Positions 1 to 64,000 of a DNA stretch of 64,000 bases are shown here, piece after piece. The first letter of the stretch is position 1, and every line of letters begins with the position of its first letter. Under the pieces are notes generated by a model. It saw only the letters and a list, made by a program, of their open reading frames with translations, searched no databases and was not told the origin of the DNA. A program made the position numbers and the translations under genes. Source of the stretch: an uncultured Blastocatellia bacterium (lineage in GTDB: Bacteria; Acidobacteriota; Blastocatellia; HR10); assembly GCA_937934295.1 (NCBI GenBank), contig CALHAI010000021.1, forward strand, positions 1 to 64,000, read 5' to 3'.

Positions 1-842
1 TGAAGCCGCACCCCATGACTCCGCTCATCGGCCAGAATCGCCACCCGACGGCACGCCTCGCGAAAAGCTTCCGCCGAGACAACGGCCCGCGCCGCCGAAT
101 CCTTCGGAATCACCAGCTCGTAATTCGGAAATTGCCCCGTAAGCAGCCGTCCGACCAACTCCCGCCCGGCAACGCGAAAGTACACGTGGTTGGCATCCGT
201 CGCGAATTCAACCTCCTGCTTGTCCGCCTGCTCAATGAGCCGACCGAGCTCCTGCATCATCTTCTTCGGAATCAAGCACGCGCTTCTCTCCGAAGGTGGC
301 GGAGCGCTCTCCCACAGTGCCAACCGATGCCCATCAGTCGCAACAAGCCGTATACCGGCATCCCACCATTCCGCCTGCACCCCGGTGAGCGTATACCGCG
401 CCTCCTCTATCGTCGTCGCGAAGATCACCCGCTCGATTCCGGACGACAACTGCTCGGCCGAAAGCGTGCGCCCGCTCTCGGGAAAGGTCGGCACATCGGG
501 AAAATTCTCCGCAGCGAGCCCCGCAAGTCGAAACCGCGACCGCCCGCAGACAAGCGTCACCCGCTGCTCGGTCCCAGAAAGCTCAATCGGTTCATCCGGA
601 AGCGCCCGCACGATCTCAAAGAGTTTTCGTGCGGGAAGACACACGACTCCTTCCTCCCTGACCTCCGCCTCACACCACAGCCGCATGCTCACGTCCAAAT
701 CCGTCCCCGTAAGCTGCACCCTCCCATCCCGTGCCTCCAATCGAACATACGCCAAAATGGGAATCGTGTGTTTCCGCTCGACAACCGTCTGTACCAGTCC
801 AAGCTCCCTTTGAAACCCTGACTTGACAAGCTGTACATGCAT
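1..842 (-). CDS. dnaN: DNA polymerase III beta sliding clamp (3' part outside window)
   Basis: Minus-strand translation from ATG at 842 reads MHVQLVKSGFQRELGLVQTVVERKHTIPILAYVRLEARDGRVQLTGTDLDVSM..., typical DnaN N-terminus; runs off the left edge, so it is absent from the ORF track. Confidence 0.93.
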   Translation of the reverse strand, partial: MHVQLVKSGFQRELGLVQTVVERKHTIPILAYVRLEARDGRVQLTGTDLDVSMRLWCEAEVREEGVVCLPARKLFEIVRALPDEPIELSGTEQRVTLVCGRSRFRLAGLAAENFPDVPTFPESGRTLSAEQLSSGIERVIFATTIEEARYTLTGVQAEWWDAGIRLVATDGHRLALWESAPPPSERSACLIPKKMMQELGRLIEQADKQEVEFATDANHVYFRVAGRELVGRLLTGQFPNYELVIPKDSAARAVVSAEAFREACRRVAILADERSHGVRL

Positions 843-1094
843 AGCTACTTCTCCTTACTCTCTCCAGAGATTTTTAAAAAAGCTAAAGATAAAGCCAGTA
901 GTCGTAGTAGGTGCTGTGGAAATGTGGATGATTTCCAGCAAGCGCATGAAATGAATATACTTACTTGCCTTTCGGCTTGTGGAAAACATTGTGGAAGAAC
1001 TGTGGAAGCCTGTGGAAGAATGTCCCATCTGGAGGATTTCCACAAATTTCCACAAGCCATCCACAAGGGGGGTCTGTGGAAAACCATAGCAAGT
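843..1094. other. oriC: Putative chromosomal replication origin (oriC) between dnaA and dnaN
   Basis: Noncoding gap between dnaA and dnaN; about ten TGTGGAAn/nTTCCACA-type boxes between 915 and 1083; AT-rich tract tttttaaaaaagctaaagataaa near 871-893; TAG-type trinucleotide run next to two boxes. Confidence 0.78.
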
Positions 1095-2486
1095 CTATTT
1101 TAATCTATCAATTAGGCTGTTGATGATCCTGTGGAAATCTTCTCGCTGCTCGTACAGCTCGCTGATCTTGTTGATGCTGTGCAGCACGGTCGTATGATGT
1201 TTCCCGCCGAATTCTCGACCGATCTCTGGAAGACTCGCTTTGGTCAGGCGCTTGCACAGGTACATGGCGATCTGTCGAGGCTCGGCGACCGAGCGCGAGT
1301 TGTTCTTTGACTTCAGATCGGAAACTCTCAAACCGAAGTAGTCAGCCACCGTCTTCTGAATCAATTCGATTGTGATCGTCTTCTCCTCCTCCTCGTCCAC
1401 GAGCCCGCGAAGCGTTTCTTGGGCGAGCCCGAGAGTGATGGGACGCCCGGTCAACGAGGAATAGGCGATTAAGCGGATCAGGGCGCCTTCCAACTCGCGG
1501 ATGTTCGATTTGATCTTGCTCGCGATGAAGAGCGCCACGTTATCCGGGAGAGTGAGCTTCTCCTGCTCGGCCTTTCGCCTCAAAATGGCGACCTTGGTCT
1601 CCAAATCCGGGGGTTGAATGTCGGCGATCAAACCCCACTCGAATCGGGAGTGGAGTCGCTCTTCGAGCGTGGGGATCTCGCGGGGCGGACAATCGCTGGT
1701 GATGACAATCTGTTTTTGCGCGTCGTAGAGCGCGTTGAACGTGTGGAAGAACTCCTCCTGCGTGCGCTCCTTTCCGGCGAGAAATTGGATGTCATCAATG
1801 AGCAGCACGTCTATATTCCGATACCGCTCGCGAAAAGCTAGAGTCTTATCGTAGCGAATGGCGTTGATCAGCTCGTTCATAAAGCGCTCCGAGGAGACGT
1901 AGGTGAGGCGCAAGTGTTTATTCTTGGCCAGAATGGCGTGGCCAATGGCATGCATGAGATGCGTTTTCCCCAGTCCCACACCGCCATAGATGTAAAGGGG
2001 ATTATAAGCCTTCGAGGGCGCTTCGGCTACGGCCAAAGCCGCTGCATGTGCAAATTGATTCGAGGAGCCGACGACGAATGTGTCGAACGTATATCGAGGA
2101 TTCAGCGGCAGCTCGACCGGTTCCAGGTCCACAAACCGCGTCATCGGAGGGACGATCAGATCGCTCTCCTCTCCTTCAAAGAGCGAGAGCCCGACGTGAT
2201 TCTCCGGGACGTCTCCCGAGGGAGTCCATTCGGGGGCTTCTCTCTCCCCACTGACCAGGAAGCGAATCGTATGATTCTTCAGGTGAAGCTCGGCGAGCGC
2301 TTCCTCGATCACATCCATGTAATTGTCCGTGATCCAGTCCCGAAACATCGCATTTGGTGCTTCGACGGTTATCGTGTCATTCTTCACCTCGCGGAAGATC
2401 AAAGGCGAAAACCAGGTGCTGAAGCTGTGGTGATTGACCCTCTTCTCTATGGCCGAAAGCAGCGCGTCCCAGATCTGATGCGACAT
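1095..2486 (-). CDS. dnaA: Chromosomal replication initiator DnaA
   Basis: 463 aa; Walker [17 protein letters not shown], Walker [27 protein letters not shown]-terminal [19 protein letters not shown] DnaA signature. Confidence 0.98.
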
Positions 2487-2595
2487 AGGTCCCGCTCCTT
2501 ATCGAAGTTTTCGCTCCAGCTTTGCTCAACAAGAGAGAAATCTTTGGGTCGAGCCGACCGTCTCGACCCCATTGAGGAAACGCGAGTAATCGGAG

Positions 2596-2615
2596 TTTTC
2601 CACAAGTTTTCCACA
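2596..2615. promoter_or_regulatory. Tandem TTTTCCACA boxes upstream of dnaA (possible DnaA autoregulatory sites)
   Basis: TTTTCCACA at 2596-2604 and 2607-2615, 11 bp apart, same motif family as the dnaA-dnaN gap. Confidence 0.5.
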
Positions 2616-2859
2616 ACCCCAGAAATCTCAGCCTTAAATTCGACTTTAATCACATAAGTGCCTCTATTCTCAATAGCTTACCTTGTTGAAAACCCGCCAG
2701 AGATTAGCACAAAATCGCCCGTTTGGCAAGAAAAATCCACAGGCCACTCGAAAAATTTTTCCGGCCTTGGATAGCAGCCTTTATCGCCTTGGTGGCAGCA
2801 CTTGGCGAGAATCTAGGTAGACCGCGTAGGAGGAGCGGTCTCCTGCTTGAGGACGGGTG

Positions 2860-3066
2860 TCACGGGCTTGGGCGATAAGCCTGAAGGATTCGGCGTCCTT
2901 CCTCGCTTTTCGGGTCAATCGTACGCAGATGCTTTCTCCCTTTCATGACCCAGATTGCCGCGATCTCGCCATCTTTCTCGACGGCGTGATAGGTGATCTC
3001 CTCCTCTTGAGTCGCCGCCGTTTCCTGCTCGTGCTTCTCTTCCATATTCGTTCCCTCCCCTCCCAC
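2860..3066 (-). CDS. Small hypothetical protein (68 aa)
   Basis: ORF MGGEGTNMEEKHEQETAATQEEEITYHAVEKDGEIAAIWVMKGRKHLRTIDPKSEEGRRILQAYRPSP, collinear with downstream genes. Confidence 0.5.
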   Translation of the reverse strand: MGGEGTNMEEKHEQETAATQEEEITYHAVEKDGEIAAIWVMKGRKHLRTIDPKSEEGRRILQAYRPSP

Positions 3067-3099
3067 ATTGTGCGTTGGAAGGCGCTGCCCGTCAAGCCG

Positions 3100-3504
3100 C
3101 TATCGCGTAGCTTCTACCTCTCCGGCGGCGCTGACCACATGTTCGTGGGACTTCTCCCGCGTCTCTGTGAAGGTCGTGATGCTCCCTTCCCATTCGGCGC
3201 CTTCGTCTACGCGAAGGATAGGCGTTGAGACATCCCCTCGTATGCGAGCCGTACTGAGAAAGTGCGCCTTCTTTTTAGCGATGACATTACCAATGAGCAT
3301 CCCGCCAAGGGTGAGGATGCCGACTTCGACGTCTCCCTCGATGAGGCCCTTCTCGCCGACGACAAGCTCTCCATCGGAGATCACTTTTCCCTTGATATGT
3401 CCATGCAGATGCATGACATCGGAGAACCTCAGATCGCCAATGACCTGCGTCCCTTCATCGAGGAATCCACGGACTTCCACAGCAGGCTCTTTTCGGAATC
3501 TCAT
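3100..3504 (-). CDS. Bactofilin family (DUF583) polymer-forming cytoskeletal protein
   Basis: GDLRFSDVMHLHGHIKGKVISDGELVVGEKGLIEGDVEVGILTLGGMLIGNVIAKKK, a repeated beta-helix pattern. Confidence 0.85.
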   Translation of the reverse strand: MRFRKEPAVEVRGFLDEGTQVIGDLRFSDVMHLHGHIKGKVISDGELVVGEKGLIEGDVEVGILTLGGMLIGNVIAKKKAHFLSTARIRGDVSTPILRVDEGAEWEGSITTFTETREKSHEHVVSAAGEVEATR

Positions 3505-4358
3505 GATGCCGCGTCTCCTTTCCGAAGAATGAGCGTGTAGAGGCGTTCGAGATCAGCGGTCGAGTAGTACTCGATCTCGATCTTCCCTCCAATGGCTCCG
3601 GGGATGATCCGCACCTTTGTTCCCAGATATCGGCTGAGCCGTTCAGCGGCCGCGCGAAGATGCGGATCCGAGGGCGCGCGCTCCCTCCGTGTGCGATGCG
3701 GCAGCGCAACATTCTGGCGTCGCACAGCGGTCTCAGTTTCGCGCACAGAGAGTCCCCGAGCGAGGATCTCTTGAGCCAGTTGCTTCTGAGCCTCAGCCGA
3801 AGAAAGCCCAAGAAGGGCTTTCGCATGTCCGAAGGAGATCTTCCCTTCCTCGATCAGAGCCTGGACTTCGCCGGGAAGGCGGAGCAATCTCAACGAGTTG
3901 GCGATCGAGGTGCGATCGCGGCCGACGCGACGGGCGATCTCTTCCTGTGTCAGGCCGAGCTGTTCGACAAGCCGCTGATAGGCATGCGCTTCTTCGATGG
4001 GGTTGAGATCCTCGCGTTGAATGTTCTCGATGAGCGAGAGTTCCAGCACCTGTTCATCGGGGACATCGCGGACGACGGCCGGGACTTTCAGCAGTCCGGC
4101 CAACTGAGCCGCTCGCCATCGGCGTTCTCCGGCGATGATCTCGTAGCGGAGGCCGCGGCGGCGCACGACGATCGGCTGCACGAGGCCATGGGCGCGGATC
4201 GAGTCGGCCAATTCGCGCAGGCGACTTTCGTCGTAGCGCGTGCGGGGCTGATGTGGGTTCGGATCAATGAGGTCAAGGTCCAGCTCGGTGATCTGCTCCG
4301 CTGCTGCTGTCTCACCAAGGAGCGCTTCAAGTCCTCTGCCGAGCGCCTTTCGCGTCAT
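3501..4358 (-). CDS. parB: Chromosome partitioning protein ParB
   Basis: Internal start MTRKALGRGLEALLGET; ANPHQPRTRYDE-like region, GERRWRAAQLAGL, ENIQREDLNPIEEAHAYQRL, HTH motif. The longer ORF (to 4643) is an N-terminal artefact overlapping parA. Confidence 0.95.
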   Translation of the reverse strand: MTRKALGRGLEALLGETAAAEQITELDLDLIDPNPHQPRTRYDESRLRELADSIRAHGLVQPIVVRRRGLRYEIIAGERRWRAAQLAGLLKVPAVVRDVPDEQVLELSLIENIQREDLNPIEEAHAYQRLVEQLGLTQEEIARRVGRDRTSIANSLRLLRLPGEVQALIEEGKISFGHAKALLGLSSAEAQKQLAQEILARGLSVRETETAVRRQNVALPHRTRRERAPSDPHLRAAAERLSRYLGTKVRIIPGAIGGKIEIEYYSTADLERLYTLILRKGDAAS

Positions 4359-5175
4359 GGTTGAGAACCTCCAGGGCGAGAGTTCGATAGCTCTCCGCTC
4401 CACGGGAGCGATCATCGTAGAGGATGATGGGCTTGCCGTGACTCGGAGCTTCGGCCAAGCGCACGTTACGTGGGATGACCGTCTGAAAGACCTGCGAGCC
4501 GAGGAAATCCCTGAGATCGGCCATGACCTGATGCGAGAGGTTCGTGCGTTCGTCGTGCATAGTGAGGAGAAATCCCTCGATCTGAAGGCGTGGGTTGAAC
4601 TGCCGCCGGATGCGGACGAGCGTGTCCCATAACTCGGAGACACCTTCCAGAGCGTAATATTCGCACTGAATGGGCACGAGCACCGAATCGGCAGCCGTCA
4701 GCGCGTTGAGCGTGAGAAGCCCGAGCGAGGGTGGGCAATCGATGAAGATGAAGTCGTACTGGTCTCGGATAGGATCGAGGGCGTCGCGGAGGCGATATTC
4801 GCGCCGCTCCATGTCCACGAGCTCGACTTCGGCACCGGTGAGGTTGCGTTCCGAGGGCACGAGCCAGAGCGTGGCGATCTCGGTCGGATGGATGAGGTTC
4901 ACAATCGGCTCGCCGAAGATGAGGGCATGATAGATCGATTTCCGAATGGCACCTCGTCGGAGTCCAAGCCCTGAGGTGGCGTTGGCTTGGGGATCGAAGT
5001 CCACAAGCAGGACACGCCGGTCAAGAGCGGCGAGCGCGGCCGAGAGATTGACGGCTGTCGTGGTCTTGCCCACGCCTCCCTTTTGGTTGGCAATAGCGAT
5101 CGTGCGACCTATCGTCACGTCGGCGTGAAGATAGCACAAAATGGCGAAGTTGAAAAGCCGAATTTTCCGTTCCAC
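4327..5175 (-). CDS. parA: Chromosome partitioning ATPase ParA
   Basis: GRTIAIANQKGGVGKTTTAVNLSAALAALDRRVLLVDFDPQANATSGLG deviant Walker A; true start may be GTG at about 5118. Confidence 0.95.
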   Translation of the reverse strand: MERKIRLFNFAILCYLHADVTIGRTIAIANQKGGVGKTTTAVNLSAALAALDRRVLLVDFDPQANATSGLGLRRGAIRKSIYHALIFGEPIVNLIHPTEIATLWLVPSERNLTGAEVELVDMERREYRLRDALDPIRDQYDFIFIDCPPSLGLLTLNALTAADSVLVPIQCEYYALEGVSELWDTLVRIRRQFNPRLQIEGFLLTMHDERTNLSHQVMADLRDFLGSQVFQTVIPRNVRLAEAPSHGKPIILYDDRSRGAESYRTLALEVLNHDAKGARQRT

Positions 5176-5183
5176 GAGGAACG
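5168..5183. promoter_or_regulatory. parS: Imperfect parS-like palindrome cGTTCCACGAGGAACg
   Basis: GTTCCACGAGGAAC at 5169-5182; one mismatch from the palindrome 28 bp downstream. Confidence 0.6.
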
Positions 5184-5195
5184 CCAGCCAGGTGC

Positions 5196-5211
5196 TGTTC
5201 CACGTGGAACC
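5196..5211. promoter_or_regulatory. parS: parS site TGTTCCACGTGGAACc
   Basis: Perfect 14-bp palindrome GTTCCACGTGGAAC, close to the canonical parS TGTTTCACGTGAAACA, between parA and rsmG. Confidence 0.85.
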
Positions 5212-5213
5212 TC

Positions 5214-5861
5214 TCAGCAGGCCGACCGCTCAAGAAGGAGCACTCGTCGCTCTCGTGCATAGGGGATGGGGAGAGAGCGCCAAGCCCACCCGGAGTCGGC
5301 ATGGCGGGCAACGGCCCGCTCCAGATCGCCCCCTCCAAGAAGGAGGACTTGCCGACATTCCTTGGCAAAAGCCAGAAGTTCGGGAACCCGCTCCATCATG
5401 CGCTCGAGCGCTCGACAAAGAAGTGCGTCGAAATCTCGACGGTCGTAGGCCTCAAACCGCTCGCGAACGACCTCGACATTTTCAAGGCCGAGTCGGCGGA
5501 CCACCTCCATGAGGAAAACGGCGCGCTTTCTGTCCTTCTCGATCAAGACCACTTCGACGTCCGGCCGCGCCATAGCCAATGGTATCCCTGGGAATCCCCC
5601 TCCCGATCCCACATCGGCGATCCGCCGAACCGAAGGGAGCAAGAATTCTCCGATATATAACGATTCCACATAGTGAAATCGGGCCGCCTCTTCGGGCTCG
5701 ATGATCCGCGTGAGATTGATCCGTTCGTTCCAACGAAGTAGAAGCTCGTAGTGATCGCCAAGTTTGTGATAGAGCACCTCCGGAAGGGAGAGGCCGAACC
5801 GTTCCGCCCACGCCCTCGCGTGCACGCAAAATTCTTCCCGTTTACGCGCGGATTCGCTCAC
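5214..5861 (-). CDS. rsmG: 16S rRNA m7G527 methyltransferase RsmG (GidB)
   Basis: [48 protein letters not shown]. Confidence 0.93.
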
Positions 5862-7743
5862 GCCGAGACCGTAACTCGAGATGGATGTTTAAAAGCGTCA
5901 AAGCTGCCGGCGTCATGCCCGGAATCCGACGCGCCTGTCCAAGCGTCCGGGGCCGAATCCGTGTCAGCTTCTCCACGGTCTCCCGCGAGAGCCCCGAGAT
6001 CTGCCCGAAATCCAAATCTTCGGGGATCACCCGCGTCTCCATCCGCTCGAGCTTCTCCGCCAATTGGTGCTGGCTCTCAATATACCCCGCGTACTTCAAG
6101 TCATTCACCGCAACCCGAAGCTCCTCCCAATCCATGCGCTCCCGTAATGCATCGGGCAGAAGAATCGCGACATGTTCGACCTCGACCTCGGGACGACAGA
6201 CGAGCTTCGCCAAAAGCATCGGCTCATTCAATCGAATCCCCGTCGCCTCACTGAAGCGCTCAAAGCTAGGCATCTCACTCTTGATCTTCGTATTCCAGAA
6301 GTAATGCTTGAGCATTTCTATATTCTCTCGTTTCTTTGAAAATTCGATGTATCGCTCTTTGCTTATCATCCCTATTTGATAACCGATTTCGGTGAGCCGC
6401 ATATCCGCGTTATCATGACGAAGGAGCAAGCGTAATTCAGCTCTGGATGTGAACATACGATAGGGTTCGTCCACCCCCTTCGTCACTAAATCGTCAATGA
6501 GGATGCCGATGTAGGCTTGGGAACGGCCGAGTACAAGAGGGTCTTCGCCTCGAACACGCAAGGCAGCATTGATTCCGGCCATGATGCCTTGAGCGGCCGC
6601 CTCTTCGTATCCGGTCGTCCCGTTGATCTGGCCGGCATGAAAGAGGCCTCGGATGCGTTTGGTCTCCAACCAAGGGTGAAGTTCCGTCGGATCCACGAAG
6701 TCGTACTCGATAGCGTAGGCCGGGCGGATGAACTTCGCACGTTCTAATCCTGGGATCGTTCGCACGAATTCCAGTTGTACCTCGACGGGCATACTGGAGG
6801 AGATGCCATTCGGATAGACCTCGTCGGTGTAGTAGCCTTCGGGCTCAAGGAAGATCTGGTGTCGCTCCTTATCGGGGAACTTGACGATCTTGTCCTCGAT
6901 AGAGGGGCAATAGCGCGGGCCGATGCCTTGGATTTGTCCGCTATAGAGGGCGGACTTCTCGAGATTTCGGCGAATGACCTCGTGCGACTTCGGGGTCGTG
7001 TAGACGATGAAGCAATCAATAAGCGGCTGCGTGATGGCGCGCGTGGTGAACGAGAACGGTTGCGGAGGATCATCACTCGGCTGGCGTTCAGCTTGGGAGA
7101 AGTCAAGGGTTCGACCATCGAGGCGCGGCGGAGTTCCCGTCTTCAAGCGTCCGATGCGGAAGCCAATGTGGCGGAGGGTATCGGCCAGTTGCAACGAGGG
7201 TTTTTCGTTCAAGCGTCCGGCTGGGAACATCAATCGTCCGATATGGATGAGGCCACGCAGGAACGTTCCGGTCGTGAGCACGACAGCGCGAGCGGCCAAG
7301 GCCCGTCCATCGGCCAAACGAACGCCGTATATTTCACGGCCATTGGTGATGAGATCGGCGACTTCGCCTTCGAGGATCGAGAGACCGGGCGTCTCCCGAA
7401 GTCGCCGTTGCATTTCCCGACGATAGACGGTGCGGTCGCACTGGGCGCGCGGAGATTGAACGGCCGGTCCGCGGCTGCGATTGAGGACGCGGAAGTGGAT
7501 CCCGATGCGATCGGTGACCACGCCCATGAGACCGCCGAGGGCATCGATCTCGCGCACGAGATGGCCCTTGGCGATGCCACCGATGGCCGGATTGCAGGAC
7601 ATTTGAGCGATCAACTCGGCCGAGAGCGTGATGAGAGCCGTTCGGCAACCCATGCGCGCGGCCGCATGAGCCGCTTCGCAGCCGGCGTGTCCGCCGCCGA
7701 CGACGATCACATCGAACCGATCGTCGAAGTTCACCGCGTTCAT
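5842..7743 (-). CDS. mnmG: tRNA uridine 5-carboxymethylaminomethyl modification protein MnmG (GidA)
   Basis: [74 protein letters not shown]. Confidence 0.97.
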
Positions 7744-9125
7744 TTCCCGATGCAGAAGGTCGAGAAGATCTGGTTCAGGATGTCCTCGATCGTCACCTCG
7801 CCCGTGATCTCTCCCAAGCAGCGAAGCGCGTCATGCAGTCCCACAAGCGCGACCTCTTCCGAGTAACCCTCCTTGAGCGCGCGGCGCGCCTGAACGATGG
7901 CGTCGCGCGCAGCGATGATCAGCCGATGATGGCGGGCATTGGTGAGTATAACATCCTCGGGCTGGAACGCGCTACCGGAAGTGATGATCTCCAGGATCTG
8001 TCGTCGAAGTTCGTCCAGGCCTTGACCCGTCAGAGCCGAGACGCGGCAGAGGGGAGCGGTCTCTTGAAGCGCTTGAATCGCCTCCGGGTCGAGCCCTTCA
8101 GGGAGGTCGTGCTTGTTGAGCGCGAGGAGGCGCGGCACTGAGCAGGTGGCTTCAAGGACCATCCGATCGTCCTCATCGAGTGGCTGCGAACCATCCAGGA
8201 CGACGAGCACGAGATCGGCATCGGCGATGGCCTCTCGGCTACGTTCGATCCCCAAGCACTCCACCCGATCGCTCGCTTCGCGCAAGCCCGCCGTATCTAC
8301 GAGATGCACGGGGATGCCTTCGATCGAGGCCGTCTCGATGAGCATATCGCGCGTCGTCCCTGGGATCTCGGTCACAATGGCGCGCTCGCGAGAGAGAAGG
8401 CGGTTAAAGAGGCTCGATTTCCCCACGTTCGGCTTCCCCACGATGGCGATGTGAATTCCTTCGCGGACGATGCGTCCGGCTGTGTATTGTGCGGCGATGG
8501 CTTCAAGCTCGGCGATCGCGCCATCGAGTCGTGCCATGAGCGAGGAGCGACTCTCGGTCAGGACATCATCCTCGACGAATTCGACAGCCGTCTCCATCTG
8601 TATGATCGCGTCCACGAGTGATTGTCGGATCGGGCGAAGGCGTCGAGAGAGGTTCCCTTGCATCTGCCGCAAAGCAGCGCGGGCTTGTGTGACGGTTTGC
8701 GCCTCGATGAGGTCACGGATCGCTTCAGCTTGAACGAGATCTATGCGCCCGTTGAGGAAAGCGCGCAGGGTGAACTCTCCCGGTCCGGCGGCGCGCGCGC
8801 CATGTTCGAGCGCAAGGTCCAAGACTCGTCGCAGCACAACGGGGCTTCCGTGGCAGCTCAGCTCGACGACGTCTTCTCCCGTGTAGCTGTGCGGTCCAGG
8901 GAAGAAGGTGACGACGGCTTCGTCCACGAGATCTCCCGTATCGGGATCGCGAATCTCGCCAAAGGTCGCCCGACGTGGCGAGAGATCTGCACCTTCGGTC
9001 TTGGGACGGAAGATCCTATGGGCGATCTCTCGCGCTGCCGGACCGCTCAAGCGGACGATGCCGATGCCGCTGCGTCCAGGTGGCGTCGAGATGGCCGCGA
9101 TTGTATCTTCGGACAGGTAGGTCAT
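7740..9125 (-). CDS. mnmE: tRNA modification GTPase MnmE (TrmE)
   Basis: [28 protein letters not shown] start, [24 protein letters not shown]-terminal FCIGK. The ORF start at 9260 is probably too far upstream. Confidence 0.96.
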
Positions 9126-9524
9126 GGCTGTTCTCGTCGTGTGATGTCTCGGAAGATATTTTGCCGTTTGTGCGGGACAATGCGCAAAGCTTCGTTGAGG
9201 AGTCACACACCCCCATTCCCGCTTCACGTTGGTGAAGCGGATGACGGAACGTTCCATCAAGCCTGCGGCCGCGAGTGATCCAAGATCTCGCCTCGGGCAA
9301 TCCGAAAGGCGAGTCCGGTTGAGCCTAACCCCTCTGTTTCTTGCTGGGCGCCTGGTAGCCGGAGCGGGCGGTCACCTGGGCTCCGGGGATGTTGACCTCG
9401 ACACGAAGCGAGTGCCGGGTTTCGTCATGTTCCTGACCGGCAGCAGTATGTTCTCGGCATACGGTATGAGCAAGCACGGGAGGAAATCACGCCCGACTCG
9501 CAGTTTGACATAGATGTGGGGTTC

Positions 9525-9569
9525 AGTGGCGAGTGACAAGTGAGGAATCACCACTTACCACTCGCCACT
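9525..9569. terminator. Strong inverted repeat downstream of the TonB receptor gene
   Basis: AGTGGCGAGTG (9525-9535) and CACTCGCCACT (9559-9569), 11-bp perfect arms with additional inner AAGTG/CACTT pairing. Confidence 0.55.
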
Positions 9570-9573
9570 TTTC

Positions 9574-12500
9574 TCAGAACTCCACTCGGAAGCCAAATTG
9601 AGCAATGCGCGGCCCCTGCAAATAACCTCGGGCATCTCGCAGCTTACCCAGTTCACCCTTGCCCGCGTAGTCGTAGTTCCAGCTTCCGAAACCGGCGCCT
9701 AGACCGCTGTAGACTCCAAGGCTTCTTCGGTTGAAGAGATTGAAAGCCTCGAAGTAGGGCTCGATCCGGAGATTCTTCACGAATTTCGCATCCTCGATCA
9801 CGATTGGGCGGGTGATTCTCAGGTCGAGATTGAAGACATTGTGGAACGGCCAGGGATTATTCTCTGGCACGAGCGGGATCGTCGGGATGACCGCGCCCAG
9901 CTTCCTGAGTTGTTCCTCAGTGAAGATCCCGGCTGCCACCAGTGCCCGACCGGCGGGCGTGAGCTTGCCAGCGAAGTTCTGGTTGAAGGCCTGAAGCACT
10001 CGGTTCAGGTCTCTCCAGCTCTTGATCTTTCGCCCGAAATCGCCGATTCGGGTGCCGGGCAGAACGTCCAACGTTCCGGTCCCGCCGGCAAAGCCTCCGT
10101 CTCCATTCAGATCGGTCGTGAAGAGCGTATTGGGTCCAGTGACCGCTCCCAGTGCTGGGATGAACAAGTTCACCGGCCCGGCGGTCTGGAATGACCAGAT
10201 CTGGCCGAATCTGATCCCGCCTGGAATCGTCAGAATAACACCAGCCGTCAGAATGTGCGTGCGGTCAAGCCCGATCGGGCCGAAGACCTCTTTGGCGTTC
10301 ATGTTCTTCTTGTTGATCGCGTTATTGAGAAACTCGACGCGGTTTGAGCCGTTGGTCGCCTCACTGCGACCCAGGGCGTAAGAGACACTGTAGTTGAGAT
10401 CTCGCACGAAGCCCAGCTTGTTCGTGAGCTGCCCAGTCAGCTTCACTTGCAGCCCGTGATAGAAGGAAAACCCACCCTGCATGATGCGGGCGCGAGTGAA
10501 GTCTCTTGTTCGACCAATGTAGATGGCATCGCTGGCCAGACCGAAGGCCGTGATGGTCCTTCCGGGATTATCAGCGATCCACTGGTCAACCGTCTTTCCG
10601 CCAAGAACGCTATTAACCTTAGCTCGCGCGGCGGCTACATCAAGCGTGTCAGCACAACGACGGCATTCCATATCTACGCCGAGGAACGGCATGCCAACAC
10701 CGCGATTGCGAACGTAGTCAACCGTCAGCACTGTCCCGGGTCGAATCTCCCGCTGCACGCCGATATTAAACTGCATCGAGTACGGGATCCGGAAGTCGCC
10801 AGGGATGATGAACCCGAAGGTTACACCTCGGTTCAGCACAAAGAGCGGATCTCCCCGGGTGGGATCGAACTGGAAGCCAGCATATGCTGCCTGTACGGCC
10901 AGGTGAACCTTTCCCAGGATGTCGAGCACGTCCTTGATCGGCTTACCTATGAGCGAGGTGTAATCTCCACCGGGAAAGCCGCCGGGGAATCCCGGTTGCG
11001 GCCCGATATCAATCGGCCTCCCGTCGGGACCGGCAACATGGGTGCTATCGTAAAAGTCGGGGCCAATGCCTGGCGGAATGAGCGCGAACTGGTCGAAGAG
11101 CGTGTTGTTTTTGATGTTTATCTCGTAAGCGAGATAGAATCCACCTCGAATAGAAGTCTTACCGCCTCCCACCGGATCCCAGGCAAATCCGAACATTGGA
11201 CCAAAGCGATCCTTCGGCATCTTCGGCGAGCGAGTCCCGGCAGGCGTGAAGAGGCTCAAAACGGCCGGGCGGATGATTTTCACCCGCTTCTTCTCATCAT
11301 TGAAATACCCGGTGTCATAGCTCCATCGGGTGCCGAAGTTGATCGTCAGATTGCGCCGCACCCGCCAGGTATCACCCACGTACCAGGCCAGCCGCGTGTT
11401 GAAATGACCGCCATGTGGCAGATTGTGCGCTGGCGCGACAGTGAAGAACCCGTTCTGCGGGCCGGTTGAGAAATCCACCAGCGGATACTCCAATGGATTC
11501 TTCGGATCGCCGCCGCGAGCGATCACCTGGTCGCGCGTGCCGCCCGGGCCGGTGGTGAAGTCACCAGTAATTGACAATGGTCCTGCGAAGTTGGCAAAGA
11601 CGCCTTGGATAAAGCGGGTAATCTGCCCGCCGAACCGCAGCGTGTGACTGCCGTAGACCCAACTGCCGTCGTACTTGTTGTCGTAGTTGTCCTGATAGGT
11701 CGCCTGCGGCGCCAGCGAATTCGGACCAAGACCAGTTATATTGAGGAAGTAGGGGATACCTTGCGAAGTCCGGGGGAACGTCCAGGGCTTCAGCTCCCTG
11801 CTCTCAATTCGGTTATTGAAGTTGACGTAACCGAAGCGATAGGAGTGAGTCAGTCGCCCCTTGGTGACATCCAGACCGATGGCAGAGACATTCGTCCAGT
11901 CTACGTTCTGGAACGGCGATGGACCGCTACCGCCCGTTGATTCGTCCCAACTATGGGTGAAGCGATAGAAAGCCCGAGCGGCGCTGCCGATGTTCCAGTC
12001 AACCCGTTCAGTCACATAGCGAATGCCAACGGGCAAGCTGGTTTGGCCCGCCATCTGCGGAAACCACACAGCCACGCCAGTGCCAGGCGCAATTTGGTAT
12101 TGGTCAGCCTGATAGAAACGCTCCCAGTTGGAGAACCAGAACAGTTTGTCCTTGACAAACGGGCCGCCCGCTCGATAACCCAGTTGATGACGGTGAAATG
12201 GGGGATTTGGCCTCGGGCTTGTCGGACTTGGTATGGCCGAGAGCTTTTGATTTCGTCCGAGGTAGAAGAAGCTACCGTGAACTTCATTGCCACCGCTTCT
12301 GGTCACAATGCTAACGGCGCCGGAAGCGGTCAGCGAGGTTGACAAATCAAGCGAGGAGCGCGTGAGCTGGAATTCCGAGATGGCATCGTCAGAGATGTTC
12401 GATACCGTTGAGCCCACCATCTCATCAGTGACATCAATGCCGTCAATCTGAATGCGCGTTCCGGTTCCACCGCGCCCGGCAACGCCCACCACGCGATAGG

Positions 12501-13053
12501 CGTTCACCTTGGTCGGGTCAATGCTCCCGCCATCTCTGACTATCACCCCAGGTTCAAGCGCGGCAAGTTCCAGGAAGTTGCGGGCGTTCAGCGGCAACTG
12601 ATCAATTTGCCGGGCGCGGACCACGCCATCAACCGTGCTGCGAACCGTATCAACCTGCGTCTCGGCGACAGCTATAACTTCAACTTCTGCGGCTACACCT
12701 GCGACTTTCAGCGAAAGATCTCCTCAAGCCACCTGACCGACAAGGACGGTCAGCTCAAGGACGCCGGTCTGGAAGCCTGGTGCCTGGATCTCAACCTTGT
12801 AAGCGCCAGGCAGCAAGTTGCGAGCAATATAAACTCCAGCTTCATTGGTTGTCAAGCTGATCACGCGACCCGTGGCGACCTCGGTGAGCTTCACCGTAGC
12901 ATTGGGTATAACGGCGCCTGTCGGATCAGTGACCAGACCTTCGATGCTTCCCGTGGGATGCTGAGCGTGGATATGCTGGACCATCAGCCCCACAACCAAA
13001 GCAACCACGAGAAGAGCACAGCGGAAGGGAAAGAATCTTGATTCGTGTCCCAT
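9574..13053 (-). pseudogene. Oar-like TonB-dependent receptor with N-terminal carboxypeptidase-regulatory-like domain, interrupted by one in-frame TGA at 12724-12726
   Basis: ORF 12724-13053 (signal peptide + GSIEGLVTDPTGAVIPNATVKLTEVATGRVISLTTNEAGVYIARNLLPGAYKVEIQAPGF...VLVGQVA*) and ORF 9574-12624 are in the same frame; the 33 codons between read GDLSLKVAGVAAEVEVIAVAETQVDTVRSTVDGV with no other stop. C-terminus ends in F (outer membrane signature). Confidence 0.85.
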
Positions 13054-13069
13054 TCATCCCTCCTTAGTT

Positions 13070-13085
13070 TAAGAAGATCGTCTTA
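13070..13085. promoter_or_regulatory. Imperfect palindrome TAAGAAGATCGTCTTA upstream of the TonB receptor
   Basis: 14 of 16 positions symmetric, just 5' of the minus-strand start at 13053. Confidence 0.35.
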
Positions 13086-13104
13086 GGTAGATTAAGCAGC
13101 TGGT

Positions 13105-13850
13105 TGTGCGTTTGTCAAGGGATCAAGTAGGGGAAGCCGGATGGGCGGGGTGCGCCGGTAGAGGGCAGTTGCTGGGCAGTGAAGAAGAGTCAACCTCCCC
13201 ACGGCTTGTGCCGAGGGGTTCTGAGGGGAACCACCGCGGCCTCTTCCCGGCTCTCACCAACGGCTTGCGCCATCGCTACAACATCCGGGACATCGGCTTT
13301 CCCACTCCGCCGGATCTTTGCTTCGGCGAGGGCCCCGGTGGGCTATGGCCCCCTTTCGCGGACGCTCCACTCTGTCCCCCGTGGGGACGCTCCAGCATCC
13401 AGCTGGAGTCCTCGCGGATTGGTCCCACCCGATGCCGTCCGCAGGGGCGGCCCTGCACTGAGCAAAGGAAAATTATACCGCAAACCGTCCGCCTTATCCC
13501 CGTGGCCGCGAGGAGAGCTGTCTTGCGGCGGCCTTTACTCGGTCAAGAAGAAGGCAAACGGTTCTTTGGTCACCAAATTTCCAGAAAGGAGAGAAAGCGG
13601 CGCTCCTGCAGCCATGGCTAAAGCCAGGGGTCTGCGGCGCCGATGGGGAACGATGAGGATGGAGGAGAGCCTCTGGTCGGCGCTTTTGTCCGGGGGAAGT
13701 AACGCGTACTCCGGAAGAGGAGGCGTTCGAACTCCTGATAGTGCGTGTGGCCGAACTGCCGGTCTTCGATCTCAAAGCGCGCGAGGCCAAGCGGCTCGAT
13801 GTACGTCCGACGGTGAAGGGGTGAGTGGGCGCCTCGTGCGAGGCGCCCAC
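13105..13850. repeat. Noncoding / decayed intergenic segment, possibly a mobile-element remnant
   Basis: No ORF with recognisable product; contains TGGCTAAAGCCA-type hairpin (ccatggctaaagccagggg near 13612-13630), GC-rich symmetric stretches and ORFs with frame-shuffled similarity-free translations. Confidence 0.25.
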
Positions 13851-13855
13851 GGGGT

Positions 13856-16800
13856 TCATTGGCGCGGACGCTCGATGGGCCGGCCCGGGAGTAGGGTCGG
13901 GACATTGAAACGGCGCAATGTCTCGTTCAGCTTCGGCACCGCCTCGCTCAAGAATTGATTCACGCGTCCGATCTTCTGCTCGAATTCTTGCTGAAGCTCA
14001 GCGAGATACTCCCGTTGTGCGGGCGTGGGAGCAGCATTTGGACCATCTATGGCGAAGAAGAGTCCGCCCAATCGCTCCACAAGCCGCGGGCCGGTCATAT
14101 ACGTCGGCACGTTCCGTGGTCGCGCCAGTTCGTTCTGCAGGGCCTCCACCTGCTTGAGGTGATCCGCGAGGGCGCGGCTGAGTTCCGTCGGAACTTCCGC
14201 GAGGCGATCGCGGGCCGTGCGTTCGATCTGCTGGAGTTGATCCAGAAGGCTATCCAGCGCGCGGAGCGCCTCGTTTGTCGCCGAGATCAAATCGCGCAGT
14301 TGAAGGCCGGCCTCTAATTGCGCGCGCATGTCGGCCTCGGGAACGGAGATCGTGGGGTCGAGCTGTACCTCGACAGGCTTCTCCACCGTCTTCTCGCCGA
14401 CGATCAAGCGCACGCGATATGTCCCCGGGAGCACATGTGGGCCGCGCGGGCCACCGGTGAATTCCACCTCCTCGGGGCTTGGCGGCCGCCGCAGCTTCGG
14501 CCCTTCATAGCGCAAATCCCACGCCGTGCGATTCAATCCCTTCTCCTTTGGAATCTGCGTCAACTCACGAATGACCAGACCGGCGCTGTCGAGGATTTGG
14601 ATCTTCACCGTCGTCTTCTCATCGGGCTTCTCCCGAAGAAAGTACGTGATGAGCGCCCCATAAGGCGGATTCGGTCCGGTGAAGACCTTGTTCCCGATGC
14701 CATAGCGCGCAAACCGCATGGTGAAGCGCAGGGCCGGGCGAATGTCGAACAGATGCACGTCGCTCATCACGATCTCAGGACTCATCTGCTGGATCGGCGT
14801 CGCATCGTCGAAGATCCAGATGCTGCGCCCATGCGTGCCCAGGATGAGATCGTTCTCTCGTGGGTGGATGAGGATGTCATGCACGGCGACTGTCGGCAGG
14901 TTCTTCATCCGAAGCGGGATCCAATTCGTCCCGCCGGTGTACGAGACATAAAGCCCGAGTTCCGTCCCGGCGTAGAGGAGATTGGGATTCTTCGGGTCTT
15001 CGCGTACGACCCAGACGTAAGCGTTCTCCGGGAGGTTCCCGGTGATATTCGTCCAGGTGCGTCCACCGTCGGTCGTCTTGAAGATGTAAGGGCGGTAGTC
15101 ATCGAGCATGTGGCGATCGAACGCGACGTAGGCGACATCGGGGCTGGTGCGCGACAGCTCGATGTGCGAGACGGGGGAGAAGGGCGGCACTCCGGGCACG
15201 TTCTTGATGACGTTGGTCCAGGTCTTGCCCCCATCACGGGTGACCTGAAGATTGCCGTCATCGGTGCCGGCCCAGATCACGCCTGCACGTGCTGGGGATT
15301 CCGCCAGGCTGATGATCGTGCAGTGATATTCGGCTGTCGTGTTCTCGGTCCAAACGGGGCCGCCAGCCGCTTGCTGCTTCTCCGGATCGTTCGTCGTCAG
15401 ATCGGGGCTGATGACCTGCCACGTCTTGCCGAAATCGGTGGATTTGAAGACGACGTTCCCGCCATAGTAGACCGTGTTCTTATCATGGGGCGAGAGCACG
15501 ATGGGCGCGTTCCAGTTGAAGCGGTATTTCAACTCGCCCACTGGGCCGCCGTCGTTACGGCGCGCCTGCGGGCTGACGTTCTGCTGCTCCCGCGTGCGCA
15601 GATCGGTGCGGAAGAGATTGCCGCCTTGCGATTCCGAGAGGAAGAGGTTCGGATCGTCCGGGTGCGTGACGACGTGGAAGCCATCGCCGAAGCTCACCAT
15701 GATCCAGTCATCGTTGAGGATGCCGGCGGGCTCGCGCGTGCGGCTCGGTCCGACCCACGTTCCGTTGTCCTGCAATCCGCCGCTCACCCAGTAGAAGGGT
15801 AGGCGATTGTCGGCATGGATCTGATAGAACTGCCCGAGCGGGATGTTGTTGACGTACTCCCACGTCTGCCCGCGATCATAGGAGACGGCGATCCCGCCAT
15901 CCTGCCCCTGCCACATCCGGTACGGGTTAGTCGGATCAATCCAGAGCGTGTGATAATCGCTATGCGTGCGCGCGGAGATACGTTGGAAGGTGCGCCCCCC
16001 GTCAATGGAGACGAAGAGGCTTGAGGCGAGCGCATAGACGCGATTCTCATCCCATGGATCCACACGCAGATCGGAGTAGTAGAATCCACGTGAGACGATG
16101 CGCACCTCGCGGGAGACTTCGCGGAAGGTCTCGCCCCAATCCTCTGAGCGGAAGAGCGTGCCTTCTTTGGACTCGGCGATGACGTAGACGATCTGCGGGT
16201 TGCTCGGCGCCACCTTCACGCCGATGCGGCCAAGCAATTTGGGCAGCCCTCGTTCCAGCTTCCTCCACGTCCGCCCGCCATCCACGGATTTGAAGACACC
16301 GCCCTTTTCGCTCCCGCTGCGGTGTGTCCAGGGCTTTCGCTCGAAGTGCCACAGCGCCGCGTAGAGGATATTTGGATTGCGGGGGTCAATGTCCATGTCC
16401 GAGACGCCGTGTTGCGCATCAATAGAGAGCACCTTCTGCCAGGTCTGCCCGCCATCGGTCGTCATGAAGACGCCGCGCTCTTCGTTCGGACCGAAGGCAT
16501 GGCCCACAGCGCCCACGTAGACGATGTCCGGGTTCTGCGGATGAATCAGGATACGCGAGATATGGCGCGTGTCTCGAAGGCCGAGATGCCGCCACGTCTT
16601 CCCCCCATCGGTGGATTTGTAGACCCCATCGCCGAAGGAGACGCTGTTGCGCAGGTTGGACTCGCCCGTTCCCACCCAGATGACGTCCGGGTTTCGAGGA
16701 TCAATGGCGATGTCGCCAATGGAGATCGTGCCTTGCCGGTCGAAGATCGGCGTCCAGGTGATGCCGCCATTGGTCGTCTTCCAGAGGCCACCAGAGGCCG

Positions 16801-17107
16801 TGGCGACATAAACGATATTCGGGTTTCCGGGCACGCCCTCAATGTCGGTCGTGCGTCCGCCCATGATGGCCGGACCGATGTTCCGCCATTCGAGGTTCTC
16901 AAAGAGCGAGGGCTCGATGCGCGGCCGCGCTTGATCTGATGTCGGACTCAGTCGTTGCTGGGTCTGTCCGAGACCGCGCGGGGCCAGCAAGAGGCTCACG
17001 CTCAGGCTCATCAGCATGATGGCGAAGTGCGCGAAAACGCGCCGCCAGGTGGCATGCAAGAAGCGATGCTCATGCATACTCCTCCTCCTTCCTGAAAAAT
17101 CTCCCAC
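13856..17107 (-). CDS. Large secreted BNR/sortilin (VPS10)-like repeat protein
   Basis: Signal-like N-terminus; repeated SxDGGxTW motifs (KTTNGGITWTPIF, KSTDGGKTWRHLG, MTTDGGQTWQKV, KSVDGGRTWRKL, RSEDWGETFREV); C-terminal coiled-coil-like region. Confidence 0.85.
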   Translation of the reverse strand: MGDFSGRRRSMHEHRFLHATWRRVFAHFAIMLMSLSVSLLLAPRGLGQTQQRLSPTSDQARPRIEPSLFENLEWRNIGPAIMGGRTTDIEGVPGNPNIVYVATASGGLWKTTNGGITWTPIFDRQGTISIGDIAIDPRNPDVIWVGTGESNLRNSVSFGDGVYKSTDGGKTWRHLGLRDTRHISRILIHPQNPDIVYVGAVGHAFGPNEERGVFMTTDGGQTWQKVLSIDAQHGVSDMDIDPRNPNILYAALWHFERKPWTHRSGSEKGGVFKSVDGGRTWRKLERGLPKLLGRIGVKVAPSNPQIVYVIAESKEGTLFRSEDWGETFREVSREVRIVSRGFYYSDLRVDPWDENRVYALASSLFVSIDGGRTFQRISARTHSDYHTLWIDPTNPYRMWQGQDGGIAVSYDRGQTWEYVNNIPLGQFYQIHADNRLPFYWVSGGLQDNGTWVGPSRTREPAGILNDDWIMVSFGDGFHVVTHPDDPNLFLSESQGGNLFRTDLRTREQQNVSPQARRNDGGPVGELKYRFNWNAPIVLSPHDKNTVYYGGNVVFKSTDFGKTWQVISPDLTTNDPEKQQAAGGPVWTENTTAEYHCTIISLAESPARAGVIWAGTDDGNLQVTRDGGKTWTNVIKNVPGVPPFSPVSHIELSRTSPDVAYVAFDRHMLDDYRPYIFKTTDGGRTWTNITGNLPENAYVWVVREDPKNPNLLYAGTELGLYVSYTGGTNWIPLRMKNLPTVAVHDILIHPRENDLILGTHGRSIWIFDDATPIQQMSPEIVMSDVHLFDIRPALRFTMRFARYGIGNKVFTGPNPPYGALITYFLREKPDEKTTVKIQILDSAGLVIRELTQIPKEKGLNRTAWDLRYEGPKLRRPPSPEEVEFTGGPRGPHVLPGTYRVRLIVGEKTVEKPVEVQLDPTISVPEADMRAQLEAGLQLRDLISATNEALRALDSLLDQLQQIERTARDRLAEVPTELSRALADHLKQVEALQNELARPRNVPTYMTGPRLVERLGGLFFAIDGPNAAPTPAQREYLAELQQEFEQKIGRVNQFLSEAVPKLNETLRRFNVPTLLPGRPIERPRQ

Positions 17108-17200
17108 CCGGGTCGGGCAAATTTTAGAAGTCCCGTCTCTCCCGCGTCAAGGTACCATCACCTCGCTCATCGGCGCGAGGGATCGGGAGAGCACTGTGGA

Positions 17201-18835
17201 TCAACGTGTGGGAACGGGCATGAAGAGGCGGAATGTTCGCGCGAGTTCGTCTCGATAGGCGGAGACCTCTTCCTGTACGCGGGGCTCATCCCATCCGAGA
17301 TAAGTGCCCATAAGACGAGCGGCCGCCGGAGCACAGACAAGGCCCAAACAGCGGCTCCATCCAATGGCCGTGCGCCGCAGGAAGATGTCCGCCAGGCGAA
17401 CGGCATGTTCGCGCTCCAACGCGTAGATGATTTGAGCCGCGATGTCGGGATGGTATGGGCAGAGACGTTGGCCGAGCGCGCGCTCTCGCTTGACGAGTGC
17501 GAGCACTTCCGAACTTAATCCCCCGTAGACCTCCAGAAGATGCGCTGCCGATTCCGGTGCCACACCGAGGGCGCCAGCCATCTCCTCGACCTCACGCGGT
17601 GGGAAGGGAACGCCACCGGGTAACGGCTCGAAGCGCTCCTTGGGTCGAGCGCGGCGTGGGGGACGAAGCTTTCGGCAGGCGAGCGTCACGACATCCTCGG
17701 CCAGATGCCGGTAGGGGGTGATCTTCCCTCCGACGATGGAGACGAATCCGGCGAGTCCATCCTCGCGCTCGTGATCGTGAAGGATGTGGCGGCGCGTGAT
17801 TGCCCCTTCGGGTACGCCGGGCTGATACGGAAGCGGGCGCACGCCGGAGTACGCATACAGCAGATCCTCGTGCCGGAGGTCGGGGCCGAGCAAGCGACGG
17901 GCTTCCGCCAGCAAATAGGCGACCTCTTCATCGTCGGTCTGCACCTGATCGGCGTCGCCCTCGTATCGGACGTCCGTCGTCCCGATGAGCACGTACTCTT
18001 GCCATGGCACGATGAAGAAAGGCCGCCCATCCGCTTGCGCGGCGGCATAGAGCGCGTGGCGCAACCCCCACCGGTTGGGGACGACGAGATGACTGCCCTT
18101 GGTCCCCCCGATATAGCGCGGCATCGCCTGCGGCAGCAATCGGCAGACGGCATCCACCCATGGGCCGGCGGCATTGATCACTACGCGCGCGCGGACCAAC
18201 CCCTCTTCCCCACTCACGCGATCCCGCACGCGCGCGCCGCATACGGCTCCCGCTTCGAGCACAAGCCCGATCACCTCGGCATAGTTGAGGACATCGGCTC
18301 CACGCGCTTCGGCCGCGCGAACGTTCTCTATGACCAATCGTTCGGGAGATGTGACCTGAGCGTCGAAATAGAGGAAGGCCGCGCTTACCCCCTCCACGAT
18401 GAGCGCCGGTTCACGCTCGCGCACCTCGGCAAGCGACAGCGCCCGATGCGACGGCAGGCTCTTGCCCAACGAGAGCAGATCGTAGACGGCTAATCCGAGT
18501 CGGACGTGGCGAGGACGATACGGACCGTCGTGATGGAGCAGGATGAGGAAGGGAAGAGGGCGAACCAGATGCGGAGCCAGACGCAAGAGCGCTTCGCGTT
18601 CGCGGAGCGACTCGAAGACCAGACCGAACTCGCCGTGCTCCAGATACCGCAAGCCTCCGTGAATGAGCTTGGTCGAACGGCCCGTCGTCCCGCTGCTGAA
18701 ATCCTGGCGTTCGAGAAGTAGCGTCTTGAGCCCGCGTCCGGCGGCTTCGGAAGCGATGCCGGCACCGTTGATCCCCCCACCGATGATGAGGAGATCGTAC
18801 CGCGTCTGCGTCAACTGCTGGAGCGAGCGCCGCAT
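17201..18835 (-). CDS. glpD: Aerobic glycerol-3-phosphate dehydrogenase
   Basis: YDLLIIGGGINGAGIASEAAGRGLKTLLLERQDFSSGTTGRSTKLIHGGLRYLE. Confidence 0.93.
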   Translation of the reverse strand: MRRSLQQLTQTRYDLLIIGGGINGAGIASEAAGRGLKTLLLERQDFSSGTTGRSTKLIHGGLRYLEHGEFGLVFESLREREALLRLAPHLVRPLPFLILLHHDGPYRPRHVRLGLAVYDLLSLGKSLPSHRALSLAEVREREPALIVEGVSAAFLYFDAQVTSPERLVIENVRAAEARGADVLNYAEVIGLVLEAGAVCGARVRDRVSGEEGLVRARVVINAAGPWVDAVCRLLPQAMPRYIGGTKGSHLVVPNRWGLRHALYAAAQADGRPFFIVPWQEYVLIGTTDVRYEGDADQVQTDDEEVAYLLAEARRLLGPDLRHEDLLYAYSGVRPLPYQPGVPEGAITRRHILHDHEREDGLAGFVSIVGGKITPYRHLAEDVVTLACRKLRPPRRARPKERFEPLPGGVPFPPREVEEMAGALGVAPESAAHLLEVYGGLSSEVLALVKRERALGQRLCPYHPDIAAQIIYALEREHAVRLADIFLRRTAIGWSRCLGLVCAPAAARLMGTYLGWDEPRVQEEVSAYRDELARTFRLFMPVPTR

Positions 18836-18851
18836 GAGTCTCCCCCTTCGG

Positions 18852-20369
18852 TCACCCCGCTTCCGGCTCCACCCATCGGCGCGCGCGCTCGACAGCTCGC
18901 TTCCACCCGCGGTAGAGCGCCTCGCGCTCAACGGTCGTCAGCTGGGGGGTGAAGCGCCGCTCCATCCGCCAGTGCTGGGCGATCTCATCCGTGCTCTTCC
19001 ACACGCCGACGGCCAGTCCGGCCAGATAGGCTGCGCCGAGTGCCGTCGTCTCAGTGATCGCCGGTCGCACGACCGGCCGCCCAAGCACATCGGCTTGGAT
19101 CTGCAGAAGGAGCTCGTTGCGCGCGGCGCCGCCATCGGCGCGCAACTCTGCGAGCGTGACCCCCGAGGCCGCCTCCATCGCCTCGAGGACATCGCGCACT
19201 TGAAAGGCGATGGCTTCCAGTGTGGCGCGTGCCAGATGTGCGCGGGTGGTGCTCCGTGTGATCCCGATGATCATGCCTCGCGCGTACATGTCCCAGTACG
19301 GTGCGCCGAGTCCGACGAAAGCCGGAACGATGTACACGCCCTCGCTGGAAGGTACAGCGCGCGCCAGCTCCTCCACCTCTTCGGCCGAACGAAGGACCCC
19401 TAACCCATCGCGCAGCCACTGCACGGCGGCTCCGGCGATGAAGATGCTCCCCTCGAGTGCATAGCGCACGCCGTCGCGCAATCCGACGGCGATCGTCGCG
19501 AGCACGCCATTTTGGGGCGGAGCCGGCGCCGCCCCCGTATTCAGGAGCGCGAAGCATCCCGTCCCGTAGGTATTCTTCGCCATACCGGGATGAAAGCACG
19601 CCTGCCCAAAGAGCGCCGCTTGTTGATCGCCGGCATCTCCGGCGATTGGGATTGAGACGCCGAAGATCGCGCGCTCGGTCTCGCCGTAGACCTCGCTTGA
19701 GGGACGCACCTCCGGCAGCAGCTCGTGCGGGATATCCAGCCGCCGCAGGATCTCCTCATCCCAAGCGCGCGTGTGAATGTTGTAGAGCAGCGTGCGCGAA
19801 GCGTTCGAGGGATCGGTCGCGTGCACGCGCCCACCAGTGAGCTTCCAAATCAGCCACGTGTCCACGGTCCCCGCGCACAATTGGCCACGCCGCGCGCGCT
19901 CGCGCGCCCCGGGGACGTGATCGAGGAGCCAGCGGATCTTCGTCCCGGAGAAATAGGCGTCAAGCACAAGACCCGTCCGCTCCAGGATGACGCGGTCGAA
20001 GCCTTCGGCCCGCAGCCTCTCGCAGAGCGGAGCCGTACGCCGACATTGCCAGACGATGGCATTGTGAATGGGGCGACCCGTCGCTCGTTCCCAGAGGATC
20101 GTCGTCTCCCGCTGATTCGTGATCCCAACGGCGGCGATCTCCCCAGGAGCGATCCCCGACGCGCGAAGTGCCTCAAGAGCGGCCTCCCGCTGCGAATCCC
20201 AGATCTCCTCGGGATCGTGCTCGACCCACCCCGGCTGCGGGTAGATCTGGCGAAGCTCCCGTTGCGCGAACCCGCGAATTCGACCTTCCGCGTCGAAGAG
20301 GAGCGCGCGCGAACTCGATGTCCCTTGATCCAAGGCCAGAAGGTAACCGCTCATCGGCGTCCTCTGCAT
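18852..20369 (-). CDS. glpK: Glycerol kinase
   Basis: [62 protein letters not shown]; start may be 20354. Confidence 0.95.
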
Positions 20370-20378
20370 CTTGAGAGC

Positions 20379-21752
20379 TCATGTCGTCCCGAGCTGATGA
20401 TGGATGAGGTCGGCCAGCGTCGCGGCGATCTCCTGCACCAGGTCTTCCACATCGGCTTCGACCATCACGCGCGCGACGGGCTCGGTCCCCGAATAGCGCA
20501 CGAGCACGCGCCCGCGGTCGCCAAGCCGTTCTCTCGCTTCCGCGAGAGCGCGCGGGAATCCAGGGATCGTCTCCAGCGGCGGCTTCTCCCGAACGCGCAC
20601 GTTGAGCACCCGTTGGGGATAGCGCGTGAATCCCGCACGCAGTTCGGGGAGATCGCGCCCGGTCTCCTGCATCACATTCAAGATGAGCAGCGCCGTGAGC
20701 AAGCCGTCGCCCGTCGGGCTGATCTCCGGCAGGATGAGGTGCCCCGAAGGCTCCCCGCCAAGCGAGGCGCCGCGCTCCAGGAGCTGCTCCAGCACGTACC
20801 GATCTCCGACCTTCGTCCGCACCAGCGCGATCCCGCGTCGCGCGAGCGCTTGTTCGAGCCCGAAATTCGTCATCTCCGTTCCCACGACTACGTTTCCGCG
20901 CAGTTGGCCTCGCTCCTGCAAATACGTCGCCAGGATGTAGAGCGCATCATCGCCATCGAGCAGCTCCCCCGTGCGCGCGATGAACACGACGCGATCGGCA
21001 TCGCCATCCACGGCGATGCCCACGTCACAGCCGCGCTTTACGACCAACTGGCGCAGTGCTTCGGGATAGAGCGATCCACATTCGTGATTGATATTGCGAC
21101 CATCGGGAGTGATCCCCAGGGCGTCCAGGCGTGCCCCTAATTCTCCGAAGAGCTGCGGGCCGAGCCGATAAGCCGCCCCATTCGCCCCGTCGAAGCCCAA
21201 CCGCCAGCCCGCAAGCGGTCGGTCCCCGCTTGAGGCGCCCAGGCCGCGCTCGCGCAGGAATCGGAGATATTCGGTCGCGAAGCGCTCCCCCTCGGATTCG
21301 AGATATGGCGCGCCATCTTGGGGGCCTCGGACCTCAAACTCCGGATCGCGCGCGAGCGCTTCGATCTCTCGCTCGATGGCTGCCTCTTGCGCGTCGCTCA
21401 GCTTCATCCCCTCGGTGGAGAAGATCTTGATCCCGTTGTCGCGATACGGATTGTGCGAAGCCGAGATGACGACGCCCCCGTTCAGTTCCGCATGCGCGCG
21501 CACCAGATATGCGATGCCCGGCGTCGTGAAGACGCCAGCGCTCACCGCCTCGCCTCCGGCCGCCTGCACGCCCGCGGCGAAGAGGCATTCGATCCATGGA
21601 CCAGATTCCCGCGTATCGCGCCCAAGGAGCACTCGAAGCGGCTGGCCGAGCGCGCGCACTAAGGCGATCCCGCACGCGAAGATCGTGCGCGCATCCAGCG
21701 GATACTCACCCGCGATCCCGCGAATCCCATCCGTGCCGAAAAGTCGCGCCAT
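20379..21752 (-). CDS. glmM: Phosphoglucosamine mutase
   Basis: LFGTDGIRGIAGEYPL, VVISASHNPYRDNGIKIFS, DGDADRVVF. Confidence 0.95.
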   Translation of the reverse strand: MARLFGTDGIRGIAGEYPLDARTIFACGIALVRALGQPLRVLLGRDTRESGPWIECLFAAGVQAAGGEAVSAGVFTTPGIAYLVRAHAELNGGVVISASHNPYRDNGIKIFSTEGMKLSDAQEAAIEREIEALARDPEFEVRGPQDGAPYLESEGERFATEYLRFLRERGLGASSGDRPLAGWRLGFDGANGAAYRLGPQLFGELGARLDALGITPDGRNINHECGSLYPEALRQLVVKRGCDVGIAVDGDADRVVFIARTGELLDGDDALYILATYLQERGQLRGNVVVGTEMTNFGLEQALARRGIALVRTKVGDRYVLEQLLERGASLGGEPSGHLILPEISPTGDGLLTALLILNVMQETGRDLPELRAGFTRYPQRVLNVRVREKPPLETIPGFPRALAEARERLGDRGRVLVRYSGTEPVARVMVEADVEDLVQEIAATLADLIHHQLGTT

Positions 21753-21775
21753 CCTCTCCCCCAGTCTGGGAACAG

Positions 21776-22741
21776 CTATTTCAGAAAGCGAAGCCTCACG
21801 CGCTCAGGCTCGCAGCGTGCCTCGGTCGCGCGCAGGCCCGTTGGCAAGTGCACGGTGAGAGCGACCTCCCGATCCTCCCCGCGCTTTGGAAGAAGCGCCG
21901 CATCCGAGAGCGCCACGCGAATCTCCTGCTCCCGCAGCGCATGAAGCATCGAGCGCGGCCCTCTCACGATGACGTCCACAACCCGGGGGGTAACCTCCAC
22001 GCCTTTCACTCCGACGACGATCGGACGCTTCGGAAAACGTCGCTCCACCACCTCTTCGACGTGGATCGTGACCGTCGCTTCCTGGGGCACGACGCGCGCG
22101 GATTCGAGTCCCGTCAGGTCCAGCGGCGCCGTGACCGTGAGCGAGGAATTCACCCCGGCGAGCGAGATCGCGCGCGTTGGGAGATTCTCGATCCGGCTCA
22201 CCACCCGTTCCGGCCCGGTGACCTGCGCCCGCTCGGGCTGCACCTGGTAGCCGAGCACCACGTAGTTCGTCGCCAGCGAGCGCTCCTCGATGTGCGGGCG
22301 AATGGGGACCGTGTGCGTGATCACGCGCTGTACTTCAATGGGCAGCGTCGGCGGATCAATGCGCAGGACCTCGATCCCCGTCGGTCGCCGCACGAAGCTC
22401 GCGTCCAGTGTCAGCAGATGCTGCCCTGAAGCGAGTGAGCTCGCGTCCACCCAGACCATGACATCCTCCGGCTTGAGACGCACGATCCGACTGGCCGGCC
22501 CCCGCACGCGCACATCAACGACGCGATAGGCCACACTTGTCACCACGATGTCCGGCCGCGCCGTCCACACGCGCACCGGCACATTGTAGAGCATCACGTC
22601 GCGCTGCGCATGCTCGGACGAGACGGTGAACCATAGCATGAGCGCCAAGCCCAGTGCCGCAAGCTTCAGCCCGAAATTCGTGAGGATCGCGCGACGAAGC
22701 GCTTCCAGAAGGAGGCGTCCACCGTATCGCTCCTCTCTCAT
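21776..22741 (-). CDS. cdaR: YbbR-domain protein (CdaR-like)
   Basis: N-terminal TM ILTNFGLKLAALGLALMLWFTVSSE followed by YbbR-type repeats; lies between cdaA and glmM. Confidence 0.8.
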   Translation of the reverse strand: MREERYGGRLLLEALRRAILTNFGLKLAALGLALMLWFTVSSEHAQRDVMLYNVPVRVWTARPDIVVTSVAYRVVDVRVRGPASRIVRLKPEDVMVWVDASSLASGQHLLTLDASFVRRPTGIEVLRIDPPTLPIEVQRVITHTVPIRPHIEERSLATNYVVLGYQVQPERAQVTGPERVVSRIENLPTRAISLAGVNSSLTVTAPLDLTGLESARVVPQEATVTIHVEEVVERRFPKRPIVVGVKGVEVTPRVVDVIVRGPRSMLHALREQEIRVALSDAALLPKRGEDREVALTVHLPTGLRATEARCEPERVRLRFLK

Positions 22742-22756
22742 GCTGCCCTCGCGCGA

Positions 22757-23584
22757 CTATATCGAGCCCACGCGGGAGAGTTCGCGCGATACGCGCCGCG
22801 GCTCCGAAAGCCAGGTGCGGAGGAAATGGCGAAGCCGCGTCGCATCCAGATGACGAGAGATGTGCCCCTCGGCGACGAACGAGATGATGCCCGTCTCCTC
22901 GGAGACGACGATGGCGACGGCATCCGTGTCCTCGGTGATCCCGATGGCCGCGCGATGGCGCGTGCCCAGTTCCTTGGAGAGCTGCGGATTCAGCGTGAGC
23001 GGGAGGAAACAACTGGCCGCCACAATGCGATCCCCGCGAATGATGACCGCCCCATCATGCAACGGAACGCGCGGGTTGAAGATGGAGACCAGCAAATCAT
23101 ACGAGACGCGCGCATCCAACCGCACGCCCGTCTCGATGAAGCTCTGCAGTCCCACGTTGCGCTCGAAGACGATCAACGCCCCGATCCGCTCGGCCGCCAG
23201 CGTCGTGACGGCGAGGATCACTTCCTCGAACAACTGCTCGTATTCGCTGCGCCGCAATCCGCGTCCGCCAAACGGGCGCGGCAGATACCGACCGAATTGA
23301 ACGAGCGCGGAGCGAATCTCGTTCTGGAAGATGACGATGACGGCGATGCCGATATAGAGCATGGCATTCCGCAAGACGAATTCAAGCGTTGGGAGCCGGG
23401 CCCACGTCGCCAGCAGATAGAGCGCGCCGAGCACGAGCAACCCATAGACCATCTGGATGGCGCGCGTATCCTTGATCAGTTTCAAGATGCCGTAGATGAG
23501 GAAGGCCACCACCGCGATGTCAATTACTTCGCGCCCCGTCAGATGCGCCAGGGCATCCCAAAAGGCCTTCAGCGCCGCGCCCAT
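22757..23584 (-). CDS. cdaA: Membrane diadenylate cyclase CdaA (DisA_N domain)
   Basis: Three TM helices; PLHDGAVIIRGDRI and GTRHRAAIGITEDTDAVAIVVSEETG catalytic motifs (DGA / RHR). Confidence 0.93.
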   Translation of the reverse strand: MGAALKAFWDALAHLTGREVIDIAVVAFLIYGILKLIKDTRAIQMVYGLLVLGALYLLATWARLPTLEFVLRNAMLYIGIAVIVIFQNEIRSALVQFGRYLPRPFGGRGLRRSEYEQLFEEVILAVTTLAAERIGALIVFERNVGLQSFIETGVRLDARVSYDLLVSIFNPRVPLHDGAVIIRGDRIVAASCFLPLTLNPQLSKELGTRHRAAIGITEDTDAVAIVVSEETGIISFVAEGHISRHLDATRLRHFLRTWLSEPRRVSRELSRVGSI

Positions 23585-23688
23585 GTCGTTCGCTCGCCCC
23601 TTCGAGGGATCCCCATGCAGGGGTCATCCCGAGAGGAATGGGGAAGATCAGCCGCCGCGGCTCCCGTGATCTCCCCCCTGATGCGGGA

Positions 23689-24126
23689 TCACGCGCCTTC
23701 AACGACCTCGATGGTCACCGCTTCGACCTCTCCGGAGATGATCCGGTAGGCCCGAAGGTCCAGCGCCGGCTGGAGCGAAATTATAAAATAGACGGCCTCC
23801 GGATAGTAAGCCCGCTCGACATCCGTCGCCGAGGGGTGCGCCGCCGACGTCGGATGTGAGTGATAGATGCCGAGCAACTCCTCCCCGCGAGCCCGCATGG
23901 CGCGAAACGCCTCCAGCACATCCTGCACATCGGCGAAGTACTCGACCGTCGGCCGCGCGGCTACGTTGCGCAAGGGATAAATGGCCTCGATGAGGCCTCG
24001 GCGTCCGGCCAAGAATCCGCAACACTCTCGCGGAGCCGCCGCACGCGCTTCGCGCTCAAGCTGCTCCAGGACCGCCCGCGTCACCTGAATGCGAGGGGTA
24101 TCAGAGGAAGAGCACGCCGTGCGCAC
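23689..24126 (-). CDS. JAMM/MPN+ metalloprotease-like protein
   Basis: PRECCGFLAGR and YHSHPTSAAHPSATDVERA match the E...HxHPxxxxxPSxxD JAMM signature. Confidence 0.82.
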   Translation of the reverse strand: MRTACSSSDTPRIQVTRAVLEQLEREARAAAPRECCGFLAGRRGLIEAIYPLRNVAARPTVEYFADVQDVLEAFRAMRARGEELLGIYHSHPTSAAHPSATDVERAYYPEAVYFIISLQPALDLRAYRIISGEVEAVTIEVVEGA

Positions 24127-25744
24127 GAGTGTCCGGCTCCAGCTCCTCGCGGATCGCGCAGAAGAGGCGCATGCCGTATCGCGCCAGGAAAGAGAAGGCG
24201 TTCATCGCACGCTCCTGCAACATCCCCTGTGGCGCCAGCGCGAGCACCAGACGCTGCGCCTGTCGGGAGAGCACCTCGTCTCGCCGCGCGCGCGCTTGTA
24301 GATAGTGTTGCCGTAAGGTCTCGATCTGGCGCCGCATCGCCTCCTTGGTGCGCTCGAGCGGCCGCTCGAGCGTCGGCTCCGCATCTCGCAAGAGCGGGCG
24401 CAGCTTCTCCACAGCATCGGCCACCACGCGCTGGGCGTCCTCGAAGAGACGAATGTCATCGAGCGTCCGTTCCAGGAGTCGCTGCCGAATGGCCGCAACG
24501 CCCGCGAAAAGATCCGTCAGCGCGAGGCCGTAGCGCGCGAGAAGTTCGGCCGGACGGGGCTCGACGAGCGTCAGCGACAGGCGCGGACAAAGCCGCGGCG
24601 GCCGCAGATCGAGCGTGGCATAGAGCGGCCCAAGCTGCGCGAAATACGCGATCTCGCTCGGCCCCCCGACGTAGACGAGCGTGGGCAACAGCGCATCTTG
24701 GGCGATCGGGCGCAATGCCACATTCGGACTGAATCGCGTCGGGACCTCCGCGATCTCTTCAAGCAGCCCCTCCGTGCTGAATCCTCTCCCGCTGTCGCGA
24801 GGGACGAAGTGTCCGTCCTCCCACAGGAAGGGACGGCGACGATCCTCCTCCAACAGAAAGAGGAAAGCGCTCCCTCTCTTCGGGTGAATCTGCGGACGAT
24901 ACCCCCGCGCTCTCAGACGCTCGCTCTCGGCGCGCAGTGCCTGGCTCAAGCGCGACCATTCGCGCACGGCGCGCGAGAGAACGGGTACCATCAGGCGTTT
25001 GATCCGCTCATCCGAGGGGTCGAGCAGAATGAGTCCCGTCTCCGCATGGAAGCGCATCATCGTGCGGGCGAACGCTTCGACAAGCGAGACGCCCGGCACA
25101 TAAGTCTCTCGCAGAAGCGCCGCGATTTCCGGCAGAAACTCCGAATCCGGCAGCGCGCGAAGAAGCGTCTCGCGCACCACTTCGATCCGCTCATCCAGCA
25201 CGAGCGCGCTCGCCGGTTTCCCCTCATCGCCTGCCGACGTGGGATATCGCAGCTCCACCCACTCGCCATCGCGTCCGAGAAGGCCGCAGCCGGTCGCTTC
25301 CGCGAGGTCATGATCCTCACTGTGAATCCAGAAGATCGGGACGGCTCGGACGCCGTACGCGCGCACGCGACGGGCGACCACAATGGCCGTCCACGCCTTG
25401 TAGAGGGTGAAGAGCGGCCCCGTAAAGAGTCCGGCTTGTTGGCCGGTGACGATGGCGACCGTCTCCGGCTCAGCCAGCTCTCGAATGGCGGCGCGCGTCG
25501 CTTCGTCCCCCCCCCACCGCGCGTTCTGTTCGCAGAGGACCTGACAGAGCGTCGTTCGTTCGAAAGCCCGTGCGGCCACCTGGCGCGCGCGCTCGCGGAG
25601 CTCTTCCCCCTCGCTCTCGGAAAGCGGCAAAAGCAATCGCCCGCCCCGGTAGAAGTCGGCGACCCTCTCGAAGTCGGTGAGGAAATCGAGGAAGAGCGAG
25701 GGCAGACCCGGAATCCGCGCGAACGCGAGCGGCTCCACCCTCAT
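24101..25744 (-). CDS. bshC: Bacillithiol biosynthesis cysteine-adding enzyme BshC
   Basis: VTGQQAGLFTGPLFTLYKAWTAIVVARR, VPIFWIHSEDHDLAEA, YVGGPSEIAYFAQL; upstream part of the long ORF overlaps the nitrilase gene and is spurious. Confidence 0.88.
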   Translation of the reverse strand: MRVEPLAFARIPGLPSLFLDFLTDFERVADFYRGGRLLLPLSESEGEELRERARQVAARAFERTTLCQVLCEQNARWGGDEATRAAIRELAEPETVAIVTGQQAGLFTGPLFTLYKAWTAIVVARRVRAYGVRAVPIFWIHSEDHDLAEATGCGLLGRDGEWVELRYPTSAGDEGKPASALVLDERIEVVRETLLRALPDSEFLPEIAALLRETYVPGVSLVEAFARTMMRFHAETGLILLDPSDERIKRLMVPVLSRAVREWSRLSQALRAESERLRARGYRPQIHPKRGSAFLFLLEEDRRRPFLWEDGHFVPRDSGRGFSTEGLLEEIAEVPTRFSPNVALRPIAQDALLPTLVYVGGPSEIAYFAQLGPLYATLDLRPPRLCPRLSLTLVEPRPAELLARYGLALTDLFAGVAAIRQRLLERTLDDIRLFEDAQRVVADAVEKLRPLLRDAEPTLERPLERTKEAMRRQIETLRQHYLQARARRDEVLSRQAQRLVLALAPQGMLQERAMNAFSFLARYGMRLFCAIREELEPDTRAHGVLFL

Positions 25745-25857
25745 CGCCCGGCCCGCGCGAACCTGTGCGTCCACACCGGCGGTCACGTCGCCCATGTCAT
25801 GGGGATTATATCGGCGCGCGTCAGCACGAGCAAACGGCGCGTTCCGACCTCGACGAC

Positions 25858-26646
25858 TCACAGGCGATACCACGCCGGACGGCGATCGGCGAAGAGGTCG
25901 TTGAGCGGTGTGACTCGTTTCTCGCAGGCGCGCAGGGGATCTATCTCGATAAGGCCGACGCGTTCTTCCTCGGGCGTGGCTTGGACGAGGAGCGTCCCAT
26001 CGGGAGCGACGATCTGACTGCATCCGGTGAAGATCAAGCTCTGCGGGCCACGCGTCTCCGTGCCGGTGCGATTGGCCAGAACCCAGAAGACGCGGTTCTC
26101 CAGCGCGCGAACGCGCGTCGTGAGTTGTCCCAGACCCGGCAAGATCAAATTCGAGGGGTGACAGATCACCTGCGCGCCGAGCAGGGCCAGCGTCCGCGCC
26201 GCTTCCGGGAAGAAGTGGTCGAAGCACACAAGCAGACCAACTTTCACTCCCTTCGCGTCGAAGATCGGGAAGCCGAGATCGCCCGGATCGAAGAGCTGCT
26301 TCTCCTTGTGAAACAGGTGCATCTTGCGATAGATCCCGATGACGCCCTGCGGGCCGATCAAAACGGCGCTGTTGTAACACCGATCGCCAACGCGTTCGGC
26401 AATCCCGAGCACGATGTGGGCGCCACTGGCTGCGGCGCATTTCTGAAGAAGGTCCGTTGTCGGGCCAGGGATGGGTTCCGCTTGAGGGAGCAGCTCTTCG
26501 CGGCTTGTGAAGAGATAACCTGTCGTCGCCAGCTCCGGCAAGACGATGAGATCCACGTCCAACCCCTGAAGAGCAGCCGCGAGGCGCTCTCGGTTCTTCT
26601 CCACGGCGCCCAGCTCCGGAGCGAATTGATAAAAGGCGAGGCGCAT
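25858..26646 (-). CDS. Carbon-nitrogen hydrolase (nitrilase superfamily)
   Basis: DLIVLPELATTGYLF (E), YRKMHLFHKE (K), GLLVCFDHFFPE (C). Confidence 0.88.
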   Translation of the reverse strand: MRLAFYQFAPELGAVEKNRERLAAALQGLDVDLIVLPELATTGYLFTSREELLPQAEPIPGPTTDLLQKCAAASGAHIVLGIAERVGDRCYNSAVLIGPQGVIGIYRKMHLFHKEKQLFDPGDLGFPIFDAKGVKVGLLVCFDHFFPEAARTLALLGAQVICHPSNLILPGLGQLTTRVRALENRVFWVLANRTGTETRGPQSLIFTGCSQIVAPDGTLLVQATPEEERVGLIEIDPLRACEKRVTPLNDLFADRRPAWYRL

Positions 26647-26657
26647 GTCTCCTCCTT

Positions 26658-27767
26658 CTAGGGCTGCGCGAGGTCGGCGATCCGTCGAGCCAGATCAATG
26701 AGCCGCGCGCCTTCGAGATTCGACATGAGGGCGATGGCCAGCCGATCTTCCGGGCGCATGTAGAGCAAGGTGCTCACGCGCGGCTGTCCCCCCGTATGGA
26801 AGACTTCGCGCCGCCCGCGAAACTCGGACAGGCTCCACCCCAAACCGTATGAGGTCTCGCGCCCGTCGCGTGTCTTCTGCGGCGTCCACATCTGCTCGAG
26901 CGTCTCGTGGCGCAGCAGCTTCCCCTGTTGCAGCGCGATGGCGAAGCGCGCCAGATCGAGCACGGTTGAGCAGAGGCCGCCGCCCGGGATCTTGTTGCTC
27001 GTATCGGCCAGGGGTGAATTCTGCAGTTCGCCGCTGGGCGTCCGCCGATACCCCTGCGCCCGATGCGGGATGAGGGCGAAGACGTCGTCATCGCGCGCGT
27101 GGTCCATGCCGGCGGGTCGGAAGATGTTCTCCCCCACGTAGTCCAGGTAGCTCATCCCCGAGGCGCCTTCGATCGCACAGCCGAGCACGTTGTAACCGTA
27201 GGTCGTGTAAGTGAAGCGCGCTCCCGGCTCATGCTCCAGTGGATCGTCCTTGAAAATTTCCAGCGTGTCCACAATGCGCGTATAATGCCGGGTACTTGTG
27301 ATCTCTTCCGGCCGCTTGTAGTGGCGAATGCCGCTCATATGGGCGAGCAACTGCCGCGCCGTGATCGGCCAGGGCTTCTCGGGGAAGGCCAGGCAATATC
27401 GCTGAATGGGCGCATCCAGATCGAGCTTCCCGCGTTCGACCAGTTGCAACACGGCGACGGCCGTGATCGTCTTGGAGATGGAGGCCAGGCGATAGACAGT
27501 CCGTTCGGTCGCCGGGACCGAATTCTCCAGATCGGCATACCCGAAGCCTTTCGCCCACTGGAGCCGATGTTCGGTCACCAGCGCGATCGAAAGACCTGGG
27601 ATCTTCTGCCGCTCCATCTCGGCTCGGATCACTCGCTCGATCTCGGTCAACTGCGCCGACGAGAGCTGTCCGAACGCGAAGAAACTGGCGCGTGGACCAG
27701 ATGGTCGTTGCACCATCAGGAATGTGGCGATAATGAGGGTCAAGAGCACGCGGGGTCTTCGCCTCAT
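26658..27767 (-). CDS. Serine hydrolase, class C beta-lactamase-related
   Basis: YRLASISKTITAVAVLQLVERGKL (SxxK), FTYTTYGYNVLG (YxN-type). Confidence 0.87.
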   Translation of the reverse strand: MRRRPRVLLTLIIATFLMVQRPSGPRASFFAFGQLSSAQLTEIERVIRAEMERQKIPGLSIALVTEHRLQWAKGFGYADLENSVPATERTVYRLASISKTITAVAVLQLVERGKLDLDAPIQRYCLAFPEKPWPITARQLLAHMSGIRHYKRPEEITSTRHYTRIVDTLEIFKDDPLEHEPGARFTYTTYGYNVLGCAIEGASGMSYLDYVGENIFRPAGMDHARDDDVFALIPHRAQGYRRTPSGELQNSPLADTSNKIPGGGLCSTVLDLARFAIALQQGKLLRHETLEQMWTPQKTRDGRETSYGLGWSLSEFRGRREVFHTGGQPRVSTLLYMRPEDRLAIALMSNLEGARLIDLARRIADLAQP

Positions 27768-27810
27768 GTGCCGTCCTCCTGCGCTTTCCGGGAGATCGCG
27801 TCCCGCGATC

Positions 27811-28500
27811 TCACACCAGGAATGGAATGAAACGCTTCGTGCGCGCGGCGTATTTGAGATAGGCCGCGCCGAACTCCTCCACTGCCTGTCGTTCCTCCTG
27901 CCGCGCGAGCCATACGTAAGCCGCCACCAGAAGCGGCCAGAGCACAAGCGTCACCAGCGAAGGCCAATGCACGAGCCATCCGAACGTGAAGAGCAGAATG
28001 CCCGTGTACTGCGGATGCCGCATGTAACGATAGAGGCCCGTCGTCACCAGCCCGCTCGCACGGTGGATCTGTCGCCAACCGACGGCGATGAGCAGAAGGC
28101 CGAGCAAACTGAGAGCCGTGCCCACCGCTTCCGGATGCCACGCCCCGAACGCCTGCCGATATTCGCGCGCCAGGGTGGGAATCTCCACAAGCGGCGAGAG
28201 CAAGAAGATGACCAAGGGCCAGCCGAACATCTCCGTCATGAGCGCGATGACAAAGGCGATGAATGTCCCACGCGACTTCCAAACGTGTTTGGTCGGCCGC
28301 CGATAGGGCAGCAGTGCCAGAAATGCCAACACGATGGCAATGTTGAGCAGGATGAGCCCTGAGGTGCCAAACGTCTGTCGAACCCAGCGCACCGTGACCG
28401 GCGGCCCATGATGGACGATCTCGATCCCATAGAGCGCAACGAATGCCGCAATGGCCAGCCAGCCGACAAGAGCTTTCGCGGAAATGCTTCGCGAATTCAT
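27811..28500 (-). CDS. Membrane isoprenylcysteine carboxyl methyltransferase-like protein
   Basis: GLYRYMRHPQYTGILLFTFGWLVHWPS ... RQEERQAVEEFGAAYLKYAARTKRFIP; start MNSRSISAKALVG at 28500. Confidence 0.75.
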   Translation of the reverse strand: MNSRSISAKALVGWLAIAAFVALYGIEIVHHGPPVTVRWVRQTFGTSGLILLNIAIVLAFLALLPYRRPTKHVWKSRGTFIAFVIALMTEMFGWPLVIFLLSPLVEIPTLAREYRQAFGAWHPEAVGTALSLLGLLLIAVGWRQIHRASGLVTTGLYRYMRHPQYTGILLFTFGWLVHWPSLVTLVLWPLLVAAYVWLARQEERQAVEEFGAAYLKYAARTKRFIPFLV

Positions 28501-28502
28501 CT

Positions 28503-28916
28503 TCACCTCCCTCGAAGCCGCAGGCGCGCATCGAGCGCCCATCGGCCCGGATCGCCAAAGAAGAAAAGCAGCGCGATCACCAAATACAGCGCCGCCAGCT
28601 CGAACCGCCAATCCGTCGTCAGATGCCGATACACAGCCACAAGCATCGTGATCGCGATCGCACCCGCCGCCCAGCGCGTCAGCAGTCCCACGGCCAGCAA
28701 AAGGCCGCCGAAGAATTCGGCGATGGCGGCCGCTAGGGCAAAGAGCATCGGGAACGGAAATCCCAATCCGGCGACCGTCTGCACAAAGCGCCACTCCTGA
28801 TCGTGAAGGAGCAGCGCGTAGGCCGATTTCACCTTCGCCCAACCATGGAAGGCCGCCAACATGCCTCCGGCACAGACGCGAACGAGAAGGAGTCCGAAGT
28901 CGCTTCGATAGGCCAT
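28503..28916 (-). CDS. DoxX family membrane protein
   Basis: LLLVRVCAGGMLAAFHGWAKV ... FFGGLLLAVGLLTRWAAGAIAITMLVAVYRH. Confidence 0.82.
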   Translation of the reverse strand: MAYRSDFGLLLVRVCAGGMLAAFHGWAKVKSAYALLLHDQEWRFVQTVAGLGFPFPMLFALAAAIAEFFGGLLLAVGLLTRWAAGAIAITMLVAVYRHLTTDWRFELAALYLVIALLFFFGDPGRWALDARLRLRGR

Positions 28917-28957
28917 CGTCTAATCCTCCCTCGGATGACCGAGCGCCATCGCCGCAC

Positions 28958-29554
28958 TCATCTCGACCAGGGCTCCAGTTCTAATTCCAAGCCTCGACCC
29001 ATCCGCTCCGAATGTTGCTTGTGCCGCCGCACCCGTTCGAGCGGAATATGGACAAGATGCGAGGCATCGTCCTGCCGCTCGGGGAAGAGGCGGATCGTCA
29101 CCGTTCCCGTCGGCTGCCGCATCCGCTCGGCGTCTTCGGGCGAGACGTACCCGATGAGCACGGGAGAGCCATCGCGCAGCTTATGCATCTCATAGCTCAG
29201 GAAGATCTTCTTCCGAAACAACGGCGCGTCCCATTGCCCGACGGCGTTGGTGAACCCGTACACCCCATCCGGCAGTTGATCAATTCCCATGCCCTCCTCT
29301 TCCTCCGTGAGCGGTCGGACGCCGTGTTCCTCTCGCAGCGCAATGCGTTCCGGCTCCTCGATCACGATGCCTCCATCAAAAGAGCGATTCACACTGGTCG
29401 AGGTCTCCTCCCGCCGTCGCCGGAACCGGGAGAAGAATCCCACCATCACGCTGACACCCGCCAGCGCCAAGAGGTCGTTGCTCAGGATCATGCAGGTGAG
29501 AGTCGAAAACGGGATCGCCATGGCTACTCCCTCCTCCACGCGACCCGATGGCAT
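28958..29554 (-). CDS. Hypothetical membrane-anchored protein
   Basis: N-terminal hydrophobic segment followed by a soluble region; 198 aa, in line with neighbours. Confidence 0.55.
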   Translation of the reverse strand: MPSGRVEEGVAMAIPFSTLTCMILSNDLLALAGVSVMVGFFSRFRRRREETSTSVNRSFDGGIVIEEPERIALREEHGVRPLTEEEEGMGIDQLPDGVYGFTNAVGQWDAPLFRKKIFLSYEMHKLRDGSPVLIGYVSPEDAERMRQPTGTVTIRLFPERQDDASHLVHIPLERVRRHKQHSERMGRGLELELEPWSR

Positions 29555-29647
29555 GTTCCATCGGATTCCGTTTCGCTCTCATCGGCAAACGCGATGCTGT
29601 TCTCGGCCCACAGAGTGTAGCGAGCTGCTTAAGGGTGGACAAGCGCA

Positions 29648-30511
29648 TCACCGCCTCCTGGAAGCTGCGGCGTTCCACGACGCGCTCGACACTTCCGGCG
29701 CGCCTTCGCGCTGAGCGAGGGCGCGCTCGACCGGCTCGGCGACGATCCGATGTACGCGCTCCATGAGCGCATCAATGTCCACTTTGCGCATCCCCCGGGT
29801 CTCGATCGTATCGTGGATGTAAACGGTGATCGCCGAAGGGTAGAGCATCCAGCTCCCCGTCCGATGGAATTCATACGAGCCGACAATGCTCATGGGGACG
29901 ATGGGATAGCCCGTATACTGAGCCAGGACGAATGCCCCGCGTTGGAAGGGGCCGACGTGACCGGTGCGCGTCCGCGTCCCCTCGGCGAAGATGATCAGGC
30001 TGATGCCGTCATCGAGCGCTTGCTTGGCGCGCCGGAGCAGGCGGCGAAAGGCCGCCGGATTATTTGTGTCCTTCGGCACCGGGATATTGCCGAAGCGCTT
30101 CATCATCCACCCGTAGGCCGGAATCTTGAAATGCGTCTCCAGCTCCAGCCCGCGCACGAACTGCGGGATAGCCGAATAGATCACGAACGCATCGAAGATG
30201 TTCACATGATTGCAGACGAAGATGCTCGTGCGCGCGGGGTCGAACCCCGGCGCGTAGCGCACGTGAAAGCGAACGCCGGCCAGCCGCAGGACGTTGCGGA
30301 AGAACCACCGCTGCGGGCGATCGTTCTTGCGCGGATCAATGAACATCCCCAAGATGATGAGGAACGTGCACACGGGGAAGAAGTGCAGGATGCTCACGAT
30401 CCAGAGGAACGCGCTGCGGAGCACCAGATAGAGCTGGCGCAGCCAGCTTCTGGGCATGGTCTCGCGCTGCGGCCACGTTTGTGCGAGCGCTTTCAGGCGT
30501 TCAATCCTCAT
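29648..30511 (-). CDS. plsC: 1-acyl-sn-glycerol-3-phosphate acyltransferase (PlsC family)
   Basis: FVCNHVNIFDAF (NHxxxxD variant), FAEGTRTRTGHVGPFQRGAFVLAQ, YPIVPMSIVGS. Confidence 0.87.
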   Translation of the reverse strand: MRIERLKALAQTWPQRETMPRSWLRQLYLVLRSAFLWIVSILHFFPVCTFLIILGMFIDPRKNDRPQRWFFRNVLRLAGVRFHVRYAPGFDPARTSIFVCNHVNIFDAFVIYSAIPQFVRGLELETHFKIPAYGWMMKRFGNIPVPKDTNNPAAFRRLLRRAKQALDDGISLIIFAEGTRTRTGHVGPFQRGAFVLAQYTGYPIVPMSIVGSYEFHRTGSWMLYPSAITVYIHDTIETRGMRKVDIDALMERVHRIVAEPVERALAQREGAPEVSSASWNAAASRRR

Positions 30512-30525
30512 GACCTTCCTCCTGC

Positions 30526-31491
30526 TCAGATCATCACCTCAATGGCGGCGGGCAACACCTCCAGCCGCTCGCACTGCACGCGCAGCACCTCGCCGTCCAC
30601 CATCACAGGCACCGGGCCTTCCAACGCGAAGTCGATCCGTCGCACGGCCCGCCGTTCGCACAGCGGGTGCGCGATGTGCGAGCCGTCGAAGAGTCCGGGC
30701 AAGTTGCGTAACAGGCCGATCCGACCGATGGGCCCCCATCGCACGTACTCGATCAATCCGTCGCAGGGATCCGCTTGAGGAGCGATCAACATCCGCCCGC
30801 CCGTGAACTTGCTGTTCGAGAAGGTGAGGAACAAGCATCGGCGCGCGTCCATCTCCGGCGCGTCCTCCACGCGCACGGGGAAGGCGCGTCGCTTCAGGCG
30901 CATCAGGCACGCGAATACCCCCAGCAGATACCCCACTTCGCCAAGCGGCTTGAACCATCGGTTCGTCACCGCCGCGACATCGGCTGGGAACCCCACGCTG
31001 AGGAGATTGAGGAAATAGAGGACGCCATCGCGATGCACGAGCCGAAGCACATCGCACGCCCGCGCCCGTCCATGGCGCATGGCCTCGTGGACGCGACGGA
31101 GTGCTCCTTCGCCCAAGTGGGTACCAGCGGCCAGTGCGGCCTCGATCCCTTCCACAAGAAAATCGCGCAAGAAAGAGTTGCCGGTCCCCAAGGGGAGCAG
31201 CGCCAGACGCGGACGCTCGGGCTCGCCCTCGGCCTCCGGGAACACCCCATTGAGGACTTCGAATGCCGTCCCATCGCCCCCGACGATGAGGAACGACCGG
31301 TATCCCTCGCGATACGCGGCGCGCGCGTAAAGAGTGGCCTCGCCAGGTCGGCGCGTCCAGACGACCTCCATCGGCAGGCCACTCGCCCGAAGTTCAGCCA
31401 GTACGGACTCGGCCCGCTTCCCGCAGCGTCCCCCGCCCGCAGCCGGATTGACGATGGCGAAGAAATGCTTGTGACCTCGACTCACAGCCAC
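30526..31491 (-). CDS. Diacylglycerol/sphingosine kinase-like lipid kinase
   Basis: [48 protein letters not shown]. Confidence 0.87.
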
Positions 31492-33194
31492 AGAACGTCG
31501 GCGCGACTCCGGCGGGCGCGAATCTCCCCAGCCAGAGCCTTCCGCTTGATCTTCAGTGACGTCGTCCGCGGGAAATCGCGATCCCAGATGAGGTATCCGT
31601 GCACGCGCTTGTACTCCGGCAGCCGCCGATTGCGCTCGATCACCTGGCGGCGCACCGCTTCGGTGATCTCCTCCCCCGGCGGCGCGTGCAGGATGAGGAC
31701 CAGCGATTCTCGACCCAAGCGGCGTTCCGGCCACAGGTAATTCGCCGCGAAGATGCAAAACTCCTTCACCGGAAGCCCCTCGAAGAACGCCTCCACGTCT
31801 TCGGGATAGATGTTCTTCCCCCCTTCGGTCACGATCATATTCTTCTTCCGCCCGACCAGATGCAGATGGCCCGTCTCATCTATTCGGCCGAGATCACCCG
31901 TGAGCAGCCATCCATCCACGAGCGTCTCGGCCGTCAGCTCCGGATCATCCAGATAGTGCGACATCACATTCTTGCCGCGAACGGCGACTTCGCCGATCCC
32001 CTCCGCATCCGGGTTGAGGATCTTCACCTCTACACCCGGCAGCGGCTTGCCCACCGTGTCGGCGCGAAACGGCTTGAGATCGTTCACCGTGACGGCCGTG
32101 CATGCTTCGGTGAGCCCATAGCCGTTGGCGACCGGAATCCCGAGGTCGTAGAAGAATTGCAGCGTGGACGGCTCGGTGAATGCACCGCCGACGATGAGCA
32201 GCTCCAGATGCCCGCCAAAGGCACGATGGACCGCGGGGAAGAGACGACGGCTGAGTCGTACGTTCGGCCGCCGCCGCGTGAGCCACCGGTTGAGCCGCAT
32301 GAGCACATGCAGCAGCGCGCGCTTTTGCCAAGGCAGGGCCGCAAACCGTTCGCGCAATCCGCGCTCCAAGTTCTTGAGGATCATCGGCACGACGGTCATA
32401 TGGGTGATCTTATAGCGCAGGAAGGCCTCGCGAATATACTCGGGCCGAAGCGTACGCAGATGCACGACCGTCGCCCCGCAGACGAAGGGGCCGATGAACC
32501 CGACCATGAAGTCAATGGCGTGGTGCGTCGGCAGGATGCTCAGATAGCGCACCTCGGGAGAGAAGGGATAAACGGCCGTGAGCGAACGGCATTGTTCGAG
32601 ATAGTTCTCGTGAGTGAGGACGCAGCCTTTGGGGCGCCCGCCCGTGCCCGAGGAATAGACGATGCAGGCGATATCCTGGCGTCGGCGCGGAATGAAGGTG
32701 GGCTCGCCCTCGCCGCGAAACTCCTCCCAGCGCATGGCCCCGCCCAAATCCGCCTCCGGCGGCGCTTCCGTCACCAGGACCATCCGCAGCGGCAGCTCGC
32801 GCCATCCGGCTTCCTGTCGCAGCGCGCGCCAGAATGGAAATTCCGTGATGAGCACCGAGGCGCGCGCATGCCGCAGCAACTCAATCTGCTCGCGCGGACT
32901 CAGCTTGTAATCGAGAGGGACGAGCACGCCGCCCGCATAGAAGATGGCGTAGGCCGAGAGCAACCACTTCGATTGATTGGTCATGATGATGGCCGCGCGC
33001 TCATCGGGGGCGAAGCCCTGCTGCTGCAGGGCGCACACCAATGGCCGGGCGCGCTCCTTGAATTCCCGATACGTCAACCGACAGTTCTCGCGCTCACGAT
33101 CGGCCTCGATCAGACAGGTATAGTCCGCCCACCGCTCCAGAGCATCGCGGAGCGCCTCTCCGAGCGACTGATAGCGTTCCAACTCCGGCATCAC
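31482..33194 (-). CDS. Acyl-activating enzyme (AMP-dependent synthetase/ligase)
   Basis: [73 protein letters not shown]. Confidence 0.92.
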
Positions 33195-33433
33195 AACCTC
33201 GCGTGAATGCGCTCGGCTAAAGCTCGGAAGCTCGTCACCCCCTGCAGCTCGTAATCCGGCAGCTCGATCTGAAAATGTTGCTCCAAGCGCCCGAGCAGCT
33301 CCAGCGCTTGCAGGCTATCAATCCGCAGCGTCTCGAAGAGATCGTCGTCCGGGGAGAGCTGCTCCCGCGGCAGGCGAAAATAGCGCGCCGCCAAATCGAG
33401 CAACTCTTCGATCGTCTGCTCCAACGTGCGCAT
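33191..33433 (-). CDS. Acyl carrier protein
   Basis: [28 protein letters not shown] phosphopantetheine site (DSL); 4-bp overlap with ligase start. Confidence 0.88.
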
Positions 33434-33453
33434 CCTTACTATCCCTCCTCCCC

Positions 33454-34443
33454 TCAGTTCGTCGTCTGGCGGCCGGCCTCCCACACGTAGCGCGCGATCT
33501 CCTCATGCGTGGCGAACCATACACCCGGTCGCCGCCGCATGTGCTGGATCAACCGTTCGAGCATGACGATGCGTGACCGGTGCCCGATGATATGCGGATG
33601 CAGCGTGAGGATGAACATCGTCCCTTCCTCATAGGCCTGATCGAACTCGTCGCGCCAGATCGAGAAGACCTCCTCCGGCGTCGTGTGCGGCCGAATGGCG
33701 GATTGCCGATCCATGCCGAAGTAGGGGTAATCATCCAAGAGCCATTCGACCGGGAGCTCGACCACACCCGTCGGCGCTCCCTCGAGCAAGACCTCGTAAG
33801 GCCGGTCATCGGCCATGAGGCTGCTGTCATAAAGCAATCCGAACTCGCGAATGAGCTTCATCGTCCAGGGGCTGAAATCCCACGAAGGCGTCCGAATCCC
33901 TACAGGCCGGCGCCCGATGATCTGCTCTAAGGCGTCTAAGCTCCGACGCATCAGCTCCCGCTCCTCATCTTCCGAGAGCAGGGAGTTCCGCTCGTGAATC
34001 CACCCGTGCAGGGCGATCTCATGCCGTCCTCGCGCGAGAATCTCCCGCACTGATGGCGGATGGAGTTTCGCGCTCATGGCGGGGATGAAGAACGTCGCCG
34101 GGATCTGATACGTATCCAAAAGGCGCAGAACGCGCGGCAGACCCGCGCGCGCCCCATATTCGCCCTGCGCCATGAGGGCCGGGGACGTCTGTCCGTCGCG
34201 CAGCGCCGGCGTCTCATTGTCGAAGTCGAACGAGAGACCGACGGCGACGCGGGCACCGCCCGGCCACTGCTTGGGCGTCAGATCGCGCCCGGCGCGCACT
34301 CGGCGAGCGATTTCCAAGACACGGCTCTCGGGCCACCGCCATGGCGGCTCCTCCAGCCTTGGCTCGGTCGGGCGCGCCGCTCCCCAAAAGGCCATGAGCG
34401 TCGCCGCCCCGAGGCATCCCACTAAGAGACCGCCTGTTCTCAT
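33454..34443 (-). CDS. Polysaccharide deacetylase family protein, exported
   Basis: VGLSFDFDNETPALRDG, ATFFIPAMSAKLHPPSVREILARGRHEIALHGWIHE; N-terminal signal peptide. Confidence 0.85.
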   Translation of the reverse strand: MRTGGLLVGCLGAATLMAFWGAARPTEPRLEEPPWRWPESRVLEIARRVRAGRDLTPKQWPGGARVAVGLSFDFDNETPALRDGQTSPALMAQGEYGARAGLPRVLRLLDTYQIPATFFIPAMSAKLHPPSVREILARGRHEIALHGWIHERNSLLSEDEERELMRRSLDALEQIIGRRPVGIRTPSWDFSPWTMKLIREFGLLYDSSLMADDRPYEVLLEGAPTGVVELPVEWLLDDYPYFGMDRQSAIRPHTTPEEVFSIWRDEFDQAYEEGTMFILTLHPHIIGHRSRIVMLERLIQHMRRRPGVWFATHEEIARYVWEAGRQTTN

Positions 34444-34496
34444 CTTCACCTCCTTTCGCGAGAGCGCCTCCTGCGAAGGCTCCCTCGCAGCGCGCG

Positions 34497-35504
34497 TCAA
34501 AGCGTCCCCGTCAGCTCCATGGAACGCTGTTGCTTCCACTTGCGCAGGAAGCGCCCGAAGATGCCATTCCACGGCGGGATCACAATCGAGACCGCCCCGA
34601 AAGCGCGCGCTTGACAAGCCAGGCGAATGATGGGCTTCGGCTCATCGGTCTCCAGATATCCGAACTCCCGCAGCCGATGCCGCTCGTAATCCTCCATCTC
34701 CGAGAGCTTCTCAGCGCCACCGAGCACACCCACCCAACACGATCCGCATGACCCGGACCGGCATTGGACGGGGATCGGCCCTTCATTGGGCACGCATCGC
34801 GGATCGCGAAGATGATGAGGGCGCTTGTCCTGAGCCGCCGCCGTCGTCAGATGCTGACGGTTGATCAGCCGGAACGTCGCTTCGGGATCGTTCTCATCGA
34901 ACGTGATCGTCCACACCTTGTCCGGATACTTCCACCAGGAGAAGAAACCCTGACGATCATCGCGCGCTCGATGAGCGAGCACCTCCTCGGGCGTGCGCGC
35001 GGCGATCCGAGGATCGAGCGCGATCGTGCCTGGAGTCGATTCGAAGGCCTCCCACCCCACTTGCTGCAGCGTCATAAAGGCGACGGCCGTGATCCCCATG
35101 ACGAGCGAGGGCTCGAGGCGTCGTCGTTCGGCCACTTGGGCGGCGACCTCGCGAACGTGCCCAGCTAAGTCCAACGTCTGCGAGGCGCGAGGCGACTGCG
35201 CATACTCGATGACCGCGCGCTTCACCTCCGGCCAATATCTGTGGCCGTACAGAAACCGATGCGATGAATCGATCTGATCCACGAGCCGATACGTCCCATC
35301 GAGGAACAGCTCGCGCGCCAACGCCTGCGGATCCTCCGCCTCCTGCAACGCCTGCGCCAGCGAGAGCGGGAAAAAGTGAAACCAAATGCGCGTGGCCACT
35401 CGGTCTACTTCGTGAATGTGCGACTCCAGCTCGGCCAGGACCCGCTGCCACGCGTCTTCGTCATGCCGATTCACGAAAGCTTCAAAGAGTCGCCCATCCT
35501 TCAT
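34497..35504 (-). CDS. 2Fe-2S ferredoxin-domain protein
   Basis: C-terminal VQCRSGSCGSCWVGVLGG ... RLACQARAFGAVSIVIP (CxxxxCxxC...C) with a long N-terminal helical region of unknown family. Confidence 0.75.
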   Translation of the reverse strand: MKDGRLFEAFVNRHDEDAWQRVLAELESHIHEVDRVATRIWFHFFPLSLAQALQEAEDPQALARELFLDGTYRLVDQIDSSHRFLYGHRYWPEVKRAVIEYAQSPRASQTLDLAGHVREVAAQVAERRRLEPSLVMGITAVAFMTLQQVGWEAFESTPGTIALDPRIAARTPEEVLAHRARDDRQGFFSWWKYPDKVWTITFDENDPEATFRLINRQHLTTAAAQDKRPHHLRDPRCVPNEGPIPVQCRSGSCGSCWVGVLGGAEKLSEMEDYERHRLREFGYLETDEPKPIIRLACQARAFGAVSIVIPPWNGIFGRFLRKWKQQRSMELTGTL

Positions 35505-35618
35505 AGCCCCATCGCCCGAAACACACGCCTGATCTTCACGGGGGCTCCCCCCTCTGGAGAGGGATATTTTAACAAGAGGCCGCCGTTGCCTCAAAGTTTC
35601 CTCACCGCTGATCTCCAT

Positions 35619-35837
35619 TCATCGCATGCCGAGCAGATCGCGGGCGTCGTAATCGCAGATGAGCCCTTCCGGATCCTGGCTCTCGTACGCCTCGCGATCC
35701 ACCCAGACCTGGATGCGTCCTCTCTCGGCGACGCAGATGATCCGGTCCCGATGGACATATCGGCCCGTGAGCTGCCCGTACTCATTGAAGATCCATCCCG
35801 GGATCAAGTGCGCGACCGCACGAAAGTCAATGATCAT
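35619..35837 (-). CDS. Small hypothetical protein (72 aa)
   Basis: MIIDFRAVAHLIPGWIFNEYGQLTGRYVHRDRIICVAERGRIQVWVDREAYESQDPEGLICDYDARDLLGMR. Confidence 0.5.
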   Translation of the reverse strand: MIIDFRAVAHLIPGWIFNEYGQLTGRYVHRDRIICVAERGRIQVWVDREAYESQDPEGLICDYDARDLLGMR

Positions 35838-36015
35838 ACCTGAACCCTCCGCTCAAAGCCCTCGATATCTCCGCCACGGGCATCAGCTAATTGTAGACAT
35901 CGGCGGGGGATTCCGGCCAGACCAGGAAGCAGCGTCGGCCGGGATGATCCGTGCCCGAGTCATCCCGATTGCGCGGAGAGGTCGGGAGCGCGTCGGCAGA
36001 CTGCTTATCCCGGCT

Positions 36016-36043
36016 TTGATTCTCTGTCAAACTTTGCTATACT
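36016..36043 (+). promoter_or_regulatory. Candidate sigma70 promoter for the HAD-FAR operon
   Basis: TTGATT - 16 bp - TATACT, about 50 bp upstream of the CDS. Confidence 0.5.
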
Positions 36044-36091
36044 GTGGGCCGATCTCACGGGGCATGATCGGGGATTCGAAACAGAGAAAGG

Positions 36092-38449
36092 GTGTCGTCG
36101 AGTTGCTGTATGTCTGACGCGTGCCGATCGCACAATGCGAGCGTTCCGGCCCAGTGGATCTTCTGGCGCGTGGAGGGGAGCTTGCTGAACCTGAGCGCCG
36201 TGCATCCGATCGCCTTCTTCACGTGGAACGCGCAGAGCTTCGCCGAGCGATGGGCGCGGCGCATGAGTTTGGCGCTCTCGGCCGTGATTCGCCCCATCCT
36301 CTATCTGACCGACCGCGTCTTGGCCACGCGCGTGCTGCATGCGCTTTTGCGCGGCATCAGTCGGGATCGCCTCGAGCTGCTGGGAGAGGAATACTTCCAC
36401 TATGTCCTCAAGCCGCGCCTGAACAGGGAGGCGGTCGCGCGCGTGCAGCACCTCGCTGCTCAAGGGGCCCCGATCGTTCTGGTGAGCCAAGCGGTGGAGC
36501 ATATCCTGCGCCCTTTGGCGCAACATCTGGGCGTCCCATACATCCTCGCTAATCGGTTGGAGTTTCGCGCGGGGTTAGCGACCGGACGGTTGCTCGATCC
36601 GGTGATCCGCCCACGCGGTGCGCTGGCGCGACTGCGAGGCCTCTCGGTTGACGGTCGCCTCTCGTTGGAGCAACTGGCGCGCGATCTCGATCTCCCGCCC
36701 CAGGTCATCTGGCATGCGATCACGCCCGCTCATCGAGAGAGGGAGACGCCCTCAATACCGTCTCGTCTGGTGCTCTTCCGAAAACCGAAGCCGATCGCGC
36801 GCCTCTCCGTGCGCGAGGCGCTCGCCAACAAGCACATCTTGCTCATCGGGGGGACGGGATTCATCGGGAAGGTATGGCTAGCCAAGGTCTTGATGGACTT
36901 GCCCGAGATCGGACGCCTTTATCTGCTCATCCGTCCACATCGTTCGGCTTCGGCCAAACGCCGCTTTGAGACACTCGTGGCCGAGTCGCCGGTCTTTGAG
37001 CCACTCCGCAAACGCTATGGGGAGGAGCTGGAGCGATACCTGAACGAGCGGGTCGAAATCCTCGCCGGAGATATCACCCAGCCTGATCTGGGCATTGATC
37101 CGGAGACGCGCGCGCGTTTGCGGAAGGTGCTTGATCTGGTGATCAACAGCTCGGGATTGACCGATTTCAACCCCGATCTTCGCGATGCGCTGGCCATCAA
37201 CGTGGAGGGGACGCTCCATGTGCTCGACTTCATCCGGCAATGTGAGCGGGCAGCGCTGTTGCATCTCTCGACCTGCTATGTCGTTGGGTATCGGGACGGG
37301 TACATCCCGGAGGTTCCCGTCGCGAACTACACGCCCCAAGGGGTCCCCGATTTCGATGCCGAGCAGGAGCGCCAAGCCCTGCACGCGCTTGTGCGCGAGA
37401 TCTGCATGCGCGCCGAGAGCCCGGAGATCACCGAAGAGCTGCGACGGCAGGCCCAGGAGAGGGCTCGCGAAGCGCACGACAGCAGCGCCTCTGGACTGGA
37501 GACGCGGCTCCGCCGATATCGGCTGCGCTGGATTCGCAATCAACTTGTGGAAGTCGGGATGCGCCGAGCACAGGGGTGGGGATGGCCCAACACGTACACG
37601 TTCACGAAGAGTCTGGGCGAGTCGTTGCTCTTCACGCGGGGGGCCGATCTGCCCATCGCTGTCGTACGTCCTTCCATCGTCGAGAGCTCCATTGCGGAGC
37701 CGTTCCGAGGATGGAACGAGGGCGTGAACACATCCGCGCCCATCTCCTATCTGCTGGGGACGTACTTCCGGCAGCTCCCTTCGAATCAATGGAAGCGCTT
37801 GGATATCATCCCCGTGGATCTGGTCGTGCGGGGCATGGTGCTCATCGCCGCCGCGCTCTGCCAACGCTGGCACGAGCGGGTGTACCATCTGGCGACCTCC
37901 CTGCGCAATCCTTGCCCCATGCGCCGCTCGATCGAGCTGACGGGGCTCGCCCATCGCAAGTTCTATCGCGCGCAAAAGGAGCTGGAGTATCGGCTGCGCG
38001 CTTTCTTCGATCCCATCCCGGTCTCCAAGGAGCGGTATGAGCGGCTCTCGGTGCCGAGTCAGAAAGCGCTCATCCACGCGCTGCAGCGATTCAGCGCGCC
38101 GTTGCCCTTTGTCTATCCCTCGCTCGTGCGAAAGGAGCGCGATCTGGATCGCGTGGAGAAACTGATCGAGCTGTATGAACCGTTCATCCTTCACAATGAG
38201 CACATCTTTGAAGCGACGCACATCGAGTGGCTGCACGCGGCGCTCGTGCCCGAAGAGCGCGAGACCTTCGGCTACGACGTGACCGGCATTGACTGGTGGG
38301 AGTATTGGATCAATGTGCACATTCCGGCCCTTCGCCGATGGGCGTATCCGTTAATCGAGGGACGTCCGATTGAAGAACCGTCGCGGTGCGCTTCTCGATC
38401 GTTGACGCCCTCGAGCATGGGGGCGGCGGCGGGGTCGTCGGGAGATTGA
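36092..38449 (+). CDS. Fatty acyl-CoA reductase (NAD-binding_4/male-sterility type) fused to N-terminal HAD-like domain
   Basis: [58 protein letters not shown] (YxxxK), C-terminal [20 protein letters not shown]-terminal HAD-IB-like region [11 protein letters not shown]...[22 protein letters not shown]. Start codon uncertain (GTG 36092 or ATG 36110). Confidence 0.82.
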
Positions 38450-38460
38450 GCCGTTCGACG

Positions 38461-41087
<2,627 letters not shown>

Positions 41088-41159
41088 CGGCGACCCGAGC
41101 ACGGGAGCCGCTCGCCGTGCTTCCGGGCGCCGCATTCCATCATAGAGGGGAGTCATGGG

Positions 41160-42806
41160 ATGAACTTTCTTGAGGCTATCTTTCGCCAGTTGCAGGAAGC
41201 CGCTCATCGGCCCGTCCTTCAGGAAGTGCGACAGGGACGGATCATCTCGGTGACGGGTGCGGAGCTTCTCGCTTTGGTCCGCACGGCGCGTGCCTATGTG
41301 CGCCGTCAGGGCGTGCGCCCGGGCGATCGTTGCGCTCTGCTGGCGCCGAATAGCATTCGCTGGGTCGCGCTCGATCTCGCCCTTATGGCCGAAGGGATCC
41401 TCGTCGTCCCCCTCTACACGCGCCAGGCGCTCGCAGAAGTGGTTTACATTTTGAAGGATTGTTCCCCCGTGCTCCTTTTTGTGGAGGACGAGACGCTTCG
41501 CGAGCGATTGCGCTCACTGTGGTCGGAAGCTCCGCCGATGCCGCTTCTTGAAGACGTCTTCGCGCTGAATTCGGAGAGCGCGGCGATCCCCGATGTCCCG
41601 CTCCCGCGTGCCGACTCAGAGCCGGTGACGATCATCTACACGTCGGGAACATCGGGCGAGCCCAAAGGTGTCGTCCTCACCGTTGGGAACGTCACCTTCA
41701 TGCTCCCGCACACGCACGAGCGGCTCAATCGGCTCATGGGCCCACGGCGCGAGCCCGAACGCGTCTTCCACTACTTGCCCTTCTGCTTCGCGGGTTCCTG
41801 GATTCTGCTGCTGACCTGCCTGTCCCGGTCGAGCGTGCTCACACTCTCGACCGATCTCACGCGCTTCAATGAGGAGCTGCAGTTGGCCCGTCCCCATTAT
41901 TTCCTGAACGTCCCGCTCCTTCTGGAGCGAATGCGCGCCGGGATCGAAGATCAGATGCGGCGAAAGGGTCGAATCCTCTACGCTCTCTTCGAGCGCGGCC
42001 AGACGGCTTGGTTTCGTCGCTTCGAGGGCGTGGCCTCGGCTCGCGCTCTCCTGTGGCTCGCGCTCTGCCGTCCGCTCTTCCGTGCGATTCGAAGACGACT
42101 CGGGCCACATCTTGTGGCGTTCATCTGCGGATCGGCGCCCCTTCGCCGCGAGACGCAACTGTTCTTCATGATGCTCGGCATTCCCGTGCTCCAAGTCTAT
42201 GGCCTCACGGAGACGACGGCTATCTGCACGATGGACGATCCACAGGACTTCGTGCCCGGATGCGTCGGTCGCGCCATCCCGGGCATCGAGATGAGGCTCG
42301 CCGACAACGGTGAGATTCTCGTGCGCGGCCCCAATGTCTTCCCTGGCTATTGGAATCGCCCGGAAGCGACCCTTCAGGCTTTCCGCGATGGATGGTTCTG
42401 CACTGGAGATCACGGCGAAGTGGATGAGAAAGGGAATTGGAGCATCCTCGGACGGATCAAACACCTCATCGTCCTCAGCTCCGGCCATAACGTCCCACCG
42501 GAACCGCTTGAGGACTTGCTCCTTCGCGCTCTCCCAGGTGCCCAGCACGTCGTCCTTGTCGGGCACGGGCGTCCACATCTGGTGGCGTTGATCACCGGGT
42601 CCGTCATGCCCGCGCACGTCGAGGCGGCTCTGGAATCGCTCAACGCGCAGCTCCCCCACTATAAGCGCATTCGAGCATACGCGATCCTGCCCGAGCCCTT
42701 TACGATCGAGAACGGCCTGCTGACGGCCAACGGGAAGCTCCGGCGCGAAGCCATTCTCGCTCGCTTCCACCAGCAGATCGAACGCCTTTATGCATCGGTG
42801 AGCTGA
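41160..42806 (+). CDS. Long-chain acyl-activating enzyme (AMP-dependent synthetase/ligase)
   Basis: IIYTSGTSGEPKGVVLTVGN, QVYGLTETTAICTMD, WFCTGDHGEVDEKGNWSILGRIKHLIVLSSGHNVPPEPLE. Confidence 0.9.
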   Translation: MNFLEAIFRQLQEAAHRPVLQEVRQGRIISVTGAELLALVRTARAYVRRQGVRPGDRCALLAPNSIRWVALDLALMAEGILVVPLYTRQALAEVVYILKDCSPVLLFVEDETLRERLRSLWSEAPPMPLLEDVFALNSESAAIPDVPLPRADSEPVTIIYTSGTSGEPKGVVLTVGNVTFMLPHTHERLNRLMGPRREPERVFHYLPFCFAGSWILLLTCLSRSSVLTLSTDLTRFNEELQLARPHYFLNVPLLLERMRAGIEDQMRRKGRILYALFERGQTAWFRRFEGVASARALLWLALCRPLFRAIRRRLGPHLVAFICGSAPLRRETQLFFMMLGIPVLQVYGLTETTAICTMDDPQDFVPGCVGRAIPGIEMRLADNGEILVRGPNVFPGYWNRPEATLQAFRDGWFCTGDHGEVDEKGNWSILGRIKHLIVLSSGHNVPPEPLEDLLLRALPGAQHVVLVGHGRPHLVALITGSVMPAHVEAALESLNAQLPHYKRIRAYAILPEPFTIENGLLTANGKLRREAILARFHQQIERLYASVS

Positions 42807-42905
42807 AGCGGGACCAGCACATGGCGTCCTTCGATGAAAAACGACATGCCCGCCACAGACACTCCGCGGTCGCTCATCCGGAGACCACGTCGCGCAGGCC
42901 GCGGT

Positions 42906-43115
42906 TCAGGACGACGAGGATCCTTCTTGAGGGCTGCCCGCTTTATCTTCCAACTTCTTCACTTCGGCCGTCCCCTCCTTGAACGCGCGGATGCTCTGGC
43001 CCAGGCTTCGCGCCAGCTCCGGCAACCGCTTCGCCCCAAAGAGCAGGACAAGGATGAAGAGGATGATGAGCAATTCCGGCAGCCCCAAATTTCCGAAGAC
43101 GAAAGCCGGTCTCAT
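42906..43115 (-). CDS. tatA: Sec-independent translocase TatA/TatE family
   Basis: FGNLGLPELLIILFILVLLFGAKRLPELARSLGQSIRAFKEG. Confidence 0.9.
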   Translation of the reverse strand: MRPAFVFGNLGLPELLIILFILVLLFGAKRLPELARSLGQSIRAFKEGTAEVKKLEDKAGSPQEGSSSS

Positions 43116-43212
43116 GATCGTTCTCCCCTCATGCTGTGCATCGGTATCTTACATGCTGAGCGCGCGAGACGTCAATCGGCGCGCGCCGTCATCGGGCGGA
43201 CATCTCCGCCCC

Positions 43213-43245
43213 TTGACAATGGAAAATGATTCTTATTTAATAATC
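43213..43245 (+). promoter_or_regulatory. Promoter of the rubrerythrin gene with overlapping Fur/PerR-like AT-rich palindrome
   Basis: TTGACA (43213-43218) - 17 bp - TTTAAT (43236-43241); imperfect palindrome GATTCTTATTTAATAATC at 43228-43245. Confidence 0.55.
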
Positions 43246-43281
43246 GTCTTGCTACAATGACGCTCAAAGGAGGAGGGAACT

Positions 43282-43731
43282 ATGACGAAGTCGCTGCACG
43301 GGACGAAGAGCTTGGAGAACCTCAAGCATGCGTTCGCTGGCGAAGCGCAAGCGAATCGCCGTTATCTCTATTTCGCCCGCATCGCGGATATCGAAGGGTA
43401 TCCGGAGATCGGTGGGCTCTTCCGGGATACGGCCGAGGCCGAGACCGGTCATGCCTTCGGGCACTTGGACTTCCTCAAGGAAGTCGGCGACCCGGTGACG
43501 GGCGTGCCCTTTGGCAAGACCGAGCAGAACCTGAAGTCGGCCATCGAGGGCGAGACTTACGAGTACACGGAGATGTATCCCGGGTTCGCGCGCACGGCGC
43601 GCGAGGAAGGGTTCGACGAGCTGGCCGAGTGGTTCGAGACGCTCGCGCGTGCGGAGAAGTCGCACGCGGCCCGTTTCACCAAAGGCTTGCAGCAGATCGC
43701 GGGTAAGGAGCCTGCCGAATCGCTCGCGTGA
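43282..43731 (+). CDS. Rubrerythrin-family ferritin-like protein
   Basis: [47 protein letters not shown] ... [23 protein letters not shown]; no C-terminal rubredoxin domain. Confidence 0.93.
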
Positions 43732-43743
43732 GCGCTCGAAGCG

Positions 43744-43772
43744 CCTCCCGACCGAGGAGGCCGGTCGGGAGG
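43744..43772. terminator. GC-rich hairpin after the rubrerythrin gene
   Basis: CCTCCCGACC (43744-43753) / GGTCGGGAGG (43763-43772), 10-bp perfect stem; a second hairpin GGTGGC/GCCACC at 43815-43832. Confidence 0.5.
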
Positions 43773-43878
43773 TGCCGGGCGAGCTGCTCCGACGCCTTTC
43801 CTGATGGATGTCCGGGTGGCCTTGGCGCCACCTGGAGGCGCTCTTCTCCCTAAGGGAGACTTCCTGATGGGATGAGTT

Positions 43879-45156
43879 ATGGCGTTTGATCTGAAGTCGC
43901 CGGATTTCTGGAATCGCGAGGCGCTCGATCGGGAGCTGCGCCGCGTCTTCGATATTTGTCATGGCTGTCGGCGCTGCTTTCATCTCTGTCCCTCGTTCAA
44001 TGTCCTTTTCGAGCTCATTGACGCCAGAGGAGAGGATGTGGAGAACCTCACGCGGGCGGATATCACGCGGATCGTCGACCTCTGCTATCAATGCAAGCTC
44101 TGCTTCAACCACTGTCCCTACACGCCCCCCCACCGCTGGGACATTGATTTCCCGCGGCTCATGTTGCGGGCGAAAGCCGTCCAGGCCAGGGAGCGCGGGA
44201 TCTCGCGGCAGGATCGGATCCTGGGGCGCACGGAGACCTTGGGGCGTTGGGGAAGTCGATGGGCGCCGCTTGTGAATTTGGCCAATCGCCTTCGGCCTCT
44301 CCGCGTGCTCATGGAAAAAGCGATCGGCATTCATCGGGATCGGCGCCTGCCCGTTTACCATCGGGAGACGTTTGGGGATTGGTTCCGCGCCTATGAACGC
44401 GGGCGCGCCCACAGGCTTTCGGGGAATGGGAAGGTGGCGCTCTTTTACACGTGCTATGTCAATCATCACGATCCGGCCGTGGGGCGGGCCGCCGTGCGTG
44501 TCCTCGAACATAATGAGGTGGAGATCGTCGTCCCACCGCAGAGATGTTGTGGGATGCCCTTCTTGGATGGAGGCGACCTTGAATCGGCGTTGGCCAATGC
44601 TCGCGAGAACGTGCGGGCGCTGGCTGAGCTGGTCGAAAAGGGATATGACGTCGTGATTCCCGGCCCGACCTGCAGCTACATGCTCAAGCACGAGTACCCG
44701 GTCCTACTGGACGACGAGAAGGCTCGTCGCCTCGCGGAACGGAGCTTCGATCTCTGCGAATATCTCATGAAGCTTCACAGCGAGAGGCGGTTGAAGACGG
44801 ACCTCAAGCCGATCGCGCAACGAATCGCTTATCAATTCCCCTGTCATCTTCGCGCTCAGAATATCGGATACAAGTCGCGGGACCTGATGCAGCTGGTCCC
44901 TGGGACAACGGTGCGGGTGATTGAACGGTGCGCTGGGGTGGATGGGACGTGGGGCCTCAAGCGAGAGTACCATGCCCTCTCGCTCAAAGTCGCCGAGAGG
45001 CTCTTCCGCGAGATCGAGCGGGAGCAACCCGATCTCGTCGTCTCCGACTGTCCCTTGGCGGGGCTGCAGATCTGGCAGGGGACGGAGAAGCGCCCCGTTC
45101 ATCCCATTCAGGTCCTGGCGCGAGCATACGGACTGGAGGAGGGGGGACGACCATGA
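43879..45156 (+). CDS. GlpC/HdrD-like Fe-S oxidoreductase
   Basis: Two CxxCxxxC clusters ([22 protein letters not shown]) and CCG-type motifs ([20 protein letters not shown]). Confidence 0.87.
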
Positions 45157-45737
45157 GGAAGATCACGCTCGCCGATGTCCACGATATCGCCGAGTACGAG
45201 AAGATCCGCGAGGAATTTCGGCGCGCGATCATCGCGCTGAAGAAGAGGCGCCGCGTTCAAGTGGGTGACTTCGTGACCTTCGTCTTTGAGAACCAGGAGA
45301 CCGTCCTCTTCCAGATTCAGGAGATGATGCGTGCCGAACGCATCGTCCACGAGGATAAGATCCAGCAGGAGATCGACATCTACAACGAGTTGATCCCCGA
45401 GGACAACGAGCTGAGTGCGACCATGCTCATCGAGATCGACGATCTCAAGGTGCTGCGCCAATGGTTGCCGAAGCTCGTCGGCATCGAGGAACAGGTCTGG
45501 CTGCGGATCGGCGATCGGCACGCGGTCCGCGCCCTGTACGAGCCCGGGCGCAGTAAGGAGGGCACGACGAGCACCGTCCACTATGTGCGCTTCCGTTTGA
45601 GCCCCGAGGAGATTCGGGCCTTCAAGGACGAATCGCTTCCGGCCGTGCTCGCCATCACGCACAAGAACTATCGCGCCGAGGCGACGATCCCTCTTGAAGT
45701 GCGGCGCAGCTTGGCTGAGGACCTCGTGCTCCCCTGA
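45153..45737 (+). CDS. DUF3501 family protein
   Basis: [64 protein letters not shown]; 4-bp overlap with upstream Fe-S gene. Confidence 0.78.
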   Translation: MRKITLADVHDIAEYEKIREEFRRAIIALKKRRRVQVGDFVTFVFENQETVLFQIQEMMRAERIVHEDKIQQEIDIYNELIPEDNELSATMLIEIDDLKVLRQWLPKLVGIEEQVWLRIGDRHAVRALYEPGRSKEGTTSTVHYVRFRLSPEEIRAFKDESLPAVLAITHKNYRAEATIPLEVRRSLAEDLVLP

Positions 45738-45769
45738 GCGTCCGGGGAGGAAAGAAGGAGCGGTGGCTT

Positions 45770-46255
45770 ATGAAATTGAACATCGGGCTCACGGACAGAC
45801 AGCGCGGGGGCGTCGTGGAAATCCTCAACACGCTCTTGGCCGATGAATTCGTCCTCTATGCGAAGACGCGGAATTATCACTGGAACGTCACCGGGCCGCA
45901 ATTCCACGAGCTGCATCGGTTCTTCCAAGAGCAGTACGAAGCCTTGAACGACATCGTGGATGAAGTCGCCGAGCGCGTGCGCGCGCTTGGGGGCAACGCC
46001 CTCGGGACGCTGGCGGAGTTCCTCAAGCGGACGCGCTTGAAGGAGCATCCGGGGAAGTATCCCACTGCCCGCGCGATGCTCGCGAATCTGCTGGAGGATC
46101 ACGAGGCGATCATTCGGCATCTGCGGAGCGACCTGGAGACATGCGCCGAGAAATATCGCGACATGGGGACGAACGATTTCCTGACCGAGTTGCTGCAACG
46201 GCATGAGAAGATGGCGTGGATGCTCCGCGCGTCTCTCGCAGGGGAATCCGTTTAG
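45770..46255 (+). CDS. Dps/ferritin-like DNA-protection protein
   Basis: LLADEFVLYAKTRNYHWNVTGPQFHELHRFFQEQYEALNDIVDEVAERVRALGG. Confidence 0.92.
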   Translation: MKLNIGLTDRQRGGVVEILNTLLADEFVLYAKTRNYHWNVTGPQFHELHRFFQEQYEALNDIVDEVAERVRALGGNALGTLAEFLKRTRLKEHPGKYPTARAMLANLLEDHEAIIRHLRSDLETCAEKYRDMGTNDFLTELLQRHEKMAWMLRASLAGESV

Positions 46256-46298
46256 GCGGCTATTGGCCGGGCTTCCCGGAACGTTCTCTGAAGAGTGG

Positions 46299-47018
46299 AT
46301 GATCAGGTCGTTCGTTCTCCAAGCGCGTGGGGTGAGGCTCAGTCTTCTGCTGGCATGTGGCCTCAGTCTGTTTGCCGTCGCGTGGGGGCAGTCGGCGGCT
46401 CCGTTTCGCGCGCTTTCGGGATACGTTGTGGATGAGCGGTTCTCGGCCTTGCGTCGCGAGCCTCGGCTGAACGGGCGTCTCATCGAACGGTTGCGCGTGG
46501 GGCGATTCATCGCCGTCCTGGGCGAGTCGCGTCAGGCCGATGGCGCGACGTTCTATCGCGTAGCGACGACGCGGCGCACGCGCGGATGGCTCCACGAGCG
46601 GGCGTTCGTCATGCCGGCGCGTCGCGGAGATGATCGGCGGCTGCTGGAGTTGATCGAGCAGGCCGAGGGATTTCGCCGCCTGCACCTCGCCCGTATTCTC
46701 GTCGCGCATTTCGAGCGCTCGCCGCTGCGCCCGCAAGCGCTCCTGATCCTCGCCGAGGAAGCGGAGCAGGCTGCCAAGGAGCTGACCGCGCGCCTGAGGC
46801 GACAATGGGAAGATTCGGATACGGCCTCGACGGCACTTCGACGCCAGCTATTTCTCAACGATGTGCGCCTTGATCGGTACAATCGCTTGGGAATCGCCTT
46901 CATCTATGATGAGGGCGACGATCGCCTCCGGTACGACGGATGGGCGTATCGGGAACTCCTCGCCCGGTACCCGCAGAGCGCCGAGGCCGCACGGGCGCGC
47001 GAGCGCTTGCGGCCTTAG
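46299..47018 (+). CDS. Secreted SH3-like domain protein, unknown function
   Basis: Signal peptide then VDERFSALRREPRLNGRLIERLRVGRFIAVLGESRQADGATFYRVATTRRTRGWLHERAFV bacterial SH3-like pattern. Confidence 0.65.
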   Translation: MIRSFVLQARGVRLSLLLACGLSLFAVAWGQSAAPFRALSGYVVDERFSALRREPRLNGRLIERLRVGRFIAVLGESRQADGATFYRVATTRRTRGWLHERAFVMPARRGDDRRLLELIEQAEGFRRLHLARILVAHFERSPLRPQALLILAEEAEQAAKELTARLRRQWEDSDTASTALRRQLFLNDVRLDRYNRLGIAFIYDEGDDRLRYDGWAYRELLARYPQSAEAARARERLRP

Positions 47019-47102
47019 GTCAGCCCGCGTTGCTCCGCATGGGGATTCTTGCTATCTTTCGCCAGGCGCGATGTGGAATGACGTCAAAAGAGGAGGTCAA
47101 CT

Positions 47103-47291
47103 ATGCCATCGGGAATCTGCCCGGAATGCGACGGGGAGGTCCGTGTCTCGCCGGATGTCGAGATCGGGGATTTCGTGACCTGCCCCGAGTGCGACGTCGA
47201 GCTGGAGGTCATCGAGGTGGATCCCCTGGAGTTCGAGGTCGCGTCGGAGCTGGAGGAAGATTCTCTGGAAGAGGACGAGGAAGAGTGGTGA
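47103..47291 (+). CDS. LysW-like zinc-ribbon carrier protein
   Basis: GICPECDGEVRVSPDVEIGDFVTCPECDVELEVIEVDPLEFEVASELEEDSLEEDEEEW. Confidence 0.78.
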   Translation: MPSGICPECDGEVRVSPDVEIGDFVTCPECDVELEVIEVDPLEFEVASELEEDSLEEDEEEW

Positions 47292-47295
47292 CGGC

Positions 47296-48237
47296 TCAGC
47301 CCTGAGGAGCGAGAAACCCCCGGCGGCTCTGCCGCACGATGAGGCCCGGGCGGCGGACGGTCACCGTGATCTCGTGGAACCGTCCATCTCGTCGGTGCTC
47401 CAGTGGAGGGTAATAGGCGAGGGTATAGCTGGCGCGAATCTCCTCTGCGATGGCCTTGAAGATCGGTGTGAAATCGCGTTCCTCGGCCGAGAAGTCCCGC
47501 CCACCGGTCTGTCGCACGATCCCCGACGCGTCGAGCAACGTGGGGACGCGCCTCCGACCGGTGACCGAGAGGACATAGGAGGGGAGCGTGATCGAATAGA
47601 TTGTGACCTCGGCGGCGTTCGCTCGATGGATCACCTCGGTGTGACTGATCGTACTCGTGTAATCGAAGCCGTCGGTGATCACGATCACCACGCGGCGGAC
47701 GATCCGTCCATCACGCCGTCGTGGAGCGTCACGGCTCAGGAGCGTGATGGCGCGATCCAAGGCATCGTAGAGGCGCGTCCGTCCACCAACTTCTCGGGCG
47801 CGCTCGAAGGCCCGCTCGATGCGCATGGGATCGTTGGTGAATCTCTGGAAGATGCGAACCCGATCGTTGAACCCGATGACGGCGAAGACCGATCCCGGAT
47901 GGATCAGGCCGAGGAATTGTCGCGCCGCCTGCTGTTGCTCGGCGATTTGCGGTCCGACGCTGCCCGAGGTGTCCAAGGCGAAGACGACGGCCAAGGGGCG
48001 CGTCAGCTCCGGTCGAATCTGCGCCTCGAAGAAGGCGATCGGCTGCGGGACACCATCATGCCGCAGCTCGAAGTCGTCCCTTTGGAGATCGGTTACATAA
48101 TTCCCCTCGGCATCGAAGACGGTGACGTCTACGGTCACCAAATCGCTCCGCAGCGAGATCTGCGCCCGCGCGCGTTCGATCCCTTCGCCCAGGAACAGCG
48201 TCAGCAGCAGCCATCCGATCGACCGTCTGCTCAGCAT
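47296..48237 (-). CDS. VWFA-related (TIGR03436-like) exported protein
   Basis: LRSDLVTVDVTVFDAEGNYVTDLQRDDFELRHDGVPQPIAFFEA ... VVFALDTSGSVG. Confidence 0.85.
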   Translation of the reverse strand: MLSRRSIGWLLLTLFLGEGIERARAQISLRSDLVTVDVTVFDAEGNYVTDLQRDDFELRHDGVPQPIAFFEAQIRPELTRPLAVVFALDTSGSVGPQIAEQQQAARQFLGLIHPGSVFAVIGFNDRVRIFQRFTNDPMRIERAFERAREVGGRTRLYDALDRAITLLSRDAPRRRDGRIVRRVVIVITDGFDYTSTISHTEVIHRANAAEVTIYSITLPSYVLSVTGRRRVPTLLDASGIVRQTGGRDFSAEERDFTPIFKAIAEEIRASYTLAYYPPLEHRRDGRFHEITVTVRRPGLIVRQSRRGFLAPQG

Positions 48238-48370
48238 CGAAGGAACATCTTAGCAAAGTCTCGCGGCTTTCTCTAAGGCCTCGCTTCTGGTCGGCGGGAA
48301 CGTCCTTCGCGAGAGCGTCTTGCGCGCCGCGCGTCGTGTGCTATGCTTTTTCAGCACGTACGGAGGAGCC

Positions 48371-49006
48371 ATGACAGGAGTGATCCTCTTTCTGCTTAGT
48401 CTTGGGCTCTCGGTTGAGGGGGCAATCCCGCCGGCGTCCTCGCCGGGGCGTATCGCCGGAGAAGTGAAGGACGAGCGCGGGCAACCGACAGCTCGGGCGA
48501 AAGTCCGCGCGATTGAGGTGCGGACGAATCGCACGCTCGCCGAAGCCGTGACGGGCGAGGACGGGCGGTTCGTTCTCTCGGACCTCGCGCCAGGTCGGTA
48601 TGCGCTTCTGGTCTCTTCTCCCGATCATGAACCGGTGATCGTACGCTCCATCGAAGTCAAAGCCGGGCGAGAGACGACGCTCAAATCGCCCATTCGGCTC
48701 CGCCGTGCGGAGGCCTACGCCGTGATCAGCGGCGCGACGTTCGATCCGAATGGCTTCCTTCTGCCAGGCGTTCGCGTGGTGCTCGAGCGCCTCCCGTTCA
48801 ACGAAGAGAAGGTGCCGCCGCTCAAACTCGAGCAGATCTCCAACTCCAGTGGGGAATTCGCCTTTCGCGTTCCGGGTGAGCGGGGACGGTATCGGCTCAC
48901 GGCCACCACGAGCGGATACGAGCCGGACGTGCAAATCATCGAGGTGGGGGGATTGGAGCGCCGTCGCGTCGCCCTGCGACTGAAAGTGCGCGCCAAAGGG
49001 GGGTGA
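48371..49006 (+). CDS. Secreted carboxypeptidase-regulatory-like (CarboxypepD_reg) domain protein
   Basis: GEVKDERGQPTARAKVRAIEVRTNRTLAEAVTGEDGRFVLSDLAPGRYALLVSSPDHEP. Confidence 0.78.
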   Translation: MTGVILFLLSLGLSVEGAIPPASSPGRIAGEVKDERGQPTARAKVRAIEVRTNRTLAEAVTGEDGRFVLSDLAPGRYALLVSSPDHEPVIVRSIEVKAGRETTLKSPIRLRRAEAYAVISGATFDPNGFLLPGVRVVLERLPFNEEKVPPLKLEQISNSSGEFAFRVPGERGRYRLTATTSGYEPDVQIIEVGGLERRRVALRLKVRAKGG

Positions 49007-49010
49007 GGCG

Positions 49011-49274
49011 ATGGAGCGACGGGCGGAATTTCTCACGGCCAAGCAATTGGCTGAGCTGTTGCAAGTCAGCGAAGCAACGATTCATCGCCTGCGCCGTCGC
49101 GGGCGGATTCCGGCCATCGTGCTCACCAAGCGCTTGATTCGGTTCAACCTGCGCGATGTCAAGGCGGCTCTTGGCTGCGGGCGTTCGCGTTTGGCCGAGG
49201 AGGAGCCGCTGGCCGAGCAGCTCTCGTTCGCGGACGTGTTCGCGGAGTTCGAAATTAAGAAACATTTTCCTTGA
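49011..49274 (+). CDS. MerR/excisionase-type helix-turn-helix protein
   Basis: FLTAKQLAELLQVSEATIHRLRRRGRIPAIVLTKRLIRFNLRDVKAAL. Confidence 0.83.
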   Translation: MERRAEFLTAKQLAELLQVSEATIHRLRRRGRIPAIVLTKRLIRFNLRDVKAALGCGRSRLAEEEPLAEQLSFADVFAEFEIKKHFP

Positions 49275-49324
49275 CAAACTCTCCGAAGGCCTCCATCATC
49301 TCTTGGCGTGAGGCCGGCTCAGCC

Positions 49325-49351
49325 GGCGAAGGCTTCGAAGGGGCCTTCGCC
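49325..49351. terminator. Hairpin between the HTH gene and the PuuD-like gene
   Basis: GGCGAAGGC (49325-49333) / GCCTTCGCC (49343-49351). Confidence 0.4.
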
Positions 49352-49417
49352 CGATGGGAGAGCCAGCGTTGGCCCGGGTCAAGGAGGGGAGGCCGATACG
49401 GATAGGGGGGAGGAGCG

Positions 49418-50224
49418 ATGATGAGAGCAGGGCTCATGGGAGGTGTAGTGCTGTTAGCGTGGCTCGCGGGATCGGAAGGGGGCACCTTTCATGCCCCGGA
49501 TGCGACGTCCATCTTCAAGATCTTCCTGCGGTGGGCGCATTTCGTCGCGGGGATCACCTGGATCGGGCTCCTCTATTTCTTCAATCTCGTGAACGTCCCG
49601 TTCATGCAACGGCTCGATTCCCAGACGCGGAGCAAGGTCGTCCCGATCCTCATGCCGCGAGCCCTCTGGTTCTTCCGATGGGGAGCGGTCGTGACGGTTC
49701 TGGTCGGGCTGACCTACTACGCCATGTACATCCTCCACACGGAGGCCCAGAATGCCGGGATTGGCACCTGGAGCACGCTCTTCAAATGGTTGGCCATCGT
49801 GGTGGTGACGTGGGCGATCATCTACGCGCTGCTGCGGCCGGTCTCGGGCGTGCTCAACAAGGGATCGGTGCTGGCCGTCATCGTCAGCGCGCTGATTCTG
49901 ATCATGTCGTGGGTGCTCATTCGAATGCTCAGTGCGGCGGGACCGACGGGCGAGACGCTCGGGAACAAGTCGCTCTCCATCGGCTTGGGTGGCGGATACG
50001 GGATCATCATGCTCTTGAACGTGTGGGGGATCATCTGGCGCGCGCAAAAGCGCATCATCGCCTGGACGAAGGAGAGTGCTGAACAAGGCACGCCGATGCC
50101 GCCGGAATCCGCCAAGCTCGCGCGGCGCGCCTTCTTGGCCTCGCGCCTGAACGCGTGGCTCTCGCTCCCGATGCTCTTCTTCATGGGAACGTCTCACGGC
50201 GATTACATCTGGTTCGCGAAGTGA
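49418..50224 (+). CDS. Urate hydroxylase PuuD N-terminal-like (Urate_ox_N) membrane protein
   Basis: FKIFLRWAHFVAGITWIGLLYFFNLVNVPFMQRL ... PRALWFFRWGAVVTVLVGLTYYAMY; several TM helices. Confidence 0.72.
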   Translation: MMRAGLMGGVVLLAWLAGSEGGTFHAPDATSIFKIFLRWAHFVAGITWIGLLYFFNLVNVPFMQRLDSQTRSKVVPILMPRALWFFRWGAVVTVLVGLTYYAMYILHTEAQNAGIGTWSTLFKWLAIVVVTWAIIYALLRPVSGVLNKGSVLAVIVSALILIMSWVLIRMLSAAGPTGETLGNKSLSIGLGGGYGIIMLLNVWGIIWRAQKRIIAWTKESAEQGTPMPPESAKLARRAFLASRLNAWLSLPMLFFMGTSHGDYIWFAK

Positions 50225-50338
50225 GCGCGGACAGCGCGCGGCGAACGTTTCTGGAGAGCCGGCCTCGTGCCAACGAGGCAGCCATGGTGGAGTCTCGACA
50301 TAAAGTTCGGTGGAGATTCTGTCGGAAGGAGGGAGGCG

Positions 50339-50665
50339 ATGAGCCGATATGTGATCGTCACCAGCCGCGATCTCTACGAATATGCGAGCAGCTCCTCCAT
50401 GTTAGAGCTGGCGGGAGCGTTGAAGCATCGCGGGCATGAGGTCACGCTTTATCTGATCGAGAACGGCGTCCTCGCTGCTCGCCAGGGGGCGCAACTGGCT
50501 GCTCGTCTGAGCGACCTGAGCCAAGCCGGCGTGACCGTGCTCGCCGAAGACGTCTCGGCGAAAGCGCGCGGCATCGAGCAGCTGGCCGAGGGCGTGCGCC
50601 TCTCGAACATGGACGAGCTGGCCGATCTCATCGTGGACGGCTGCGATAAGGTCATCTGGTATTGA
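50339..50665 (+). CDS. DsrE family protein (1)
   Basis: MSRYVIVTSRDLYEYASSSSMLELAGALKHRGHEVTLYLIENGVLAARQG ... DLIVDGCDKVIWY. Confidence 0.77.
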   Translation: MSRYVIVTSRDLYEYASSSSMLELAGALKHRGHEVTLYLIENGVLAARQGAQLAARLSDLSQAGVTVLAEDVSAKARGIEQLAEGVRLSNMDELADLIVDGCDKVIWY

Positions 50666-50712
50666 TGGGCCCAGCCCGATGGGGGAGATCTTCGGATCAG
50701 GAGGTGAGCGTT

Positions 50713-51138
50713 ATGGCTCGACAAAGTGGTGCCAAGAGCGTCGCCATCGTCTTGGCGACCGGATCCTACGAACGCGAAGCGCCGACGACCGTCCTCCGCT
50801 TGGCGGAGAAATTGCTGCAGCGAGGGGTCAACGTCAATGTATGGGCGTTCGAGGAAGCCGTCACCCTGACGAACAAGGACCAGATTGATCACAGCGAACC
50901 CGGCGCCTTGCAGGGGATCCTTGGGGAGAAACACTCGCATGTGAGCAAATACATCGACATGTTGCTGCGCGCGGGCTTGCACGGCGCCAAGCTTGACTGG
51001 GTCTCCTGCATCCTCTGCGTGCAGGAGCGCGGCGTCGAGAAGCATCAGATGAATTCGGTGACCATCGGGACACTCGGCGATCTCTGGAAGTTCGTCCGAG
51101 CGGCCGATCGCGTCATCACGATTCCGTCGTACCGATGA
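50713..51138 (+). CDS. DsrE/DsrF-like family protein (2)
   Basis: KSVAIVLATGSYEREAPTTVLRLAEKLLQRGVNVNVWAFEEAVTLTNKDQ ... VSCILCVQERGVEKHQM. Confidence 0.77.
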   Translation: MARQSGAKSVAIVLATGSYEREAPTTVLRLAEKLLQRGVNVNVWAFEEAVTLTNKDQIDHSEPGALQGILGEKHSHVSKYIDMLLRAGLHGAKLDWVSCILCVQERGVEKHQMNSVTIGTLGDLWKFVRAADRVITIPSYR

Positions 51139-51154
51139 GGCGAGAGGAGGGGCG

Positions 51155-51544
51155 ATGGCGGAGAAGACGCTTGTGATCTTCGAGAAGCCAATCTACCTCT
51201 GCATGGAGCCGGTGGATCCGCATCTGTTCGCGACGGCCTTCGGCGTCGTGGAGACGCCGGTCCAGGTGAACGTCTTGCTGCGGGATTCAGCCGTCACCTA
51301 TGCCGTCGAGCGCCAGGACATGAAGGGTGCGCGGGTTCTCGGCGTGGATGTGCAGGAGTTCGATACCAATCCCGCTCGCGTCGTGGCGTTCATGCTGGAG
51401 CAAGGGGGCCAGGTCTACGTGGTGCGGGAGGATGCTGAAGCGCGAGGGATTGCCCCGACCGATCTCGTTCCGGGCGTGCAGCTCATCTCGCGCGAGGAGA
51501 CGGTCGGCTTGATCGAAACCCATGACGCCGTGATGGTGTGGTGA
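51155..51544 (+). CDS. DsrE/DsrH-like family protein (3)
   Basis: LVIFEKPIYLCMEPVDPHLFATAFGVVETPVQVNVLLRDSAVTYAVE ... DLVPGVQLISREETVGLIETHDAVMVW. Confidence 0.65.
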   Translation: MAEKTLVIFEKPIYLCMEPVDPHLFATAFGVVETPVQVNVLLRDSAVTYAVERQDMKGARVLGVDVQEFDTNPARVVAFMLEQGGQVYVVREDAEARGIAPTDLVPGVQLISREETVGLIETHDAVMVW

Positions 51545-51804
51545 TGCCCGAGATGGCTTCGGAGATGCTTCGTGCGGAGAAGACCCTGGACGTCCGAGGC
51601 CTCTTCAATCCGATCGACTGTCGGAGCCTGGGCGTGATCAAACTGGTGCTGCAAGAGCTGCAGCCGGGGCAGGTCCTTGAAGTCCTGGCCAACCGATTTC
51701 AACAGCGCGAGATCCAGGCGTGGGTGAAGAAGTTCTCCCATCGCCTTCTGCACGAGGTGGACGAACAGGGATTGGTGCGCATCTACATCGAGAAAGGGCG
51801 CTGA
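51544..51804 (+). CDS. TusA-like sulfur carrier fold protein, non-canonical active site
   Basis: TLDVRGLFNPIDCRSLGVIKLVLQELQPGQVLEVLANRFQQREIQAWVKKFSHRLLHEV; start overlaps upstream stop (TGATG). Confidence 0.68.
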   Translation: MPEMASEMLRAEKTLDVRGLFNPIDCRSLGVIKLVLQELQPGQVLEVLANRFQQREIQAWVKKFSHRLLHEVDEQGLVRIYIEKGR

Positions 51805-51906
51805 CGTGGACGACGTCGGTTGTCGCAACCGTCGAAGAGCGTGCGCGAGGATCACCGCTCCTTCGCCCTGCGAGGAGCGCTAAGGGGGACTGTGTGGTGA
51901 GGCGGC

Positions 51907-53321
51907 TCAATCTTCCCAATGGTCTTCCCCATCGTAATGGAGGACGAGCGTCTCGCCATCGACAACGGTCTCCAGATGGACGTCGCGCCCCCAGAGCTTG
52001 TAGACGTACTCCAGCGTCTTCTTCGCGTACTCGATGTCGAGCTCGATGCCCTCGTATCGGTGGCGCAGATAGAGTTCCCGATTCCCATTGTAATCCCCAT
52101 CGAGCACCTCGATGACGGGGAATCCGAAATTCGTCATGTCGGCAACCATCTGATCGCGGATGCGCTCCCACGTCTTGTCGGTGATCACCCATTCCTCTTC
52201 ATCTCTCAGCTCGAAGATATAGAGGTCCAGCTCCTCGACGAGCTGTTGGGTGAGGTAATTCCGAATGAAGGAGATGTCGTTCTCCAGTTGTCGGACCTCG
52301 AAGATCTTCTCGCGGCCGTTCCCGGGCTGGCGGCCGAACTTCTCAATCTCCTCCGGCGTCGGGTTATCCCAGCGGCGCTCGATATCTTCGAAGATCTTGA
52401 ACCCGACGTAGTAGGGGTTGAGACTCCCCTTGCGGGGGGAGACGACGTGGGCGTGTAGCATGGCGAATTCGACGAACTCTTCATCGGTCAGGTCCAGCTC
52501 GCGCAGGATGCGCGTGTGCCAATAACTGGCCCATCCCTCGTTCATGATCTTGGTCTGCAGTTGCGGGACGAAGTACTCCATCTCCTCGTGGATCATCGCC
52601 ATGATGTCCCGCTGCCAAGGCTCCAGGACCGGTGAATGGGTCATGATGAAGCGCACCAAATCCTTCTCCGGTTCCGGCGGGAAGCGGCGCGGCGCTTCCT
52701 CCTCTTCCGTCTTCAATGGCGTCTCCCGCTTCGGTTCGTCGAGAGCGAACAGATCGTCGTACTTCCCCGGTTTGGGAGGTGATGGCTTCGGTTTCCCCGC
52801 CTCCTCGGCGCGTTCCTCTCGGATGAAGAGATCGGGATGGATATGCTCTTGGATCGAGAGGATGGCATCGAGGAAGGCCTCGACCGTCTTCCGCCCGTAT
52901 TTGAACTCGTACTCGCGAATCCGCTCGGCGTGCGTCACCGTTTCGTCCACCATCCGACGGTTGGTCTTGGAGAAGTAGATGTTGTTCTTGAAGAAGTCGA
53001 CGTGAGCGATCACGTGGGCGATGATCATCTTGTTGTGGATGAGGGAAGTCCCCTCCAGCAGGAAGGCGTAGGCCGGATTCGCGTTGATGACGACCTCGTA
53101 GAGCTTCGACAGCCCCAGATCGTACATGAGCTTCATCTTGTGATAGGCCTTGCCGAAGCTCCAGTGCGAGTAGCGCCCCGGCAGCGCGTAGGATCCGATC
53201 TCGTAGATCACCGTCGCCGGGACGATCTCGAAATGGATGGGGAAGGGATCGAGCCCCAACTCGCGGGCCTTATCCCAGATCTCTTCGATCGCCTTCTCCA
53301 AGGCCTTGATCTCCGCGTCGC

Positions 53322-53325
<4 letters not shown>
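51907..53325 (-). CDS. spoVR: SpoVR family protein
   Basis: [63 protein letters not shown]. Confidence 0.95.
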
Positions 53326-54482
<1,157 letters not shown>

Positions 54483-54539
54483 ACGACCTCCTCCTCCGGT
54501 CAGAGCGTTCGAGACGACGCGTCGGTCGCCCCGCGCCCT

Positions 54540-56474
54540 TCAGGCGCGCGAGAGCAAGGAGCCGACGTAGTTGAGCAACTCATTGGCGCACACGGAACAG
54601 TAGCCGTGCTCTCGGATCAACCGATCAATCACCTCGTTGAGGCGTCGGAGTTGATCCGGATCGGCCGTCTTGCTCGTCGTCGTGATGCGCACGACGTCCT
54701 TCAGATCGGCGAAGATCTTCTTCTCAATGGCTTCGCGCAAGCGCTCGTGCGACTTATAGTCAAACGTCCGCCCTTTGCGCGCGTAGCTGGAGATGCGGAT
54801 GAGAATCTCCTGCCGGAAGGCGTTCTTCGCATTCTCGGAGATGCCGATCTGTTCCTCGATCGAGCGCATCAGTTTCTCATCGGGTTCGACCTCCTCCTCG
54901 GTGATCGGATCCTTGAGCTTCTCCTTATTGCAATAGGCCTCGACGTTATCGAGATATTTATCGCAGAGGGTGCGAGCCATCTCCTCAAACGAATAGACGA
55001 AGGCGCGCTGGACCTCGTTCTTGGCGAGCTCGTCGTATTCTTTCCGGACCATGGCGATGAGGTTGAGGTAGCGCTCGCGGTCCTCGGCGGAGATGCCCGT
55101 GTGTTGATCGAACCCATCGCGGATGGCGCGGAGCGCGTCAATGGGGGTCAGGCACGTAATCCCATCGCGCACCAGGGCGCTGGAGAGCCGATTGATGATG
55201 TATCGTGGCGAGATGCCCTCCATCCCCTCGCGTTCGGCCTCCTCGCGCAGCTCTTTCACGTCCTTGGCCTTGAAATCGTCCACGTCCTGGCCATCGTAGA
55301 GCTTCATCTTCTTGAGGAGGTCGATGTTCTGGCGTTTAGAGGGTTGCAAGCGCGTGAGCACGGCGAACATGGCGGCCACCCGCAGCGTGTGCGGGGCGAT
55401 GTGCACGTGCTTGGGGGCCTCGCTCTGATCGAGGAGCTTCTTGTAGATCTTCTCCTCATCAGACACGCGCAGGTTGTACGGCACCCGGATCACGATGATG
55501 CGGTCCTGAAGCGCCTCGTTCTTCTTGTTCGCGACGAAGGCGTTGTATTCGTTCTCGTTCGTATGCGAGATGATGACCTCATCGGCGTAGATCATGGCGA
55601 AGCGCCCGGTCTTGATGGACTGCTCCTGCGAGAGGGTGAGCAGGCTGTAGAGGAACTTCTCGTCGCACTTGAGCATCTCGATGAACTCCATGATGCCCCG
55701 GTTGGCGATGTTCAACTCGCCATCGAAGCGGTAGGCGCGGGGATCGGACTCCACGCCGACTTCGCCGATGGTGGCCAGGTCCACCGAGCCCGTCAGCTCC
55801 GTGATGTCCTGGCTCTTCGGGTCCGACGGGGAGAAGGTTCCGATGCCGATGCGCTCCTTCTCGGAGAAGACGATGCGCTCAACCAGGACATCTTCATGTC
55901 GGCCGTGGTACACGTGTTCGAGATTGTACTGGCATCGCGGGCAGAGATCGCCCTCGATGTAGATGCCATAGTGGCGCTCGATCTCCGGGCGCAAGTCATG
56001 CGGGATCAAATGCAGCGGCTCTTCGTGCATGGGGCAACCTTTGATCCCGTAGAGGGCGCCCTCGTCAGTGCGGGTGTACTGCTCCAACCCGCGCTTGAGC
56101 AGGGTGACGATGGTGGATTTGCCGCCGCCCACCGGCCCCATCAGCAGCAGGATGCGCTTGCGAACTTCCAAACGCTGCGCCGCCGACTTGAAGTACTCGA
56201 CGATCTTCTCGATGGCCTCATCAATGCCGAACAGCTCCTTGGAGAAGAACTTGTAACGCGTGAGCTCATTGGGCTGGCCCTCGTTGATCTTCTCCACCCC
56301 GGCGGCCAGGATCATATCGCAGATGCGCGCGTGCGCCAAGCGAGCGATCTTCGGATTCTGCGTCACCAGCTCGAAGTACTCCCGGAAGGTGCCCTCCCAC
56401 CGGAGCTTCTCGCGCTCCTGACGATGCCGCTCCAGAAGCTCAGCGATGTCCAGCTTCTTATTCTTCTCCTCCAT
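54540..56474 (-). CDS. prkA: PrkA family serine protein kinase / AAA protein
   Basis: LLLMGPVGGGKSTIVTLLKRGLEQYTRTDEGALYGIKGCPMHEEPLHLIP; MIYADEVIISHTNENEYNAF. Confidence 0.95.
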   Translation of the reverse strand: MEEKNKKLDIAELLERHRQEREKLRWEGTFREYFELVTQNPKIARLAHARICDMILAAGVEKINEGQPNELTRYKFFSKELFGIDEAIEKIVEYFKSAAQRLEVRKRILLLMGPVGGGKSTIVTLLKRGLEQYTRTDEGALYGIKGCPMHEEPLHLIPHDLRPEIERHYGIYIEGDLCPRCQYNLEHVYHGRHEDVLVERIVFSEKERIGIGTFSPSDPKSQDITELTGSVDLATIGEVGVESDPRAYRFDGELNIANRGIMEFIEMLKCDEKFLYSLLTLSQEQSIKTGRFAMIYADEVIISHTNENEYNAFVANKKNEALQDRIIVIRVPYNLRVSDEEKIYKKLLDQSEAPKHVHIAPHTLRVAAMFAVLTRLQPSKRQNIDLLKKMKLYDGQDVDDFKAKDVKELREEAEREGMEGISPRYIINRLSSALVRDGITCLTPIDALRAIRDGFDQHTGISAEDRERYLNLIAMVRKEYDELAKNEVQRAFVYSFEEMARTLCDKYLDNVEAYCNKEKLKDPITEEEVEPDEKLMRSIEEQIGISENAKNAFRQEILIRISSYARKGRTFDYKSHERLREAIEKKIFADLKDVVRITTTSKTADPDQLRRLNEVIDRLIREHGYCSVCANELLNYVGSLLSRA

Positions 56475-56676
56475 ATGCCTCTCCTCCTCGCCCATCTCCG
56501 CTCGCGGGAGCGGATGGACGTCTCCCGAAGGAAAAAATCTCCGGAGCTCAAAAGAGCGAGTGGTTTGGTCCCAAAGATCGGCGTGAGAATTCCGCTGCGA
56601 TGTCGTCAATCAACGTTTGGCCTGCTCAGGCTCGATGTGCGAGCCTGAGTCGGCCATTAGTATACATGAAGCCGCT

Positions 56677-57597
56677 TCACGGCTCAAGCACCACGCGCGG
56701 CTGAATCACGCCGCGCTCGGGCTCGCTCTCGCCGACGGCCACCAGCCGACCCCATGCATCCAGGAGCCGGACATGTGTACGATGCCGGAATCCCCGTCCA
56801 GGGATGGCGTGACCGTGGAGCACGCGGCGCACATCCAACTCTGAGAGCCGCAGCGCGGGCATCTCCGGAAGGGCCTCCGAAAGCGGAATGAGGGCTTCGG
56901 CCGCCCGCCCTTCTTGGGCGAGCGCCTCGAAGGCTTCGAGCGAGAGCGCGCGCGCGAGCGTGAACTCGCCCACGGCCGTGCGCACCAGCCCATGCAGATG
57001 AGCACCGCACCCCAAGCGCTGCCCGATGTCGTGCGCCAGCGTGCGCACGTAGGTTCCAGCCGAGCAGCGCACGCGCACCGTGAATTCCGCCGTCCCGTCC
57101 TCGAAGCGACGAACCTTGGCTCCGTCCTCCTCCACCAGCTCCAAGTCTTCAATTCGCACGCGAATGGGCGAGCGTTCTACCGATTGGCCGCGCCGCGCCA
57201 ACTCATAGAGGCGGACGCCCCCCTTCTTCTTGGCCGAGTACATGGGGGGGATCTGTTCGTACTCTCCTCGGAATTCGGCGAGCACGCGCTCGATGTCTGC
57301 TTCCGTGATGGACGAGGTATCCCTCAAAAGGGTCGTCGGCTTCCCCATCGCGTCGTGCGTCTCCGTAGCGAACCCCAGACGCACGCGCGCGCGATACTCC
57401 TTGTCGCGCGTCATGAGAAAACGCTGCAGCCGCGCGGCCTTCCCTACGCAGAGCACGAGTACGCCCGTCGCGATCGGATCGAGCGTCCCCGTATGTCCGA
57501 CCCGCTTCCTCCGCAGCGCGCGTCGCACTCGCTGGACGACGTCGTGCGAGGTCAGCCCCGCCGGCTTATCAATGACCAGAAGGCCATGTTGTTCCAT
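56677..57597 (-). CDS. truB: tRNA pseudouridine-55 synthase TruB
   Basis: GLLVIDKPAGLTSHDVVQRVRRALRRKRVGHTGTLDPIATGVLVLCVGKA. Confidence 0.95.
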   Translation of the reverse strand: MEQHGLLVIDKPAGLTSHDVVQRVRRALRRKRVGHTGTLDPIATGVLVLCVGKAARLQRFLMTRDKEYRARVRLGFATETHDAMGKPTTLLRDTSSITEADIERVLAEFRGEYEQIPPMYSAKKKGGVRLYELARRGQSVERSPIRVRIEDLELVEEDGAKVRRFEDGTAEFTVRVRCSAGTYVRTLAHDIGQRLGCGAHLHGLVRTAVGEFTLARALSLEAFEALAQEGRAAEALIPLSEALPEMPALRLSELDVRRVLHGHAIPGRGFRHRTHVRLLDAWGRLVAVGESEPERGVIQPRVVLEP

Positions 57598-59087
57598 CAC
57601 GCGTTCGCTCGCTGCCGAAAGATGACGCGCACGCCCTTTCGCCATTCCTCCGCAATCCCAATTTTATAGACGGGGACGCGGCGGTCAATCCAACGCGCCA
57701 CTCTATCGAACGTGGGATGAAAGCGCAGAAACGGCGCGATGAGGAGAACGAGCGTCGGTCGATCGGCGATCTCCAAACCCGGAAAATAGCCGCGCCGCGT
57801 TAGATCTCCACGACGCCGATGCCATTCGATTCGCAACCAGTACTCCGCGGCTTGCATCGGCGCTTCCACGTCTTCCTCGGTCTTCAACTCGAGGAGCACG
57901 AGCTGCCCCTCCTCGGTGATCCCCAGCAGGTCTACGAGGCCGTGCCTCTCGGTCTCCTCGGCCGGAATTTGTGGATAGAGGAAGCGCGGGTCCAGTCGCG
58001 GGTCCACGCGCTGCACGTCCTGGCGGATCACCTCCTCCAACCATCGTTCGGCCTGAAGGCGATAGAAGGGGTGGGCCTTCTCCGGACTCTCCGGATGGCG
58101 GATGCGGGCGACCTCTTGAACGAAGCGCTCGAACTCCGCCCAGTTCTCGCGCAGCAGGCGCTTGGTGGCGCCCACGCCGAAGAGGAGCCGGTTGCGGGAG
58201 AGGCGGGCGATCTCCAATCCGCGAAGGCGCAGCGATTCCACCGCAGAGCCCGGACGCCGAGCGACGCGCAAGAGTCCGGGCGCGAGCGCCAGCGCGCGAT
58301 CGCGTAACGGATGCCGGGGGAGCTCCACGCCGGGGCGGGGCAAGCGCATCTGACGCGGATCGAACAGCGCTCCTTGATCGAAAGGCGTCACCACGGTGAG
58401 CGCGCCGCGCGCTTCCTCCACCTCATAGAGCTCCAGACGCGGGCCGTCACGGCGCAAGACCGTCAAGCGTCGCGCGATGCTCGCCGCCCTCCCACCAGGC
58501 GCGAAGAACATGAGCCGTTGCGCTTCAGCCCCGTGCGGGGAATTCATGGCGCACTCCCACCAGAGGAGGCCGGCGGTCACCACGCCATCCACATGCGCTT
58601 GCGGCTCGCCCGAATTCACCGCGATGGCGATCGCCCGTTCCTTGCCCCGCGCGAGGATCAGTCGCGTGTAAATGCTCGAGAGGTGTCGCGCGTCGTCGCG
58701 ATGCGTCGCCACATACTCGACGCGCGCACCCAGCTCGCGCTGGAGCAGACGGCGGAGCGTGTCGGCAAACGCGCGCCGTCGCGCATCGGCCGCTTCTTCC
58801 CCGACGCTCTCGCCCGACGTGATCTCCAGCGTCGCCACTCGCCCCGGCTGTCGCCCGAGCCGCAGGATGAGGCGCTCGCCTCGAACCTCATACGCCTCGA
58901 TCCGCCAGCATTCGGAGAAATCCTCGCCCCAGAGGGTGAGGATGAGTTTCCCGAATTCGAGCGAGACGGAGATCTGTTCCTCCCTCATGCACATCGGAGG
59001 CCTGCTGTCGAGTCGGCACATCCATTCCGACCGACGCGCCAGGAATGCCGAGATATCGTAGCGCGCGCGGGCCAGATCGGAGATCAC
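57597..59087 (-). CDS. Hypothetical protein with C-terminal PD-(D/E)XK nuclease-like motif
   Basis: HGLVDLLGITEEGQLVLLELKTEEDVEAPMQAAEYWLRI (D...ExK core as in NucS/DUF91-type nucleases); stop overlaps truB start. Confidence 0.6.
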   Translation of the reverse strand: MISDLARARYDISAFLARRSEWMCRLDSRPPMCMREEQISVSLEFGKLILTLWGEDFSECWRIEAYEVRGERLILRLGRQPGRVATLEITSGESVGEEAADARRRAFADTLRRLLQRELGARVEYVATHRDDARHLSSIYTRLILARGKERAIAIAVNSGEPQAHVDGVVTAGLLWWECAMNSPHGAEAQRLMFFAPGGRAASIARRLTVLRRDGPRLELYEVEEARGALTVVTPFDQGALFDPRQMRLPRPGVELPRHPLRDRALALAPGLLRVARRPGSAVESLRLRGLEIARLSRNRLLFGVGATKRLLRENWAEFERFVQEVARIRHPESPEKAHPFYRLQAERWLEEVIRQDVQRVDPRLDPRFLYPQIPAEETERHGLVDLLGITEEGQLVLLELKTEEDVEAPMQAAEYWLRIEWHRRRGDLTRRGYFPGLEIADRPTLVLLIAPFLRFHPTFDRVARWIDRRVPVYKIGIAEEWRKGVRVIFRQRANA

Positions 59088-59146
59088 GATGCGTCTCCTT
59101 TTGGAGAGAAAGGGCGGCTCGCGTCCTCAGCCTTTGACGCACTCGC

Positions 59147-61621
59147 TCACGATCGCATGAGCGTCGAGGGGACGGCATCTTCTTCCGCGACGACTTCGCG
59201 ATAGGTGCACTCCGGCCGGTGGCAATACCGAACGCGTCCTTGGCGCCGCGTCACCTTCTCCAGCAGGAAGGCTACTCCGCACTGCGGACATGCGCGCTTC
59301 ACCGGGCGGTCCCCCACGGTGAAGGTACATTGCGGATACGCACTGCAGCCGTAGAAGATTCGACCTCGACGCGAGCGTCGGACGACCAATTCCCCTTGGC
59401 AATCGGCCTTCGGGCACGGGATGCCGAGCGTCTCCGGCTTGACGTAAGCGCAAGCCGGACGCCGACTGCACGCGATGTACTCACCATATGGTCCTTGCCG
59501 AACAAGGAGCGGAGCGCCGCATTCCGGGCACGGCTCCTCCAAGGGCCGATCGGGGGCTGCCAATTGCCCATCTTTCCGAATGCGCCGGGTGTTCGTGCAC
59601 TCGGGATATCCGGTGCAGGCGAGGAACGGCCCGAATCGGCTCCGTCGAAGTACCATCTGACGGCCGCACTTTTCACAGGTGACGTCCGCGAAGGCATTCT
59701 CCTCCTCGTCCTCCGCCGGAGAGAGCTTTTGCGTCGTCCCGCAGGAGGGGCAAGCCAGGAACGGCCCGTAGCGCCCGATCCGCTTCACCATGGGCGTCCC
59801 GCAGTTTGGACAACGTTGCTCGGTCTCGACGCCTTTTCGGACGTCTTCCATCTCCCGCTCGGCGCGCGCCAGATCGGCCGCGAATTTCTTGTAGAAGTCT
59901 TTGAGAACCTTCACCCAGCTCACGCGCCCCTCTTCGACTTTGTCCAACTCCGCCTCCATTTCAGCCGTGTATTCCACGTCGAAGATATCCGTGAAGTTCT
60001 CCACCAGCAGATCGCAGACGAGCCGGCCCAACTCGGTCGGTTTGAACCGTCCGTTCACCTTCTGAACGTAATCGCGATCTTGAATGATGCTCAGAATCTG
60101 CGCATACGTGGATGGGCGTCCGATACCGTTCTCCTCAAGCGCCTTGACGAGCGACGCCTCCGTGTAGCGGGGTGGGGGTTGCGTGAAATGCTGTTCCGGC
60201 AGGAGCTCCAGAAGCGTCAGTTTCTCTCCCACCTCCACCTTGGGCAACGTCGCGGCGGCCTCCTCTTCTCTTTCGCCCTCTTTCTCTTCCTTGGCCTCTT
60301 CATAGATGGTGAGGAAGCCGGGGAATCGAAGGATGGATCCCGTCGCGCGGAGACCGAACGGCCCAGCGCGAATCTCAATGAGCGTTTGATCGAAGAGCGC
60401 GGGCTTCATCTGCGAAGCGATGAACCGCTGCCAGATGAGCGTGTAGAGCGCCAGTTCATCGCGGCCGAGATAGGGCGCGACGCGTTCGGGCGTGCGGAAG
60501 ACGGAAGTCGGACGAATCGCCTCGTGCGCGTCTTGGGCGTCTTTCTTCATGCGGTAGATGTGCGGTTCATCGGGGAGCAGCTCCGCGCCATAGCGCTCGG
60601 TGATGAAGCGGCGTACTTCGTCCAGAGCTGCCTCCGAGACGCGCGTCGAATCCGTCCGCATGTAGGTGATGAGCCCTACGCTCCCCTCAGGGCCGAGGTC
60701 TACGCCTTCGTAGAGCTTCTGCGCTAGGCTCATCGTCTTCTTCACTGAGAAGCGAAGCCGACGCGCGGCCTCCTGCTGTAGTTTGCTCGTCGTGAATGGT
60801 GGGACGGGATTTCGCTTCTTCTCCTTCGTCTCCACCGAGGTGACGACGAATTCGCAGCCGGAGAGTTGGCGCACCAGCTCCTCGGCCTCCTCCTTCGTTC
60901 GGATATGCCGCTCGGTCGGACGAATGCCTTGATCGAAATCGCTCGTCTTGAGGCTCTGCTCGCCGATGCGCACCAGTTGGGCCACAAACGGCGGAGGGGC
61001 AGCTGCCGAGAGGCGCGCGCCGAGCGTCCAATATTCGGTCGGGACGAACCGCTCGATCTCGCGTTCGCGTTCGACGATCAATCGCAAGGCGACCGATTGC
61101 ACCCGTCCAGCCGAGAGGCCGCGTCGCACCTTCTTCCACAGGAGTGGGCTCACCAGGTAGCCGACGAGCCGATCCAGAATGCGTCGCGCTTGCTGCGCTT
61201 CGACCTTGTGGCGATCGATCGTCTTGGGATGCTGAAAGGCCTCGCGCACAGCCTGCGGCGTGATCTCGTGAAAGAGGACGCGATAGACCGGCTTCTTCTC
61301 GCGCGGGCCGACCAATTCCTCCTTCAGGTGCTGACAAATAGCCTCTCCCTCGCGGTCGGGGTCAGCCGCCAGATAGATCGCCTCGGCCTCGCGCGCCGCC
61401 CGCCTGAGCTCGGCCAGGATCTTCCGGTTATTCTTCTTGAGCTCGTCGGGGATAATGACGTAAGTCGGGCGGAAGTCGTTCTCGATCTCCACGCCCAGCT
61501 CTTTCTCGGGCAAATCCTTGATGTGCCCGACCGAGGCCATGACCGTGAATTCTCGGCCGAGATATTTGTTGATCGTCTTGGCCTTGGCCGGGGACTCGAC
61601 GATGACGAGTTTCTTGGCCAT
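59147..61621 (-). CDS. topA: DNA topoisomerase I with C-terminal zinc ribbons
   Basis: MAKKLVIVESPAKAKTINKYLG, LAADPDREGEAICQHL, VGLITYMRTDSTRVS; tandem CxxC zinc ribbons. Confidence 0.97.
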   Translation of the reverse strand: MAKKLVIVESPAKAKTINKYLGREFTVMASVGHIKDLPEKELGVEIENDFRPTYVIIPDELKKNNRKILAELRRAAREAEAIYLAADPDREGEAICQHLKEELVGPREKKPVYRVLFHEITPQAVREAFQHPKTIDRHKVEAQQARRILDRLVGYLVSPLLWKKVRRGLSAGRVQSVALRLIVEREREIERFVPTEYWTLGARLSAAAPPPFVAQLVRIGEQSLKTSDFDQGIRPTERHIRTKEEAEELVRQLSGCEFVVTSVETKEKKRNPVPPFTTSKLQQEAARRLRFSVKKTMSLAQKLYEGVDLGPEGSVGLITYMRTDSTRVSEAALDEVRRFITERYGAELLPDEPHIYRMKKDAQDAHEAIRPTSVFRTPERVAPYLGRDELALYTLIWQRFIASQMKPALFDQTLIEIRAGPFGLRATGSILRFPGFLTIYEEAKEEKEGEREEEAAATLPKVEVGEKLTLLELLPEQHFTQPPPRYTEASLVKALEENGIGRPSTYAQILSIIQDRDYVQKVNGRFKPTELGRLVCDLLVENFTDIFDVEYTAEMEAELDKVEEGRVSWVKVLKDFYKKFAADLARAEREMEDVRKGVETEQRCPNCGTPMVKRIGRYGPFLACPSCGTTQKLSPAEDEEENAFADVTCEKCGRQMVLRRSRFGPFLACTGYPECTNTRRIRKDGQLAAPDRPLEEPCPECGAPLLVRQGPYGEYIACSRRPACAYVKPETLGIPCPKADCQGELVVRRSRRGRIFYGCSAYPQCTFTVGDRPVKRACPQCGVAFLLEKVTRRQGRVRYCHRPECTYREVVAEEDAVPSTLMRS

Positions 61622-61622
61622 G

Positions 61623-62741
61623 TCACAACTTCTTCACGAACTGCTTTCCCGGTAACTGTCTGATTCTATCCTTCACTTCGAGTTCGAGCAAGATGCGCAT
61701 CAGCTCGGGCACGGCCAGACCGCTGCGCAGCAGCAGCTCATCAATGTGCGTCGGCGCGTCGAATCGCAGCAGCTCCAGTACGCGCTGCTCGTGTTCGTCC
61801 AGCGGCAACTCCGGCTGCACCGGGGCACTAGGCGTCGCTTCGGATTCGCGGCGCAGGATCTCCTTGCGAACGTCCACGGGCAGTTCCTCGACGACATCGC
61901 GCCAATACTGCACGAGTTTCGCTCCACATTTGATGAGATAGTTGGGGCCATAGCTCCGTGGCGAGGTGATCGGTCCGGGGACGGCGAAGACCTCGCGATC
62001 CTGCTCTAACGCCAGACGGGCTGTGATGAGCGATCCGCTCTGTTGAGCGGCTTCCACGACGACTACGCCCAAGCTCATCCCGCTGATGATCCGATTCCGA
62101 AACGGGAAATTTTGCGGCAGCGGGGAGACGCCTATTGGGAATTCCGTCAGCAGCACGCCCTGTTGGCGAATCTCCTCGGCCAACGCGCGATGCTCTCGGG
62201 GATACACGATGTCGAGTCCCGTGCCGAAAACGGCGATCGTTCGGCCTTTCGCCTCCAGCGCTCCGCGATGTGCCGCCGCATCAATGCCGCGCGCAAATCC
62301 GGAGACGATCGCCAGGCCCCGTCCCGCCAGGTCGCGCGCCAGCCCCATCGCCACATTCACTCCATAGGGGGAGGGCCGACGTGTCCCCACGATCGCGAGC
62401 GTCGGCGCCGTGAGCACATCCACCTGCCCGAGCGCATAAAGCACAATCGGAGGATCGTAGATGCGACGCAGCAGCGGCGGATAACGTGGGTCTTCGAACG
62501 TGAGCACCTCGGCGCCGAGCCTTCCCAACTTCGCCAATTCTTCATCCGCTTGCTGTCGCGGTTCTCCCGAGTGAATCCGATCAATTACCTCGTCCTCCAA
62601 CCCGAACGCTTGCAGCTCCGATCGTGAGGCAGCGAAGACATCCGTCGGCGAGCCGAAATGCTCCAGCAAGCGCCCAGCCGTGCGCGATCCCACGCCGGTC
62701 ACCAGACTCAGCGCCACCCAATCTCGTGCATCTGCTCTCAT
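61623..62741 (-). CDS. dprA: DNA-processing protein DprA
   Basis: LAIVGTRRPSPYGVNVAMGLARDLAGRGLAIVSGFARGIDAAAHRGALE. Confidence 0.95.
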   Translation of the reverse strand: MRADARDWVALSLVTGVGSRTAGRLLEHFGSPTDVFAASRSELQAFGLEDEVIDRIHSGEPRQQADEELAKLGRLGAEVLTFEDPRYPPLLRRIYDPPIVLYALGQVDVLTAPTLAIVGTRRPSPYGVNVAMGLARDLAGRGLAIVSGFARGIDAAAHRGALEAKGRTIAVFGTGLDIVYPREHRALAEEIRQQGVLLTEFPIGVSPLPQNFPFRNRIISGMSLGVVVVEAAQQSGSLITARLALEQDREVFAVPGPITSPRSYGPNYLIKCGAKLVQYWRDVVEELPVDVRKEILRRESEATPSAPVQPELPLDEHEQRVLELLRFDAPTHIDELLLRSGLAVPELMRILLELEVKDRIRQLPGKQFVKKL

Positions 62742-62990
62742 GGCGCCCTTCCTGCAAGGCGAATGACGTTCTCGCTCCTCGCCTCCTCTTGCCTGCGGGG
62801 CGTTATGGGAGTTTACCAGAGGACGTCAGAGGCCACAACGGCGCGTCAATTGGGAATTCCGCTACGGGGAGCTCTCGACAGCGCTTGAGGAGACCGGGGT
62901 GCCCTTGGTCTTTCGTCAGACTAGGGCGTACAGGTCAAGGGTTTGTCCGCGCCAGGGAGTGGGGCCAAAGTGCCATCGTTCCCCGCCCTC

Positions 62991-63020
62991 TTGACACCTA
63001 CCGGAGGTCGACGGCATAAT
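62991..63020 (+). promoter_or_regulatory. Candidate sigma70 promoter antisense/upstream to selC
   Basis: TTGACA - 18 bp - CATAAT; no convincing CDS downstream. Confidence 0.3.
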
Positions 63021-63129
63021 GGAGGCCGAAATTCAGCTTTTTTCGGACGAATTGCCTGGGTGCTCATCGAACCAAGGTGGGATTGAAACTCACGTGCTGC
63101 GTCACAGTAGGGTGAGATCAAGACACATG

Positions 63130-63227
63130 TGGCGGAGGCGCGTGGGAATCGAACCCACCGGCGTCGGCTCTCGCCGTCGCCCACCGGGTTTGAAGCCCGG
63201 GGAAGTCACCAGACCCCATTCGCCTCC
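63130..63227 (-). tRNA. selC: tRNA-Sec (anticodon TCA)
   Basis: Minus strand: GGAGGCGAATGGGGTCTGGTGACTTCCCCGGGCTTCAAACCCGGTGGGCGACGGCGAGAGCCGACGCCGGTGGGTTCGATTCCCACGCGCCTCCGCCA; CTTCAAA anticodon loop, long variable arm GGCGaCGGC-GAGA-GCCGaCGCC, encoded CCA. Confidence 0.92.
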
Positions 63228-63648
63228 ACCTTTGAAGGTCCGGGACCCGCGGGAAGCATGTCCGTGAGCGCTCTCCCCATGACGTGCTGGCCAGGACCTT
63301 CACGGTCACAATGGTAGAGGTTGTTTTCTCTCCTCGTCAAATGCTCCCACGGTCCGATGCGTCTGCGGTGCTCGGTCGCTGGTTCGTTTCCGTTCGTGAA
63401 GGCCAACCACCTATGCCGGAGACGGATCGGGAGCTGGCGCCGCTTCGGTGACAAGCGGATGAGCGCTTCGCCCGGATCGAAGCCGTGCTGCTTGAGCGCA
63501 GGCGAATCCGCTCTGATGCGGATGTTAGAAGCAGCTCTCCGAGAGAAGACCGAGTTCGCGCCGTCCTGAGCGCTTCCGCATTAGCTGGGTGAGCATTCTC
63601 CGATGTGAGCGAGCAGTTGGAGGCGGGGCTGCCGGAGCTCAGGCGGCC

Positions 63649-64000
63649 TCAAGGAACGGCGAGCACGGCGATTCGTCGCCGATTGGCGAGCGCGAGCAGT
63701 TGTTCCCGATCAAGAAGCAGCGTCTTCTGTGCCGTGATGGCTAAGGCCGTCGCGTGGCATTCGATCATCGTCTCGATCGTAGGGACGCCGATGACGGGGA
63801 CATCAAAGCGCATGTCCTGATTCGGACGCGCGACCTTGACGACGACAAACGGACGCCCACCAAGCAGCGCGGCGGCCCGACGAATGGTCGCATCAGTCCC
63901 TTCCATCGCCTCGATGGCGACGACCGCGCGATCTTTCACGGCGATCGTCTGCCCGAGGTCCAGACGAGCGATCTCGCGAGCGATCTCCAGTCCGTAACGG
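63649..64000 (-). CDS. lpxI: UDP-2,3-diacylglucosamine pyrophosphatase LpxI (5' part outside window)
   Basis: LGQTIAVKDRAVVAIEAMEGTDATIRRAAALLGGRPFVVVKVARPNQDMRFDVPVIGVPTIETM; frame stays open to the window edge. Confidence 0.87.
   Translation of the reverse strand, partial: RYGLEIAREIARLDLGQTIAVKDRAVVAIEAMEGTDATIRRAAALLGGRPFVVVKVARPNQDMRFDVPVIGVPTIETMIECHATALAITAQKTLLLDREQLLALANRRRIAVLAVP

What the first reader, a model, noticed from the sequence alone, without database searches (positions are those of the whole stretch)
29648..42806. Divergent lipid-biosynthesis locus with two acyl-activating enzymes, ACP, PlsC, lipid kinase, two reductase-type SDRs and a pyruvyl transferase-like gene
Leftward: ferredoxin-like, exported polysaccharide deacetylase, ACP, acyl ligase, DAGK-like kinase, PlsC. 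Rightward: HAD-FAR, SDR, polysaccharide pyruvyl transferase-like, second acyl ligase. Several genes overlap by a few bases (ACP/ligase, ligase/kinase, SDR/PPT). Chain activation, reduction to alcohol/aldehyde, acyl transfer and head-group phosphorylation are all represented, suggesting a dedicated pathway for an unusual lipid (fatty alcohol, alkyl-ether lipid, wax ester or lipid-linked glycan). Acidobacteria of related groups are known for ether-linked and membrane-spanning lipids; I do not recognise this gene set as a described system.
Basis: partly seen in the sequence, partly recalled or inferred. Interest (0 to 1): 0.75.

Follow-up and report, generated by a model that had tools for sequence, protein, structure and literature searches.

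The report
Unfused Elb-like ether-lipid operon, Acidobacteriota
This is a real lipid-building gene set, shared in nearly fixed order by many soil and hot-spring Acidobacteriota, that looks like an undescribed, taken-apart version of the myxobacterial ElbD ether-lipid system and may help explain how these bacteria make the ether lipids used as climate proxies.

Summary
In detail: all ten genes, their domains and the short overlaps are there. HAD-FAR, reductase-SDR, PPT-like and LigB are followed on one strand by an enoyl-CoA hydratase, ACP, LigA and a lipid kinase in 47 of 48 complete named loci. The cassette occurs in 12 of 396 sampled Acidobacteriota and its PPT marker in 115 of 399 Terriglobia. 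The window's divergent layout, without the hydratase (moved elsewhere) and with ferredoxin and deacetylase genes, is local to one genus. The nearest known system is Elb (fused ElbD: FAR-ACS-ACP-acyltransferase, plus a HAD). FAR and the HAD remnant are homologous; FAR nests among Elb FARs; but LigA is not a specific sister of ElbD's ligase, the HAD has lost its nucleophile, and PPT, SDR, LigB and hydratase are extra. A homologue of tetraether synthase (Tes) lies within 10 kb upstream in several lineages. Best reading: a new, unfused, expanded Elb-like alkyl-ether glycerolipid pathway, possibly feeding membrane-spanning lipids. Product and ether-forming step are inferred, not shown. No paper describing this operon was found in the library searched.

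The parts
29648..30511 (-). PlsC: acyltransferase (PF01553); NHxxxxD and EGTR motifs present
   Evidence: found in 14 of 80 named loci
30526..31491 (-). Lipid kinase of the YegS/DAGK family; GTG start overlaps LigA by 10 nt
   Evidence: present in 48/50 loci with room
31482..33194 (-). LigA: acyl-activating enzyme (PF00501)
   Evidence: own clade in tree; 49/51 loci
33191..33433 (-). Acyl carrier protein (ATG start; ORF open to 33484), DSLQ phosphopantetheine serine
   Evidence: 51/53 loci
33454..34443 (-). Polysaccharide deacetylase, PuuE-like, with N-terminal hydrophobic signal; genus-specific neighbour
   Evidence: with the cassette only in L125, L126, L235 among loci read; no gene called there in L236
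34497..35504 (-). Protein with C-terminal 2Fe-2S ferredoxin domain; genus-specific neighbour
36092..38449 (+). HAD-FAR: degenerate HAD-IB domain (motif I WRVEGS, nucleophile Asp lost) fused to fatty acyl reductase and Sterile domains; start codon uncertain
38461..39639 (+). SDR: stand-alone thioester reductase (closest solved relative MxaA R domain); YARTK active site
   Evidence: 70/70 loci
39636..41087 (+). PPT-like protein (PF04230, CsaB-like), GT-B fold, residues matching the PEP-binding R/R/H of CsaB
   Evidence: 59/59 loci
41160..42806 (+). LigB: second acyl-activating enzyme (AMP-binding + AMP-binding_C_3)
   Evidence: own clade; 53/53 loci

Best explanation
The locus encodes a dedicated pathway for an alkyl (ether-type) glycerolipid that works like the myxobacterial Elb system, with the functions of fused ElbD on separate genes plus an extra module. 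Proposed route: LigA activates a (probably iso-branched) fatty acid and loads it on the ACP; FAR reduces the thioester to fatty alcohol (or aldehyde); the alkyl chain is joined to a glycerol unit by a step whose enzyme is unknown; the YegS-type kinase phosphorylates the (alkyl)glycerol and PlsC acylates it. LigB with the MxaA-like reductase SDR, helped by the enoyl-CoA hydratase, would be a second activation/reduction module for another chain or the other chain end; the PPT-like enzyme would modify the head group, possibly by pyruvylation. The neighbouring or unlinked Tes homologue would then join chains into membrane-spanning lipids. Shown: gene content, conserved order, catalytic motifs, homology to Elb FAR/HAD, Tes linkage in several lineages. 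Inferred: every reaction, the order of steps, the product.
For: Same enzyme kinds as ElbD (FAR-ACS-ACP-AT, about 1460-1510 aa), with a HAD gene and often a lipid kinase beside it in Acidobacteriota and as described for M. xanthus, where elbD mutants lose most ether lipids (PMC9131029). Split FAR matches ElbD FAR at 345 BLAST bits, while each matches the solved FAR 7EOZ at 174-181 HMMER bits, and nests among Elb FARs (88/75 and 93/94 support). The HAD remnant aligns with Elb HADs. No genome of 396 had both types. FAR, SDR, LigA, LigB, ACP, kinase, PlsC and hydratase keep their catalytic motifs. Tes (7TOL match E=3e-65) lies within 10 kb upstream in 5 of 61 named loci with room, plus L130, L026 and L029, and about 1 kb from an Elb locus in L037. 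The literature reports elb homologues in subdivision 4 Acidobacteria and abundant ether lipids in one of them, Pyrinomonas; Elb-type FARs are common in the window's class.
Against: No lipid data for any organism known to carry the cassette. LigA is not a supported sister of ElbD's ligase. HAD is probably dead as a phosphatase. No ether-forming enzyme is identified; AGPS is not seen. This genome also has a split Ger/PlsA-like pair, which could make ethers by itself. ElbD homologues occur in some bacteria without detected ether lipids (Pontiella, PMC11868695). PPT, LigB and hydratase have no Elb counterpart in the loci read. Tes linkage is a minority state and long-type Tes is common in the phylum anyway. 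Long branches meet in the FAR tree.
Confidence: 0.5

Rival explanations
1. The pathway makes a pyruvylated or otherwise decorated alkyl/fatty-alcohol glycolipid or lipid-linked glycan, with the PPT-like GT-B enzyme as the committed step, rather than a membrane ether phospholipid.
For: PPT is in every locus with room (59/59) and among the best-conserved members (60-70% identity); residues equivalent to CsaB R148, R306 and H308 are invariant; the window has a deacetylase beside the ACP.
Against: No glycosyltransferase, flippase or sugar-nucleotide gene is conserved in the operon; kinase and PlsC point to glycerolipid; CsaB score far below its cut-off (58.7 against 213 bits); the deacetylase is genus-specific.
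Confidence: 0.2
2. It makes fatty alcohols, aldehydes, wax esters or another neutral lipid.
For: FAR and a thioester reductase are its central enzymes.
Against: WS/DGAT (PF03007) absent in 9 of 12 cassette genomes including this one; a lipid kinase and PlsC are not expected in such a pathway.
Confidence: 0.1
3. It builds a specialised fatty-acid or polyketide-like chain (ACP, ligases, hydratase, in some genomes a KASIII), reductively released by SDR/FAR, e.g. a signal or secondary metabolite.
For: Enoyl-CoA hydratase with both catalytic Glu in 51/53 loci; FabH-like KASIII between hydratase and ACP in L238 and L239; SDR closest to the MxaA reductase domain.
Against: KASIII absent from most loci; kinase and PlsC remain unexplained; near-fixed gene order across families suggests a core cell component.
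Confidence: 0.15
4. Ordinary fatty-acid scavenging and phospholipid turnover genes that happen to cluster.
For: Each enzyme family alone is common; this genome has 8 AMP-binding matches and a second, better-scoring PlsC elsewhere.
Against: 47 of 48 complete loci keep one order; LigA and LigB are each a separate clade from the housekeeping ligases; patchy rather than universal distribution.
Confidence: 0.05

Closest known systems
Myxococcus xanthus Elb ether-lipid system (ElbB HAD, ElbD FAR-ACS-ACP-AT, ElbE SDR)
   Same: FAR, acyl ligase, ACP, acyltransferase, HAD-family domain and an NAD(P)-dependent SDR in one locus; FAR homologous and nested among Elb-type FARs of Acidobacteriota
   Different: Genes not fused as ElbD; HAD fused to FAR and degenerate; SDR is a thioester-reductase type; extra PPT, LigB, hydratase; LigA not a specific sister of the ElbD ligase
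Acidobacterial ElbD-type loci (e.g. L031, L035, L039)
   Same: Same phylum, same enzyme set, lipid kinase and HAD adjacent; Tes adjacent in one Elb-like locus (L037)
   Different: Carry LarA-like and epimerase or ADH genes instead of PPT, SDR, LigB and hydratase; never in the same genome as the split type in the sample
AGPS/FAR1 route (MXAN_1676-1674; animal peroxisomal)
   Same: Uses fatty alcohol from FAR
   Different: No AGPS-like protein seen in this genome
PlsA / glycerol ester reductase (Ger)
   Same: Makes ethers from ester lipids; a split Ger-like pair is elsewhere in this genome
   Different: Different chemistry and families; not linked to the locus; absent from G084 and G023, which carry the cassette
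Carboxylic acid reductase / MxaA-type reductase domains
   Same: LigB + ACP + SDR resemble a split ligase-carrier-reductase
   Different: Separate proteins; FAR present as well

Membership tests
Elb ether-lipid locus | ElbD: FAR-ACS-ACP-AT on one polypeptide | tested here: not met
   Four separate genes in the window
Elb ether-lipid locus | FAR of the Elb lineage | tested here: met
   345 bits to ElbD FAR against 174-181 to 7EOZ; nested among Elb FARs, moderate support, long-branch warning. No M. xanthus sequence was available.
Elb ether-lipid locus | Ligase of the ElbD lineage | tested here: inconclusive
   LigA is a separate long-stem clade, deep forks unresolved
Elb ether-lipid locus | HAD phosphatase (ElbB-like) with intact catalytic Asp | tested here: not met
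   WRVEGS in place of FDxDGT at motif I in at least 95% of 87 sequences; motif IV not found in the compared part
Elb ether-lipid locus | Genes needed for ether lipid formation in vivo | not testable with these tools
   No lipid or mutant data
AGPS plasmanyl pathway | Alkylglycerone-phosphate synthase in the genome | tested here: not met
   PF01565 hits in this genome: an adjacent pair of GlcD/GlcE size and a MurB-size ORF; no HHHG motif in the two loci read; genome 94.5% complete
Ger/PlsA pathway | BcrAD_BadFG + DUF2229 reductase in the locus | tested here: not met
   Not in the locus; a separate pair on contig C6
Wax-ester pathway | WS/DGAT acyltransferase | tested here: not met
   PF03007 absent from this genome
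Ketal-pyruvyltransferase (CsaB) family, for the PPT-like gene | PF04230 fold and PEP-binding residues | tested here: inconclusive
   PF04230 above cut-off, CsaB model far below cut-off; R179, R349, H351 invariant, K328 equivalent not a Lys; GT-B fold, best PDB matches are generic GT-B enzymes at TM about 0.5 or less

The most novel reading that the evidence does not exclude
This is the missing oxygen-tolerant route to ether-bound membrane-spanning lipids (iso-diabolic glycerol ethers, possibly brGDGTs) in soil and hot-spring Acidobacteriota that lack ElbD: an unfused pathway with two activation/reduction modules, one per chain or chain end, acting with the Tes homologue, and with a PPT-like enzyme of new function in ether formation or head-group chemistry.
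Probability: 0.25. Interest if true: 0.85.

Novelty: new variant of a known kind. Interest (0 to 1): 0.62.

Why it matters
Which enzymes make ether bonds in acidobacterial membrane lipids is an open question that limits brGDGT climate proxies (PMC11868695, PMC13274423). ElbD is searched for by its sequence; an unfused cassette without its ligase lineage could be missed. Its presence in about 29% of sampled Terriglobia, sometimes beside Tes, gives a concrete candidate set for deletion and for matching gene presence to lipid profiles in isolates.

Tried and rejected
AGPS route: PF01565 and HHHG scan found nothing AGPS-like in this genome. Wax ester: PF03007 absent. Simple fission of ElbD: not supported by the ligase tree. 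Plasmids as a source of outgroup FARs: no match. PDB sequence search with PPT: none; the fold search gave only generic GT-B matches. One PDB query took the wrong end of ElbD (unused). Promoter scan: 3 sites against 2.5 expected, no weight. Mutual exclusion of split and ElbD types is suggestive only: families cluster, and over the whole phylum no overlap would not be surprising (about 1.5 expected).

Full report
What is there. The window lies on contig C21 of a 2.79 Mb, 94.5% complete genome. Its nearest named relatives are Acidobacteriota bacterium JZ-3.bins.73 and Bacterium HR10. The ten genes are real. Minus strand: Fdx 34497-35504, deacetylase 33454-34443, ACP 33191-33433, LigA 31482-33194, kinase 30526-31491, PlsC 29648-30511. 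Plus strand: HAD-FAR 36092-38449, SDR 38461-39639, PPT 39636-41087, LigB 41160-42806.

Co-conservation. A genome-contig scan with the HAD-FAR alignment found 225 relatives; the best 80 are nearly all Acidobacteriota MAGs. Where contigs are long enough, SDR is present in 70/70, PPT in 59/59, LigB in 53/53, hydratase in 51/53, ACP in 51/53, LigA in 49/51 and kinase in 48/50; 47 of 48 complete sets have the order FAR-SDR-PPT-LigB-ECH-ACP-LigA-kinase on one strand, sometimes followed by PlsC. In a sample of 396 Acidobacteriota genomes 12 carry the split HAD-FAR and about 49 an Elb-type FAR; none has both. The PPT marker is found in 115 of 399 Terriglobia. In the window's genus (L125, L235, L236) the operon is rearranged into two divergent arms, with the ferredoxin gene in all three, the deacetylase called in L125 and L235, and the hydratase on another contig of the own genome (68% identity; layouts). 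In G132 the LigA/PlsC arm lies on a different contig. Two loci insert a FabH-like KASIII.

Relation to Elb. M. xanthus ElbD is a FAR-ACS-ACP-AT fusion beside a HAD (ElbB) and SDRs (ElbA, ElbE); elbD mutants lose most ether lipids, but FAR and AT activities were not shown in vitro (PMC9131029). The next-best FAR homologues in Acidobacteriota are mostly in 1440-1515 aa proteins of that architecture with a HAD gene and often a lipid kinase beside them. The split FARs are one clade (100/99) nested among these FARs with moderate support and a long-branch warning. The HAD part aligns with Elb HADs, but motif I reads WRVEGS in place of FDxDGT, so the nucleophile is gone, in at least 95% of 87 sequences. 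LigA and LigB are each their own clade; neither is a supported sister of ElbD's ligase. The locus therefore works like Elb by composition, but is not a plain member and not a demonstrated fission of ElbD.

Link to tetraether synthase. Next to the cassette in L026 and L029 is a roughly 720 aa radical SAM protein matching the solved tetraether/macrocyclic archaeol synthase 7TOL at E=3e-65. It lies within 10 kb upstream in 5 of 61 named loci with at least 2.5 kb upstream, and at a contig edge in L130, and about 1 kb from the Elb-like locus in L037. With one such gene per several Mb, about 0.1 of 61 is expected by chance (my estimate, not corrected for relatedness). This genome's own copy (82%) is on contig C7 beside another radical SAM gene. 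Long-type Tes is common in the phylum with or without the cassette, so linkage supports but does not prove a shared product. Tes homologues in Acidobacteria have been proposed for brGDGT synthesis (PMC8941075, PMC10087280).

Other ether routes. No AGPS-like protein was seen in this genome. A split Ger/PlsA-like pair (two BcrAD_BadFG stretches, DUF2229) is on contig C6, but G084 and G023, both listed as 100% complete, carry the cassette without it. WS/DGAT is absent here.

Mechanism. Catalytic motifs of FAR, SDR, both ligases, ACP, kinase, PlsC and hydratase are conserved. I infer activation (LigA/ACP), reduction (FAR), an unidentified ether-forming step, phosphorylation (kinase) and acylation (PlsC), with LigB/SDR/hydratase as a second chain module and PPT on the head group. 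SDR is closest to the MxaA reductase domain. PPT is predicted with confidence (pLDDT 91.9) as GT-B, with residues matching CsaB R148, R306 and H308 but not K328. No reaction has been shown.

Literature. Searches for a cassette of this kind found nothing; the library lacks many subscription papers. Sinninghe Damste 2014 was looked up and is not held; Lorenzen 2014 and Sinninghe Damste 2018 were read only through papers that cite them. An earlier mention cannot be excluded.

Verdict. New variant of a known kind; ether-lipid function probable but unproven (0.5).

Noticed in passing
window 1095-9260: DnaA, ParB, GidA and MnmE genes: the window is probably near the chromosome origin.
   Followed up: no
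window 17201-20369: Glycerol-3-phosphate dehydrogenase-like and FGGY sugar/glycerol kinase genes, a possible glycerol supply 10 kb from the locus.
   Followed up: no
window 43282-46255: Rubrerythrin-like, heterodisulfide-reductase-like Fe-S protein, DUF3501 and Dps-like genes follow LigB and keep that order in L125 and L235.
   Followed up: no
window 51907-56609: SpoVR, DUF444 and PrkA stress cluster.
   Followed up: no
window 24101-25700: BshC, suggesting bacillithiol synthesis.
   Followed up: no
window 35619-35837: 72-aa ORF on the minus strand upstream of the ferredoxin gene; ORFs also called at this spot in L235 and L236.
   Followed up: partly
L121:7920-11256: Split Ger/PlsA-like pair elsewhere in this genome: BcrAD_BadFG protein and DUF2229 protein.
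   Followed up: partly
L119:9791-13048: Tes homologue paired with a second radical SAM protein (378 aa), a pair also seen in L026.
   Followed up: partly
L238:1640-2629 and L239:18217-19218: FabH-like KASIII inserted between hydratase and ACP.
   Followed up: partly
L192: Contig labelled Bacillota carries FAR, SDR and the start of PPT at 62-69% identity; mislabelled bin or transfer.
   Followed up: partly
L031, L037, L039: LarA-like (lactate racemase N-terminal) gene recurs in acidobacterial Elb-type loci.
   Followed up: no
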